DNA of 36,464 nt from a virus. Below, one piece after another: positions 1 through 36,464 of this stretch. Both the position numbers and the translations under genes were made by a program. The stretch is from the IMG/VR virus record IMGVR_UViG_3300042465_004362, positions 1 to 36,464 of that record; one strand, given 5' to 3'. Under the pieces are notes generated by a model, which was not told the DNA's origin, did not search any database, and was given only the letters and a program-made list of their open reading frames with translations. Positions within the stretch are counted from its first letter, which is position 1, and every line of letters begins with the position of its first letter.

Positions 1-40
1 TCCAAGCTTTTACAAAGGCGAGCATCCAGATCAAGCGATC

Positions 41-3000
41 ATGGATTTTGCAAAGATTGCACTGCCTATTGGACTTTCATTTATACCAGGCCTCGGTACT
101 GCCATTGGCAGCGCATTAGGCGCAACGGGTGCCGCCGCTAGCGCTTTAGGATCAGGCGTATTAAGTTTTGGCACCCAACTAGCCATGGGGGCTGATCCTT
201 TACAAGCATTAAAAGGTGCGGTATTAAGCTCGGCGGGTGGCTATCTCGGCAGCCAGGTTAGCTCAATGCTACCCACTGAAGTTGCAGGCATTGGCAAAAA
301 CGTCATTACGCAACTTGTAACAACGGGCAAACTTGATCCGGCTGCGTTAGCAACAAGTGTTGGCACAAGCTTCGCCACAGACGCTTTGGCAGCAGAAACC
401 GGCATGGACAAAGCCACCGCTGGGAAGCTTGTTACAGCAGGCTTGCAGGCCTTCCAAGGCAACGAATTAGCCGCATTGACATCATTGGCTCAGGCCGGTA
501 TTCAATCGGGCCTAGCAGGCACTGGCGTAAGCGCACAGTCACCGCAAGATCGCGCCGCGTTTCTTGATGCTAACGCTTCCCTGCAAGGCGCTGGAGCACT
601 ATCCCCGATCACTGCTGAAGATGAGCAGATCGCTATACAGCAGCGCGTTACCAAAGCAAACCAGGCCATCGCTGATTATGCTGGGCCTGGCAATGATCTC
701 AGCCGTGAAGGGCTTGTAAGCCAGCTACAAAGCTTTGGCTTTACGGCAGATCAAGCTGAAGGTTATGCAAAACAGGCAGATCAGCGCATCAATATGAGCC
801 GCGTCGGCGCTGATGTGATGAATCGCTACTCAAAGATTGATCCAGAATTTGGAATGCCTCAGCTTGATCGAGATACGGCCATACAAGAACTTGTGGCGGC
901 TGGCTTCACATCAGATCGAGCCAATGAAATATTGAACGGTATTGATGCGCAAAATGCGATCAAGCTTGAAAACCGGCTAAGCGTTCAATCTGCATATCAA
1001 AACTTCACGCAAGGCAAAGGCTCTGAAGACCAGCTACGCAGTGCTTTAACCTCTGCTGGCTATAACGACGCGCAGATCAACGAACTTGTCACGCGTGGTC
1101 GCGGTGTTATTGCAGGCAGCCAGCTTACAGGCGGCGAGCAAGCACAAGAGCGCGCATCACAATTACCCGACATCAGGGGCGAGATTGCAGGCAAGAGCAA
1201 TTTCAATGAAGCCTACGCTTTAGCGCGTGAAAAGCTTGGCGCTGATGCCACGTTTACCTGGCAAGGCAAAACTTATAGCACTGCCACGGCAGCAGAAAGG
1301 CCTGACCCATCAGGTGCAACAAGCAAGCCATCCACTGAAGTCCCGTATGTCGCACCCAACGGTATGCATAACCGCGCAGCCTTTATCCAGGCCGGTGGCG
1401 GTACAAGTGATGCGGACTATGCCAAGTACGTCAATGCCGTTAACGCGCTAATCAGCGAAGGCAAGTCAGGAACCCTCATTACGCCAGCATCAGTCAATAG
1501 TGCTGGCAAGGACCTTCCTCCGACCACAGGCCCGGTCACGATGGAAAAGCCCAGGGTTGACTCAGTGCTTGGCAGTGTTGCTGCGCAAGGCGTAGCAAGT
1601 TTCGGAGCCAACTCCATCGCTGGCGCATTAAGCGCACTAGGCTTTACAGATGCGGGTAGAACCGTGCTTGATAAGGCCAATCAAATTGCTGTTGCTGCCA
1701 CTGCAGCAGAAGGCGCTGACATCACGCAAGGCAAGAGGGACATCGATGCTGCCATCCAAAAAGTTGGTAGCTCCTCTGGGATTAAAGAGTTTGCCACTAA
1801 TGTTGGCGATCTGGTATCAACAGCTTTTAAGAATCCAAAAGCATTTGGCGCTACTGTTGGCAGTGAGGTTGTTGAAGAAGTATTGCAACTTGCCACACTT
1901 AAGTTCCCTGGCAGCTTCCTTGTCAAAGAGACCGTTGCCTCGGCCCTAGAAAATGGCGGTGCTGCTTACAACACGGAATATGAGTCACAGATTGCCAAAG
2001 GCGCTTCCAAGGAAGATGCGCACTTAGCCGCTCAGAAAGCTGCCGGCACGGCTGCTGGCGTCACCGTAGCCCTGGCAGGCGGTGCCGCTGGCTTAGGCAA
2101 GGTGGCCGGCAAAGTCTTTGGCAGCCAGGCTGATGAGGCAGCAAGTGGCGTCTCTCAAGTTGGCAAGACTACGCTGAAAGAGTCAGCACAGGAAGTGCTC
2201 GAGGAAGGCAGCATTGCTGGGTCGATTGATTTGGCATTGGGTAGGCCTATTGATGCTGCAAACGCGCTCACCAACATGACGGGCGGTGCTTTGTATGGTG
2301 GCGTTACGGCAGGGTCCATACAAGGCACGAAGCTTGATACGCTTGATCAAGCCGCATCAACATCGATTGGCTCAGGCGTTCAAGCCTCATTCAATAACAC
2401 GCTTGCGCAAACTGGTGACATAGCCCAAGCCTCATCGGGTTCTGTTACGACTGCAATCAATAATGGCCTTGACCCTGGCGCAGCAGTTTCATCAGTCATC
2501 AACACAGCCGCGCAATCTGGCGGTGATATGTCAGCCGTTATCAGTTCATCAATTGATACCGGCCTTTCCGCTGCTTTAAGCAGTGGTGTGGACACGTCTG
2601 AAGCGGTAACCACTATAGTTTCAGGATCAATCACATCATCGCTTTCCAGTGGCGTTGATGTCACGACAGCCATTGATTCGACTGTTGGGTCTTCCGTTAA
2701 AACAGGCATTGCAAACGGTGTCGATGCATCAGCCGTGGTTACTAGTTCAGTCAATTCAGCCGTATCAACTGCTTTGAATAATGGTGCGAGTGCATCAACG
2801 GTTGTTACGGGCGCAGTGAGTTCTGCAGTGACATCAGGACTTGCTGCCGGGGCCGATGCCTCAACTGTTATTTCATCCTCGGTGACAGCAGCCGTATCAA
2901 CGGCTACGCAAAGCGGTGCCAATTCGACGGCAGTTGTTGCAGGCTCAACGAGCACGGCAGTATCAACAGCAATTGCAAGCGGTGTTGATGCAAGCACTGC

Positions 3001-4291
3001 TATTAGCTCTGCTGTTGACTCGGCCACCCAAGCAGGGGCTAATGCTTCAACTGCTTCAGCATCATCGATTACGGCTGCGATCACTGCTGGCACGGATACC
3101 AACACGGCTATTGCGGCAGTCACGGGTGCGAACTCAAACATCACGGCAAACAGCACAACAAACAACAATGTCACATCCACAACCGCAACGGATGCGACGA
3201 CGGGTGTAACGAGTCAGACCGTAGTTGACAATAGCTCTGGCGCGTCAACGACCATCACAACCAATAACAACATCACCTCACAAGTAACGACGGTTGGCAG
3301 CACGACCACTACAGTCACAAGCGATACAAGCACGGGTGTGACCACTCAAACGACGGTTGATGGCACTCGCTCAACAGATGTTACGGTTGACACCACCACA
3401 AACGTCACGACTCAGGTTGTTAAAGATACAACCACAAACACCAAAGTGACTGTAGAGTGGAAGCCTGATGGAGAGACCAGGTGTACTTTCATAGACCCTG
3501 AAGGTCAAGAAACTGTTTTTGATGACATTGATGTTGGCGATCCTCCCAAGGTTGATGTTGTTGCGCCTCTTGAGCCTGTTAAACCAGAAGTCAAACCTGA
3601 AACCCCGAAAGAAACCAAGCCAACCACGGCACCGTCAAAGTCAGCAATGGCTGCGTCGGCAATTCCAGGGATGGTTATGGGCAGTGAACTTGGACGCCTT
3701 AAAGGTGAAATGCTTAAATCCGGCCCTGCTGGAGAGCAGGTTGACCCTCTGGCCGCCATGAAGCAAAGGATTGAAGATATGAACGCCATTGATCCGGCCC
3801 TTGCCGCCGTCATTGCACAGCGTCTCGGTGTGGAGCCACCCCAGCAACAGATGCCTGCTTACACCTACGGGCAGGAAACATCGATTGATGACATCCTAGG
3901 CATGGGTAAAAAGGAAGAGCCTGAAGAAGAGCCGCTCTACGCTCAAGGCGGCTTTGTTGAACCCTTGCGTGCTGCTGGCGGTGCCATGAACCCTCAGTTC
4001 ATGTATCGTGCTGGCGGCCTAGGAACTCGAGAAGACTTCCGTCATGGCAAGCATGTTGCCGGTGAGGGCGATGGTCAGTCCGATGACATCCCAGCATGGC
4101 TTGCTGATGGCGAGTTTGTTTTCCCTGCTGATGTGGTTTCAGCACTCGGTAATGGCTCAACCAAGGCAGGAACCGATAAACTCTACAAGATGATGCATGA
4201 GATCCGCGCAAGGGCCAGATCGACCAAGGAAAAGGATCTGCCGCCCCCAGCACATAAGTCTCCGCTCGACTACCTCAAGAAAGGTAAGTAA
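41..4291 (+). CDS. Large Ala/Ser/Thr-rich virion protein (probable tail or ejection protein), 5' end probably outside window
   Basis: This 1416-residue protein opens with a small-residue, membrane-like stretch (about residues 8-70). Three helical repeats follow at about 226-355, each with a Gly-Phe/Tyr core after a Leu-rich helix. A long Ala/Gly region contains an amphipathic part at about 600-790. Then come about 230 residues of short repeats and a Thr-rich segment. The C-terminus carries the GDGQSDDIPAWLADGEFV motif (about 1343-1361), followed by a Leu-Gly-Asn-Gly-Ser segment. I know that ending from large virion proteins of uncultured podovirus-like phages. No enzyme motif is seen. The reading frame is open from base 2 and no Shine-Dalgarno precedes the ATG at 41, so the true start may lie upstream. 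It heads a tightly packed set of four virion genes. A role in DNA ejection or the tail is inference. Confidence 0.85.
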   Translation: MDFAKIALPIGLSFIPGLGTAIGSALGATGAAASALGSGVLSFGTQLAMGADPLQALKGAVLSSAGGYLGSQVSSMLPTEVAGIGKNVITQLVTTGKLDPAALATSVGTSFATDALAAETGMDKATAGKLVTAGLQAFQGNELAALTSLAQAGIQSGLAGTGVSAQSPQDRAAFLDANASLQGAGALSPITAEDEQIAIQQRVTKANQAIADYAGPGNDLSREGLVSQLQSFGFTADQAEGYAKQADQRINMSRVGADVMNRYSKIDPEFGMPQLDRDTAIQELVAAGFTSDRANEILNGIDAQNAIKLENRLSVQSAYQNFTQGKGSEDQLRSALTSAGYNDAQINELVTRGRGVIAGSQLTGGEQAQERASQLPDIRGEIAGKSNFNEAYALAREKLGADATFTWQGKTYSTATAAERPDPSGATSKPSTEVPYVAPNGMHNRAAFIQAGGGTSDADYAKYVNAVNALISEGKSGTLITPASVNSAGKDLPPTTGPVTMEKPRVDSVLGSVAAQGVASFGANSIAGALSALGFTDAGRTVLDKANQIAVAATAAEGADITQGKRDIDAAIQKVGSSSGIKEFATNVGDLVSTAFKNPKAFGATVGSEVVEEVLQLATLKFPGSFLVKETVASALENGGAAYNTEYESQIAKGASKEDAHLAAQKAAGTAAGVTVALAGGAAGLGKVAGKVFGSQADEAASGVSQVGKTTLKESAQEVLEEGSIAGSIDLALGRPIDAANALTNMTGGALYGGVTAGSIQGTKLDTLDQAASTSIGSGVQASFNNTLAQTGDIAQASSGSVTTAINNGLDPGAAVSSVINTAAQSGGDMSAVISSSIDTGLSAALSSGVDTSEAVTTIVSGSITSSLSSGVDVTTAIDSTVGSSVKTGIANGVDASAVVTSSVNSAVSTALNNGASASTVVTGAVSSAVTSGLAAGADASTVISSSVTAAVSTATQSGANSTAVVAGSTSTAVSTAIASGVDASTAISSAVDSATQAGANASTASASSITAAITAGTDTNTAIAAVTGANSNITANSTTNNNVTSTTATDATTGVTSQTVVDNSSGASTTITTNNNITSQVTTVGSTTTTVTSDTSTGVTTQTTVDGTRSTDVTVDTTTNVTTQVVKDTTTNTKVTVEWKPDGETRCTFIDPEGQETVFDDIDVGDPPKVDVVAPLEPVKPEVKPETPKETKPTTAPSKSAMAASAIPGMVMGSELGRLKGEMLKSGPAGEQVDPLAAMKQRIEDMNAIDPALAAVIAQRLGVEPPQQQMPAYTYGQETSIDDILGMGKKEEPEEEPLYAQGGFVEPLRAAGGAMNPQFMYRAGGLGTREDFRHGKHVAGEGDGQSDDIPAWLADGEFVFPADVVSALGNGSTKAGTDKLYKMMHEIRARARSTKEKDLPPPAHKSPLDYLKKGK
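2458..3120 (+). repeat. In-frame ~22-residue Ala/Ser/Val repeats shortening to ~18 residues
   Basis: Within the large virion gene, units of the form (N/S)G(V/A)DAS..V..SV..AV.TAL recur about ten times. Most are 22 residues long and the last few about 18. Hydrophobic residues recur at fixed spacing, as in a solenoid or coiled fibre. The DNA copies are diverged, so the repeat is old or under protein-level selection. A Thr-rich stretch with TT..VT motifs follows to about 3450. Confidence 0.75.
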
Positions 4292-4293
4292 TC

Positions 4294-5319
4294 ATGGCCG
4301 GATTATTTGAAGGCACAGCGCCACCCAATGTTGAGACTACCCGCACCACGGCGCAGCAAGCGCCTGGGTATCTCACCGAGTACCTGAGCAACCTGGCTCA
4401 AGCTGGCACCAGTGCATTAGGCACGACCACGCCAGCGGTTAAAGATGCTGAAGGCAACATCACAACGCCAGCATCATTTACGCCCTTTGGCAAAGATCAA
4501 TTGATTGCGCCAATGTCAACGCTGCAGCAGTCTGCTTACACGCAGGCACCTGAACTTCTAGGTCGGTATTCGACCGCACTTGATCAGGCGCTAACGGCTG
4601 GCAAGTCTGCCATGGATGTTGGCGCAACAGACATCTCAAAGTTTTATGATCCGTTCAAGACTGATGTAATCAATCAGATTGAAAAGCAGGGTCAGCAAGC
4701 CTTGATGCGCAATGTCATGCCAGCACTGAAAGCACTAGGTGTTTCTGGCGGCGCTGGGACCATGGGCGGCAGCCGGATTGGTACCGTATCAGGACAGGCC
4801 TTAGCAGACTTTGCATCACAGCTTGAAGGCCAAAAAATTGCAGCCCAGCAGAATATGTACAAAGCAGCACTTGATGCTGCGCTACGCGAACAGGGTCAGC
4901 AAACAGGTGCTGCAAGCGCATTAAGTAGCCTTGGCAATATTGAAGCGCAAGCAGGCTTAGGTGAAGCCAAGGGACTTGCAGAGCTTGGCGCACAACAAAC
5001 TGCTTACGATCAATTAAAGCTTGAAGCACCGCTTACCAGGGCTGCTAACGTGGCTCAGTTGCTGCGTAATTACCAGTTCCCAACGACAACCACTGAAACG
5101 TACAAGGGTCCTGCAAATGCTTATGGACCATCAGCCTTATCGCAAATTGCTGGCCTGGGAAGTTTGGTTGGTGCAGCCTTCCCGGTAGATAAGGCCGGCA
5201 ACATCGGCGGTCTTGGCGCCTTACTTACCAAGGCGTTTAGCGGTACGGGTGGCAGCGGGACTTATGTGCCTTCAGCAAGTGACAATATGCTGAGTGATCT
5301 TGCGGACTTTGGTGGTTAA
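4294..5319 (+). CDS. Virion structural protein, helical, unknown function
   Basis: A 341-residue protein starting two bases after the preceding stop, which points to translational coupling. The N-terminus is Thr/Pro-rich and the middle (about 80-260) is Ala/Gln-rich and predicted helical. A Gly-rich stretch with a GGAGTMGGSR motif lies at about 150-160. The C-terminus is Gly/Leu-rich and weakly hydrophobic. I see no catalytic motif. Its position between two large virion proteins and its composition fit an internal virion or tail-associated protein. I cannot assign it to a named family. Confidence 0.8.
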   Translation: MAGLFEGTAPPNVETTRTTAQQAPGYLTEYLSNLAQAGTSALGTTTPAVKDAEGNITTPASFTPFGKDQLIAPMSTLQQSAYTQAPELLGRYSTALDQALTAGKSAMDVGATDISKFYDPFKTDVINQIEKQGQQALMRNVMPALKALGVSGGAGTMGGSRIGTVSGQALADFASQLEGQKIAAQQNMYKAALDAALREQGQQTGAASALSSLGNIEAQAGLGEAKGLAELGAQQTAYDQLKLEAPLTRAANVAQLLRNYQFPTTTTETYKGPANAYGPSALSQIAGLGSLVGAAFPVDKAGNIGGLGALLTKAFSGTGGSGTYVPSASDNMLSDLADFGG

Positions 5320-5321
5320 TC

Positions 5322-6908
5322 ATGGCAAAACAATCACCTCTAGCACTTGTTGAAATGCCTGGTGAATCCTCTGGCATGACTGAGGCGCGTCAGACTTACA
5401 TTGACGCTCAGAAAAAGATGCTCGAGGCGCTCGAGTCACGCAATCAACTTTTTGATCCTGTGCTTTTGGCCATGGCTCAAGGATTCTTAGCGCCGACCAA
5501 AACAGGATCATTTGGTGAAAGCATTTCAAATGTTGCTGGAGCCGTTGGTCCTGCAGCAGAGGCCGAGCGCAAGCGCAACATTGAGATGGCTCAGATCCGC
5601 GCAGAGCTTGCTGCCAATCAATATGGCGCAGCACAAAAGGGCGAGGCGCTTAAGTCATTTACAAGTGCCATGCAGCCCGGCAAGCCAGGTGAGACCATCA
5701 CGGTCGGTGGCCAGCAATACCCAGCAGAATTTGCCGGCATGACACCTCAAAGAGCAGCGCAAATTGGTATGTATGACAAAGACCTTGGCGAGCTTGCCAA
5801 TAAATTTTTGCAGGCCATGCGAGATGAAGTTAAGGTAACAGCAGAAGGTGCTTACAATGTTCGCACTGGCCAATTTACGCCAACGCCTGGCGGTACTCTA
5901 GTTAATGTTTATGTTCCAGAGCATAATGGCGACATTCCGATGACGCGCCAGGATCAAGTGGAGTTAAACGAAGCGCGCAGAAAAGGCGACGGAAAAGCAG
6001 TCAGACAAATCATCAATCGCTTGACGCAGCCGTTACCAGAGACGGCACCTGGGGAACCAACCCCTGGAGCAGTTGCAGCAGAAGGCTCTACAGCAAGGCC
6101 TGCAATAACGGTTCAAGAGCGCGAGCGCCGGAGGGAAGAAGAGAAGGCGCAACTCGAGACCAGGACTGCAGCCGAGAAGAAGCTTGCTGAAACCGCTGCT
6201 GGGCGCACTTCGCAAGTGTTTGAGCAAGCTAGTGCTGCAAGACAAACCGATCCAACTTATGCTCGTATTGAAACCATCCTTAAGGAACCTGGTATTGATA
6301 CGGTGATGGGTGTGCTTGAAAGAAATGGTGCGCTTGCACAAATTGGATCGTTGGTTGAAGAGGCCATCCGAGTTGGCAATTACAGCATTGGCATCCCAAC
6401 AATCCGTAAGGTCCTAACCAACGCTGGCACACCGCAGAATTTAATTGATAGGGCTATGGAGCTAACAAGCGCTTTTGCCCAGCTTAATTTTGATGCGCGT
6501 AAAGGCTTAGGCTCAGGCACATCCGTATCCAACTTTGAACAACTCATGGTCAATCAAATGGGATTGTCCATGATGGATACTGCCGCATCAGCAAAGGCTA
6601 AGTTGGCTTTCTTGCGTGAGCAGGCCAGGTTCCGTCAGGAAATAGGATCAGCACTCAAAGAGGCTCGCAAGAAATCACCGGGCATGCAGTTTGATGACTT
6701 TGAAGAGACGCCTGAATTTACAAAAATGTTTGATGCTTACAAGGTGCGTCAAGAAGCCAATGTCAAAAAGGCTGGCCAGCCAGAAACGCCACGCGGTGAA
6801 CTCATTCAGCCTAACAAACCCGCTGCGCCAAGGGCAGGTCAAGAGCGCAAGATTGATGGCAAGACCTATGTACGCCAGCCTGATGGCAGTTATAAATTAA
6901 AGGAGTAG
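5322..6908 (+). CDS. Virion structural protein, probable internal/ejection protein
   Basis: A 528-residue protein starting two bases after the previous stop. Residues 15-110 are helical and charged. A Pro/Gly-rich linker lies at about 225-265, followed by a strongly charged Arg/Glu/Lys coiled-coil segment at about 265-310. A helical domain with Gly-rich turns runs from about 310 to 470, and the end is basic with a KIDGKTYVRQPDGSYK motif typical of C-termini of phage internal proteins. No enzymatic signature is visible. Context in the virion block supports a structural role; ejection is inference. Confidence 0.8.
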   Translation: MAKQSPLALVEMPGESSGMTEARQTYIDAQKKMLEALESRNQLFDPVLLAMAQGFLAPTKTGSFGESISNVAGAVGPAAEAERKRNIEMAQIRAELAANQYGAAQKGEALKSFTSAMQPGKPGETITVGGQQYPAEFAGMTPQRAAQIGMYDKDLGELANKFLQAMRDEVKVTAEGAYNVRTGQFTPTPGGTLVNVYVPEHNGDIPMTRQDQVELNEARRKGDGKAVRQIINRLTQPLPETAPGEPTPGAVAAEGSTARPAITVQERERRREEEKAQLETRTAAEKKLAETAAGRTSQVFEQASAARQTDPTYARIETILKEPGIDTVMGVLERNGALAQIGSLVEEAIRVGNYSIGIPTIRKVLTNAGTPQNLIDRAMELTSAFAQLNFDARKGLGSGTSVSNFEQLMVNQMGLSMMDTAASAKAKLAFLREQARFRQEIGSALKEARKKSPGMQFDDFEETPEFTKMFDAYKVRQEANVKKAGQPETPRGELIQPNKPAAPRAGQERKIDGKTYVRQPDGSYKLKE

Positions 6909-6910
6909 TC

Positions 6911-8188
6911 ATGGATAACCTTGCTGACTACAACAACAACCCTGGCAATCTCAAACCGCCAAAGGGCGTTAAGTACGAAGGCCAGATCGGCGTGGATGAT
7001 CGCGGGTTTGCCATCTTTGAAAACAAAAGTTTTGGCCAGCGAGCACTTGTCAATGACATCAATATCAAGATCAACCGCGGACTTGATACGCCTGAAAAAT
7101 TTATTGATCGGTACGCGCCTGCTGGCGAGGAAAATTCTGATGATGCGCGTGAGAATTACAAGATCAAGCTGGCTGCATCATTAGGCCTTAAATCCACCAA
7201 TGACCCGTTTCCCAAGGGTGCAGCGCCAAGAATTGCTGACGTTATTTATCGCTTTGAAAGTGGTACTGAGCCAAAGCAAGAAGAAATGCGTCGCAGTGAA
7301 CAAGACACGCCAAAGCATTTTGAGCTAGAGACCACGGGCCTTAAAAAAGAGCCGGTCTCCTTCTCAGACCAGGCTGGCGAACTCATGCGCATGGCCATGG
7401 AAGCAGACCCTTATCGCGTGGCCGGTGATGTTGCTGCCGCATATGCAGGCGCTAAGACCCCTGCTAAGGTTCAAAGCTTTTTGCAGGGCTACCAAGGTGT
7501 CCCCTCAAATGTTCCTGGTGTGATGGGTGGCGCACTACCGACGACGCCTGCAACACCTACAGCACCACCTGGCGCAGGTCCTGTAACGCGTAATGTGCCC
7601 GGCTCATCCGGCCCGGCCAATTGGACCCGTGCCATGGGTCAGAACATCCCTGATGTGCTTGCCGAGTCTGCTGAGTCCATGCGCAAGACCGATCCTCGAG
7701 GTGGCCAGGCCATCATCGATCGTGACATTGCCAACATGCAAAAGATCCGCGGCATGGGTGCTGGGAACTTCCAGTTAAGTGGCTCAGGTCCTAATCAATT
7801 GATGCTGCCACCTGAAGTTGCTGCAAACCGCCCACCACCACCGCAGCCTAAAGGTCCTGGTGTCTTACCACGGATTCAGGCAGGCTTGCGTCAAGCATTT
7901 CCAATTGGCAAAACAAGTGCCCTGGGCGCTCTTGGTGGTATTGGTATGGCTGAAGGCGCAAGGGAAACAGGCAGGCGCTTGCAAGAAGACGACATGCTTG
8001 GTGCCTTGCTTGCAGGCTTGGGTACGGTTGGCAGTGCCGGGGCTATGACACCATTCCCACCGGCCAGGATTGCAGGCACGGTGGCCGCTACAGCATCACC
8101 CTTGGCCCTGTACCTTTACGACAAAATGCGCAGCAGGCAAACTGGCAGCATGCCACTGCCAGCGGTTTACGCAAGATACCAACGCTAG
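6911..8188 (+). CDS. Virion-associated protein with N-terminal NNPGNL lysozyme-like domain
   Basis: A 425-residue protein preceded by an AGGAG site. Residues 8-100 contain YNNNPGNLKPP, then GVDDRGFAIFENKSFGQRAL and later IDRYAPAGEENS. This is the layout of the peptidoglycan-related domain (NPGN family) found in phage virion lytic proteins and structural proteins that degrade the wall locally. After a linker there is a Pro/Ala-rich region (about 205-310) and a Gly/Ala-rich hydrophobic C-terminus (about 340-410) that could enter membrane. The domain family is recognised; local wall opening during DNA entry is inference. It is the last plus-strand gene before convergent early genes, and its stop overlaps theirs by 4 bases. 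Confidence 0.8.
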   Translation: MDNLADYNNNPGNLKPPKGVKYEGQIGVDDRGFAIFENKSFGQRALVNDINIKINRGLDTPEKFIDRYAPAGEENSDDARENYKIKLAASLGLKSTNDPFPKGAAPRIADVIYRFESGTEPKQEEMRRSEQDTPKHFELETTGLKKEPVSFSDQAGELMRMAMEADPYRVAGDVAAAYAGAKTPAKVQSFLQGYQGVPSNVPGVMGGALPTTPATPTAPPGAGPVTRNVPGSSGPANWTRAMGQNIPDVLAESAESMRKTDPRGGQAIIDRDIANMQKIRGMGAGNFQLSGSGPNQLMLPPEVAANRPPPPQPKGPGVLPRIQAGLRQAFPIGKTSALGALGGIGMAEGARETGRRLQEDDMLGALLAGLGTVGSAGAMTPFPPARIAGTVAATASPLALYLYDKMRSRQTGSMPLPAVYARYQR

Positions 8189-8472
8189 CGTTTATACCGA
8201 GACTTAAAGCAGACTTTGCACTCTGCCAGCCACCCGCCCCTAGAACGCTCATAAAAGGCCTCTACGGGCTTTGTGTCCTGGCACTTAGAGCAAACCTTCC
8301 TGCCGTCCTTTACGGCGTTCCTGCGCTCAAATAAACGGTCTGAGGGCCATCCCTGATCCACACGCCACTTCAGGGTGTAATAACTTAGCTTTCCGCGCTT
8401 TGCCCACTCACGGAGCGTGAGGGTGGTGGAACCGATGGTGAGAACTCTCTGGTTAGGAATCGTGTTTGACAT
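8185..8472 (-). CDS. Small HTH plus zinc-ribbon protein
   Basis: 95 residues from the second ATG; a start three codons further upstream is also open. Residues 13-45 look like a helix-turn-helix unit (LTLREWAKRGKLSYYTLKWR). The C-terminal half has paired cysteines C61-x2-C64 and C85-x2-C88 with a KPVEAFY spacer. That C..C...F(Y)...C..C layout often accompanies phage HNH nucleases, but no HNH motif is present here. It overlaps the preceding gene by about 90 bases and is the last gene of the leftward operon. DNA binding is inferred. Confidence 0.7.
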   Translation of the reverse strand: MSNTIPNQRVLTIGSTTLTLREWAKRGKLSYYTLKWRVDQGWPSDRLFERRNAVKDGRKVCSKCQDTKPVEAFYERSRGGWLAECKVCFKSRYKR

Positions 8473-8597
8473 TTTTTGCATTCGCGTCGGCGCTCTAAAT
8501 AAAATCTAAGCTTGTTGGGTTCCCAGTAGGACCGGGTATCAAGGACGGTTGTCTTGAAGGACCGTCCTGACTCGTTGCGACAGTATGGGCATTGCAT
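8385..8597 (-). CDS. NrdR-like zinc-ribbon protein without ATP-cone
   Basis: 70 residues. It starts MQCPYC, followed by TTVLDTR and then RRRECKKCQTRFLTRE. This matches the N-terminal zinc ribbon of NrdR, the bacterial repressor of ribonucleotide reductase genes: a CPxC pair, a V-DSR-like motif, an RRRxCxxC pair and an RFxTxE end. NrdR is normally about 150 residues with a C-terminal ATP-cone; here only the ribbon is present. AAGGAAG lies about 10 bases upstream. The gene overlaps its neighbours on both sides in other frames. Interference with host NrdR or DNA binding at NrdR-like boxes is inference. Confidence 0.7.
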   Translation of the reverse strand: MQCPYCRNESGRSFKTTVLDTRSYWEPNKLRFYLERRRECKKCQTRFLTREFSPSVPPPSRSVSGQSAES

Positions 8598-8815
8598 CGT
8601 GTAATTTCTTCCTTAGTTCCAACACATTCCAGGCCAGATCGTGCAAGTATTGATCGGCCAATGCTGGATCGGTTTTCATTTGGTTTTGCGCCTGGTTGTG
8701 CAGTCGCTCGATAATTTTCAATTGCTTCTCGTATAAGCTCATCTAGGTCAGCATCCATTTGATCGGGGTAGTCAACCAACTGCCTGAGCATGCGATAGCG
8801 CAGGGCATCATTCAT
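8495..8815 (-). CDS. Small DALRYR-type phage protein, possibly extended by frameshift
   Basis: 106 residues. The first 35 (MNDALRYRMLRQLV...DELIREAIE) fit a common short phage protein pattern: a D-x-RYR-x-LR motif, then an Asp-rich helix, normally ending there. The remaining residues are low-quality Ser/Pro/Gly-rich sequence overlapping two other genes in other frames. I therefore trust the N-terminus more than the C-terminus. The start overlaps the preceding gene's stop by 8 bases, as elsewhere in this operon. Confidence 0.5.
   Translation of the reverse strand: MNDALRYRMLRQLVDYPDQMDADLDELIREAIENYRATAQPGAKPNENRSSIGRSILARSGLECVGTKEEITRCNAHTVATSQDGPSRQPSLIPGPTGNPTSLDFI
8539..8742 (-). CDS. 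Small helical protein, unknown function
   Basis: 67 residues, mostly helical and charged, with Leu spacing suited to a helical hairpin. The in-frame codon just before the ATG is a stop (TAG), and no good Shine-Dalgarno is seen. The whole gene lies inside another open frame (8495-8815), so either both are translated or one is a relic. Its 3' end overlaps the start of the NrdR-like gene. Composition in the first 50 residues looks like a genuine protein. Confidence 0.5.
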   Translation of the reverse strand: MSLYEKQLKIIERLHNQAQNQMKTDPALADQYLHDLAWNVLELRKKLHDAMPILSQRVRTVLQDNRP

Positions 8816-9008
8816 GCTTTTTTTTCAGGTGGTTATTGACAATCGTTTTGCCTGTTTTTGATGCTGGCCATGCAAGAACCCGATGATCAATCGTGAAGTC
8901 CATGCCACCACTTCGCATGGCATGAAGCAGCCTGGGAGTAAGTGCTGTGAATTGTTTTGGTGCCGGCTCATCAGGGTAGATGGTCCAGGTGTAAGGTAAC
9001 TTAGCCAT
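8808..9008 (-). CDS. Small hypothetical phage protein
   Basis: 66 residues (MAKLPYTWTIYPDEPAPKQF...). An open start 26 codons upstream lies inside the preceding gene. I chose the internal ATG because GGAG sits 7-10 bases before it and it overlaps the previous stop by only 8 bases. No recognisable domain; the protein has aromatic residues near the N-terminus and ends in a Lys-rich tail. Part of the leftward early operon. Confidence 0.7.
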   Translation of the reverse strand: MAKLPYTWTIYPDEPAPKQFTALTPRLLHAMRSGGMDFTIDHRVLAWPASKTGKTIVNNHLKKKHE

Positions 9009-9363
9009 GATTTTTCTCCATGTTTTTGCCAATCTCAGCGGCGGCTCTGACGATGGCGCGGCGAGTTGCAGCCTTCGGGTCATCACCCTTTATCTCCCCG
9101 ACCTCAATCATCGACGGGATATGTTGAGCGCACACATTTGCATACGGCTCCTTCTCATCTGCATACGTCCAGCCATGATGAACGCCAATGTCTAAATCAA
9201 TCATCAAGTGAAAAGCGTCTTTGTCATCGTGGAATGGACTCCATATAGATGCGCCGGACTCTTTGCCTACCCACAAAAGACAGTTCGTCTTTGGCCTATA
9301 CATGGTTGGTTCAACGTACCCCGCCGCTTTTGCGGCATACCTCAACAGTTCTTCGTCCGTCAT
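9001..9363 (-). CDS. Hypothetical phage protein with AATRRAIVRAAAEIG ending
   Basis: 120 residues. The end, ending ...KAATRRAIVRAAAEIGKNM, and the middle, with a short run of Asp/His/Leu residues (DDKDAFHLMIDLDI), belong to a small conserved family common in proteobacterial phages. The function is unknown. It overlaps both neighbours by 4-8 bases, consistent with coupled translation in one operon. No membrane segment or metal site is evident. Confidence 0.8.
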   Translation of the reverse strand: MTDEELLRYAAKAAGYVEPTMYRPKTNCLLWVGKESGASIWSPFHDDKDAFHLMIDLDIGVHHGWTYADEKEPYANVCAQHIPSMIEVGEIKGDDPKAATRRAIVRAAAEIGKNMEKNHG

Positions 9364-9773
9364 GTGTTGCGTTCCTTTAGCTTGGCTTCGATGGTTTGGT
9401 AAAACTTCTTGATGCCTTCTGGATGAATGATTATTCCTTTTGATGTGGCTTTGGCTTTCAAATTAGCAGTGTTTCCAATGCTTATAATCTCCTCCTCAGT
9501 CAGCCCAACCCATTCTTTCTTTGGCGGTGCGGTGTAGAGGGGTTCTAATTCATGGTCAGCAAAAGCATGCGACTTAGTTTTTAGGACAGACACAGACCCA
9601 TCAGACCAAGTTTTCAGCCACGCCACCGGCTCTTGCTGAGCTAACGCCGCATTCCAGCCACGCTCATACGCTTTCCCTAACTCGACGGCACGGTCGTGTT
9701 CAGTTTTCACCATTTCCCATTCGTGTTCTGCAAGTTGAATTTTTACCTCGTAATCATCGTATGAATCGCTCAT
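9360..9773 (-). CDS. EPVAW/YTAPP family phage protein (long form)
   Basis: 137 residues. An N-terminal charged helix (1-45) leads to an EPVAWLKTW motif at about 48, then PLYTAPPKKEWVGLTEEE at about 79-96. This modular pattern (EPVAW...YTAP...WVGLT) is widespread in phages of Proteobacteria and has no known function. The next gene encodes a shorter protein with the same three motifs, so the two are paralogues. Start and stop overlap neighbours by 4 bases (ATGA). Confidence 0.8.
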   Translation of the reverse strand: MSDSYDDYEVKIQLAEHEWEMVKTEHDRAVELGKAYERGWNAALAQQEPVAWLKTWSDGSVSVLKTKSHAFADHELEPLYTAPPKKEWVGLTEEEIISIGNTANLKAKATSKGIIIHPEGIKKFYQTIEAKLKERNT

Positions 9774-10033
9774 GCGTTCTTCTCCTCAAGGAACTTGTCT
9801 ATGGCGTTTATAAGCTCCGCCCTGTCAGTGTATTTATCGTAGAACTCTTCTGCTTCATTTAGCGTTAGCCCAACCCATTTTTTTGGTGCGGTGTACACAG
9901 GCTGTGGATTAAAAACCTTGTCCTGTGGCTTTTTGCGGAAGTACCTATGGCCTGTTCCAGTTGTGTGCATCCAGGCTACTGGCTCGTCAACATATGACTT
10001 GCCCTTTTGAAATTGATTGTGATCACCGCTCAT
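9770..10033 (-). CDS. EPVAW/YTAP family phage protein (short form)
   Basis: 87 residues with the same ordered motifs as the neighbour: EPVAWM at about 17, PVYTAPKKWVGLT at about 45-57, then a charged helix. It lacks the long N-terminal helix of the neighbour. Outside the motifs the two differ strongly, which suggests an old duplication or independent acquisition. ATGA overlaps at both ends place it in the same transcript. Function unknown. Confidence 0.78.
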   Translation of the reverse strand: MSGDHNQFQKGKSYVDEPVAWMHTTGTGHRYFRKKPQDKVFNPQPVYTAPKKWVGLTLNEAEEFYDKYTDRAELINAIDKFLEEKNA

Positions 10034-10362
10034 AGTCTTACCCCTAAAGCAATGCGCTCACGTTCCATGCGTGCGCGTAACCGTTGTCTGAACCGGTACC
10101 GTTTGGCAATCTCAGCCCGTGTCATCTTCGACCGTGGCTTGTCCTCACCGATACCAAGCTTGTAAATGTGCGTGGCATCCACACCGCGGGAGTTCTTCAC
10201 CCAGCCCGTGATGTGAGTCACGCCTTCCTTGTGTAAGGCTCTGAGATAAGACTGGACCGTGACGACATGCAGGCCCGTCTCATCGCAGATGTTGTACGCA
10301 GTGCAGCCCTCCATCAGCATCTTGATCATCCGTGCGTACAGCAGTTCATTCATCTTGATCAT
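10030..10362 (-). CDS. Winged-helix DNA-binding protein
   Basis: 110 residues from the ATG that overlaps the previous stop as ATGA; an upstream ATG adding nine residues is less likely. Residues 8-50 form a helix-turn-helix (...GCTAYNICDETGLHVVTVQSYLRAL), followed by a wing-like strand pair ending HIYKLG. A very basic tail (RYRFRQRLRARMERER) follows. I know this arrangement from small phage DNA-binding proteins of replication and early regions. It may regulate early genes or bind the origin; this is inferred. Confidence 0.72.
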   Translation of the reverse strand: MIKMNELLYARMIKMLMEGCTAYNICDETGLHVVTVQSYLRALHKEGVTHITGWVKNSRGVDATHIYKLGIGEDKPRSKMTRAEIAKRYRFRQRLRARMERERIALGVRL

Positions 10363-10844
10363 GATCGGACTGCTTTGACCGTGTTCCAATTGGCTTTGCT
10401 GGCACGCAGCCGTTGACCGATGCGCGACTTTTTCTCAAGCACATTGCGCTTGTCTTTCAACGTGTCTTGCTGCCGTTCTTTGGCTTCCTTAGCCGCCTTT
10501 TTCAAGTCGATGGGTTTGTCCAACGTGCGAACATTGAACCGTTTGAGATAAGCAAGGATCTCCTCATTTGTTTTGCCGGCCATGAGCAATTCCCAGATCT
10601 TAGGAAGGTAGGCCGCGAGATAACGTGATGTGTGGCAAAAAACCTGGTACTCGTACTTAGGAACACGTTTAAGTTCATTGAACTGCACCCAGTTCAAATC
10701 GTGTTCTGTGCAAAACCAACTTATCAATTTGCCCATGTTGGCATTGCTCAAGTGGTTTCTTAACAGACACCGATCCCAAGCCTCCTGCAGGTCTTCCTTT
10801 TTGGTCTCGGTAGCAACTTCATCTAGCAGTTCGAGTAGATTCAT
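10359..10844 (-). CDS. Hypothetical protein, helical with basic C-terminus
   Basis: 161 residues. The N-terminal 100 are mostly helical with several Trp and Tyr residues (NWVQFNELKRVPKYEYQVF). The last 50 are rich in Lys/Arg/Gln and likely a charged helix that could bind nucleic acid. No family is recognised. It overlaps both neighbours by 4 bases. Confidence 0.75.
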   Translation of the reverse strand: MNLLELLDEVATETKKEDLQEAWDRCLLRNHLSNANMGKLISWFCTEHDLNWVQFNELKRVPKYEYQVFCHTSRYLAAYLPKIWELLMAGKTNEEILAYLKRFNVRTLDKPIDLKKAAKEAKERQQDTLKDKRNVLEKKSRIGQRLRASKANWNTVKAVRS

Positions 10845-11002
10845 GCTGCATCTCCTGCGCTGTCACGCCAGTCATCGGTACAGGCTCGCTTACGCAAGAC
10901 CATGGCTTCAATGGCACGAGCAAAGGCATAAAACCAATGATCAGCCGTCAATGAGTCAGGGACACTGTCAGCGCAGGCCCTGATGTCAGCATCGCTAAGC
11001 AT
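10841..11002 (-). CDS. Small hypothetical phage protein (ARAIEA type)
   Basis: 53 residues (MLSDADIRACADSVPDSLTA...). A longer frame opens 25 codons upstream, but that part lies inside the preceding gene. The internal ATG gives an 8-base overlap in keeping with this operon. The FARAIEAMVL segment resembles short phage proteins with A(R)AIEAAVL helices that often sit beside one another in early regions. Function unknown. Confidence 0.65.
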   Translation of the reverse strand: MLSDADIRACADSVPDSLTADHWFYAFARAIEAMVLRKRACTDDWRDSAGDAA

Positions 11003-11168
11003 GTTCCTGGTTCCTCCGTAAGAAGCTTGGACCGTCCTGCTCGGCCTCGAGTTCTCTGATGTCATTGGCTGCATCACTCACACCATGCCAGTCTCTGCGA
11101 GCGATCATGACTTGCATGTACTCAACCAGCACTTGAATCTGTACTTCGGGGTCTTGGTAATCTCTCAT
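10995..11168 (-). CDS. Small hypothetical phage protein (RRDWHGVSDAANDIRELEAE)
   Basis: 57 residues starting MRDYQDPEVQIQVL. The internal ATG is preferred because the segment MIARRDWHGVSDAANDIREL is a recurrent motif of very small phage proteins that begin this way, while the 44 upstream codons overlap the preceding gene. All-helical and acidic at the end. Function unknown. Confidence 0.72.
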   Translation of the reverse strand: MRDYQDPEVQIQVLVEYMQVMIARRDWHGVSDAANDIRELEAEQDGPSFLRRNQEHA

Positions 11169-11331
11169 TGCTAATCTCCAGGGTTGCGTCTGCAATACGA
11201 ATAGCCAGCGTTGCAATGCGCTCGGGCGTATCCAGTGAATAAGGTCCATCCTTGTAATGCTCAACGCCGCGGGACAAGATCCCGTTAAGCGCTGCAGCAA
11301 TCAGCGTCAATCGATCATCATTCCTCACCAT
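11122..11331 (-). CDS. Small hypothetical phage protein
   Basis: 69 residues from the ATG with GGAG seven bases upstream; another ATG seven codons earlier is open. Sequence begins MVRNDDRLTLIAAALNGIL and is predicted helical until a short polar tail. The tail overlaps the next gene by 47 bases, more than usual here. Repeated small-helix proteins of this type are frequent in phage early operons; no function known. Confidence 0.65.
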   Translation of the reverse strand: MVRNDDRLTLIAAALNGILSRGVEHYKDGPYSLDTPERIATLAIRIADATLEISNERLPRPRSTDSSAG

Positions 11332-11425
11332 AAGGCATGCTCCATAAGACATAAATTAAAAACACTGTCAGCCCGATCGAGCCAACGCCAAACATCGTGA
11401 TAAGCCAGTCCATTAGGTCAGCCAT
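11318..11425 (-). CDS. 35-residue single-pass membrane protein
   Basis: MADLMDWLITMFGVGS then a hydrophobic run (IGLTVFLIYVLW) and a short polar tail. The start ATG shares one base with the preceding stop (TGATG), a classic coupling arrangement. A 60-residue version starting further upstream would overlap the preceding gene heavily. One membrane helix with a short tail resembles tiny inner-membrane effectors. A role in exclusion or lysis would be inference. Confidence 0.6.
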   Translation of the reverse strand: MADLMDWLITMFGVGSIGLTVFLIYVLWSMPYGEE

Positions 11426-11718
11426 CACCGCACCGCCCACTGTGCGACACCATTGCTGAAGTAGATAACAGCGCCGGCAAAAAGCGCGTACAGAAGCCAC
11501 TGGAGGCCCTTGTAACGAATCATTTGGTAGGGCGTGCGATCAAGTACCATCAGGTCATAAACCCAGTCCTGATCGTGGCTGTAGAAGTTCCTGGGGGCAG
11601 GTGAGTGGCAAGCACTCACGCCAAACTTGTAGGGCCGCTTAGTTACGGGTTTAAGCTTGCTCGTCTCAAACTTCGAGATGGGGCAAGTGCCCAGGTGCTG
11701 TAAGTAAACTTGTTCCAT
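11425..11718 (-). CDS. Hypothetical protein with C-terminal membrane helix
   Basis: 97 residues. The first 70 are soluble and aromatic, with paired motifs NFYSHDQDWVYDLMVLDR and PYQMIRYKGLQW. A hydrophobic segment (LLYALFAGAVIYFS, about 75-88) follows. It lies next to the 35-residue membrane protein with a 1-base overlap, so the two may act together at the membrane. Family not recognised. Confidence 0.72.
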   Translation of the reverse strand: MEQVYLQHLGTCPISKFETSKLKPVTKRPYKFGVSACHSPAPRNFYSHDQDWVYDLMVLDRTPYQMIRYKGLQWLLYALFAGAVIYFSNGVAQWAVR

Positions 11719-11919
11719 TTAGAACGGTGCCTCCTCAAAAGTTGACAGGTCTAACTTGGGTTTGAACGCCAGCTTGACTTGATTGCGTTGCAGGTAAATC
11801 CACTCAGGAAATGGCCACTCACGGTCATTGATCAATCGGACTGCGCAGGTCCCGTCGGGTTGGATGTGCTCGAGGATGCCAAGCCCTCGAGGTGTCTTCA
11901 CGCGTGTGCCAGGGATCAT
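11719..11919 (-). CDS. Small SH3/KOW-like beta protein
   Basis: 66 residues. The N-terminus MIPGTRVKTPRGLGILEHIQ and the following VRLINDREWPFPEWIYLQ resemble small beta-barrel (SH3- or KOW-like) proteins that start with a 'G..V.TP.G.G.V' loop. These occur often in phages and may bind proteins or nucleic acid. It abuts the downstream gene directly and overlaps the upstream one as ATGA. Confidence 0.75.
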   Translation of the reverse strand: MIPGTRVKTPRGLGILEHIQPDGTCAVRLINDREWPFPEWIYLQRNQVKLAFKPKLDLSTFEEAPF

Positions 11920-12137
11920 TGTTCCCTCGCTTTCAGCATGGCGTCTGCAATCATGTAAGCCTGCCTCGCGGTTGCATCAAAATAATTCCCCTGCGCCAGT
12001 GCTTGCATCGCCTTGGCTGCAAAGTAATCGCGCAAGGTCATGCCCATGGTGAAGTCATGATCGATATACCCTGTATCACTGACTTCTTTGTGCCAATCGT
12101 GTGTGTGTAATGGAAACGCTGGTCCACCTGTTTTCAT
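11916..12137 (-). CDS. GGPAFP/GMTLRDYFA family phage protein
   Basis: 73 residues with GGPAFPLHTH at the N-terminus, GMTLRDYFAAKAMQ in the middle and AYMIADAMLKARE at the end. This three-motif family is common in phages of Proteobacteria and its function is unknown. ATGA overlaps on both sides. Confidence 0.85.
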   Translation of the reverse strand: MKTGGPAFPLHTHDWHKEVSDTGYIDHDFTMGMTLRDYFAAKAMQALAQGNYFDATARQAYMIADAMLKAREQ

Positions 12138-12301
12138 ACCACCTCCACTAATGTTGTTTGGGGGTCAAGGTCACGCTGGCACAGCAGGTCAGCAATTGCT
12201 TCTTCCTGCGTCTTGCCAAGGCCCGTAGGCCAGCCAAGATCCCAGTCCTCCTCAGATGCAACGTAATACCCCTGCATGGGGCGATCAATGATGATTCTCA
12301 T
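12134..12301 (-). CDS. Small hypothetical phage protein (55 residues)
   Basis: Reads MRIIIDRPMQGYYVASEEDW, then a segment with GLGKTQEEAIADLL, ending TTLVEVV. The pattern (short beta strand, then 'G.G.T.EEAIADL' helix) is that of a small dsRBD-like or HicB-like alpha-beta protein, often seen in phages. It overlaps the genes on both sides by exactly 4 bases (ATGA), which strongly supports it. Function unknown. Confidence 0.75.
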   Translation of the reverse strand: MRIIIDRPMQGYYVASEEDWDLGWPTGLGKTQEEAIADLLCQRDLDPQTTLVEVV

Positions 12302-12507
12302 GCTGCTTTCCTCCTGCTTTTGATGTGCTCGATCATCGACACAAGCTCTTCCATTTCACCGACCAGGTTGTCGAAGGCATTAAGTTGATAGCCATCAAGA
12401 TCTGGCCACTCACTTGCTAGCGTGCGGTTCAGGTTGTTGGCCTTCTCGACCACATTGCACACCTGCATACGCAGGTCATACTTGTCAGATTCAATTAGCT
12501 TGTACAT
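12298..12507 (-). CDS. Small helical hypothetical protein
   Basis: 69 residues, acidic N-terminal half and helical throughout, ending in a basic SRRKAA tail. A strong GGAGG Shine-Dalgarno lies 4-9 bases upstream, just after a GC hairpin. No family recognised. Second gene downstream of the internal leftward promoter. Confidence 0.75.
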   Translation of the reverse strand: MYKLIESDKYDLRMQVCNVVEKANNLNRTLASEWPDLDGYQLNAFDNLVGEMEELVSMIEHIKSRRKAA

Positions 12508-12518
12508 GTGTCCTCCGA

Positions 12519-12533
12519 GGGGGCTAGGCCCCC
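12519..12533 (-). terminator. GC hairpin without U-tract between two early genes
   Basis: A perfect 6-bp GGGGGC/GCCCCC stem with a 3-base loop lies between the stop of the first gene of this unit and the Shine-Dalgarno of the next. No T-run follows in the reading direction, so full intrinsic termination is unlikely. It may be an attenuator, a processing site or an mRNA 3'-end stabiliser. Confidence 0.55.
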
Positions 12534-12539
12534 AGTTGA

Positions 12540-12833
12540 TTAGCGGCTGGTAACTTTGACTGAGAAGACTGCGGTGGTCTTCTGGAACTTGGCGTAAGCC
12601 TCGGCACCGAAAGCCTTGATGAAGGCGTCCTTGTCAAACGTCGAGCGGTTGGTCTCAACGTAAGTGGCTTTGAAGAGTGAGCCTTCGATCGACTTAGCGC
12701 CGCCTGCCGAGGCTGAATCCTTGATGGCGTCTTTGATTGCGTCAGCCTGTTTTTGCAGGTCTGCGATCTGGGCGAGCAATGCGCCGAGTTGGTCAACTGA
12801 TGCTGCGGTGATGTTTGCGATGTCGTTTTGCAT
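12540..12833 (-). CDS. Helical early protein beside the exonuclease, unknown function
   Basis: 97 residues: a coiled-coil-like helix (LLAQIADLQKQADAIKDAIK, about 19-38), a Ser/Gly/Ala hinge, and a C-terminal alpha-beta part. It is the first gene behind its own sigma70-like promoter and a strong GGAG leader, and is followed by a GC hairpin, so high expression is likely. Small proteins of this shape commonly neighbour phage exonucleases. Function not known. Confidence 0.8.
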   Translation of the reverse strand: MQNDIANITAASVDQLGALLAQIADLQKQADAIKDAIKDSASAGGAKSIEGSLFKATYVETNRSTFDKDAFIKAFGAEAYAKFQKTTAVFSVKVTSR

Positions 12834-12880
12834 TTGGTTTGCTCCTGGGTTTGCTTCACAGCGAAGTTGCTGTAAGGAGA

Positions 12881-12909
12881 ATGTTAGGGATCTTTAATCC
12901 ACTTGTCAA
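12881..12909 (-). promoter_or_regulatory. Sigma70-like leftward promoter
   Basis: On the minus strand TTGACA (12904-12909) and TAACAT (12881-12886) are separated by exactly 17 bases. The spacer begins AGTGGATTAAA, a sequence repeated in the same register at two other sites in this window. The first ATG is about 48 bases downstream, after a leader containing GCAAACCCAGGAGCAAACC. Of the 128-base gap 12834-12961, this is the recognisable content. Confidence 0.75.
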
Positions 12910-12961
12910 ACAGTTTCATCAAGATCCCTACCGTTCATGCACCAGAAAACGACCGCTCAAC

Positions 12962-13705
12962 CTACTGATAATTATTTTTGGCCTGCCAATACTTCAAAAG
13001 CGATTCAAACATTAACCAACCTCTCTCGACATCAGCCTTGGTCCACTCGAAGAGCGATACCAGGCCAGCGTGAGTGGTTGAGACAAACACGTTGGCACAA
13101 GCTGCATCAGGCAAGATCAGCCCTGATCGGTAGGCTGCCAGTTGCATCAGGTGTTCATCAAACCCTTGCGGATCATCTTGCGGACCAAAGGCTTTGGTCT
13201 TGATGTCAATGACCGCTACCTTGCAATGCAGATCGCACTTGCCACCAAAGCCTTGGGGATGTGAGAAGGACTTCTCGCTGATCCACTCTTGCTTGCCATA
13301 CGCTTTGTCGAGGATCTGCTTGACGGCCAAGTAGCTCTCATTTGGTGGCCCACCTTCAAAAGCACTTTGGACCTTGGCATGGATAGCAGTACCAAGATCC
13401 CTGGCCTCTGAAGCCTGCTCTTTGCTGTCCTTCAGGACCCGGTCAGCGTACTGGTCCAGGCTCTCATCATCACGCTTTGGAAGGGTTAGCGATGCAAGCA
13501 AGATCTGTTGCTGTTTCCAGGCCTCTAGACCGGGCTTAGCGGCGCAATTAAGGATGGTGGTGACCGAAGGTACCAGGTTGTATTTGCGCGCGTCCCTGAG
13601 CGTTGTATTGCGCAGGTGGCCGGCATTGGATTTGACCTGGTACATCGGCTCGCCGGTACGGGTGTACCAGTGCCCAGACTCCGAAGGGCGTTCTTTTATT
13701 TCCAT
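12962..13705 (-). CDS. PD-(D/E)XK exonuclease (RecB/YqaJ-like phage recombination nuclease)
   Basis: 247 residues. Motifs in order are VPSVTTIL (46-53), GTAIHAKVQ (105-113), SEKSF (143-147), GGKCDLH (154-160), VIDIKTK (165-171) and QLAAY (188-192). These are the conserved motifs of phage PD-(D/E)XK exonucleases: H109, E144, D158, D167-x-K169, and Q188/Y192. Such enzymes resect DNA ends for recombination, usually with an annealing protein and SSB. An SSB-like protein lies two genes upstream; no annealase is recognised. Start ATG overlaps the previous gene by 10 bases. Confidence 0.88.
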   Translation of the reverse strand: MEIKERPSESGHWYTRTGEPMYQVKSNAGHLRNTTLRDARKYNLVPSVTTILNCAAKPGLEAWKQQQILLASLTLPKRDDESLDQYADRVLKDSKEQASEARDLGTAIHAKVQSAFEGGPPNESYLAVKQILDKAYGKQEWISEKSFSHPQGFGGKCDLHCKVAVIDIKTKAFGPQDDPQGFDEHLMQLAAYRSGLILPDAACANVFVSTTHAGLVSLFEWTKADVERGWLMFESLLKYWQAKNNYQ

Positions 13706-14025
13706 GCTTTCACTTTCACGATGCGTTGAAGTTTTCCTGACCGGCCAGGCTTGCGCTCGCCGGTATCCTCAATGAATCCTTTATCGAGCAGGGCGCGAAA
13801 CCGCGCCGTAATCGATGAGTAAGGCTTCGTGGGATTGAGTGCCAAGACATCATCTTGTGTGCAGCCATCGGCAAAACGCTTGATCGTTTCGTAAACAAGC
13901 TTTTCAAGTTCACTGCTTTTAACCGCATGGGCTGCCGCATGACTCGTATCAGGGTCATCTCTACGGACCAAAAGCTTAGGGTCCGTGCCAAACTCGGCAA
14001 TCTCTGGAAGCTCAAGCTGTTTCAT
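13696..14025 (-). CDS. Winged-helix protein (DDPDTS...YSSITARFRALLDKG family)
   Basis: 109 residues from the ATG that overlaps the preceding stop as ATGA. The conserved RRDDPDTSHAAAHAV motif precedes a helix. A winged-helix domain follows at about 40-95, with YSSITARFRALLDKGFIEDTG as the recognition helix and wing start, then a basic end. This family is common in phages near recombination or replication genes and is presumed to bind DNA; its target is unknown. Confidence 0.8.
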   Translation of the reverse strand: MKQLELPEIAEFGTDPKLLVRRDDPDTSHAAAHAVKSSELEKLVYETIKRFADGCTQDDVLALNPTKPYSSITARFRALLDKGFIEDTGERKPGRSGKLQRIVKVKAWK

Positions 14026-14252
14026 AGCCAATGCCTCGGCCAAAGTAATGTGGTGGATTCCTTGCCGCCCATGTCAACAAGTTCGGCAGGCGTGAAGAAC
14101 TGGCCGCCAGGCCACACCCACACATGCTTCTTTGTGAAGTGCGGCACCAGCATGACGCCATTGACATACCAAATGGGAACCCAATCCCGTTCGGCAAGCT
14201 TGTTCTCAACGGGCTTAGCAACTGCTGCTTTTTGGGTTAATTGTTTAGCCAT
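14022..14252 (-). CDS. Small hypothetical protein
   Basis: 76 residues, rich in Trp and aromatic residues (DWVPIWYVNGVMLVPHFTKK...VWPGGQFF). Likely a small beta protein. It sits between the SSB-like and winged-helix genes with a 2-base gap upstream and a 4-base overlap downstream, so it may be an accessory of the recombination block. Family not recognised. Confidence 0.72.
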   Translation of the reverse strand: MAKQLTQKAAVAKPVENKLAERDWVPIWYVNGVMLVPHFTKKHVWVWPGGQFFTPAELVDMGGKESTTLLWPRHWL

Positions 14253-14254
14253 GA

Positions 14255-14884
14255 TCAGAAGGGGATGTCATCATCAATGTCATCAAGCTTGGCCGGAGCG
14301 ACATGCTTGATCTGCTGCCTGTTTTCCCATTCGGGTGACTGCATGATGATCTTCTTCAGACCCTCGGTCAGCGCATCAAACTCGTGCTGCTCGAAGTAAC
14401 CAAAGCTGAAGTACACCTTCTTGTTAACCATTTCGGGCATGCCAAGCTTTCTGAGCGCTGCAGGCACCGCGGTTACGGTATCCACGTTGGCAAAGGTCTT
14501 GTCACCCTTGACTGCGTGAGTCACAGTCAGCATGCAAGGTGCGCCGATGATGGTACGAAGGTCAAAGCCTTTAAGTTCCTGGGCGGTGAATTCCCTGCCA
14601 CGCCAGCTAATCAGTGTCTTGCGAAGCTTGGCCTTCTCAGCCAGGCTCAAGGTGTAGCGCTGGCTCATGGATAGGGGCCTGCCGTCTTCCAGGGTGAGGG
14701 GATTGCCATCAGCATCTTCGCCGTGAAGCTCCCACATGATGCGGCACTGACGCGCTTGCTTTTGCTCGCCAAGGTAGGTGTAACCCTGGGTGCCTAAATC
14801 GACCACGCCATAGCAGATGGCCATGTGAACCCCTGCCGGGGCTAGTTTGAATTCGCGGTCGCTGCCGCTATCAGAAATCAACAT
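14255..14884 (-). CDS. DUF669-type single-strand DNA-binding-like protein with acidic tail
   Basis: 209 residues. The N-terminus has LAPAGVHMAICYGVVDLGTQ, then a strand pattern with C and W at about 47-51. This resembles the DUF669-type family found beside phage recombination nucleases. The C-terminus ends DDIDDDIPF, an acidic tail with a terminal Asp-Ile-Pro-Phe like that of bacterial SSB, which recruits partner proteins. I infer it to be the phage SSB working with the exonuclease. The family fit is moderate; the tail is seen directly. Confidence 0.75.
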   Translation of the reverse strand: MLISDSGSDREFKLAPAGVHMAICYGVVDLGTQGYTYLGEQKQARQCRIMWELHGEDADGNPLTLEDGRPLSMSQRYTLSLAEKAKLRKTLISWRGREFTAQELKGFDLRTIIGAPCMLTVTHAVKGDKTFANVDTVTAVPAALRKLGMPEMVNKKVYFSFGYFEQHEFDALTEGLKKIIMQSPEWENRQQIKHVAPAKLDDIDDDIPF

Positions 14885-15038
14885 TTGCTTTCCTTTTGTA
14901 AAGATCTAATCCAAGTTCGTTTGCAAGCCATTTCCAATCGTTTTCAGTGGCCATGCCCAACCGGGCACGGGTAAAAGCTTCCTCGGTCATTTGCTCGCGC
15001 TCTTGCATCATCAACTGCCATTCATCGTTTCTTTCCAT
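14871..15038 (-). CDS. Small hypothetical phage protein, first gene of leftward operon
   Basis: 55 residues: MERNDEWQLMMQEREQ, then TEEAFTRARLGMATENDWKW and a short charged tail. The 'TEEA..RA..G.ATE.DW' pattern is a recurring small phage protein. It has a good GGAG Shine-Dalgarno in a leader nearly identical to that of the 12.8-kb promoter. It overlaps the SSB-like gene start by 14 bases. Function unknown. Confidence 0.75.
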   Translation of the reverse strand: MERNDEWQLMMQEREQMTEEAFTRARLGMATENDWKWLANELGLDLYKRKANVDF

Positions 15039-15068
15039 AGGGTTTGCTCCAGGGTTTGCTGAATCTAA

Positions 15069-15097
15069 AGTGTTTCATGTATCGAACACCTTGTCAA
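15069..15097 (-). promoter_or_regulatory. Leftward early promoter region
   Basis: On the minus strand TTGACA lies at 15092-15097. The hexamer 17 bases further on (AACACT) is a poor -10, so the exact start is uncertain. A second option is TTGATC with TAAATA 17 bases downstream, starting slightly upstream. The region overlaps the operator dyad described next, and the leader ends GGAGCAAACCCT before the ATG at 15038. Confidence 0.5.
15070..15089. promoter_or_regulatory. Operator dyad O1 (GTGTTTCAT-GT-ATCGAACAC)
   Basis: A 20-base imperfect palindrome with 7 of 9 positions symmetric. Its right half is the exact reverse complement of GTGTTCGAT, found again at 15130-15138. It overlaps the leftward promoter, so a bound repressor would block leftward transcription. 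The Cro-like gene 60 bases away is the natural candidate. Confidence 0.6.
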
Positions 15098-15114
15098 ACC
15101 TATTTATCTATGTA

Positions 15115-15144
15115 TTGCCACGCGATCAAGTGTTCGATTATGAT
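15115..15144 (+). promoter_or_regulatory. Rightward promoter giving a leaderless Cro-like mRNA
   Basis: TTGCCA (15115-15120) and TATGAT (15139-15144) with an 18-base spacer. The predicted transcription start about 7 bases downstream coincides with the ATG at 15151. No Shine-Dalgarno precedes that ATG, so the message may be leaderless, as for lambda cI from PRM. The operator half-site GTGTTCGAT lies in the spacer. Confidence 0.6.
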
Positions 15145-15158
15145 ACGGACATGAACAC
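15130..15158. promoter_or_regulatory. Operator half-sites O2 (GTGTTCGAT ... CATGAACAC)
   Basis: Two inverted half-sites sharing GTGTTC lie 11 bases apart, one inside the rightward promoter spacer and one over the start codon of the Cro-like gene. Together with O1 this gives four related half-sites across the divergent control region. Autoregulation by the Cro-like protein is inferred. Confidence 0.5.
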
Positions 15159-15369
15159 GAGAGACCTTATTGAAGCAGTCGGCGGGATCAGGGCTGCAGC
15201 CAGGGTGTTAGGGGTTGCGCCTTCAACGGTCCACTACTACTGCAAACACGATCGCATGCCATTTTGGCGGTTGCTGCTCTTGATGAGTGTGATCGACAAC
15301 CGGGGCAAGATTTCCCACAAACAAATCATGAAGGAGTATGTAATTGACCGACACCCCCACATCCGTTGA
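15151..15369 (+). CDS. Cro/YdaS-like transcriptional repressor
   Basis: 72 residues. Residues 3-36 form a helix-turn-helix (RDLIEAVGGIRAAARVLGV then APSTVHYYCKHDRMP), the layout of Cro and YdaS-type phage regulators. This is the first rightward gene, facing the leftward operon across an operator-bearing gap. It most likely represses one or both early promoters. The start lacks a Shine-Dalgarno and appears leaderless. No CI-like partner or integrase is seen, so lysogeny is not implied. Confidence 0.8.
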   Translation: MNTRDLIEAVGGIRAAARVLGVAPSTVHYYCKHDRMPFWRLLLLMSVIDNRGKISHKQIMKEYVIDRHPHIR

Positions 15370-15559
15370 ACCCATTGGCCCCATTGACGTTGAGATTGAT
15401 GGTGTTATGCATCGCATCACGATCCCGCAAAATTGCACGGGCTATGAAGCTGCTCAGTTGTGCCACATGCTGACCTTTGCTGTGCTGGCCAACAAGCCTT
15501 TGGACTTCACCACCTTCGTGAAGGAAAAGGGCATCGAGCGCCTTTTTGTGCAGCTATGA
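15344..15559 (+). CDS. Small hypothetical early protein with TTG start
   Basis: 71 residues (MTDTPTSVEPIGPIDVEIDG...). The start is a TTG supported by AAGGAG seven bases upstream and overlaps the preceding gene by 26 bases. Later residues are helical with GYEAAQLCHMLTFAVLANK. No family recognised. Its stop overlaps the next start as ATGA. Confidence 0.72.
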   Translation: MTDTPTSVEPIGPIDVEIDGVMHRITIPQNCTGYEAAQLCHMLTFAVLANKPLDFTTFVKEKGIERLFVQL

Positions 15560-15837
15560 GACTTGCCGCGCTCTTGCTGGCATTGCCAGTGGCTGTCTCA
15601 GCACAGACTTGGTCTGCCAACAATGAGGGCGGTGGTGAGATCGTACTGACCTTGCGTCAGCACAAGTGCAAGGAGTTCGGCAAAAGCCTGGTGGACGGTT
15701 ATAGCTACGGGTCCAATGGCAGGATGTTTGAGTTTTGCTGGACCGTGGTGGACGACATGATCCGCGTGATTTACCTGCATGACGCAAGTGTGCGGGTTTA
15801 TAAGCCTGAACTATTTTCAAAAAAGACAGAGAAATGA
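15556..15837 (+). CDS. Exported small protein with signal peptide
   Basis: 93 residues from the ATG that overlaps the previous stop (ATGA); the longer upstream frame is rejected because it lies inside that gene. Residues 1-16 (MRLAALLLALPVAVSA) are a typical Sec signal peptide with cleavage expected before QTW. The mature part has GGGEIVLTL, one Cys near residue 39 and a second in FCWTVVDD, likely a disulfide pair in the periplasm, then DASVRVYKPELF. This family recurs in early regions of proteobacterial phages. Its function is unknown; a periplasmic exclusion role is conceivable. Confidence 0.78.
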   Translation: MRLAALLLALPVAVSAQTWSANNEGGGEIVLTLRQHKCKEFGKSLVDGYSYGSNGRMFEFCWTVVDDMIRVIYLHDASVRVYKPELFSKKTEK

Positions 15838-16142
15838 TGCACCGATACTTTGAAGTCAGGATGCTGGTCAAGGACGAGTCCTTGAGGATCAAAGACATCG
15901 TTAAGCAAACCGGCTACGACAAAGGCCATGTAAGCCGGCTGCGCAAAGCCTCGCGCATCGATAAGTTAATTGCAGATGCTGTGGCTGCAGAGCGTGAGGC
16001 GTGTGCCGCGCTGCTTGATGCTGCGGTTGAAAATTTCACGAGCATATCGTTGCAAGTCAATGACGAAGATGGCATCGTGATGGAACACGCCAACACCTGC
16101 AGCCACTTGGCATCCGCCATCCGCGCAAGGGGAAATACATGA
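15834..16142 (+). CDS. HTH protein with AAEREACA/AIRARG tail
   Basis: 102 residues. Residues 5-38 look like a helix-turn-helix (RIKDIVKQTGYDKGHVSRLR). The second half carries AVAAEREACAALLDAAVENF and ends LASAIRARGNT, the signature of a family repeated twice more downstream. It seems to fuse a DNA-binding head to that tail. Starts at the first of two adjacent ATGs, overlapping the previous stop. Confidence 0.75.
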   Translation: MMHRYFEVRMLVKDESLRIKDIVKQTGYDKGHVSRLRKASRIDKLIADAVAAEREACAALLDAAVENFTSISLQVNDEDGIVMEHANTCSHLASAIRARGNT

Positions 16143-16158
16143 ACCGCGAAGACATCAT
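16119..16158 (+). repeat. 40-base direct repeat at gene junction, copy 1
   Basis: The end of one AAEREACA gene and the start of the next (RARGNT / MNREDI codons, with the Shine-Dalgarno between) match a second copy at 16409-16448 at 36 of 40 positions by my count. A 17-base part (the AIRARG codons) appears a third time at 16642-16658. Confidence 0.8.
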
Positions 16159-16432
16159 GACCTTGGTTGAACGGTACGCACTGGCAATGAGATTGGTAGA
16201 TCGCCACGGCAATCAATATGGCGACCGCGACTTGTTGACGCTAACGCATCAACAAATCCGAGAGGGTCTTAAGGCACTTGTTGTTTCTGAACGTGAGGCG
16301 TGTGCGAAGGTGTGCGACCAGATGTTTCATGACTGGTGCAATCAAGAATTTGAAGACGAGGACGAGGCTTACAGAAACAAACCTGATGCCGAGGATTGCA
16401 AGAAAGCTATACGAGCAAGGGGAAACACATGA
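16139..16432 (+). CDS. AAEREACA/AIRARG family protein (paralogue 2)
   Basis: 97 residues starting MNREDIMTLVERYALAM, with VSEREACAKVCDQMF in the middle and KKAIRARGNT at the end. The MNREDI start and EREACA...AIRARG tail recur in the next gene. The family is common in Burkholderiales phages and of unknown function. The Shine-Dalgarno AAGGGG lies inside the preceding gene's RARGNT codons. Confidence 0.8.
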   Translation: MNREDIMTLVERYALAMRLVDRHGNQYGDRDLLTLTHQQIREGLKALVVSEREACAKVCDQMFHDWCNQEFEDEDEAYRNKPDAEDCKKAIRARGNT

Positions 16433-16448
16433 ACCGCGAGGACATCAT
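16409..16448 (+). repeat. 40-base direct repeat at gene junction, copy 2
   Basis: Second copy of the junction at 16119-16158. The pair flanks paralogue 2, so recombination between copies would delete or duplicate exactly one gene of this family. Confidence 0.8.
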
Positions 16449-16668
16449 CCGCATGGCACGGGAGGCCGGATTGGCTTACGGATCTGACGAAAAGCCATTA
16501 AATTCTGTAACACGCTTCGCCGCTCTAGTTGCCGCTGCCGAGCGTGAGGCGTGTGCTGAATTAGTCGTGCGAGGGACGGACGAACCCGTGCAAACCAAGA
16601 CGCTTGAGATCTTACGCAAAGAACGTGAGCGTATTGCCACCGCTATACGAGCAAGGGGTCAGCCATGA
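16429..16668 (+). CDS. AAEREACA/AIRARG family protein (paralogue 3)
   Basis: 79 residues from the ATGA overlap. It starts MNREDIIRMAREAGLAYG, contains FAALVAAAEREACAELV and ends ATAIRARGQP. This is the canonical form of the family. Its upstream junction is nearly identical at the DNA level to that of paralogue 2, evidence of tandem duplication. Function unknown. Confidence 0.82.
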   Translation: MNREDIIRMAREAGLAYGSDEKPLNSVTRFAALVAAAEREACAELVVRGTDEPVQTKTLEILRKERERIATAIRARGQP

Positions 16669-16931
16669 CTAAGACCGAGATCGAGATAGCCAAGACTGCT
16701 TATGCGATGGTCAAAAGTATCAGCAACCACGTTGATTTGCTTGGCGAGCAACATGACAGCGATTTTGCTGAGCAGGTTTACAACTCAGTAGCGCTCACGA
16801 TGCTGACTAAGATCTGCCTGGGCATTGCTGAGAACAATGGCCACGAAGCCTTTGAAAGCTATTGGTCAGACGTGGATAGCAAACTGCGCGAGATGATCCA
16901 AACTTTTGCTTGCGAACCAACAAAACATTAA
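16665..16931 (+). CDS. Small acidic hypothetical protein
   Basis: 88 residues, helical and acidic, overlapping the previous stop as ATGA and preceded by AAGGGG within the AIRARG codons. It lacks the EREACA motif, so it is not a further paralogue. No family recognised. Last gene of this cluster. Confidence 0.75.
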   Translation: MTKTEIEIAKTAYAMVKSISNHVDLLGEQHDSDFAEQVYNSVALTMLTKICLGIAENNGHEAFESYWSDVDSKLREMIQTFACEPTKH

Positions 16932-17035
16932 GTAAAGTCCACAGGGCATGGCTAGGTTAGCTACCGAAAAGGGGATTCGTCACCCCCCTGCCAACGCCCA
17001 ACCTCAGTGACGATAAGCCTTTGACGAGGGTTATG
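16932..17035 (+). other. 104-base intergenic leader with possible hairpins
   Basis: A GGGG/CCCC stem with an 8-base loop is nested in a CAGGG/CCCTG pairing. A 20-codon open frame (16948-17010) lies inside, without a convincing Shine-Dalgarno. No promoter hexamers were seen. It could be a structured leader for the DUF1376 gene. Confidence 0.35.
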
Positions 17036-17713
17036 ATGCGTTTTTATCCGTTCCATGTGGGGGATTATCAAGCCCACACCAGCCACCTCACTGACATCGA
17101 GGACCTTGCATACAGGCGCATGCTCGACCTGTATTACTTAAACCAAAAACCGCTGCCCAACGATCCAGCCAGGATTGCCAGGCTCATTCGCATGCCTGGA
17201 GCAGTAACGGAAATTGACGGCCTGCTAAAGGAGTTTTTTGTTTTGCAGGATGACGTCTATACCAATAAGCGCTGCGACAAGGAAATTGCTTCGTTTACTA
17301 AGCAAAAAGTTGGCGGGGCCAAAGGGGCGCGCATTAGGTGGGATAAAGCCAAGCTAGAGGGTGGGGATAGCCTACCCAATGGGGAGGGTAATGGGGAGGG
17401 CATAAGGGAGGGCAATGCTACCCCAATAGCAACCAAGAACCAAGAACCAAGAACCAGAGAGAGCCGCGCTACGCGCTTGCCCCCAGACTGGGAACCGTCC
17501 GATCAGTTGATTGCTTTCATGCGGAAGGAACGTCCTGATCTGAACCCAAGCCATACCATCATGAAGTTTTGCAATTACTGGCAAGCCAAGTCAGGAAAGG
17601 ACGCTACCAAGCTGGATTGGGACAAGACCTTCCAAAACTGGGTACTTGCTGAGAAAGAAGGCAAGGCGAAGCCTGTAAGCCAAGATCCCTTCGCAAGCCG
17701 AGGTGGCGTATGA
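17036..17713 (+). CDS. DUF1376 (YdaU-like) replication protein
   Basis: 225 residues from the second of two adjacent ATGs, with GAGGG five bases upstream. Residues 1-90 (MRFYPFHVGDYQAHTSHLTD ... AYRRMLDLYYL ... FFVLQDD ... CDKEI) match DUF1376, found in phage replication initiator-like proteins upstream of helicase or helicase-loader genes. A Gly/Asn/Glu-rich linker (about 110-150) leads to a C-terminal helical domain (about 155-215) with WEPSDQL and KFCNYWQAKSG. Directly upstream of the helicase, so a role in origin binding or helicase loading is inferred. Confidence 0.85.
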   Translation: MRFYPFHVGDYQAHTSHLTDIEDLAYRRMLDLYYLNQKPLPNDPARIARLIRMPGAVTEIDGLLKEFFVLQDDVYTNKRCDKEIASFTKQKVGGAKGARIRWDKAKLEGGDSLPNGEGNGEGIREGNATPIATKNQEPRTRESRATRLPPDWEPSDQLIAFMRKERPDLNPSHTIMKFCNYWQAKSGKDATKLDWDKTFQNWVLAEKEGKAKPVSQDPFASRGGV

Positions 17714-18006
17714 AAGGGCACGACTTCGTTATGGACCTGCTGGCCAAAAATGAGGCGCCCCGCGCCATCTTCATCGAGTTTGATGGCAAGCCTGATGCCT
17801 ACGCCGCAGCCCCGGTTGTGGTGGTCAGCAAATGGGATTTTGATTACCGCTGGGCCAAAGGCCTGGTGGCTCACGTTACAGGCCCTGACTCCGATGCAGT
17901 AGCGCGCGCCAGCAAGGAACTGCTCCGCTGCGGTGCTGCTCGAGTCTTTGCTCATTACACCGAATCACGCTTTCCCATCCTCTGGGACTCAAAGGTTGAC
18001 GCATGA
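17710..18006 (+). CDS. Hypothetical protein between DUF1376 and helicase genes
   Basis: 98 residues, overlapping both neighbours as ATGA. Pattern: MKGHDFVMDLLAKNEAPRAI, then FIEFDGKPDAYAAAPVVVVS, and a C-terminal helix SKELLRCGAARVFAHYTES. An alpha-beta fold is likely. I associate this small protein with the same replication neighbourhood in other phages, but its activity is unknown. Confidence 0.78.
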   Translation: MKGHDFVMDLLAKNEAPRAIFIEFDGKPDAYAAAPVVVVSKWDFDYRWAKGLVAHVTGPDSDAVARASKELLRCGAARVFAHYTESRFPILWDSKVDA

Positions 18007-18902
18007 ACACCATCCCTCAAGACATCGATTTTCAATCCTGGTATGACTCCATGGAAGCCCAGGTCCGGGTTAGATCCGCGGCTGACTGCATGGACCAACT
18101 GATCGACCAGGTTAAGAACCCGGTCATAACCAAACCCATCACGATGCCCTGGTCCAAGACGCTGGGCCTCTTCGAGTTCCGGCCTGCCGAGGTTACGGTC
18201 TTTGCCGGCACCAACGGATCTGGCAAGTCCATGCTGACCGGCATGATTGCCCTGAGCCTGATCGCTCAAGGCCAACGTGTTGTGATTGCAAGCTTTGAGA
18301 TGAAGCCCTTGCGCACCCTGCAAAGGATGGTCAGGCAATGGTCCCGTCGCAGAGACCCTGCTGTAGCCGATTACGAGGCCTTCAAGGACTGGGTGGGAGA
18401 CAAGATGTGGTTTTATGACCAGCAGGGGACGGTAAGCCCTGGGCAGGTTTTAGGGGTTGGCAGTTATGCTGCAGCCAACCTCAATTGCAAGCACTACCTG
18501 ATCGACTCACTCATGAAATGCCTGCGCGACGAGGACGACTACAACGGTCAGAAAAACTTTGTGGACCAACTCTGCACCTTGGCTCGAGATTACGACACGC
18601 ACATTCACCTGGTGCATCACATCCGCAAGCAACAAAACGATGAGAACCCACCCACGAAGATGGACCTTAAAGGCTCAGGCTCGGTGGCCGACCAGGTTGA
18701 TAACGTGATCCTGATGCACCGCAACAAAAAGAAGGAGCGTGAGGTCGAAGCAGGAAACGTCGTTGACCAGTCAATCCCTGACGCTTACCTGGCCATCGAG
18801 AAACAAAGAAACGGTGAATACGAAGGCGTCATCAGACTTTGGTTTGACAAAAACTCACAACAATTTACTGAGCAAGCCTATGGAACTCCCATTAGTTTTT
18901 GA
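18003..18902 (+). CDS. Replicative DNA helicase, DnaB/T7-gp4 type without primase domain
   Basis: 299 residues. Walker A GTNGSGKS at 69-76, catalytic Glu in ASFEM at about 96-100, Walker B HYLIDSL at 164-170, an HLVHHIRK sensor motif at about 202-209, and DLKGSGSVADQVDNVILMHR near 221-240. These match the RecA-fold helicase domain of T7 gp4 and Twinkle. The length allows only a short N-terminal segment, so a primase domain is absent and priming must come from elsewhere. It unwinds DNA at the phage fork as a hexamer. Preceded by DUF1376 and followed by RusA in one operon. Confidence 0.88.
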   Translation: MNTIPQDIDFQSWYDSMEAQVRVRSAADCMDQLIDQVKNPVITKPITMPWSKTLGLFEFRPAEVTVFAGTNGSGKSMLTGMIALSLIAQGQRVVIASFEMKPLRTLQRMVRQWSRRRDPAVADYEAFKDWVGDKMWFYDQQGTVSPGQVLGVGSYAAANLNCKHYLIDSLMKCLRDEDDYNGQKNFVDQLCTLARDYDTHIHLVHHIRKQQNDENPPTKMDLKGSGSVADQVDNVILMHRNKKKEREVEAGNVVDQSIPDAYLAIEKQRNGEYEGVIRLWFDKNSQQFTEQAYGTPISF

Positions 18903-19287
18903 GGCCACATTGCCATGGCCACCCACCGTAAACACTTACTGGCGGCACAGGGTCATTGGCAAGCTCGCCACCGTATACGTTTCGCAGGAGGGCCAGGCCT
19001 ACCGCAAAGCAGTGAACTTATGTCTTATGGAACATGGGGTGAAGACTTACGAACTCGAGGGGGACCTGCGAGTCGAGATCGAAGTGTTCCCACCGGACAA
19101 ACGCAAGCGGGACATCGACAATCTGCTCAAGTCCCTGCTGGACAGTCTGACCCACGCGCAAGTGTGGAAGGACGACAACCAGATTTCGGATCTGAGGATC
19201 TTCAGGAATAAGCAAATCGCCGGAATCGTAAAGGTGAGGGTGTATGAGCTAGAACGGCCTACAAGCGATTTTTCCAAAAGCATGTAG
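18880..19287 (+). CDS. rusA: RusA-family Holliday junction resolvase
   Basis: 135 residues from the internal ATG; the upstream 47 codons lie inside the helicase gene. LPWPPTVNTYWRHR at 11-24 is the typical RusA N-terminus. KRKRDIDNLLKSLLDSL at about 74-90, with D78 and D80, and WKDDNQI with D98/D99 hold the catalytic aspartates. RusA resolves branched recombination and replication intermediates and could debranch DNA before packaging. Overlaps the helicase 3' end by 23 bases. Confidence 0.9.
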   Translation: MELPLVFEATLPWPPTVNTYWRHRVIGKLATVYVSQEGQAYRKAVNLCLMEHGVKTYELEGDLRVEIEVFPPDKRKRDIDNLLKSLLDSLTHAQVWKDDNQISDLRIFRNKQIAGIVKVRVYELERPTSDFSKSM

Positions 19288-19351
19288 GTGGACATCAACC
19301 AACCATTATTCGTGCCTCTGAGGCGGCATAGCAAGGCTAGAAAGGGCATCC

Positions 19352-19573
19352 ATGAATGACAATGTCAATCACCCAAAACATTACAACTCACATCCGTCGG
19401 GTGTGGAGTGCATCGAGATTACTGAGCACTTCAACTTCAACATCGGTAACGCCGTGAAGTATTGCTGGCGCGCCGGACTGAAGGGTGAGCAAGTCGAAGA
19501 CTTACGCAAGGCCCGGTGGTACATCGACCGGGAAATTTCACGCATCTTGAATGAGAAAAGCCATGAAGCATGA
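19352..19573 (+). CDS. DUF3310 protein (T7 gp1.7-like)
   Basis: 73 residues: VNHPKHYNSHPSGVECIEI, then FNIGNAVKYCWRAGLKG and EDLRKARWYIDREI. These are the signature motifs of DUF3310, which includes T7 gp1.7 (a nucleotide kinase) and many short phage versions. This short form matches the family core only; kinase activity is not shown by sequence. A 64-base gap upstream holds an AAAGGG site but no clear promoter. Confidence 0.88.
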   Translation: MNDNVNHPKHYNSHPSGVECIEITEHFNFNIGNAVKYCWRAGLKGEQVEDLRKARWYIDREISRILNEKSHEA

Positions 19574-19889
19574 TCCGCATGACGCAGTCGATTACATCAT
19601 CAAGCACGCAAAACAATTTGCTGACGCCAAAGCGCAGCGCGTTTACCTTGAAGAGTTTCGCAAGAGCAAGAAGGCGTTGCTGATGAAGCAATCCATTGAA
19701 GGCGCCCTTGGCGCACAGGAGCGTGACGCCTATGCTCACGCTGAATACGTTGAACTGCTTAAAGGCCTCAAGGAGGCCGTCGCAATTGAGGAGAAATTGA
19801 GATGGGATCTGATCGCAGCACAAGCCAGAGTGGACATCTGGAGAACGGAACAAGCCAACCTGCGCCTCGAGGGCAAGGCCACGATCTGA
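19563..19889 (+). CDS. Conserved phage protein (YLEEFRKSKKALLM family)
   Basis: 108 residues from the internal ATG overlapping the previous stop; a start four codons earlier is also open. Contains KQFADAKAQRVYLEEFRKSK, QERDAYAH and EKLRWDLIAAQARVDIWRTE. This all-helical family is widespread in phages and sits near DUF3310 or recombination genes. It may be an annealing or accessory factor, but its function is unproven. Confidence 0.82.
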   Translation: MKHDPHDAVDYIIKHAKQFADAKAQRVYLEEFRKSKKALLMKQSIEGALGAQERDAYAHAEYVELLKGLKEAVAIEEKLRWDLIAAQARVDIWRTEQANLRLEGKATI

Positions 19890-20107
19890 TGAGCAACGAT
19901 GGCCGCCACAAGCAAATGCTTGCAGACCTGGCTGACTTCATCGGCGCTGTGGCTTTCGAGGATGACAAGGGCTGGACTGAGGAAGTTTATTCCGAGGGCT
20001 GGAGCGCTGGCTTCAGATCGGGCCTGGCATATGCCGCAAAGATTGCGCAATCACAGGGCAGGGGTTGGGGGATAGAACATGCCGAGCAGATACGAAAAGC
20101 TTTGTAA
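19889..20107 (+). CDS. Small hypothetical phage protein
   Basis: 72 residues. ATG shares one base with the previous stop (TGATG), so translation is coupled; the longer upstream frame is rejected. Sequence has ADFIGAVAFEDDKGWTEEVY and WSAGFRSGLAYAAKIAQ. Helical, acidic, unknown function. Confidence 0.72.
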   Translation: MSNDGRHKQMLADLADFIGAVAFEDDKGWTEEVYSEGWSAGFRSGLAYAAKIAQSQGRGWGIEHAEQIRKAL

Positions 20108-20291
20108 TCTCAAGCAGGGAAGTTGGTTCATTTTGATCCGATCGGGCGAGGTGCTGCAAAAGCTCGGTCCCATGAAGGATGACTACCGTTACATCAGTTG
20201 CCGGGCTGTCACGGGTGATACCAAGGTGCTCAATTGTTTAGTTGGCGTGGAGACGATCGATGAACCAGGAAGAGAAAAAGCACCTGAGTAA
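20079..20291 (+). CDS. Small beta-rich hypothetical protein
   Basis: 70 residues (MPSRYEKLCNLKQGSWFILI...). Pattern suggests a small beta barrel (SWFILIRSG, YRYISCRAV, TKVLNCLVGVETI). Overlaps the previous gene by 29 bases and the stopped Ref fragment by 32 bases. That ancestral overlap shows where the nuclease gene originally began. Confidence 0.65.
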   Translation: MPSRYEKLCNLKQGSWFILIRSGEVLQKLGPMKDDYRYISCRAVTGDTKVLNCLVGVETIDEPGREKAPE

Positions 20292-20355
20292 GGTGGCTGC
20301 CATTGGCTGCGTACTGTGTCACTTACAGGGCACCCCAGGTACGCCTGCAGAGTAG
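20260..20355 (+). pseudogene. Stopped 31-codon 5' fragment of the Ref-type nuclease gene
   Basis: Reads MNQEEKKHLSKVAAIGCVLC, then HLQGTPGTPAE and a TAG stop. It equals the first 31 residues of the intact nuclease at 20914, with three substitutions (Q3K, T25N, A30S). The stop falls exactly where the intact gene continues with IHHPRKG, marking the insertion point of the endonuclease element. GC-rich codons match the resident genome. The fragment keeps one Cys pair (C17, C20), so a 31-residue peptide could still be made. Confidence 0.88.
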
Positions 20356-20363
20356 CAATTTTG

Positions 20364-20387
20364 TACACCATTCGCTACAATGGTGTA
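20364..20387 (+). promoter_or_regulatory. 9-bp perfect hairpin before the endonuclease Shine-Dalgarno
   Basis: TACACCATT and AATGGTGTA form a perfect 9-bp stem with loop CGCTAC, ending one base before AAGGAGGT. It contains a TACAAT hexamer that could act as a -10, but no good -35. Either an RNA structure modulating translation from read-through transcripts or a protein-binding dyad. Confidence 0.6.
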
Positions 20388-20399
20388 AAGGAGGTGGTC

Positions 20400-20921
20400 A
20401 TGGAAGAGTTATGGAAAGAGTGTTTTGGCTGGGAAAATTTTTATGAAGTTTCAGCCTTCGGCAACATAAGATCAAAAAGACGGCCTGTTCCAACTCGGTT
20501 TGGCATTTCAACACGAGGAGGTATAGTCTTAAAAAAAATTGTGGCAAAAAATGGTTATGAATGCGTTAACTTGACGGGTGGAGGATGCAGGAAACAAGAG
20601 CTTGTTCATCGGCTCGTCTTGCTCACTTTTGTAGGTGAGCCTGAGCAAAATCAAGAGGCTTGTCACAATGACGGCATCAGAATTAATAACTATTTAACTA
20701 ATCTTCGATGGGACACGATTAAAAACAACCATGCTGATAAGAAAAAACATGGGACATGGCAAGCTGGAGAGAAAAATCCATTTGCAAAATTAACAAATGA
20801 AGAAGCTGGAAAAATTAGGCAAAGCAATGATTCATTAAACAAATTGGCTGAAAAATTTGGAGTGTCAAAAAACTGTATTAGCCGTATAAAATGTCAAAAA
20901 ACTTATATCTATTATGAATAA
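20400..20921 (+). CDS. HNH homing endonuclease (NUMOD4-HNH_3-HTH)
   Basis: 173 residues from the ATG with a perfect AAGGAGGT six bases upstream; the frame is open 28 codons further but lies in the old gene and hairpin. NUMOD4 at 1-25 (WKECFGWENFYEVSAFGNIR), HNH_3 at about 65-112 (LVHRLVLLTF, CHNDGIRINN, NLRWDTIKNN), and a DNA-binding C-terminus at about 126-170 (NPFAKLTNEEAGKIR, LAEKFGVSKNCISRIK). Codons are AT-rich compared with every neighbour. Such enzymes cut uninterrupted alleles to spread their gene. Its stop overlaps the restored nuclease start by 8 bases, coupling their translation. Confidence 0.9.
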   Translation: MEELWKECFGWENFYEVSAFGNIRSKRRPVPTRFGISTRGGIVLKKIVAKNGYECVNLTGGGCRKQELVHRLVLLTFVGEPEQNQEACHNDGIRINNYLTNLRWDTIKNNHADKKKHGTWQAGEKNPFAKLTNEEAGKIRQSNDSLNKLAEKFGVSKNCISRIKCQKTYIYYE

Positions 20922-21240
20922 AGAAGAAAAAAAACATTTGAGCAAAGTTGCCGCAATTGGTTGTGTTTTATGCCATCTTCAGGGCAATCCTGGCACTCCG
21001 AGTGAAATCCATCACCCCAGGAAGGGAACCGGCATGGGCCAGCGCGCATCTCACTATGACGCAATACCGCTATGCCCTGAGCACCACCGTGGTAAGACGG
21101 GCATCCATGGCATGGGCATCAAAGGGTTTACCAAGCATTACCAGGTGGATGAGGCTGAACTGCTGCATGTGACACGCCGTTTAGTTGCATATCATGACCA
21201 CTTGTCGGATGGATGGCGTGTGTCTACACAAGTGGATTAA
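20914..21240 (+). CDS. Ref-type (RecA-dependent nuclease family) HNH protein, restored by the element
   Basis: 108 residues. C17-x2-C20, H33-H34 (EIHHPRKG), YDAIPLCPEHH with C54, H57 and H58, then GIHGMGIKGF. This is the zinc-bound HNH fold of the Ref family, whose P1 member cuts at RecA-made displacement loops. Codons 1-31 are AT-rich and belong to the inserted element; codons 32-108 use the resident GC-rich bias, so the gene is a hybrid. All visible metal ligands are kept, so it is probably active. It may process recombination intermediates with RusA. Confidence 0.85.
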   Translation: MNKEEKKHLSKVAAIGCVLCHLQGNPGTPSEIHHPRKGTGMGQRASHYDAIPLCPEHHRGKTGIHGMGIKGFTKHYQVDEAELLHVTRRLVAYHDHLSDGWRVSTQVD

Positions 21241-21253
21241 ATGAGAGTACGAT
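21223..21253 (+). promoter_or_regulatory. Rightward promoter sharing the AGTGGATTAAA spacer
   Basis: TACACA and TACGAT are separated by 17 bases, and the spacer starts AGTGGATTAAA, identical to the 12.9-kb leftward promoter in sequence and register. The ATG lies 43 bases downstream of the -10 after a CCCAGGAGCAAAC leader. The -35 overlaps the end of the nuclease gene. Confidence 0.6.
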
Positions 21254-21295
21254 GGAGTCTCAGTAGCAAACAACGCAAACCCCAGGAGCAAACAA

Positions 21296-21568
21296 ATGAA
21301 AAACCTTCAAGTAGTCAAAGTAAACATCAAGGGCATGGACGGCTTTCAGATCCAAGGTTTGGAGCGCGCTTGCAGCGATAGTCATTGGGAGCCAATTGCA
21401 CACGCTGCCATTTTCCGGGATGAAAAGCGTGCAGAGCGCTTCTTGCAAAAGGTTCGTGGAACCAGCCCTTGGAATCGTAATTGGGCGTACTGGGGCGTTC
21501 CTCAAACTCATAAAGTTAGTGGTTGCGATGCTTTCCAAGAACTCGTAGCACCCTTCTCAGTCATCTAA
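21296..21568 (+). CDS. Small hypothetical protein behind its own promoter
   Basis: 90 residues, basic, with MKNLQVVKVNIKGMDGFQIQ, ERACSDSHWEPIAHAAIFRD and NWAYWGVPQTHK. A strong GGAG site in the shared leader and a following GC hairpin suggest high expression. No family recognised. Confidence 0.75.
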   Translation: MKNLQVVKVNIKGMDGFQIQGLERACSDSHWEPIAHAAIFRDEKRAERFLQKVRGTSPWNRNWAYWGVPQTHKVSGCDAFQELVAPFSVI

Positions 21569-21575
21569 TCAAACC

Positions 21576-21589
21576 GGGGCCTCGGCCCC
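21576..21589 (+). terminator. GC hairpin between two early genes
   Basis: GGGGC/GCCCC stem with CTCG loop starts seven bases after the stop. No U-tract. It has the same position relative to the promoter-proximal gene as the hairpin at 12519 has in the leftward unit. Confidence 0.5.
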
Positions 21590-21608
21590 ACCACCTGGAG
21601 CAAACACC

Positions 21609-21815
21609 ATGAGCAAATTTGACATAACCGTTCAGACTCAAGACTACGAAAGCATCAAGCTCAGTGACTACGATGACAACCTTTGGCTGTCAGTGTGGAA
21701 GATTGGCAGCCACTGCTCAGCGAACCTAACCCGAGATCAAGTCATTGAATTGCGCGATGCCCTTAACCAATTCCTTGCCATGAACGAGGTTGCCAACACA
21801 GCAGAGAGCGCATAA
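21609..21815 (+). CDS. Small acidic hypothetical phage protein
   Basis: 68 residues (MSKFDITVQTQDYESIKLSD...). The second half has NLTRDQVIELRDALNQFLA, a helix common in short phage proteins that bear an 'LT..Q...L...L' pattern. Preceded by CCTGGAGCAAACACC, the shared leader. Last gene before the terminator. Confidence 0.75.
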   Translation: MSKFDITVQTQDYESIKLSDYDDNLWLSVWKIGSHCSANLTRDQVIELRDALNQFLAMNEVANTAESA

Positions 21816-21879
21816 ACTGAGATTGGCAGTCCATGTGACGACTTTCCCTGAGATCCTCTGTACTTCCCAACAGAGTTAC

Positions 21880-21905
21880 ACCCCCGCCCTGGGGGTTCTT
21901 TTTTT
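21880..21905 (+). terminator. Rho-independent terminator of the rightward early operon
   Basis: A 6-bp stem (ACCCCC/GGGGGT) with a 5-base loop followed by TCTTTTTTT. It separates the early operon from the packaging genes and is the clearest intrinsic terminator in the window. Confidence 0.9.
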
Positions 21906-21924
21906 GGTAAAGCTGTAGTAAAAT
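21897..21924 (+). promoter_or_regulatory. Weak candidate promoter for the packaging genes
   Basis: TAAAAT (21919-21924) lies 17 bases after TTCTTT in the terminator T-run. The -35 match is poor (3 of 6). Listed because a new start is needed after the terminator and nothing better is seen before the small terminase gene. Confidence 0.3.
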
Positions 21925-22013
21925 CAAGCAGTTAGACCTTGCCTTGCGCAAGCAATTGCCACCAGCCCACCAAAACCCTATCATCAGCGGATCTTATGTC
22001 ACTGGAAGATGTG

Positions 22014-22547
22014 ATGCCCAAAACCGCCAAACCCAAAGCCCAGGCCACGCCCCAAACCGCGCCCAAGAAAACAGGCCGCCCCAGCAAATACACCCCTGAA
22101 CTAGCAGCAGAGATCGCAAGGCGCTTAAGTGAAGGAGAGCCACTAAGGCAAATATGCAGAGATGAGCATATGCCTCATTGGACGAACATGTATGAATGGA
22201 TGGCGCAGGACCCCGAGCTTTCGGTACGCATCGCACGCGCACGAGAAGCTGGCTACGACAAGATGGCCGAGGAGTGCCTCGAGTTAGCCGACACACCCAA
22301 GTGGGGCACCAAGCAAGTCGAGTCTCAAGACGGCGTTATCGTTACCAGGGAGGACATGCTTGGCCACCGCAAGCTGCAGATCGAGACACGGCTCAAGCTG
22401 CTGGCAAAGTGGAATCCCAAGAAGTACGGTGAGAGACTAACTCACGCTGGCGATGCTGACAATCCCGTAGCCGTGCAGGCTGACATTAGTATCTTCGACG
22501 CCATGCTCAAGAACCTCGAGGCTAAGAGACAGCTTGGGGACAAGTGA
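22014..22547 (+). CDS. terS: Terminase small subunit
   Basis: 177 residues from the ATG with GGAAG just upstream; an ATG six codons earlier is also possible. After a basic Pro/Ala/Lys-rich start comes GRPSKYTPELAAEIARRLSE, then LRQICRDEHMPHWTNMYEWM, the helix-turn-helix of many small terminase proteins. A helical oligomerisation region and RLKLLAKWNPKKYGERLTH follow. It recognises the packaging site and hands DNA to TerL, whose start overlaps its end by 14 bases. Confidence 0.88.
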   Translation: MPKTAKPKAQATPQTAPKKTGRPSKYTPELAAEIARRLSEGEPLRQICRDEHMPHWTNMYEWMAQDPELSVRIARAREAGYDKMAEECLELADTPKWGTKQVESQDGVIVTREDMLGHRKLQIETRLKLLAKWNPKKYGERLTHAGDADNPVAVQADISIFDAMLKNLEAKRQLGDK

Positions 22548-23964
22548 CCTTGAGGCCCTGCTCAAAGATCCACAGATCCGCGAGCAGTACACCAGGCTAG
22601 AGCCACAGGCGGCTGCTGCCTGGGCCTGGCGCATGATGTGGCTCACTCGAGCACTCAAGCACCAGATCCTACCGCACGGGGATTGGTGGTCCATATGGCT
22701 CATGCTGGCAGGCCGCGGTGCCGGCAAGACTCGAACTGCAGCCGAGCAGATTGGCTGGTGGGCACAGTCCTACAAAGCCACCAGATGGCTCGTGGCGGCC
22801 CCAACGAGCAGTGACGTAAGGGGTACATGCTTCGAGGGCGATTCGGGCCTCCTGAGCGTGATTCCTGCGGTCCTGATCGCTGATTACAACAAGGCCTTGC
22901 ATGAGATCAAGCTTACCAACGGCTCGCTGATCAAGGGCATACCCGCCTCGGAGCCTGAGCGCTTCCGCGGTCCACAGTTCCACGGTGGCTGGCTCGATGA
23001 GTTAGCCGCCTGGGAGTACATCCAGGAAGCCTGGGACCAGATCCAGTTTGGTATGCGCCTAAAGCTGCCTGATATGAAGACCAGGCTGATCTGCACGACG
23101 ACACCGAAACCAAAGGACTTGATCATTGACCTGATCAGCCGTGAAGGTGATGATGTGACGCTCACCACCGCCAGCACTTACTCAAACCTGGATAACCTCA
23201 GTGAGAACTTCAAGCGCCAGATCCTGCAGTACGAGGGCACCAAGCTTGGCCGCCAGGAGATATACGCTGAGATCATCGACCCCGAGGAGGGCGGTATTGT
23301 CCAACGGGATTGGTTCAAGCTTTGGCCTGCTGGCAAGGAACTGCCCAAGCTCGAGTATGTGGTCCAAAGCTATGACTGCGCCTTCACTGAGAAGACGGTC
23401 AACGATCCCACTGCAAGCATCACTTTCGGTGTCTTCAAGCCCCAGGACGGTGGCATGTGCGTACTGATCATCGACGCCTGGCAGGACCGGCTGCAGTACC
23501 CCGACCTCAAGCCCAAGGTCATTGACGAGTTCGAGATCATCTTCGGTGAGGGCAAGACCGCCAAGAAGGTGGACCTGGTCCTGGTCGAAGACAAGGCTGC
23601 CGGCATCGTGCTGATCCAAGACCTGCAGCGCGCACACATCCCCGTGAGGGCCTACAACCCTGGCAGGGCTGACAAGATCCAGCGCCTGAGTATCGTGGCC
23701 AACATCGTGAAGGCTGGAAGGGTGTATGTGCCCGAGTCCAGCAACAGGCCGGGCTATGTCCGCGACTGGGCTGAGGCCATGGTCACGCAGATCTGTAGCT
23801 TTCCGAATACAGACCACGACGACTTTTGCGACGCCTTCAGCCAGGCGCTCAGATACCTCAGAGACGCAAGCTGGCTCAACATCGACCCGCTACCGCCTGA
23901 TGACTACGATCCCGAGGACTATGTGGATGCAGGCATCGTAAGGACCAATCCGTATGCTAGTTGA
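22534..23964 (+). CDS. terL: Terminase large subunit (ATPase-nuclease)
   Basis: 476 residues with a TTG start; the next in-frame ATG would remove part of the ATPase approach. Walker A LAGRGAGKT at 58-66, Walker B GGWLDE at 151-156, coupling motif TTTP at 188-191. The RNase-H-like nuclease half has D281 (QSYDCAF), E352-D353 (LVEDKAAG) and a DHDDFCDAF cluster at 427-435. It packages DNA into the prohead and cuts concatemers. All key residues are present. Confidence 0.95.
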   Translation: MGTSDLEALLKDPQIREQYTRLEPQAAAAWAWRMMWLTRALKHQILPHGDWWSIWLMLAGRGAGKTRTAAEQIGWWAQSYKATRWLVAAPTSSDVRGTCFEGDSGLLSVIPAVLIADYNKALHEIKLTNGSLIKGIPASEPERFRGPQFHGGWLDELAAWEYIQEAWDQIQFGMRLKLPDMKTRLICTTTPKPKDLIIDLISREGDDVTLTTASTYSNLDNLSENFKRQILQYEGTKLGRQEIYAEIIDPEEGGIVQRDWFKLWPAGKELPKLEYVVQSYDCAFTEKTVNDPTASITFGVFKPQDGGMCVLIIDAWQDRLQYPDLKPKVIDEFEIIFGEGKTAKKVDLVLVEDKAAGIVLIQDLQRAHIPVRAYNPGRADKIQRLSIVANIVKAGRVYVPESSNRPGYVRDWAEAMVTQICSFPNTDHDDFCDAFSQALRYLRDASWLNIDPLPPDDYDPEDYVDAGIVRTNPYAS

Positions 23965-24157
23965 CAGCCCGGACGGCTTTGGACAAAATCTCAATGTCTG
24001 TGTGGAAGCGGATAGAGTCGTTTGGTATGCGTCCTGCCCTTGTAGAAGTAAACAGGGGACTTCCACCAGGATGCAGACCAAACGGCTTTTTTGTTTCTAC
24101 CAGGCCGTACTCCGCACGATAGCAGTGAGCCTGCATGGGCTGCTCGGAGTTAAACAC
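23957..24157 (-). CDS. Possible small minus-strand ORF opposite the terL 3' end
   Basis: 66 codons, or 59 from an internal ATG. Segments such as GRIPNDSIRFHTDIEILSKA look protein-like, but there is no clear Shine-Dalgarno, and most of the frame lies opposite a strongly folded RNA element, which could explain the apparent order. I rank the RNA interpretation higher. Confidence 0.25.
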   Translation of the reverse strand: MFNSEQPMQAHCYRAEYGLVETKKPFGLHPGGSPLFTSTRAGRIPNDSIRFHTDIEILSKAVRAVN

Positions 24158-24390
24158 CGGCTAGCAATCACCCCTGCTGCACGCCGTCCGAACTCTCAGC
24201 GAGGTATCGGGCAACACGCTCTTGATCAGGGTGGTAGACAGCAAGAGCATGGAAGGAATCGCTGGCTCATGGCTACGCTGGCAGGCACATCAAATGCGCC
24301 TTGTGGGCGAAGGTGGTTGGCTTCCACCCCTGGGGAGGCTATGCCTAAAGCTTCCGGCAAGTTATCATCCCGCGCAAACGGAGGCCGATG
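23965..24390 (+). other. 426-base gap between terL and the polyvalent gene
   Basis: It holds a long hairpin with U-tract (24016-24092) and a second stem pairing ACTCCG with CGGAGT at about 24110-24155. Overlapping plus-strand open frames (23954-24391 and a shorter one to 24467) lack good starts and have low-complexity Arg/Gly/Gln content. GGAG stands before the polyvalent start. No tRNA found. Confidence 0.5.
24016..24092 (+). ncRNA. Long three-stem hairpin ending in a U-tract after terL
   Basis: Outer stem of 11 pairs (24016-24026 with 24077-24087, one G-U), a 2x2 internal loop, a second stem of 8 pairs (24029-24036 with 24067-24074), then an inner stem of 7 pairs (24037-24043 with 24052-24058) with an 8-base loop. 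An 8-base bulge lies on the 3' side. T-run 24087-24092 follows at once. It is either the terL terminator or the 3' end of a small RNA. Confidence 0.5.
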
Positions 24391-27300
24391 ATGCCCAAGC
24401 CAACAGACGCGAAGAAGGTACTCGAGATGCTGTACGGTGCGCCCAAGCCTGCCGTCAGCCGCCTTGAGTACAAAGACGGTGGCGCCGTCAGTATGCAAGA
24501 CGGTGGCGATCCCACCCAGATGTTTAACTTCAATCCCATGGCCACCAAGGCTGCCAAGCAAAAACAAATGCGCGAGTCCACGCCTGAGACACCACTCGGT
24601 GCGCTCAGCCGCGGGTTTGCTAGTGGCTTATTCGGCAACATTGAAGACCCAGTACCTTACACCGGCAGCATCATGGAAGGCTCGCCACAGCGCCAGCAGT
24701 CACAGGCAAGCCTGCGCGAGATTGGCCGTAATGTCGGCGCACTGACAGACATCGGCGGCATGGTTACGCCATTCGTCAAGCCTGCAACCCAAGCCATCAC
24801 ACGCGGTGCCACAGCATTAGGTAGAACGGGACTCGAGCAAGTCGATCGCGCCATGTTTGGCGAGGGTCCGCTTGGCAATGCCCTAAGCATGGTAGCGCCA
24901 CTGAACGTCAACGCGCCGGTCAGCAGGCTTGGCTTTTACAACCCGATCGAAGAGACGGCCACCACCTTGCAGCGCAAGCAAGGGCCAGGACAGGCCTTCC
25001 TCAATGAGTTCACACGGGCGGGTATCAGCAAACAGCGCCTCGAGGATGCAGGCTTAGCTCAAAAGCTTGCTGCCACGCCTAATGTCACGCGTGAGGAAGT
25101 CCAGGCCATGACTAAGGGCACCATGCCTGATGTCGAGGAAGTGGTCCTGAGCAGGTCCGTCGTACCGCCCTACATGAAGGGGTTTGCCGACTTGTACATG
25201 CCAGGCCTAAATGTCAATGACTACAGGCAGATCAATCAGTTGCGCAAGCTTGCCGATGAGCGTTATCAGAAGGCCCTTGCGGAAAACGATTTGGACGCCG
25301 CTGAGTTTGCGATGAAGGCCGAAGAGGACATCAACAAGTTCAGCAGGACCCACAGCTATGGCACCAAGCCTGGAGAGCGGCTGACCGAGTACCACGAGTA
25401 TCAAGAGCCGGGCGGCAAAAATTACCGCGAGGTCTTGCTCAAGGTCCCGTCTTCAGAAAAGTACGATGACAACTTCCGCTCGTCGCACTGGTCAGATCCC
25501 AACGTCATATCCCATATCAGAATGAATGACCGTGTGGACGCCGACAACAAGAATGTGCTTTTCATCGAAGAGCTTCAGTCTGACTGGGCGCAAGAAGGCC
25601 GTAAAAAGGGGTTCGCCCCGAAAAATTTTGATCAGCAAATTAAAGAAGGGATTAAAAGACTAGAAGGGCTTCGTGATCAACTTGCAGCCATCAAAAGCAA
25701 GCTTGATCAGCCAGGGCTTGCACCTGATGAGCGTAATATCCTAATGGAAGAATACGGCACGCTTACAAACAAACAAGCTGAAGAAATAGACTGGGGCAAC
25801 AATCTAATTGATGCCAAAAACTCAGGAATTCCCGAAGGCCGGTTTGTCAAAAACACCAACGAGTGGGTTGACCTATCGCTGAAGAACATCATTAGGCGCG
25901 CAGTCGATGAGGGCTACGACCGCGTTGCATTCATTGATGGGTACAAGTCTTACCTGCGCTTCCCGCAAGGCGCCGATGGCGAGTCCACTGAAGCAGGAAT
26001 GCGCAAGTTCTACGACGAGATTATCCCTGGTAGGCTCAAGGCTCTGGTTGGCAAAGACAATGTCAGGACCATCCCCGGCATCACGCAACAGCGACCACTT
26101 GATGTTTCGTTGCAAGGCGATCGGTACTATGTGGTCGACGCTGACACCGACATTGCGATACCAGATCATCCTGGATTCCGAAGCCTTGAAAGGGCCGAGC
26201 AATACCTTGATGAGTTGTACAGCAAGTCAAAGTCCATGGATCAGATCGGCTTTGACATCACGCCTGAGATCCGCGAGAAGTTCAGCAAACCCATCCCTTA
26301 CAAAGAAGGTGGCGCCGTGAAACGAGTTCACATATCTGATAACCCCGACACGATGCTGCTTGAGCTTGCCATGGGCGGCCCTGTCCGCATGGCCGGTGGC
26401 AAGGCCGTCTCTGATGTTGCTGAATTCGCAGGCAAGAAGTTTTTGCCAAAAGCTGCGGCAGCCTCTGCAGACATCAGCAAACTAGGCGATACCACGCTAG
26501 GACAGGCGGTCAAAGAAGGGCGCAGGCAGCGTGAGTCCGTAACGCTTTCGGGCGCTCTAGCCCCATTACAAGCCCCTGTGAGGGGTGAGACAAGCAAGGA
26601 GCTACTGAAGGCGCAGACCAAGCAGCTAACGGACCAGGAAAAAGAAACGCTTGATGGCTTGCGTCAGACCTACCCCGACTTCTCAAATGCCGTCAAGTTC
26701 ATGACGCCACAGGAAGTCAGCAAGATCATCCGCAACCCCGAGGGTGTCAAGGAGATGGATCGCCTGCTGCAGACCATCCCATCGGCTAAAGAACTGGCCG
26801 CCGTAGCCAAGGCCGGCACACCCAAGCAGGGCTGGTATCGAGCCAGTACGCAGGCCCTCATCGATGTGTTTGGCGTACAAGATGCACCACGCTTTGCATC
26901 GCTGCTGGCCGCCATGTCGCCACAAACCAGCGTTGAGTCCAACCTGATCAACGCGCTGAACACCTGGAAGAACTGGACCGCGGCAGGCAGGCCCACCGAC
27001 CCCAAGCAGATCAAGGCCATCATGGGCCAGTCAGTGCAAGGCTCGGGTACTGAAGCCTCGGTGCTCGATGCATGGACCAACAACGCCATGCGCGCTTTGC
27101 GTGCGCCCAATCCGCTCGATGTGGTGCTCTCAGGCCCCAAGGTTGACTCGTTCTACCGCAACCTGGCTGATGATGTGTACCGCGTGACAAACGACGCCTG
27201 GATGGCATCAGGCTTAGGCGTGGATCAGGGCATGTTCAGCGGCTCGCCTACCGCACTGCAGCTAAGCCGCGGCGATCCTGGCTTATCGCCTGGTTACATC

Positions 27301-28728
27301 GCCTCGAGTGCGCGCATGCGTGAAGCCGGGCAGTTGAACAAGATGCTGCCGTCTGAAGCACAGGAAACCACCTGGTCCTACTTCATGCCGCTTTATGAGA
27401 TGCAACGCAAGACAGGATTGCCAGCACGCGAAATCCTGCAGCGTGGCTTACTGACGCCTGAAAGCATCCGCGGTACGCCCGACTTTTCAACGCTACTCAC
27501 GCAGGGCCAGTACGGTGATGTGCTGCGCCAGGCAGGCTATGGCGAGCAGCTATCGGCCATGAAGCCTTATCAATTCCCTGAGTCAGCCCCGAGCTTAAGC
27601 CGATCGGAACAGCGCGAAGTGGAGCGTGCAGCACGGCGTCTTGAGGGCCTCAAAGGTTTGCGTGAAAGCGAGAGCAGATCAAAGATTTACTCACTGCCCA
27701 AGCTTGAGACTTTGCCAACGGGTGAGGTCAGAGAGATACCACCACAAAGTGCGTTTGCTTCAGCGCAAATGGAATACATTCCTGGTGAAGGCACGGGCGT
27801 TTTGCCTGACCTGCTGAACGCATCGCCTGGCACCAAGCAATACTTCTCAAGCCGCATGTCAAGTGCTTTCCGAGATCCGCAAGAGCGCGACATTTTGCAG
27901 CGCGCTGTTGGACTTGAACCCTTGCAGATCCGATCCATGACGGGTTCATTCAGGCCATCAGGCAGGGTTGGTTTTCAAGGCAACATCAAAGAGCAGGCAT
28001 ATGATGTGCCCAAGGCCTGGGAAACAAACCCCGGCTACGCCTCGATGGTTGAAGTACCTTTGGTTGAAGGCGATATACCTCAGCCCTTAAAAGATAAGCT
28101 TTCAGCCGTTGAAGCTGCACGCGGTTTTATGTCTGCGCAGCGCGGATCGACTTGGAATGCGCAAGTCCCCATGCGCGGCGGTCAAGACATGATGGTCAGG
28201 ATGGAGAAAAAAGTTGATCCTGAAAGCATGCGGCTTGCTTCAGCATTGACCGATGAGGATGTGTTCTTGGCCGATACGGGCCAGGGCGTTGCAGTTATTC
28301 ACAACCCCTACAAAGCAAACAACCCTCCATACGATCAACTCCAAAAAGACAAGCTTGTTGAGATTCTTGGTGGCTTGCCTGTGGGTACAACGCCGACCAA
28401 AAACATAAGCGACTACATTGACTTTAGCGAGGCCATTACAGGCCCACAGGGTACTGGCGCAACCACCAGAATGCTACAAGAGCGCTTATCGCCACTTGAT
28501 GCAGCAACGCGGGAAAGCTTAAGCCAGGCCGCTCAGCCAATCGCTGGTGATGTGCTGGAAATCATGACCAAACAGCATCAACGCGCCAAGGTTCCCATGC
28601 GAGAGGATTATGCAAGGGCACTTGAATTGATTAAGCGCGGTGGCATACCAGCGCTGATGGCCGCTCTTGCCGCTGGTGAGGCATTGCCTGCTGAAGTGGT
28701 CAACGATTTGTTAACCGAGGCCCCATGA
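24391..28728 (+). CDS. Giant polyvalent protein between terminase and portal
   Basis: 1445 residues from the second ATG, with GGAG upstream. It begins with a short basic helix, then YKDGGAVSMQDGG. At about 335-520 is a domain found in phage polyvalent proteins: YHEYQEPGGKNYREVLLKVP, SHIRMNDRVDADNKNVLFIE, ELQSDWAQEGRKKGF, IIRRAVDEGYDRVAFIDG. A second GG motif (YKEGGAVKRVHI) is at about 636. At about 810-950 is another phage domain (FASLLAAMSPQTSVESNLIN, SGPKVDSFYRNL, VTNDAWMASGL), which I match to DUF7178-type sequences. Helical and linker regions follow. Polyvalent proteins are thought to travel into the host with the DNA and protect it. That role is inference here. Confidence 0.82.
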   Translation: MPKPTDAKKVLEMLYGAPKPAVSRLEYKDGGAVSMQDGGDPTQMFNFNPMATKAAKQKQMRESTPETPLGALSRGFASGLFGNIEDPVPYTGSIMEGSPQRQQSQASLREIGRNVGALTDIGGMVTPFVKPATQAITRGATALGRTGLEQVDRAMFGEGPLGNALSMVAPLNVNAPVSRLGFYNPIEETATTLQRKQGPGQAFLNEFTRAGISKQRLEDAGLAQKLAATPNVTREEVQAMTKGTMPDVEEVVLSRSVVPPYMKGFADLYMPGLNVNDYRQINQLRKLADERYQKALAENDLDAAEFAMKAEEDINKFSRTHSYGTKPGERLTEYHEYQEPGGKNYREVLLKVPSSEKYDDNFRSSHWSDPNVISHIRMNDRVDADNKNVLFIEELQSDWAQEGRKKGFAPKNFDQQIKEGIKRLEGLRDQLAAIKSKLDQPGLAPDERNILMEEYGTLTNKQAEEIDWGNNLIDAKNSGIPEGRFVKNTNEWVDLSLKNIIRRAVDEGYDRVAFIDGYKSYLRFPQGADGESTEAGMRKFYDEIIPGRLKALVGKDNVRTIPGITQQRPLDVSLQGDRYYVVDADTDIAIPDHPGFRSLERAEQYLDELYSKSKSMDQIGFDITPEIREKFSKPIPYKEGGAVKRVHISDNPDTMLLELAMGGPVRMAGGKAVSDVAEFAGKKFLPKAAAASADISKLGDTTLGQAVKEGRRQRESVTLSGALAPLQAPVRGETSKELLKAQTKQLTDQEKETLDGLRQTYPDFSNAVKFMTPQEVSKIIRNPEGVKEMDRLLQTIPSAKELAAVAKAGTPKQGWYRASTQALIDVFGVQDAPRFASLLAAMSPQTSVESNLINALNTWKNWTAAGRPTDPKQIKAIMGQSVQGSGTEASVLDAWTNNAMRALRAPNPLDVVLSGPKVDSFYRNLADDVYRVTNDAWMASGLGVDQGMFSGSPTALQLSRGDPGLSPGYIASSARMREAGQLNKMLPSEAQETTWSYFMPLYEMQRKTGLPAREILQRGLLTPESIRGTPDFSTLLTQGQYGDVLRQAGYGEQLSAMKPYQFPESAPSLSRSEQREVERAARRLEGLKGLRESESRSKIYSLPKLETLPTGEVREIPPQSAFASAQMEYIPGEGTGVLPDLLNASPGTKQYFSSRMSSAFRDPQERDILQRAVGLEPLQIRSMTGSFRPSGRVGFQGNIKEQAYDVPKAWETNPGYASMVEVPLVEGDIPQPLKDKLSAVEAARGFMSAQRGSTWNAQVPMRGGQDMMVRMEKKVDPESMRLASALTDEDVFLADTGQGVAVIHNPYKANNPPYDQLQKDKLVEILGGLPVGTTPTKNISDYIDFSEAITGPQGTGATTRMLQERLSPLDAATRESLSQAAQPIAGDVLEIMTKQHQRAKVPMREDYARALELIKRGGIPALMAALAAGEALPAEVVNDLLTEAP

Positions 28729-28915
28729 CTGTCAGATACCCGCGAGATAAAATGATTTTGGTGCGATCAAGCATTTCTTGTGGTGGGTTAATCCATGATG
28801 AGATGCGATATATGGCCCTAACGCGCTCGCCGTTTTCCTGGGTGAACTCGATGGTAGCGAAGAGTCCATCGCCGTCTATTTCAAGAACTTTTGGTTTGTT
28901 TGATTTGCGTGGCAT
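28700..28915 (-). CDS. Small minus-strand gene inside the late cluster
   Basis: 71 residues from the ATG with AAGGAG just upstream; a GTG start 12 codons earlier is rejected as it crosses the leader. After a Lys-rich start it reads VLEIDGDGLFATIEFTQENG, RVRAIYRISSWINPPQEMLD and a basic end, a compact alpha-beta shape. It is antisense to its neighbours, overlapping the polyvalent 3' end by 29 bases, and has its own AGTGGAT-type upstream element. Function unknown; an early regulator within the late region is possible. Confidence 0.7.
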   Translation of the reverse strand: MPRKSNKPKVLEIDGDGLFATIEFTQENGERVRAIYRISSWINPPQEMLDRTKIILSRGYLTVMGPRLTNR

Positions 28916-28926
28916 GTTTGCTCCTT

Positions 28927-28958
28927 GTTTGCGAACAAACATTTTATCCACTTATCAA
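28927..28958 (-). promoter_or_regulatory. Leftward element with TTGATA-AGTGGATAAAA and a UUCG hairpin
   Basis: TTGATA is followed by AGTGGATAAAATG in the same register as the two AGTGGATTAAA promoters, but the expected -10 (TTCGCA) is poor. A GTTTG-TTCG-CAAAC hairpin stands just before the AAGGAG site. It may be a degenerate promoter, a binding site or a translational control element. Confidence 0.4.
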
Positions 28959-28981
28959 GTTGGTTGCAGAGGAATATAACT

Positions 28982-31552
28982 ATGGCCACCGAAATGCCCA
29001 TTGAGCAGGACTATGGCCGCTTCATTAGCGGTATGGCCGATGATGAGGTGCCCGTTGCTGATATGTCAGCCGAGTTGCCCGATGAAACTGCTGAGATTGA
29101 GGAGCTTCCTGACGGCTCGGCAGTGGTTCACATGCCAAGCACCAAAGGGCCGCTTGAAGATCCCGACTTTTACGAGAACCTGGCCGATGTTATCGATCCC
29201 CTGGATTTGGATTCGATGGCCATGCGCTACTTGGACCTGCTGAAAAAGGACCAGACGGCACGCGAAGACCGCGATAAGCAGTACGAAGAGGGCATCAAGC
29301 GCACGGGCATGGGCAAGGACGCCCCTGGTGGCGCTACGTTTTTCGGTGCCAGCAAGGTAGTACACCCGGTTATTGCTGAAGCTTGCGTGGATTTTGCCTC
29401 GAGGACCATCAAGGAGCTATTCCCACCTGATGGCCCGGTCAAAACCAAGATCCTTGGCGAGACTGACGAGGAAAAAACCAAGCGTGCAGAGCGCAAACGC
29501 GACTGGATGAACTGGCAGCTAACCGAGCAGATCGAAGAATTCCGCGATGAGCAAGAGCAACTGCTCACGCAACTGCCACTTGGCGGCTCGCAGTACCTGA
29601 AACTGTACTGGGACGACAAAAAACTGCGCCCGGTGGCTGAGTTTTTGCCCATCGACAAGGTCCTAATCCCGTTTGCAGCCACGAATTTTTACACCGCACA
29701 GCGTGCTGCAGAGATTCACGACATCACTGAGTTTGAATTCAACCAACGAATTGACTCAGGCTTGTACCGTGACATCAGTTTGACCCGCGTAACCCTGGAA
29801 CCTGAGCCAACCAGGCCAGAAAAAGCCAACAACAAGATCGAAGGACGTAAAGCAGAGGAAAACATCGACGGTATGCGCCGTGTTTTTCACATTTACACCT
29901 ACCTCGAGCTTGATGACGACACTTATTCCAAGGGTGAGATGGCGCCTTACATCCTGATGGTGGATGAAATCGACCGTGAAGTGGTTGGTTTGTACCGAAA
30001 CTGGGAAGAAGGCGATGAAACCATGGAAAAACTCGACTGGGTGGTCGAGTACAAGTTCATCCCATGGCGCGGTGCCTACGCTATTGGCATGCCCCACCTC
30101 ATTGGTGGCCTGGCAGCAGCACTTACAGGGGCCTTACGGGCGCTTTTAGACTCAGCGCACATCAATAACGCCCCTGCCACGCTCAAACTCAAGGGCGCCA
30201 AGGTCTCAGGCCAGTCAGTGCAGGCCGATGTGACGCAGGTGGTCGAGATTGAAGCTGCGCCAGGCGTGGATGACATCCGCAAGATTGCGATGCCCATGCC
30301 GTTTAACCCCCCAAGCCCCGTGTTATTCGAGCTTTTGGGCTTCTTAGACAAGGCTGCCAAGGGTGTAGTGACCACCGCCGAGGAAAAGATCGCTGACATC
30401 AATTCCCAGGCCCCTGTGGGCACCACGCAGGCGTTGATTGAGCAGGGTGCCGCCGTGTTTTCGGCCATTCACGCTCGATTGCACAAGTCACAGGGCCGCG
30501 TGCTGAAGATTTTGCAGCGCCTTAACCGCTGGTACATCGAAGACATGCGCCGCGGTGAGGATGTGGTCGATCTGGAGGTCCAACCCGGCGATTTTGAGCG
30601 CATGGGTGATGTGGTGCCCGTCTCAGACCCCAATATCTTCTCTGAAACTCAGCGCATGGCGCAGATTCAGGCGGTTTTGGCACGATCGGACAAGTCACCC
30701 GACTTGTATGACCGCCGTGCGGTTGAAGAGCGCCTGCTCAAGCAGCTAAAGATCCCTGGCATCAATGAATTGCTCAAGGGCACCCCGGTTCCCGAGGAGC
30801 GCCCAGCATCTGATGAGAATGTGGCCATGGCACTGGGCCAGAATGCCTACGCTTACCCGCACCAGGACCAGTTATCGCACATCCAAACGCACCTGGACTT
30901 CGCGCTTAACCCTGCTTTTGGTGGCAATCCCATCATGGCATCGTTCTACCTGCCGCGGGTGCTCGAGCACATCAAGCAGCACATGGTCTTATGGTACTTA
31001 GGTCGCATGAATGGCTATGTGAACAAGGCCCGTGGCAAGCCCATGGCAGAGAGCGATTACGAGAACAAGATGCTGACCTCGGAAATCGACAAGACCTTTG
31101 CTATTGCATCGCAACATGTCATGCAAGACACCAACGCAGCCTTCCAGCAAATGGTGCCCAAGCTGCAGCAACTCATGCAAGCCATGCAGCAACTTACGCC
31201 CCAGCCGCAACTGCCACCTGAAGCGCAAGTGCTTAAGGAAACCAGCCTGGCAGAGACCCAGCGCCGCGCACAGCGCGATCAGGCTGAGATGCAACTCAAA
31301 GGTGCCGACATGCAGCAACGTGGCCAGATTGACATGGCACGACTGCAAGGCGATCAACAACGCGCAGCCGAGCGTGATCAGTTGGATGTGGCGCTTAACG
31401 CTACAAACAACCTCACCAAGGAGCGCATAGCAACTGCACAACTCACCCAGAAGGATGAGCAATTGCAGGCAGAGCAGTACGAGACTGCTATCCGGCTTCA
31501 AAACGAAGCACAACGCAACTTAGGAGCTAATCGTGGCCCAACCATCCAGTAA
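28982..31552 (+). CDS. Portal (head-tail connector) protein
   Basis: 856 residues from the ATG with GAGGA upstream; the 19-codon upstream extension is rejected. After an acidic start, the core shows GGATFFGASKVVHPVIAEAC, LPLGGSQYLKLYWDDKKL, PWRGAYAIGMPHLIGGLAAA and a Pro-rich hinge before the C-terminal helices. I recognise this as the large portal type of uncultured podovirus-like phages. The last 120 residues are Gln-rich coiled coil (QQLTPQPQLPPEAQ, then many Gln/Arg). It forms the ring through which DNA enters the head. Placement after terL supports the call. Confidence 0.85.
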   Translation: MATEMPIEQDYGRFISGMADDEVPVADMSAELPDETAEIEELPDGSAVVHMPSTKGPLEDPDFYENLADVIDPLDLDSMAMRYLDLLKKDQTAREDRDKQYEEGIKRTGMGKDAPGGATFFGASKVVHPVIAEACVDFASRTIKELFPPDGPVKTKILGETDEEKTKRAERKRDWMNWQLTEQIEEFRDEQEQLLTQLPLGGSQYLKLYWDDKKLRPVAEFLPIDKVLIPFAATNFYTAQRAAEIHDITEFEFNQRIDSGLYRDISLTRVTLEPEPTRPEKANNKIEGRKAEENIDGMRRVFHIYTYLELDDDTYSKGEMAPYILMVDEIDREVVGLYRNWEEGDETMEKLDWVVEYKFIPWRGAYAIGMPHLIGGLAAALTGALRALLDSAHINNAPATLKLKGAKVSGQSVQADVTQVVEIEAAPGVDDIRKIAMPMPFNPPSPVLFELLGFLDKAAKGVVTTAEEKIADINSQAPVGTTQALIEQGAAVFSAIHARLHKSQGRVLKILQRLNRWYIEDMRRGEDVVDLEVQPGDFERMGDVVPVSDPNIFSETQRMAQIQAVLARSDKSPDLYDRRAVEERLLKQLKIPGINELLKGTPVPEERPASDENVAMALGQNAYAYPHQDQLSHIQTHLDFALNPAFGGNPIMASFYLPRVLEHIKQHMVLWYLGRMNGYVNKARGKPMAESDYENKMLTSEIDKTFAIASQHVMQDTNAAFQQMVPKLQQLMQAMQQLTPQPQLPPEAQVLKETSLAETQRRAQRDQAEMQLKGADMQQRGQIDMARLQGDQQRAAERDQLDVALNATNNLTKERIATAQLTQKDEQLQAEQYETAIRLQNEAQRNLGANRGPTIQ

Positions 31553-31694
31553 CAACCTGAAAGACCAAGAAGCCGTGCCCTATCACAAGCGCATTGCGAT
31601 GGGTGCAAACCTTGACGGCACCAGCCTGCAATCCAAAGGCCAAACCCAACAACCCAAGACCAAAGGAGGCGCACTGCCGGCTAAGAAAAAGTGA
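31533..31694 (+). CDS. 53-residue basic protein after portal (GTG start)
   Basis: MAQPSSNNLKDQEAVPYHKR, then GANLDGTSLQSK and a Lys-rich end (GGALPAKKK). AGGAG lies six bases before the GTG, inside the portal 3' end. It overlaps the next gene as GTGA. Disordered and basic; possibly a minor head protein. Confidence 0.7.
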   Translation: MAQPSSNNLKDQEAVPYHKRIAMGANLDGTSLQSKGQTQQPKTKGGALPAKKK

Positions 31695-31876
31695 ACCCCA
31701 TAGCGGACCTGGTCCGTGACATCAAGATACGCCAGGCTGAAATAAGCCAGTCCTTGGCAGCAGGCAATGCTGCGAATTGGGAAACGTATCAGCGCACGGT
31801 CGGGATGTATCTGGCGTTTGAACAAACGCTCCAGATGATTGATTCAATTTTGAGAGATGAAGATGAATATGAATGA
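31691..31876 (+). CDS. Small helical protein of the head cluster
   Basis: 61 residues with a GTG start overlapping the previous stop. NPIADLVRDIKIRQAEISQS, NWETYQRTVGMYLAFEQTLQ and an acidic end form a two-helix hairpin. Small proteins of this pattern commonly follow portal genes of this phage type. Function unknown. Confidence 0.75.
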   Translation: MNPIADLVRDIKIRQAEISQSLAAGNAANWETYQRTVGMYLAFEQTLQMIDSILRDEDEYE

Positions 31877-32300
31877 ACCAGTAGCGTCTAACGACGCTGA
31901 GATGGCTTGGGCATTTCCGAGCGTAGATCCTGGTGCAAAACCTCTTGGTGGCCGTGTGATGGTACAGATCCGTCGGTCCAAGAAGAAAACCACCAAGGGC
32001 GGTATTGTGCTGGTCGAAGAGACCAAAGAGACGGAGAAGTGGAACACGCAAGTGGCCAAGGTTATTGAGATTGGACCGCTCGCGTTTTGCCATCGTGACA
32101 CCATGAAACCCTGGCCGGAAGGCTCTTGGTGCGTGGTGGGTGATTACATCCGCGTACCTAAGTGGGGCGGCGATCGCTGGGAAGTCAAAGTACCCGGTGA
32201 GGATCAAAACGAAGATCCAGCGCTTTTCATGATCATCAATGACCATGAAGTCATCGCAAAAATCACGGGTAATCCGCTCGACACGAGGGCATTCCTATGA
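31857..32300 (+). CDS. GroES-like co-chaperonin
   Basis: 147 residues if the first of three in-frame ATGs is used (others at 31863 and 31869). PLGGRVMVQI at 29-38 matches the GroES N-terminal strand, and KTTKGGIVLVE at 44-54 matches the mobile loop that contacts GroEL. WNTQVAKVIEIG follows as the next strand, and FMIINDHEVIAKI at about 124-136 matches the C-terminal strand. It is longer than host GroES (about 97) by an N-terminal extension and an internal insertion. It may adapt host GroEL to fold the capsid protein, as T4 gp31 does. Confidence 0.85.
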   Translation: MKMNMNEPVASNDAEMAWAFPSVDPGAKPLGGRVMVQIRRSKKKTTKGGIVLVEETKETEKWNTQVAKVIEIGPLAFCHRDTMKPWPEGSWCVVGDYIRVPKWGGDRWEVKVPGEDQNEDPALFMIINDHEVIAKITGNPLDTRAFL

Positions 32301-33253
32301 GTACTGAAAATGAAGATCAAGTTACGATCAAGGAGCAAGCGGACGGCTCGGTCACCGTTGACCTTCCTGACTCGATTCAAATTGCGCAGTCGGACGACAC
32401 GCCGCCCGAGAACAAAGCTGAAGGCGATGATGTTCCTGGCGATGATGATCCCCCTAGCGATGACGAACTCGATTCCTTACGGGCTGCCCGGCGCGAGCGT
32501 CGGCGTGCGAAGAAGGATTTAGTCCGCAAGACCCAGGCTGAGAAGGATGAGCGCCTGGCATTGTTGCAGCGCCGCAATCAAGAGTTGGAAGAGCGCCTCT
32601 CAGTCATCGAGCACCGCACGCACGCTAATGACCTGGCCCAGATTGACAAGGCCATGCAAGATGGCGAGCTACGCGTCCGCTATGCCAAGATGAAACTGGC
32701 CGAGGCAGTGCAAGCCCAAGATGGTGAAGCTGCAGCCCAAGCCAATGAGATGCTGCTTGATGAGCGCCAAAAGCTTGAGTCCTTGAAAAACTTCAAGCAA
32801 CGAGCCGTTCAGCCGCAGCAAAAAGCAAACATCCCTGACGCTGGTGTGCAACGCCAGATCGCGGCATGGATGGAGCGCAATTCGTGGTTCGACCCTGAGC
32901 GCAAAGACCTGGATAGCAAGATCGCTAAACAGGTCGATGAGCAATTGCATGCTGAGGGTTGGGACCCAGGAACATCAGACTATTGGCAGGAGATGGATAA
33001 CCGCTTGCGGAAGTACATCCCACACCGATACAATGATGACTATGAGGAAAGTTCCTCTAGGCGAAAACCGAGGAGTCCAGTGACTAGTTCTGGCCGTGAG
33101 AACGCAGCGTCCGCAGGTGGGCGTCAATCCTTTCAGCTTGAGCCTGACCAGGTGAAAGCAATGAAAGATGCTGGGTTTTGGGACGACCCCAAGAAACGAC
33201 TCAGCATGATCAAGCGTTACGCAGCACAAGCACAACAGAGACTGAAAGGGTAA
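32297..33253 (+). CDS. Scaffolding-like protein
   Basis: 318 residues. Acidic N-terminus (DDVPGDDDPPSDDELDSL), then a long charged coiled coil (about 60-175), a Trp-containing central part (WMERNSWFDPERKDLD) and a basic C-terminal helix (KKRLSMIKRYAAQAQQRLKG). Composition, length and place between portal and capsid fit a scaffold that directs prohead assembly through its basic C-terminus. ATGA overlap with the GroES-like gene. No protease is seen nearby. Confidence 0.78.
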   Translation: MSTENEDQVTIKEQADGSVTVDLPDSIQIAQSDDTPPENKAEGDDVPGDDDPPSDDELDSLRAARRERRRAKKDLVRKTQAEKDERLALLQRRNQELEERLSVIEHRTHANDLAQIDKAMQDGELRVRYAKMKLAEAVQAQDGEAAAQANEMLLDERQKLESLKNFKQRAVQPQQKANIPDAGVQRQIAAWMERNSWFDPERKDLDSKIAKQVDEQLHAEGWDPGTSDYWQEMDNRLRKYIPHRYNDDYEESSSRRKPRSPVTSSGRENAASAGGRQSFQLEPDQVKAMKDAGFWDDPKKRLSMIKRYAAQAQQRLKG

Positions 33254-33256
33254 GCC

Positions 33257-33802
33257 ATGGAATCTCGACTCAAAAAATCGATCACTGCAGGTGGCCGTCA
33301 TACTCGCGCAAGCGAAGATCACTCGCGCCTTCCCGCAGAGGACCAGTTCGCTAGTACACAGGACATTGACCAAATGTGGAGTGACGAGTGGACACAAAGC
33401 GCCTTGCCAAAGGTCCCAGACATTCCTGGGTTCCATCTTTGCTGGCTTTCCACCACAAACAGCTACGACACCATTGATAAGCGTATTCGACTTGGGTACA
33501 CGCCTGTGCTTGCAGATGAGCTACCTGGGTATGAGAACTATCGCGTAAAAGCTGGCGAGCATGTGGGTCACATCGCGTGTAACGAGATGTTGCTGTTCAA
33601 GATCCCAATGGATCTCTATCAACGCGTCATGACGCACTTCCATTACCAAAAACCAATGGAAGCAACTCAAGCGATCATGGAGCGTATGGAAGAGCTTCAG
33701 GGTGTTGACAGTTCAGGGCATAGGCTCCTGAAAACGGAAGGCGAAGGTTTTGGCAATGTTGCAAAATCATCCGTTAACCGACCCCCGGTATTCGAGGGTT
33801 AA
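33257..33802 (+). CDS. Hypothetical head-cluster protein
   Basis: 181 residues. Contains MWSDEWTQSALPKVPDIPGF, HLCWLSTTNSYDTIDKRIRL and KAGEHVGHIACNEMLLFKIP. It recurs in this position in related uncultured phages, next to the capsid gene, but I know no function. Soluble alpha-beta, with a helical C-terminal third. Confidence 0.78.
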   Translation: MESRLKKSITAGGRHTRASEDHSRLPAEDQFASTQDIDQMWSDEWTQSALPKVPDIPGFHLCWLSTTNSYDTIDKRIRLGYTPVLADELPGYENYRVKAGEHVGHIACNEMLLFKIPMDLYQRVMTHFHYQKPMEATQAIMERMEELQGVDSSGHRLLKTEGEGFGNVAKSSVNRPPVFEG

Positions 33803-33816
33803 CCTGGAGTTCTAAA

Positions 33817-34431
33817 ATGTCTGCAACCTTAGCACCCTTTGGTTTGCGGCCTGCCTACCACCCCAGCGGTCTTGACCGCGCACAGGGCCTTGCGAATGTC
33901 ATTCAGAGCACCTACGCTCAAAACATTCTCAAGGGTCAGGCTGTAAAACTTGATCCAACAACTGGCTATGTGGTTCGTGCTGCAAGTGGCGATCCCATTT
34001 ATGGCGTCTTTGATGGCGTCGAGTGGACTGACACGACTGGCCGTCGCCGCGTTTCTAACTGCTGGCCCTCTGGTACGTCGTATCAGACTGGTTCGCTGAT
34101 CGCTTACATTTGGACTGATCCTCAAGTGGTTTATGAGATTCAGGCTGAAGGTTCGATTGCGCAAACCGCGCTTGGCCAAGAGTACGACATCACCAACCCG
34201 TACAACCCGACCACGGGTGATCCGACGCTGGTGGGTCTATCTCAAGCCACGATGGGTACAACCGCTGCTAGCGCTAACGCAACCAAGACTTTGCGCGTTA
34301 TCGACCTGGCACCGTATCCGGGCAACGCATGGGGTGATTCGTACACGATCGTTCGTGTGCAAATCGCTGAGTTCCAGTACGCTGGTATTTACGAAGGTGC
34401 GGCGGTTGCATACCCCGTGACCATCGCTTAA
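33817..34431 (+). CDS. Capsid decoration or minor head protein
   Basis: 204 residues: MSATLAPFGLRPAYHPSGLD, then small beta-rich segments (GYVVRAASGDPIYGVFDGVE, GTSYQTGSLIAYIWTDPQVV) and IVRVQIAEFQYAGIYEGA. I know 'FGLRPAYHPSG' from virion proteins preceding capsid genes in marine and freshwater phages. Likely a head surface protein. Good Shine-Dalgarno CTGGAG upstream. Confidence 0.8.
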   Translation: MSATLAPFGLRPAYHPSGLDRAQGLANVIQSTYAQNILKGQAVKLDPTTGYVVRAASGDPIYGVFDGVEWTDTTGRRRVSNCWPSGTSYQTGSLIAYIWTDPQVVYEIQAEGSIAQTALGQEYDITNPYNPTTGDPTLVGLSQATMGTTAASANATKTLRVIDLAPYPGNAWGDSYTIVRVQIAEFQYAGIYEGAAVAYPVTIA

Positions 34432-34445
34432 AGGAGGGCTAGATC

Positions 34446-35363
34446 ATGGCAGCCCCAATGCGCAGTACAGACTTTCGTTCGATTGTTGAGCCAATCCTCA
34501 ACGAGTGTTTCGATGGAGTCTATGATCAGCGTGCCGACGAGTGGTCGCGTGTTTTCCGCGAGCAACAAGGCATTCCCCGTAACTACCACGAAGAGCCTGT
34601 GCTCTACGGTTTTGGCTTGGCACCGTTGCTTCCTGACGGCAGCCCAGTCACTTACCAGCAGGGTGGCGTACTCTTCCTCAAGCGCTATGTGTATGCAGTT
34701 TATGGTTTGGCCTTCGCGCTGACCAAAGTGCTTGTTGAGGATGGCGATCACATCCGTATCGGTTCGGTCTATGCCCGTCACTTGGCACAGTCCCTGGTTG
34801 AAACCAAGGAAACCCTGTGCGCCAACGTGCTGAACAACGCCTTTACTGGCGGTCAGTATGCTGGTGGCGACGGCGTGGCACTTAACAGTGCTTCGCACCC
34901 CATCGTGAATGGCACTTTCAGCAACCTGCTGACCAACGCTGCTGTTCTCAGCCAGACCTCGCTTGAGCAAATGCTCATCCAGATCCGTCAGGCAGTGGAC
35001 AACAACGGCAAGAAGATCCGCCTCGTGCCACGACAGCTTGTCGTTGCTCCTGGCAACATCTTCCAGGCTGAGGTCCTGCTGAAGTCCGTCTTGCGTGCCG
35101 GCCAGGCAAACAATGACATCAACCCAGTCAAATCCATCGGCTTGCTCGATGAAGGCGCTGCGGTCCTGTCACGTTTGACCTCGAGCACTGCATGGTGGGT
35201 CCAGACCGATGCGCCCGAGGGCATGAAGCTCATGATGCGCCGCGGCCTTGAAAAGACCATGGAAGGTGACTTTGAAACCGACACCATGCGCTACAAGGCA
35301 ACTGAGCGTTATGACGTTGGCTTCACTGATCCCCGTGCCATGTACGGTACGCCTGGCGTCTAA
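34446..35363 (+). CDS. Major capsid protein (HK97-like fold)
   Basis: 305 residues. Markers include VLVEDGDHIRIGSVYARHLA (spine-like helix), NSASHPIVNGTFSNLL, LSQTSLEQMLIQIRQAVDNN, RLVPRQLVVAPGNIFQAEVL and a terminal ERYDVGFTDPRAMYGTPG. This order (HPxxNG, helix, G-K-x-I, L-V-V-x-P) is typical of HK97-fold capsid proteins. Followed by a UUCG hairpin, consistent with high expression. No scaffold domain is fused. Confidence 0.88.
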   Translation: MAAPMRSTDFRSIVEPILNECFDGVYDQRADEWSRVFREQQGIPRNYHEEPVLYGFGLAPLLPDGSPVTYQQGGVLFLKRYVYAVYGLAFALTKVLVEDGDHIRIGSVYARHLAQSLVETKETLCANVLNNAFTGGQYAGGDGVALNSASHPIVNGTFSNLLTNAAVLSQTSLEQMLIQIRQAVDNNGKKIRLVPRQLVVAPGNIFQAEVLLKSVLRAGQANNDINPVKSIGLLDEGAAVLSRLTSSTAWWVQTDAPEGMKLMMRRGLEKTMEGDFETDTMRYKATERYDVGFTDPRAMYGTPGV

Positions 35364-35371
35364 GGAAACCA

Positions 35372-35387
35372 GGGGGCTTCGGCCCCC
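35372..35387 (+). terminator. GC hairpin with UUCG loop after the capsid gene
   Basis: GGGGGC-TTCG-GCCCCC begins nine bases after the capsid stop and is followed by GTCTTATAGG rather than a U-run. Likely a stabiliser or partial terminator that raises capsid output relative to the next gene. Confidence 0.6.
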
Positions 35388-35406
35388 GTCTTATAGGAGT
35401 TAAAGC

Positions 35407-36090
35407 ATGACTACGACTCGGTTTCCTAATGGGGTCACCAATGTGGGTGAGCAGTCGCTGTTTGCCGAATTAGGGCAGCCAGCAGCTACGAACTTCCACA
35501 CCTACTTTGAAGACTTCGACTACTACACGGCTGGCGACTGGACTGTCACGGAAACAGACGCAGGTGCAACGCAGGCGCTTACGGATGGTGATGGCGGCTT
35601 ACTGCTCATCACTAACACCGCTGCTGACAATGACCTCGTGTCCTTGCAGAAGAAGGGTGAGTCATTCCGTTTTGCCACTGGCAAGGCTCTGTTCTTTGAG
35701 GCCCGTTTCAAGGTTAGTGATGCCACGCAATCGGATGTTGTCATCGGTCTTCAGATCACTGACACCACCCCGCTTGATGTGTCTGATGGCGTCTTCTTCA
35801 TCAAAGCTGACGGTGCTGCAACAGTCAATTTCCTTGTTGAGAAAAACAACACGGCAACGACTGCAAGCGCTATTGCTACGATGGCAGATGACACCTACAT
35901 CCGTCTTGGGTTTTACTATGACGGCTCGTCAGCAGTGCAGTATTTTGTCAATGGCACCTACACGGGTAGCTCAGTGACAACCAACTTGCCTGATGATGAG
36001 GACATGACAGTCACCATCGCAATCCAGAATGGTGAGGCGGTCGCCAAAACCATGACGGTGGACTACGTTTATGTAGCCAAGGAGCGGTAA
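35407..36090 (+). CDS. LamG/lectin-like head decoration protein
   Basis: 227 residues. After an N-terminal arm (about 1-30) comes a jelly-roll pattern: FHTYFEDFDYYTAGDWTVTE, FRFATGKALFFEARFKVSDA, DGVFFIKADGAATVNFLVEK, YIRLGFYYDGSSAVQYFVNG and MTVDYVYVAKER. This resembles concanavalin-like proteins found after capsid genes in aquatic phages, probably a head surface protein that may bind sugars. Lectin activity is inference. Confidence 0.8.
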   Translation: MTTTRFPNGVTNVGEQSLFAELGQPAATNFHTYFEDFDYYTAGDWTVTETDAGATQALTDGDGGLLLITNTAADNDLVSLQKKGESFRFATGKALFFEARFKVSDATQSDVVIGLQITDTTPLDVSDGVFFIKADGAATVNFLVEKNNTATTASAIATMADDTYIRLGFYYDGSSAVQYFVNGTYTGSSVTTNLPDDEDMTVTIAIQNGEAVAKTMTVDYVYVAKER

Positions 36091-36092
36091 TC

Positions 36093-36464
36093 ATGGGCCA
36101 ATTCAAGCCGATGGTCAAAATGATGACCACTGAGCCTTCAGTCATTCTGAAGCTCAAAAAAGGTGGTCATGTTTCCATGAAGCATGGTGGCAAGTCGGAC
36201 GGCCACAAGATGATGAACGGCGGTGTTATGGCTGGGCTTGCTGAAGGCCCGGCTCCAAGTCGCATGCAGATGGGTCAGGGTACGTTACCTGGCCGCGCAC
36301 CTGCACGTCCATCATTGGCCATGCGTCGCAAGATGGCGCGCCCCATGATGAAGGAAGGTGGCGAGTCCAAAGCCGAACACGCAGCCGAAATGAAGAAGAT
36401 GGCAGGCACTGAAGCTAAGCTCAAAAAGCATGCTTCCATGCCAGCATCGAAGGCTCATAAAGGC
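36093..36464 (+). CDS. Gly-Gly/Met/Lys-rich virion protein, cut by window end
   Basis: At least 124 residues and still open at the edge. It begins MGQFKPMVKMMTTEPSVILK, then LKKGGHVSMKHGGKSDG and MMNGGVMAGLAEGPAPSRMQ, continuing basic and Met-rich with KEGG. The KGGHV...GG pattern echoes motifs in the polyvalent protein and the first virion protein of the window. Common after capsid genes in related phages; function unknown. Confidence 0.78.
   Translation, partial: MGQFKPMVKMMTTEPSVILKLKKGGHVSMKHGGKSDGHKMMNGGVMAGLAEGPAPSRMQMGQGTLPGRAPARPSLAMRRKMARPMMKEGGESKAEHAAEMKKMAGTEAKLKKHASMPASKAHKG

Follow-up and report, generated by a model that had tools for sequence, protein, structure and literature searches.

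A modular polyvalent-type protein bearing a recurrent peptide tag occupies the variable terL-portal interval in a group of aquatic tailed phages

In a group of aquatic tailed phages the interval between terL and portal is a variable slot, and the gene that fills it in the 36,464-nucleotide stretch of viral DNA analysed here (IMG/VR record IMGVR_UViG_3300042465_004362, hereafter the window) is likely to be a cargo gene, the product of which is a phage-type polyvalent protein that is loaded into the virion and ejected with the DNA. Polyvalent proteins have been proposed from domain architecture and gene position, and for most phages their route into the virion is open. The assignment of the 1445-aa window protein to this class is well supported. 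It bears a peptide tag that is independent of the adjoining module and almost restricted to this single slot of the genome. Cargo packaging can therefore be tested directly: the tag is a handle to mutate, to fuse to a reporter and to search for, and it lets unknown slot modules be flagged as candidate injected effectors. In addition, a GNAT-fold-like domain with an invariant signature of its own and a DUF7178 domain provide concrete targets for biochemistry.

The mechanism we propose starts from the predicted architecture: an N-terminal peptide that stays constant, then a GNAT-fold-like module, a flexible linker with the tag, a DUF7178 module and an alpha/beta domain. The protein would be made late in infection. 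The repeated GG/DNPDxMxLEL tag would bring it into the procapsid, either near the portal or in the manner of an ejection protein, and it would leave together with the DNA. Within the host, the separate modules would then find their targets: the first might modify a protein or a small molecule, and nucleic acid is the probable target of the second.

A variable slot between terL and portal

The open reading frame starts with ATG at 24388/24391, immediately 3' of a GGAGG ribosome-binding site, and runs to a stop at 28728; its translation revealed no internal stops. The gene for this 1445-residue protein is intact and is flanked by TerL and portal homologs (Table 1), at the place that the sequence-only reading had stated.

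Table 1. Features of the slot gene and its surroundings, in window coordinates
Feature	Position	Strand	Details
TerL homolog, left border of the slot	22534..23964	+	homology
Polyvalent-type protein ORF	24388..28728	+	1445-1446 aa; 80+ homologs between TerL and portal
N-terminal cap peptide MPKPTDAKKVLEMLYGAPKPAVSRL	24391..24465	+	conserved; common to relatives with differing downstream modules
GG linker 1 YKDGGAVSMQDGG	24469..24507	+	same linker before modules in relatives
ELQSDW module, predicted GNAT-fold topology	25129..26286	+	aa ~247-632; within model of aa 130-650
EELQSDW motif	25567..25587	+	aa 393-399; end of predicted beta4
Coiled-coil insertion, beta4 to alpha3	25627..25824	+	aa ~413-478; predicted model
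VDEGYDRVAF motif	25903..25932	+	aa 505-514; end of alpha3 and beta5
Peptide tag YKEGGAVKRVHISDNPDTMLLELAMGG	26299..26379	+	aa 637-663; module junction
Second GG (VRMAGGK) and inter-module linker	26380..26541	+	aa ~664-717; pLDDT <50 at model residues 1-18
DUF7178 (PF23802) helical domain	26827..27375	+	aa 813-995; profile match and alignments
C-terminal alpha/beta domain	27724..28446	+	aa ~1112-1352; weakly similar in structure to phage SAM lyase and AcrB porter domains
Portal homolog ORF, right border of the slot	28925..31552	+	homology
GroES-like protein	31857-32300		beyond portal
MCP homolog	34446-35363		beyond portal

More than 80 relatives of the protein were found in IMG/VR. With the slot defined through homology to the window's own genes, the order TerL-slot protein-portal-GroES-scaffold-like protein-MCP is kept in about 100 IMG/VR loci, with two small genes between the scaffold-like protein and MCP; many of these contigs are related, so that counts of slots and tags do not represent independent events. 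Slot proteins range from 460 to 2550 aa in length, varying by gain, loss and fusion of modules. The cap (aa 1-25), aa 26-644 and aa 719-1435 of the window protein are independent modules, each of which occurs alone or otherwise combined in relatives, and the two large modules that are fused in the window are encoded by neighbouring separate genes in one locus (L175). In a cultured relative, Caulobacter phage RW (identity to the window 40% for TerL, 48% for portal, 58% for GroES and 76% for MCP), TerL and portal are no more than 379 bp apart, and a tRNA gene lies between them. The slot of this phage is empty; it follows that the gene which fills it elsewhere is optional cargo.

Several observations place the protein among the polyvalent proteins. 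It joins unrelated domains in one polypeptide, namely two independently occurring modules and the C-terminal alpha/beta domain, and its gene lies beside late and virion genes, with TerL and portal as flanks here and in about 100 loci. Pfam domains detected in slot proteins include ART-PolyVal, GNAT, PcfJ, RadC, DUF7178 and Gp88, the first four of which occur in those slot proteins that have a module in common with the window protein. ART-PolyVal is fused with DUF7178 in two loci (L027 and L031) and with ELQSDW in three (L020, L077 and L121), and the giant ELQSDW protein of L121 carries LPD22 as well; this pairing with LPD22 and ART-PolyVal belongs to ELQSDW modules in contexts of another kind. 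That the modules are fused to and swapped with ART-PolyVal, GNAT, PcfJ and RadC supports the assignment. Both motif regions named in the sequence-only reading are conserved domains. In the window protein itself, Pfam profiles identified neither an ART-PolyVal nor an LPD or metallopeptidase domain.

These properties agree with the phage-type polyvalent proteins as described in the accessible part of Iyer et al. 2017 (PMC5512222), which are likewise large, multidomain, encoded in the late packaging cluster and built from domains of unrelated kinds; recombination with ART-PolyVal, LPD22, GNAT, PcfJ and RadC links the slot modules to them. Among the domains named in that part of the source, we did not find the GNAT-like ELQSDW or the DUF7178 module. 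Relative to the proteins described there, the slot proteins differ in that a slot-specific peptide tag marks their modules, and the window protein in that a metallopeptidase was not found in it.

A peptide tag shared by unrelated slot proteins

GG linkers separate the modules: of the homology breakpoints, 34% lay within 25 aa of such a linker, whereas positions drawn at random did so in 6.6% of cases and, over 500 trials, never in more than 11.7%. The sequence-only reading held that the GG motifs of the protein are those of virion proteins, and here the outcome was divided. A GG within the last 35 residues marks slot proteins (48 of 55 complete ones), but this was true of only 1 of 46 TerL proteins and of none of 15 scaffold-like proteins or 10 MCPs. 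Several genes 3' of MCP in relatives do encode GG C-termini. In the window alone, the excess of Y-x(1,2)-GG was not significant (6 seen, 3.8 expected); the GG motifs reach significance only across relatives.

A longer peptide tag, approximating the consensus YKxGGxV-x(1-4)-[IF]-S-D-N-P-D-x-M-x-L-E-[LM], recurs where modules join and where proteins end. Among loci retrieved through module homology, with tag-selected loci left out, 121 slot proteins (115,710 aa) contain the tag core [DE]xMxLE[LM] 46 times, where shuffled sequences give 0.24; the core is absent from the 327 other ORFs of the same loci (122,526 aa, a set that includes non-genes). The tag was first noticed in some of the loci later counted, and a DNA scan of the whole collection served as the independent check. 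When all IMG/VR contigs were searched with a DNA pattern for DNPDxMxLEL, 70 stretches matched, one of them a 2.2-kb fragment without landmarks, and every stretch analysed placed the match in a slot ORF; these ORFs included ones unrelated to either window module. Proteins with ELQSDW, GNAT, PcfJ or ART-PolyVal domains carry the tag, and slot proteins retrieved by means of it have PcfJ, ART-PolyVal and GNAT domains.

With regard to position, 19 of the 46 tags lie within 12 aa of the C-terminus, those at the extreme C-terminus being 4-11 aa from the protein end, while 84% of the internal tags (n = 19) have a homology breakpoint no more than 30 aa away, compared with 21% for random positions (maximum 53%). 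A single protein may hold up to three copies (L231 and L261). The strict tag is found in 38 of the 87 slot proteins of at least 400 aa, others having a GGLAxL-type tail. Codons at the linkers and tag vary freely while the peptide is kept, from which it follows that selection acts on the peptide; we therefore rejected the idea that the linkers exist solely as DNA recombination sites. A tblastn search of annotated phages, of low power with so short a query, returned no close relative of the tag peptide.

We infer that the tag may be a signal for cargo loading or processing, analogous to the capsid targeting sequence of phage T4. The internal proteins of T4 are diverse anti-defence cargo with only one short conserved peptide, the capsid targeting sequence (PMC3012670), and slot proteins share with them the presence of one conserved peptide on otherwise unrelated, putative cargo. 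Unlike the T4 sequence, the tag lies internally at module ends as well as at C-termini. Slot proteins may also be likened to DarA, DarB and Hdf of the tailed phage P1, virion-carried defence proteins of which DarA and Hdf line the inner capsid surface (PMC12810830, PMC9024508), if the slot protein is packaged.

Cargo loading and its alternatives

A possibility to which we give real but minority weight is that the tag and GG linkers direct proteolytic processing and release of domains, or that the tag serves, once ejected, as a helix on which a host or phage factor docks, and that capsid loading is not its role. Tags are found at module ends and C-termini, as cleavage or end-marking sites would be, with up to three in a protein; the linker adjoining the tag is modelled with low confidence; and processing of polyvalent proteins into units was itself proposed by Iyer et al. 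2017 (PMC5512222). However, a tag 4-11 aa from the end of a protein need not be cleaved, and we favour loading over processing because the tag also ends proteins at the extreme C-terminus. Moreover, neither a prohead protease nor an enzyme of another kind that could process the protein was recognised in the searched part of the window, and the conserved part of the tag appears to resemble a helix-capping motif rather than a typical cleavage site.

We consider it unlikely that the protein is of polyvalent type yet unpackaged, acting as a late or middle multi-enzyme in the infected cell, with the slot serving as a tolerant insertion site for accessory genes. A viable phage with an empty slot would be expected of any accessory gene, and solo homologs of DUF7178 in mycobacteriophages lie among small genes of unknown function and not among virion genes. 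Nevertheless, the terL-portal position is constant, and a tag that is common to non-homologous modules and nearly confined to the slot is difficult to account for unless these modules share a step of handling. Very unlikely, in our view, is a structural component of the virion, of the internal core or tail-tube type, in which the enzyme-like folds are incidental: ELQSDW homologs do occur in giant 'lysin' or lysozyme-type ORFs of cyanophages, and phrog_7348 is labelled endolysin, but the slot is optional and widely variable in content, and the models are globular with conserved polar residues.

Cargo loading remains our preferred reading. A broader proposal, which we put forward tentatively and hold at slightly less than an even chance, is that the terL-portal interval is a dedicated effector-loading bay. 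Modules that acquire the GG/DNPDxMxLEL tag would be loaded into the capsid and injected, and the tag would be a portable cargo-loading peptide of tailed phages, multiple copies of which string effectors together.

Predicted folds of the modules

The motifs singled out in the sequence-only reading (ELQSDW, VDEGYDRVAF, SPQTSVE, GPKV and TNDAW) are present and conserved, in 38 relatives for the first module and 31 for the second, and so are not chance. Structure prediction and structural search of both regions gave globular models, in agreement with its expectation of an enzyme-like rather than a fibrous fold; its interpretation as a whole is partly supported. The folds suggest activities without proving them, and the host-defence or transcription targets proposed in that reading would be candidates.

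In the first module, the EExQSD and G..GY/VAF residues are invariant or near-invariant among the 38 relatives, at identities down to 25%, and the invariant residues compose the signature EExQSD...W...R...FYD. The window's copy does not have a segment of at least 60 aa (the KQSADRYDL region) that is present in many relatives. A model built from the 38 diverse sequences (mean pLDDT 81.6, pTM 0.72) predicts, from aa ~249 to ~632, the order beta1-helices-beta2-beta3-beta4-[helix, coiled coil]-alpha3-beta5-alpha4-beta6...beta7. This is the element order of GNATs, beta-alpha-alpha-beta-beta-beta-alpha-beta-alpha-beta. The best Foldseek matches in the PDB were spermidine/spermine acetyltransferases (SSAT; E 0.014 at best, probability 0.77-0.82), and VIA-align 2 listed the AtaT, KacT and TacT toxins (Z ~9, 125-133 residues aligned, rmsd 3.3-4.4) together with coiled-coil matches to the inserted hairpin. 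The likeness to these GNATs consists of predicted element order and partial superposition. Profile search of the window protein identified no Pfam domain in this module, comparison with PDB sequences gave no match, and hhalign with the canonical polyvalent GNAT profile, from small alignments, gave a probability <1%. The Q/RxxGxG/A acetyl-CoA loop is absent between beta4 and alpha3, where the alignment instead has EExQSD..xxG..G and a variable coiled coil. Because profiles give no link and the invariant EExQSD replaces the acetyl-CoA loop, we describe the module as GNAT-fold-like and not, by sequence, as a canonical GNAT; the predicted topology has moderate support.

The second module matches DUF7178 (PF23802) with 38.8 bits against a curated cut-off of 27, and with 42.8 bits in another profile search. 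Its motifs, SPQTSVESNL (aa 843-852), GPKV (aa 915) and VTNDAW (aa 932-937), contribute to an SPQ...GPKV...VTNDAW pattern of residues that are invariant or near-invariant in the 31 relatives. Distant solo homologs of ~190 aa in mycobacteriophages have in common with it the pattern SPR/SPQ..W.RN, GPK[VT], VTxDxW and Q..TW, whereas the window domain has extra insertions and is fused into the 1445-aa protein. These homologs are labelled 'glycosylase' by their depositors, and it is possible, if doubtful, that DUF7178 is a HhH-GPD-like DNA glycosylase domain acting on host or phage DNA, which would be compatible with the cargo explanation. The helical domain and its G-P-K-V/T ... V-T-x-D-x-W pattern bring to mind the hairpin and the catalytic Asp known from endonuclease III, a resemblance we take only as a lead. 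Against the glycosylase reading, profile-profile comparison of the module with Nth/MutY found nothing (hhalign probability <1%), so that homology to Nth/MutY was not upheld, and the HhH-GPD profile PF00730 had no match in the window. HhH-GPD chains were not among the Foldseek matches of the whole C module, but the alpha/beta domain took up these matches, so that they barely probe the helical domain.

The model of aa 700-1445 (pLDDT 89.7) places this alpha/beta domain after the helical one. Phage SAM lyase is a weak structural match to it (Z 9.6, rmsd 5.5, 127 residues) that offers a possible lead. AcrB-type porter domains scored slightly lower (Z ~7 to 8.7), and we treated that similarity as a common arrangement. 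The structural relatives of the C module in BFVD were large phage proteins. Several are named for a 'Large polyvalent protein associated domain', RelA/SpoT or inorganic pyrophosphatase, and these had E-values down to 2.5e-9.

Tag copies and domains in slot proteins

The tag, the peptide YKxGGxV..ISDNPDxMxLEL, recurs within single proteins of the terL-portal slot. Slot proteins of two compared loci, L231 (565-4830) and L261 (3005-7027), each carry three tags, two internal and one placed 4 aa before the C-terminus, at spacings of about 380 and 550 aa. A 461-aa slot ORF in three other loci (L241, L252 and L267) has a canonical GNAT domain between two tags, one near the N-terminus (aa 26) and the other at the C-terminus. 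A GNAT protein of about 1980 aa that resembles the slot GNATs is encoded on Acinetobacter plasmid pACI-6db8 (record 29338-35283). The slot protein of MW202545 (7791-10460) has a Gp88 domain and tag-like stretches of looser form, GGNVQPSIAQMRMAL and GGVAKSLDDMKAEM; these stretches suggest that the tag family is broader than the strict form.

In the A2 alignment, at 25903-26000 of the window, the ELQSDW module of the window and of several relatives lacks a segment of at least 60 aa that follows VAFI[DN]G in other ELQSDW modules.

GG-bearing tails and the surrounding locus

GG motifs also occur at the C-terminus of a 1416-aa protein encoded at 41-4291 of the window, where YAQGG and YRAGG precede a GEGDGQSDDIPAWLADGEFVFPADVVSALGNGSTKAG-type tail. 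In three relatives, the tails of post-MCP genes are of KKRGG[AR]C / GGSVKC type and form another GG-bearing tail class.

Coordinates of the GroES-like gene and of post-MCP genes in relatives
Feature	Locus	Position	Remark
GroES-like co-chaperonin gene	window	31857-32300	between portal and MCP
post-MCP gene	L043	19695-20714	GG-type tail
post-MCP gene	L052	17634-18797	GG-type tail
post-MCP gene	L056	16881-18005	GG-type tail

The GroES-like gene is retained by nearly all relatives, and also by RW, HTVC023P and CRP-901. The slot of Caulobacter phage RW (5248-5626) is empty, its sole content being a tRNA-Val gene, so that this cultured phage serves as a naturally occurring control that lacks the cargo.
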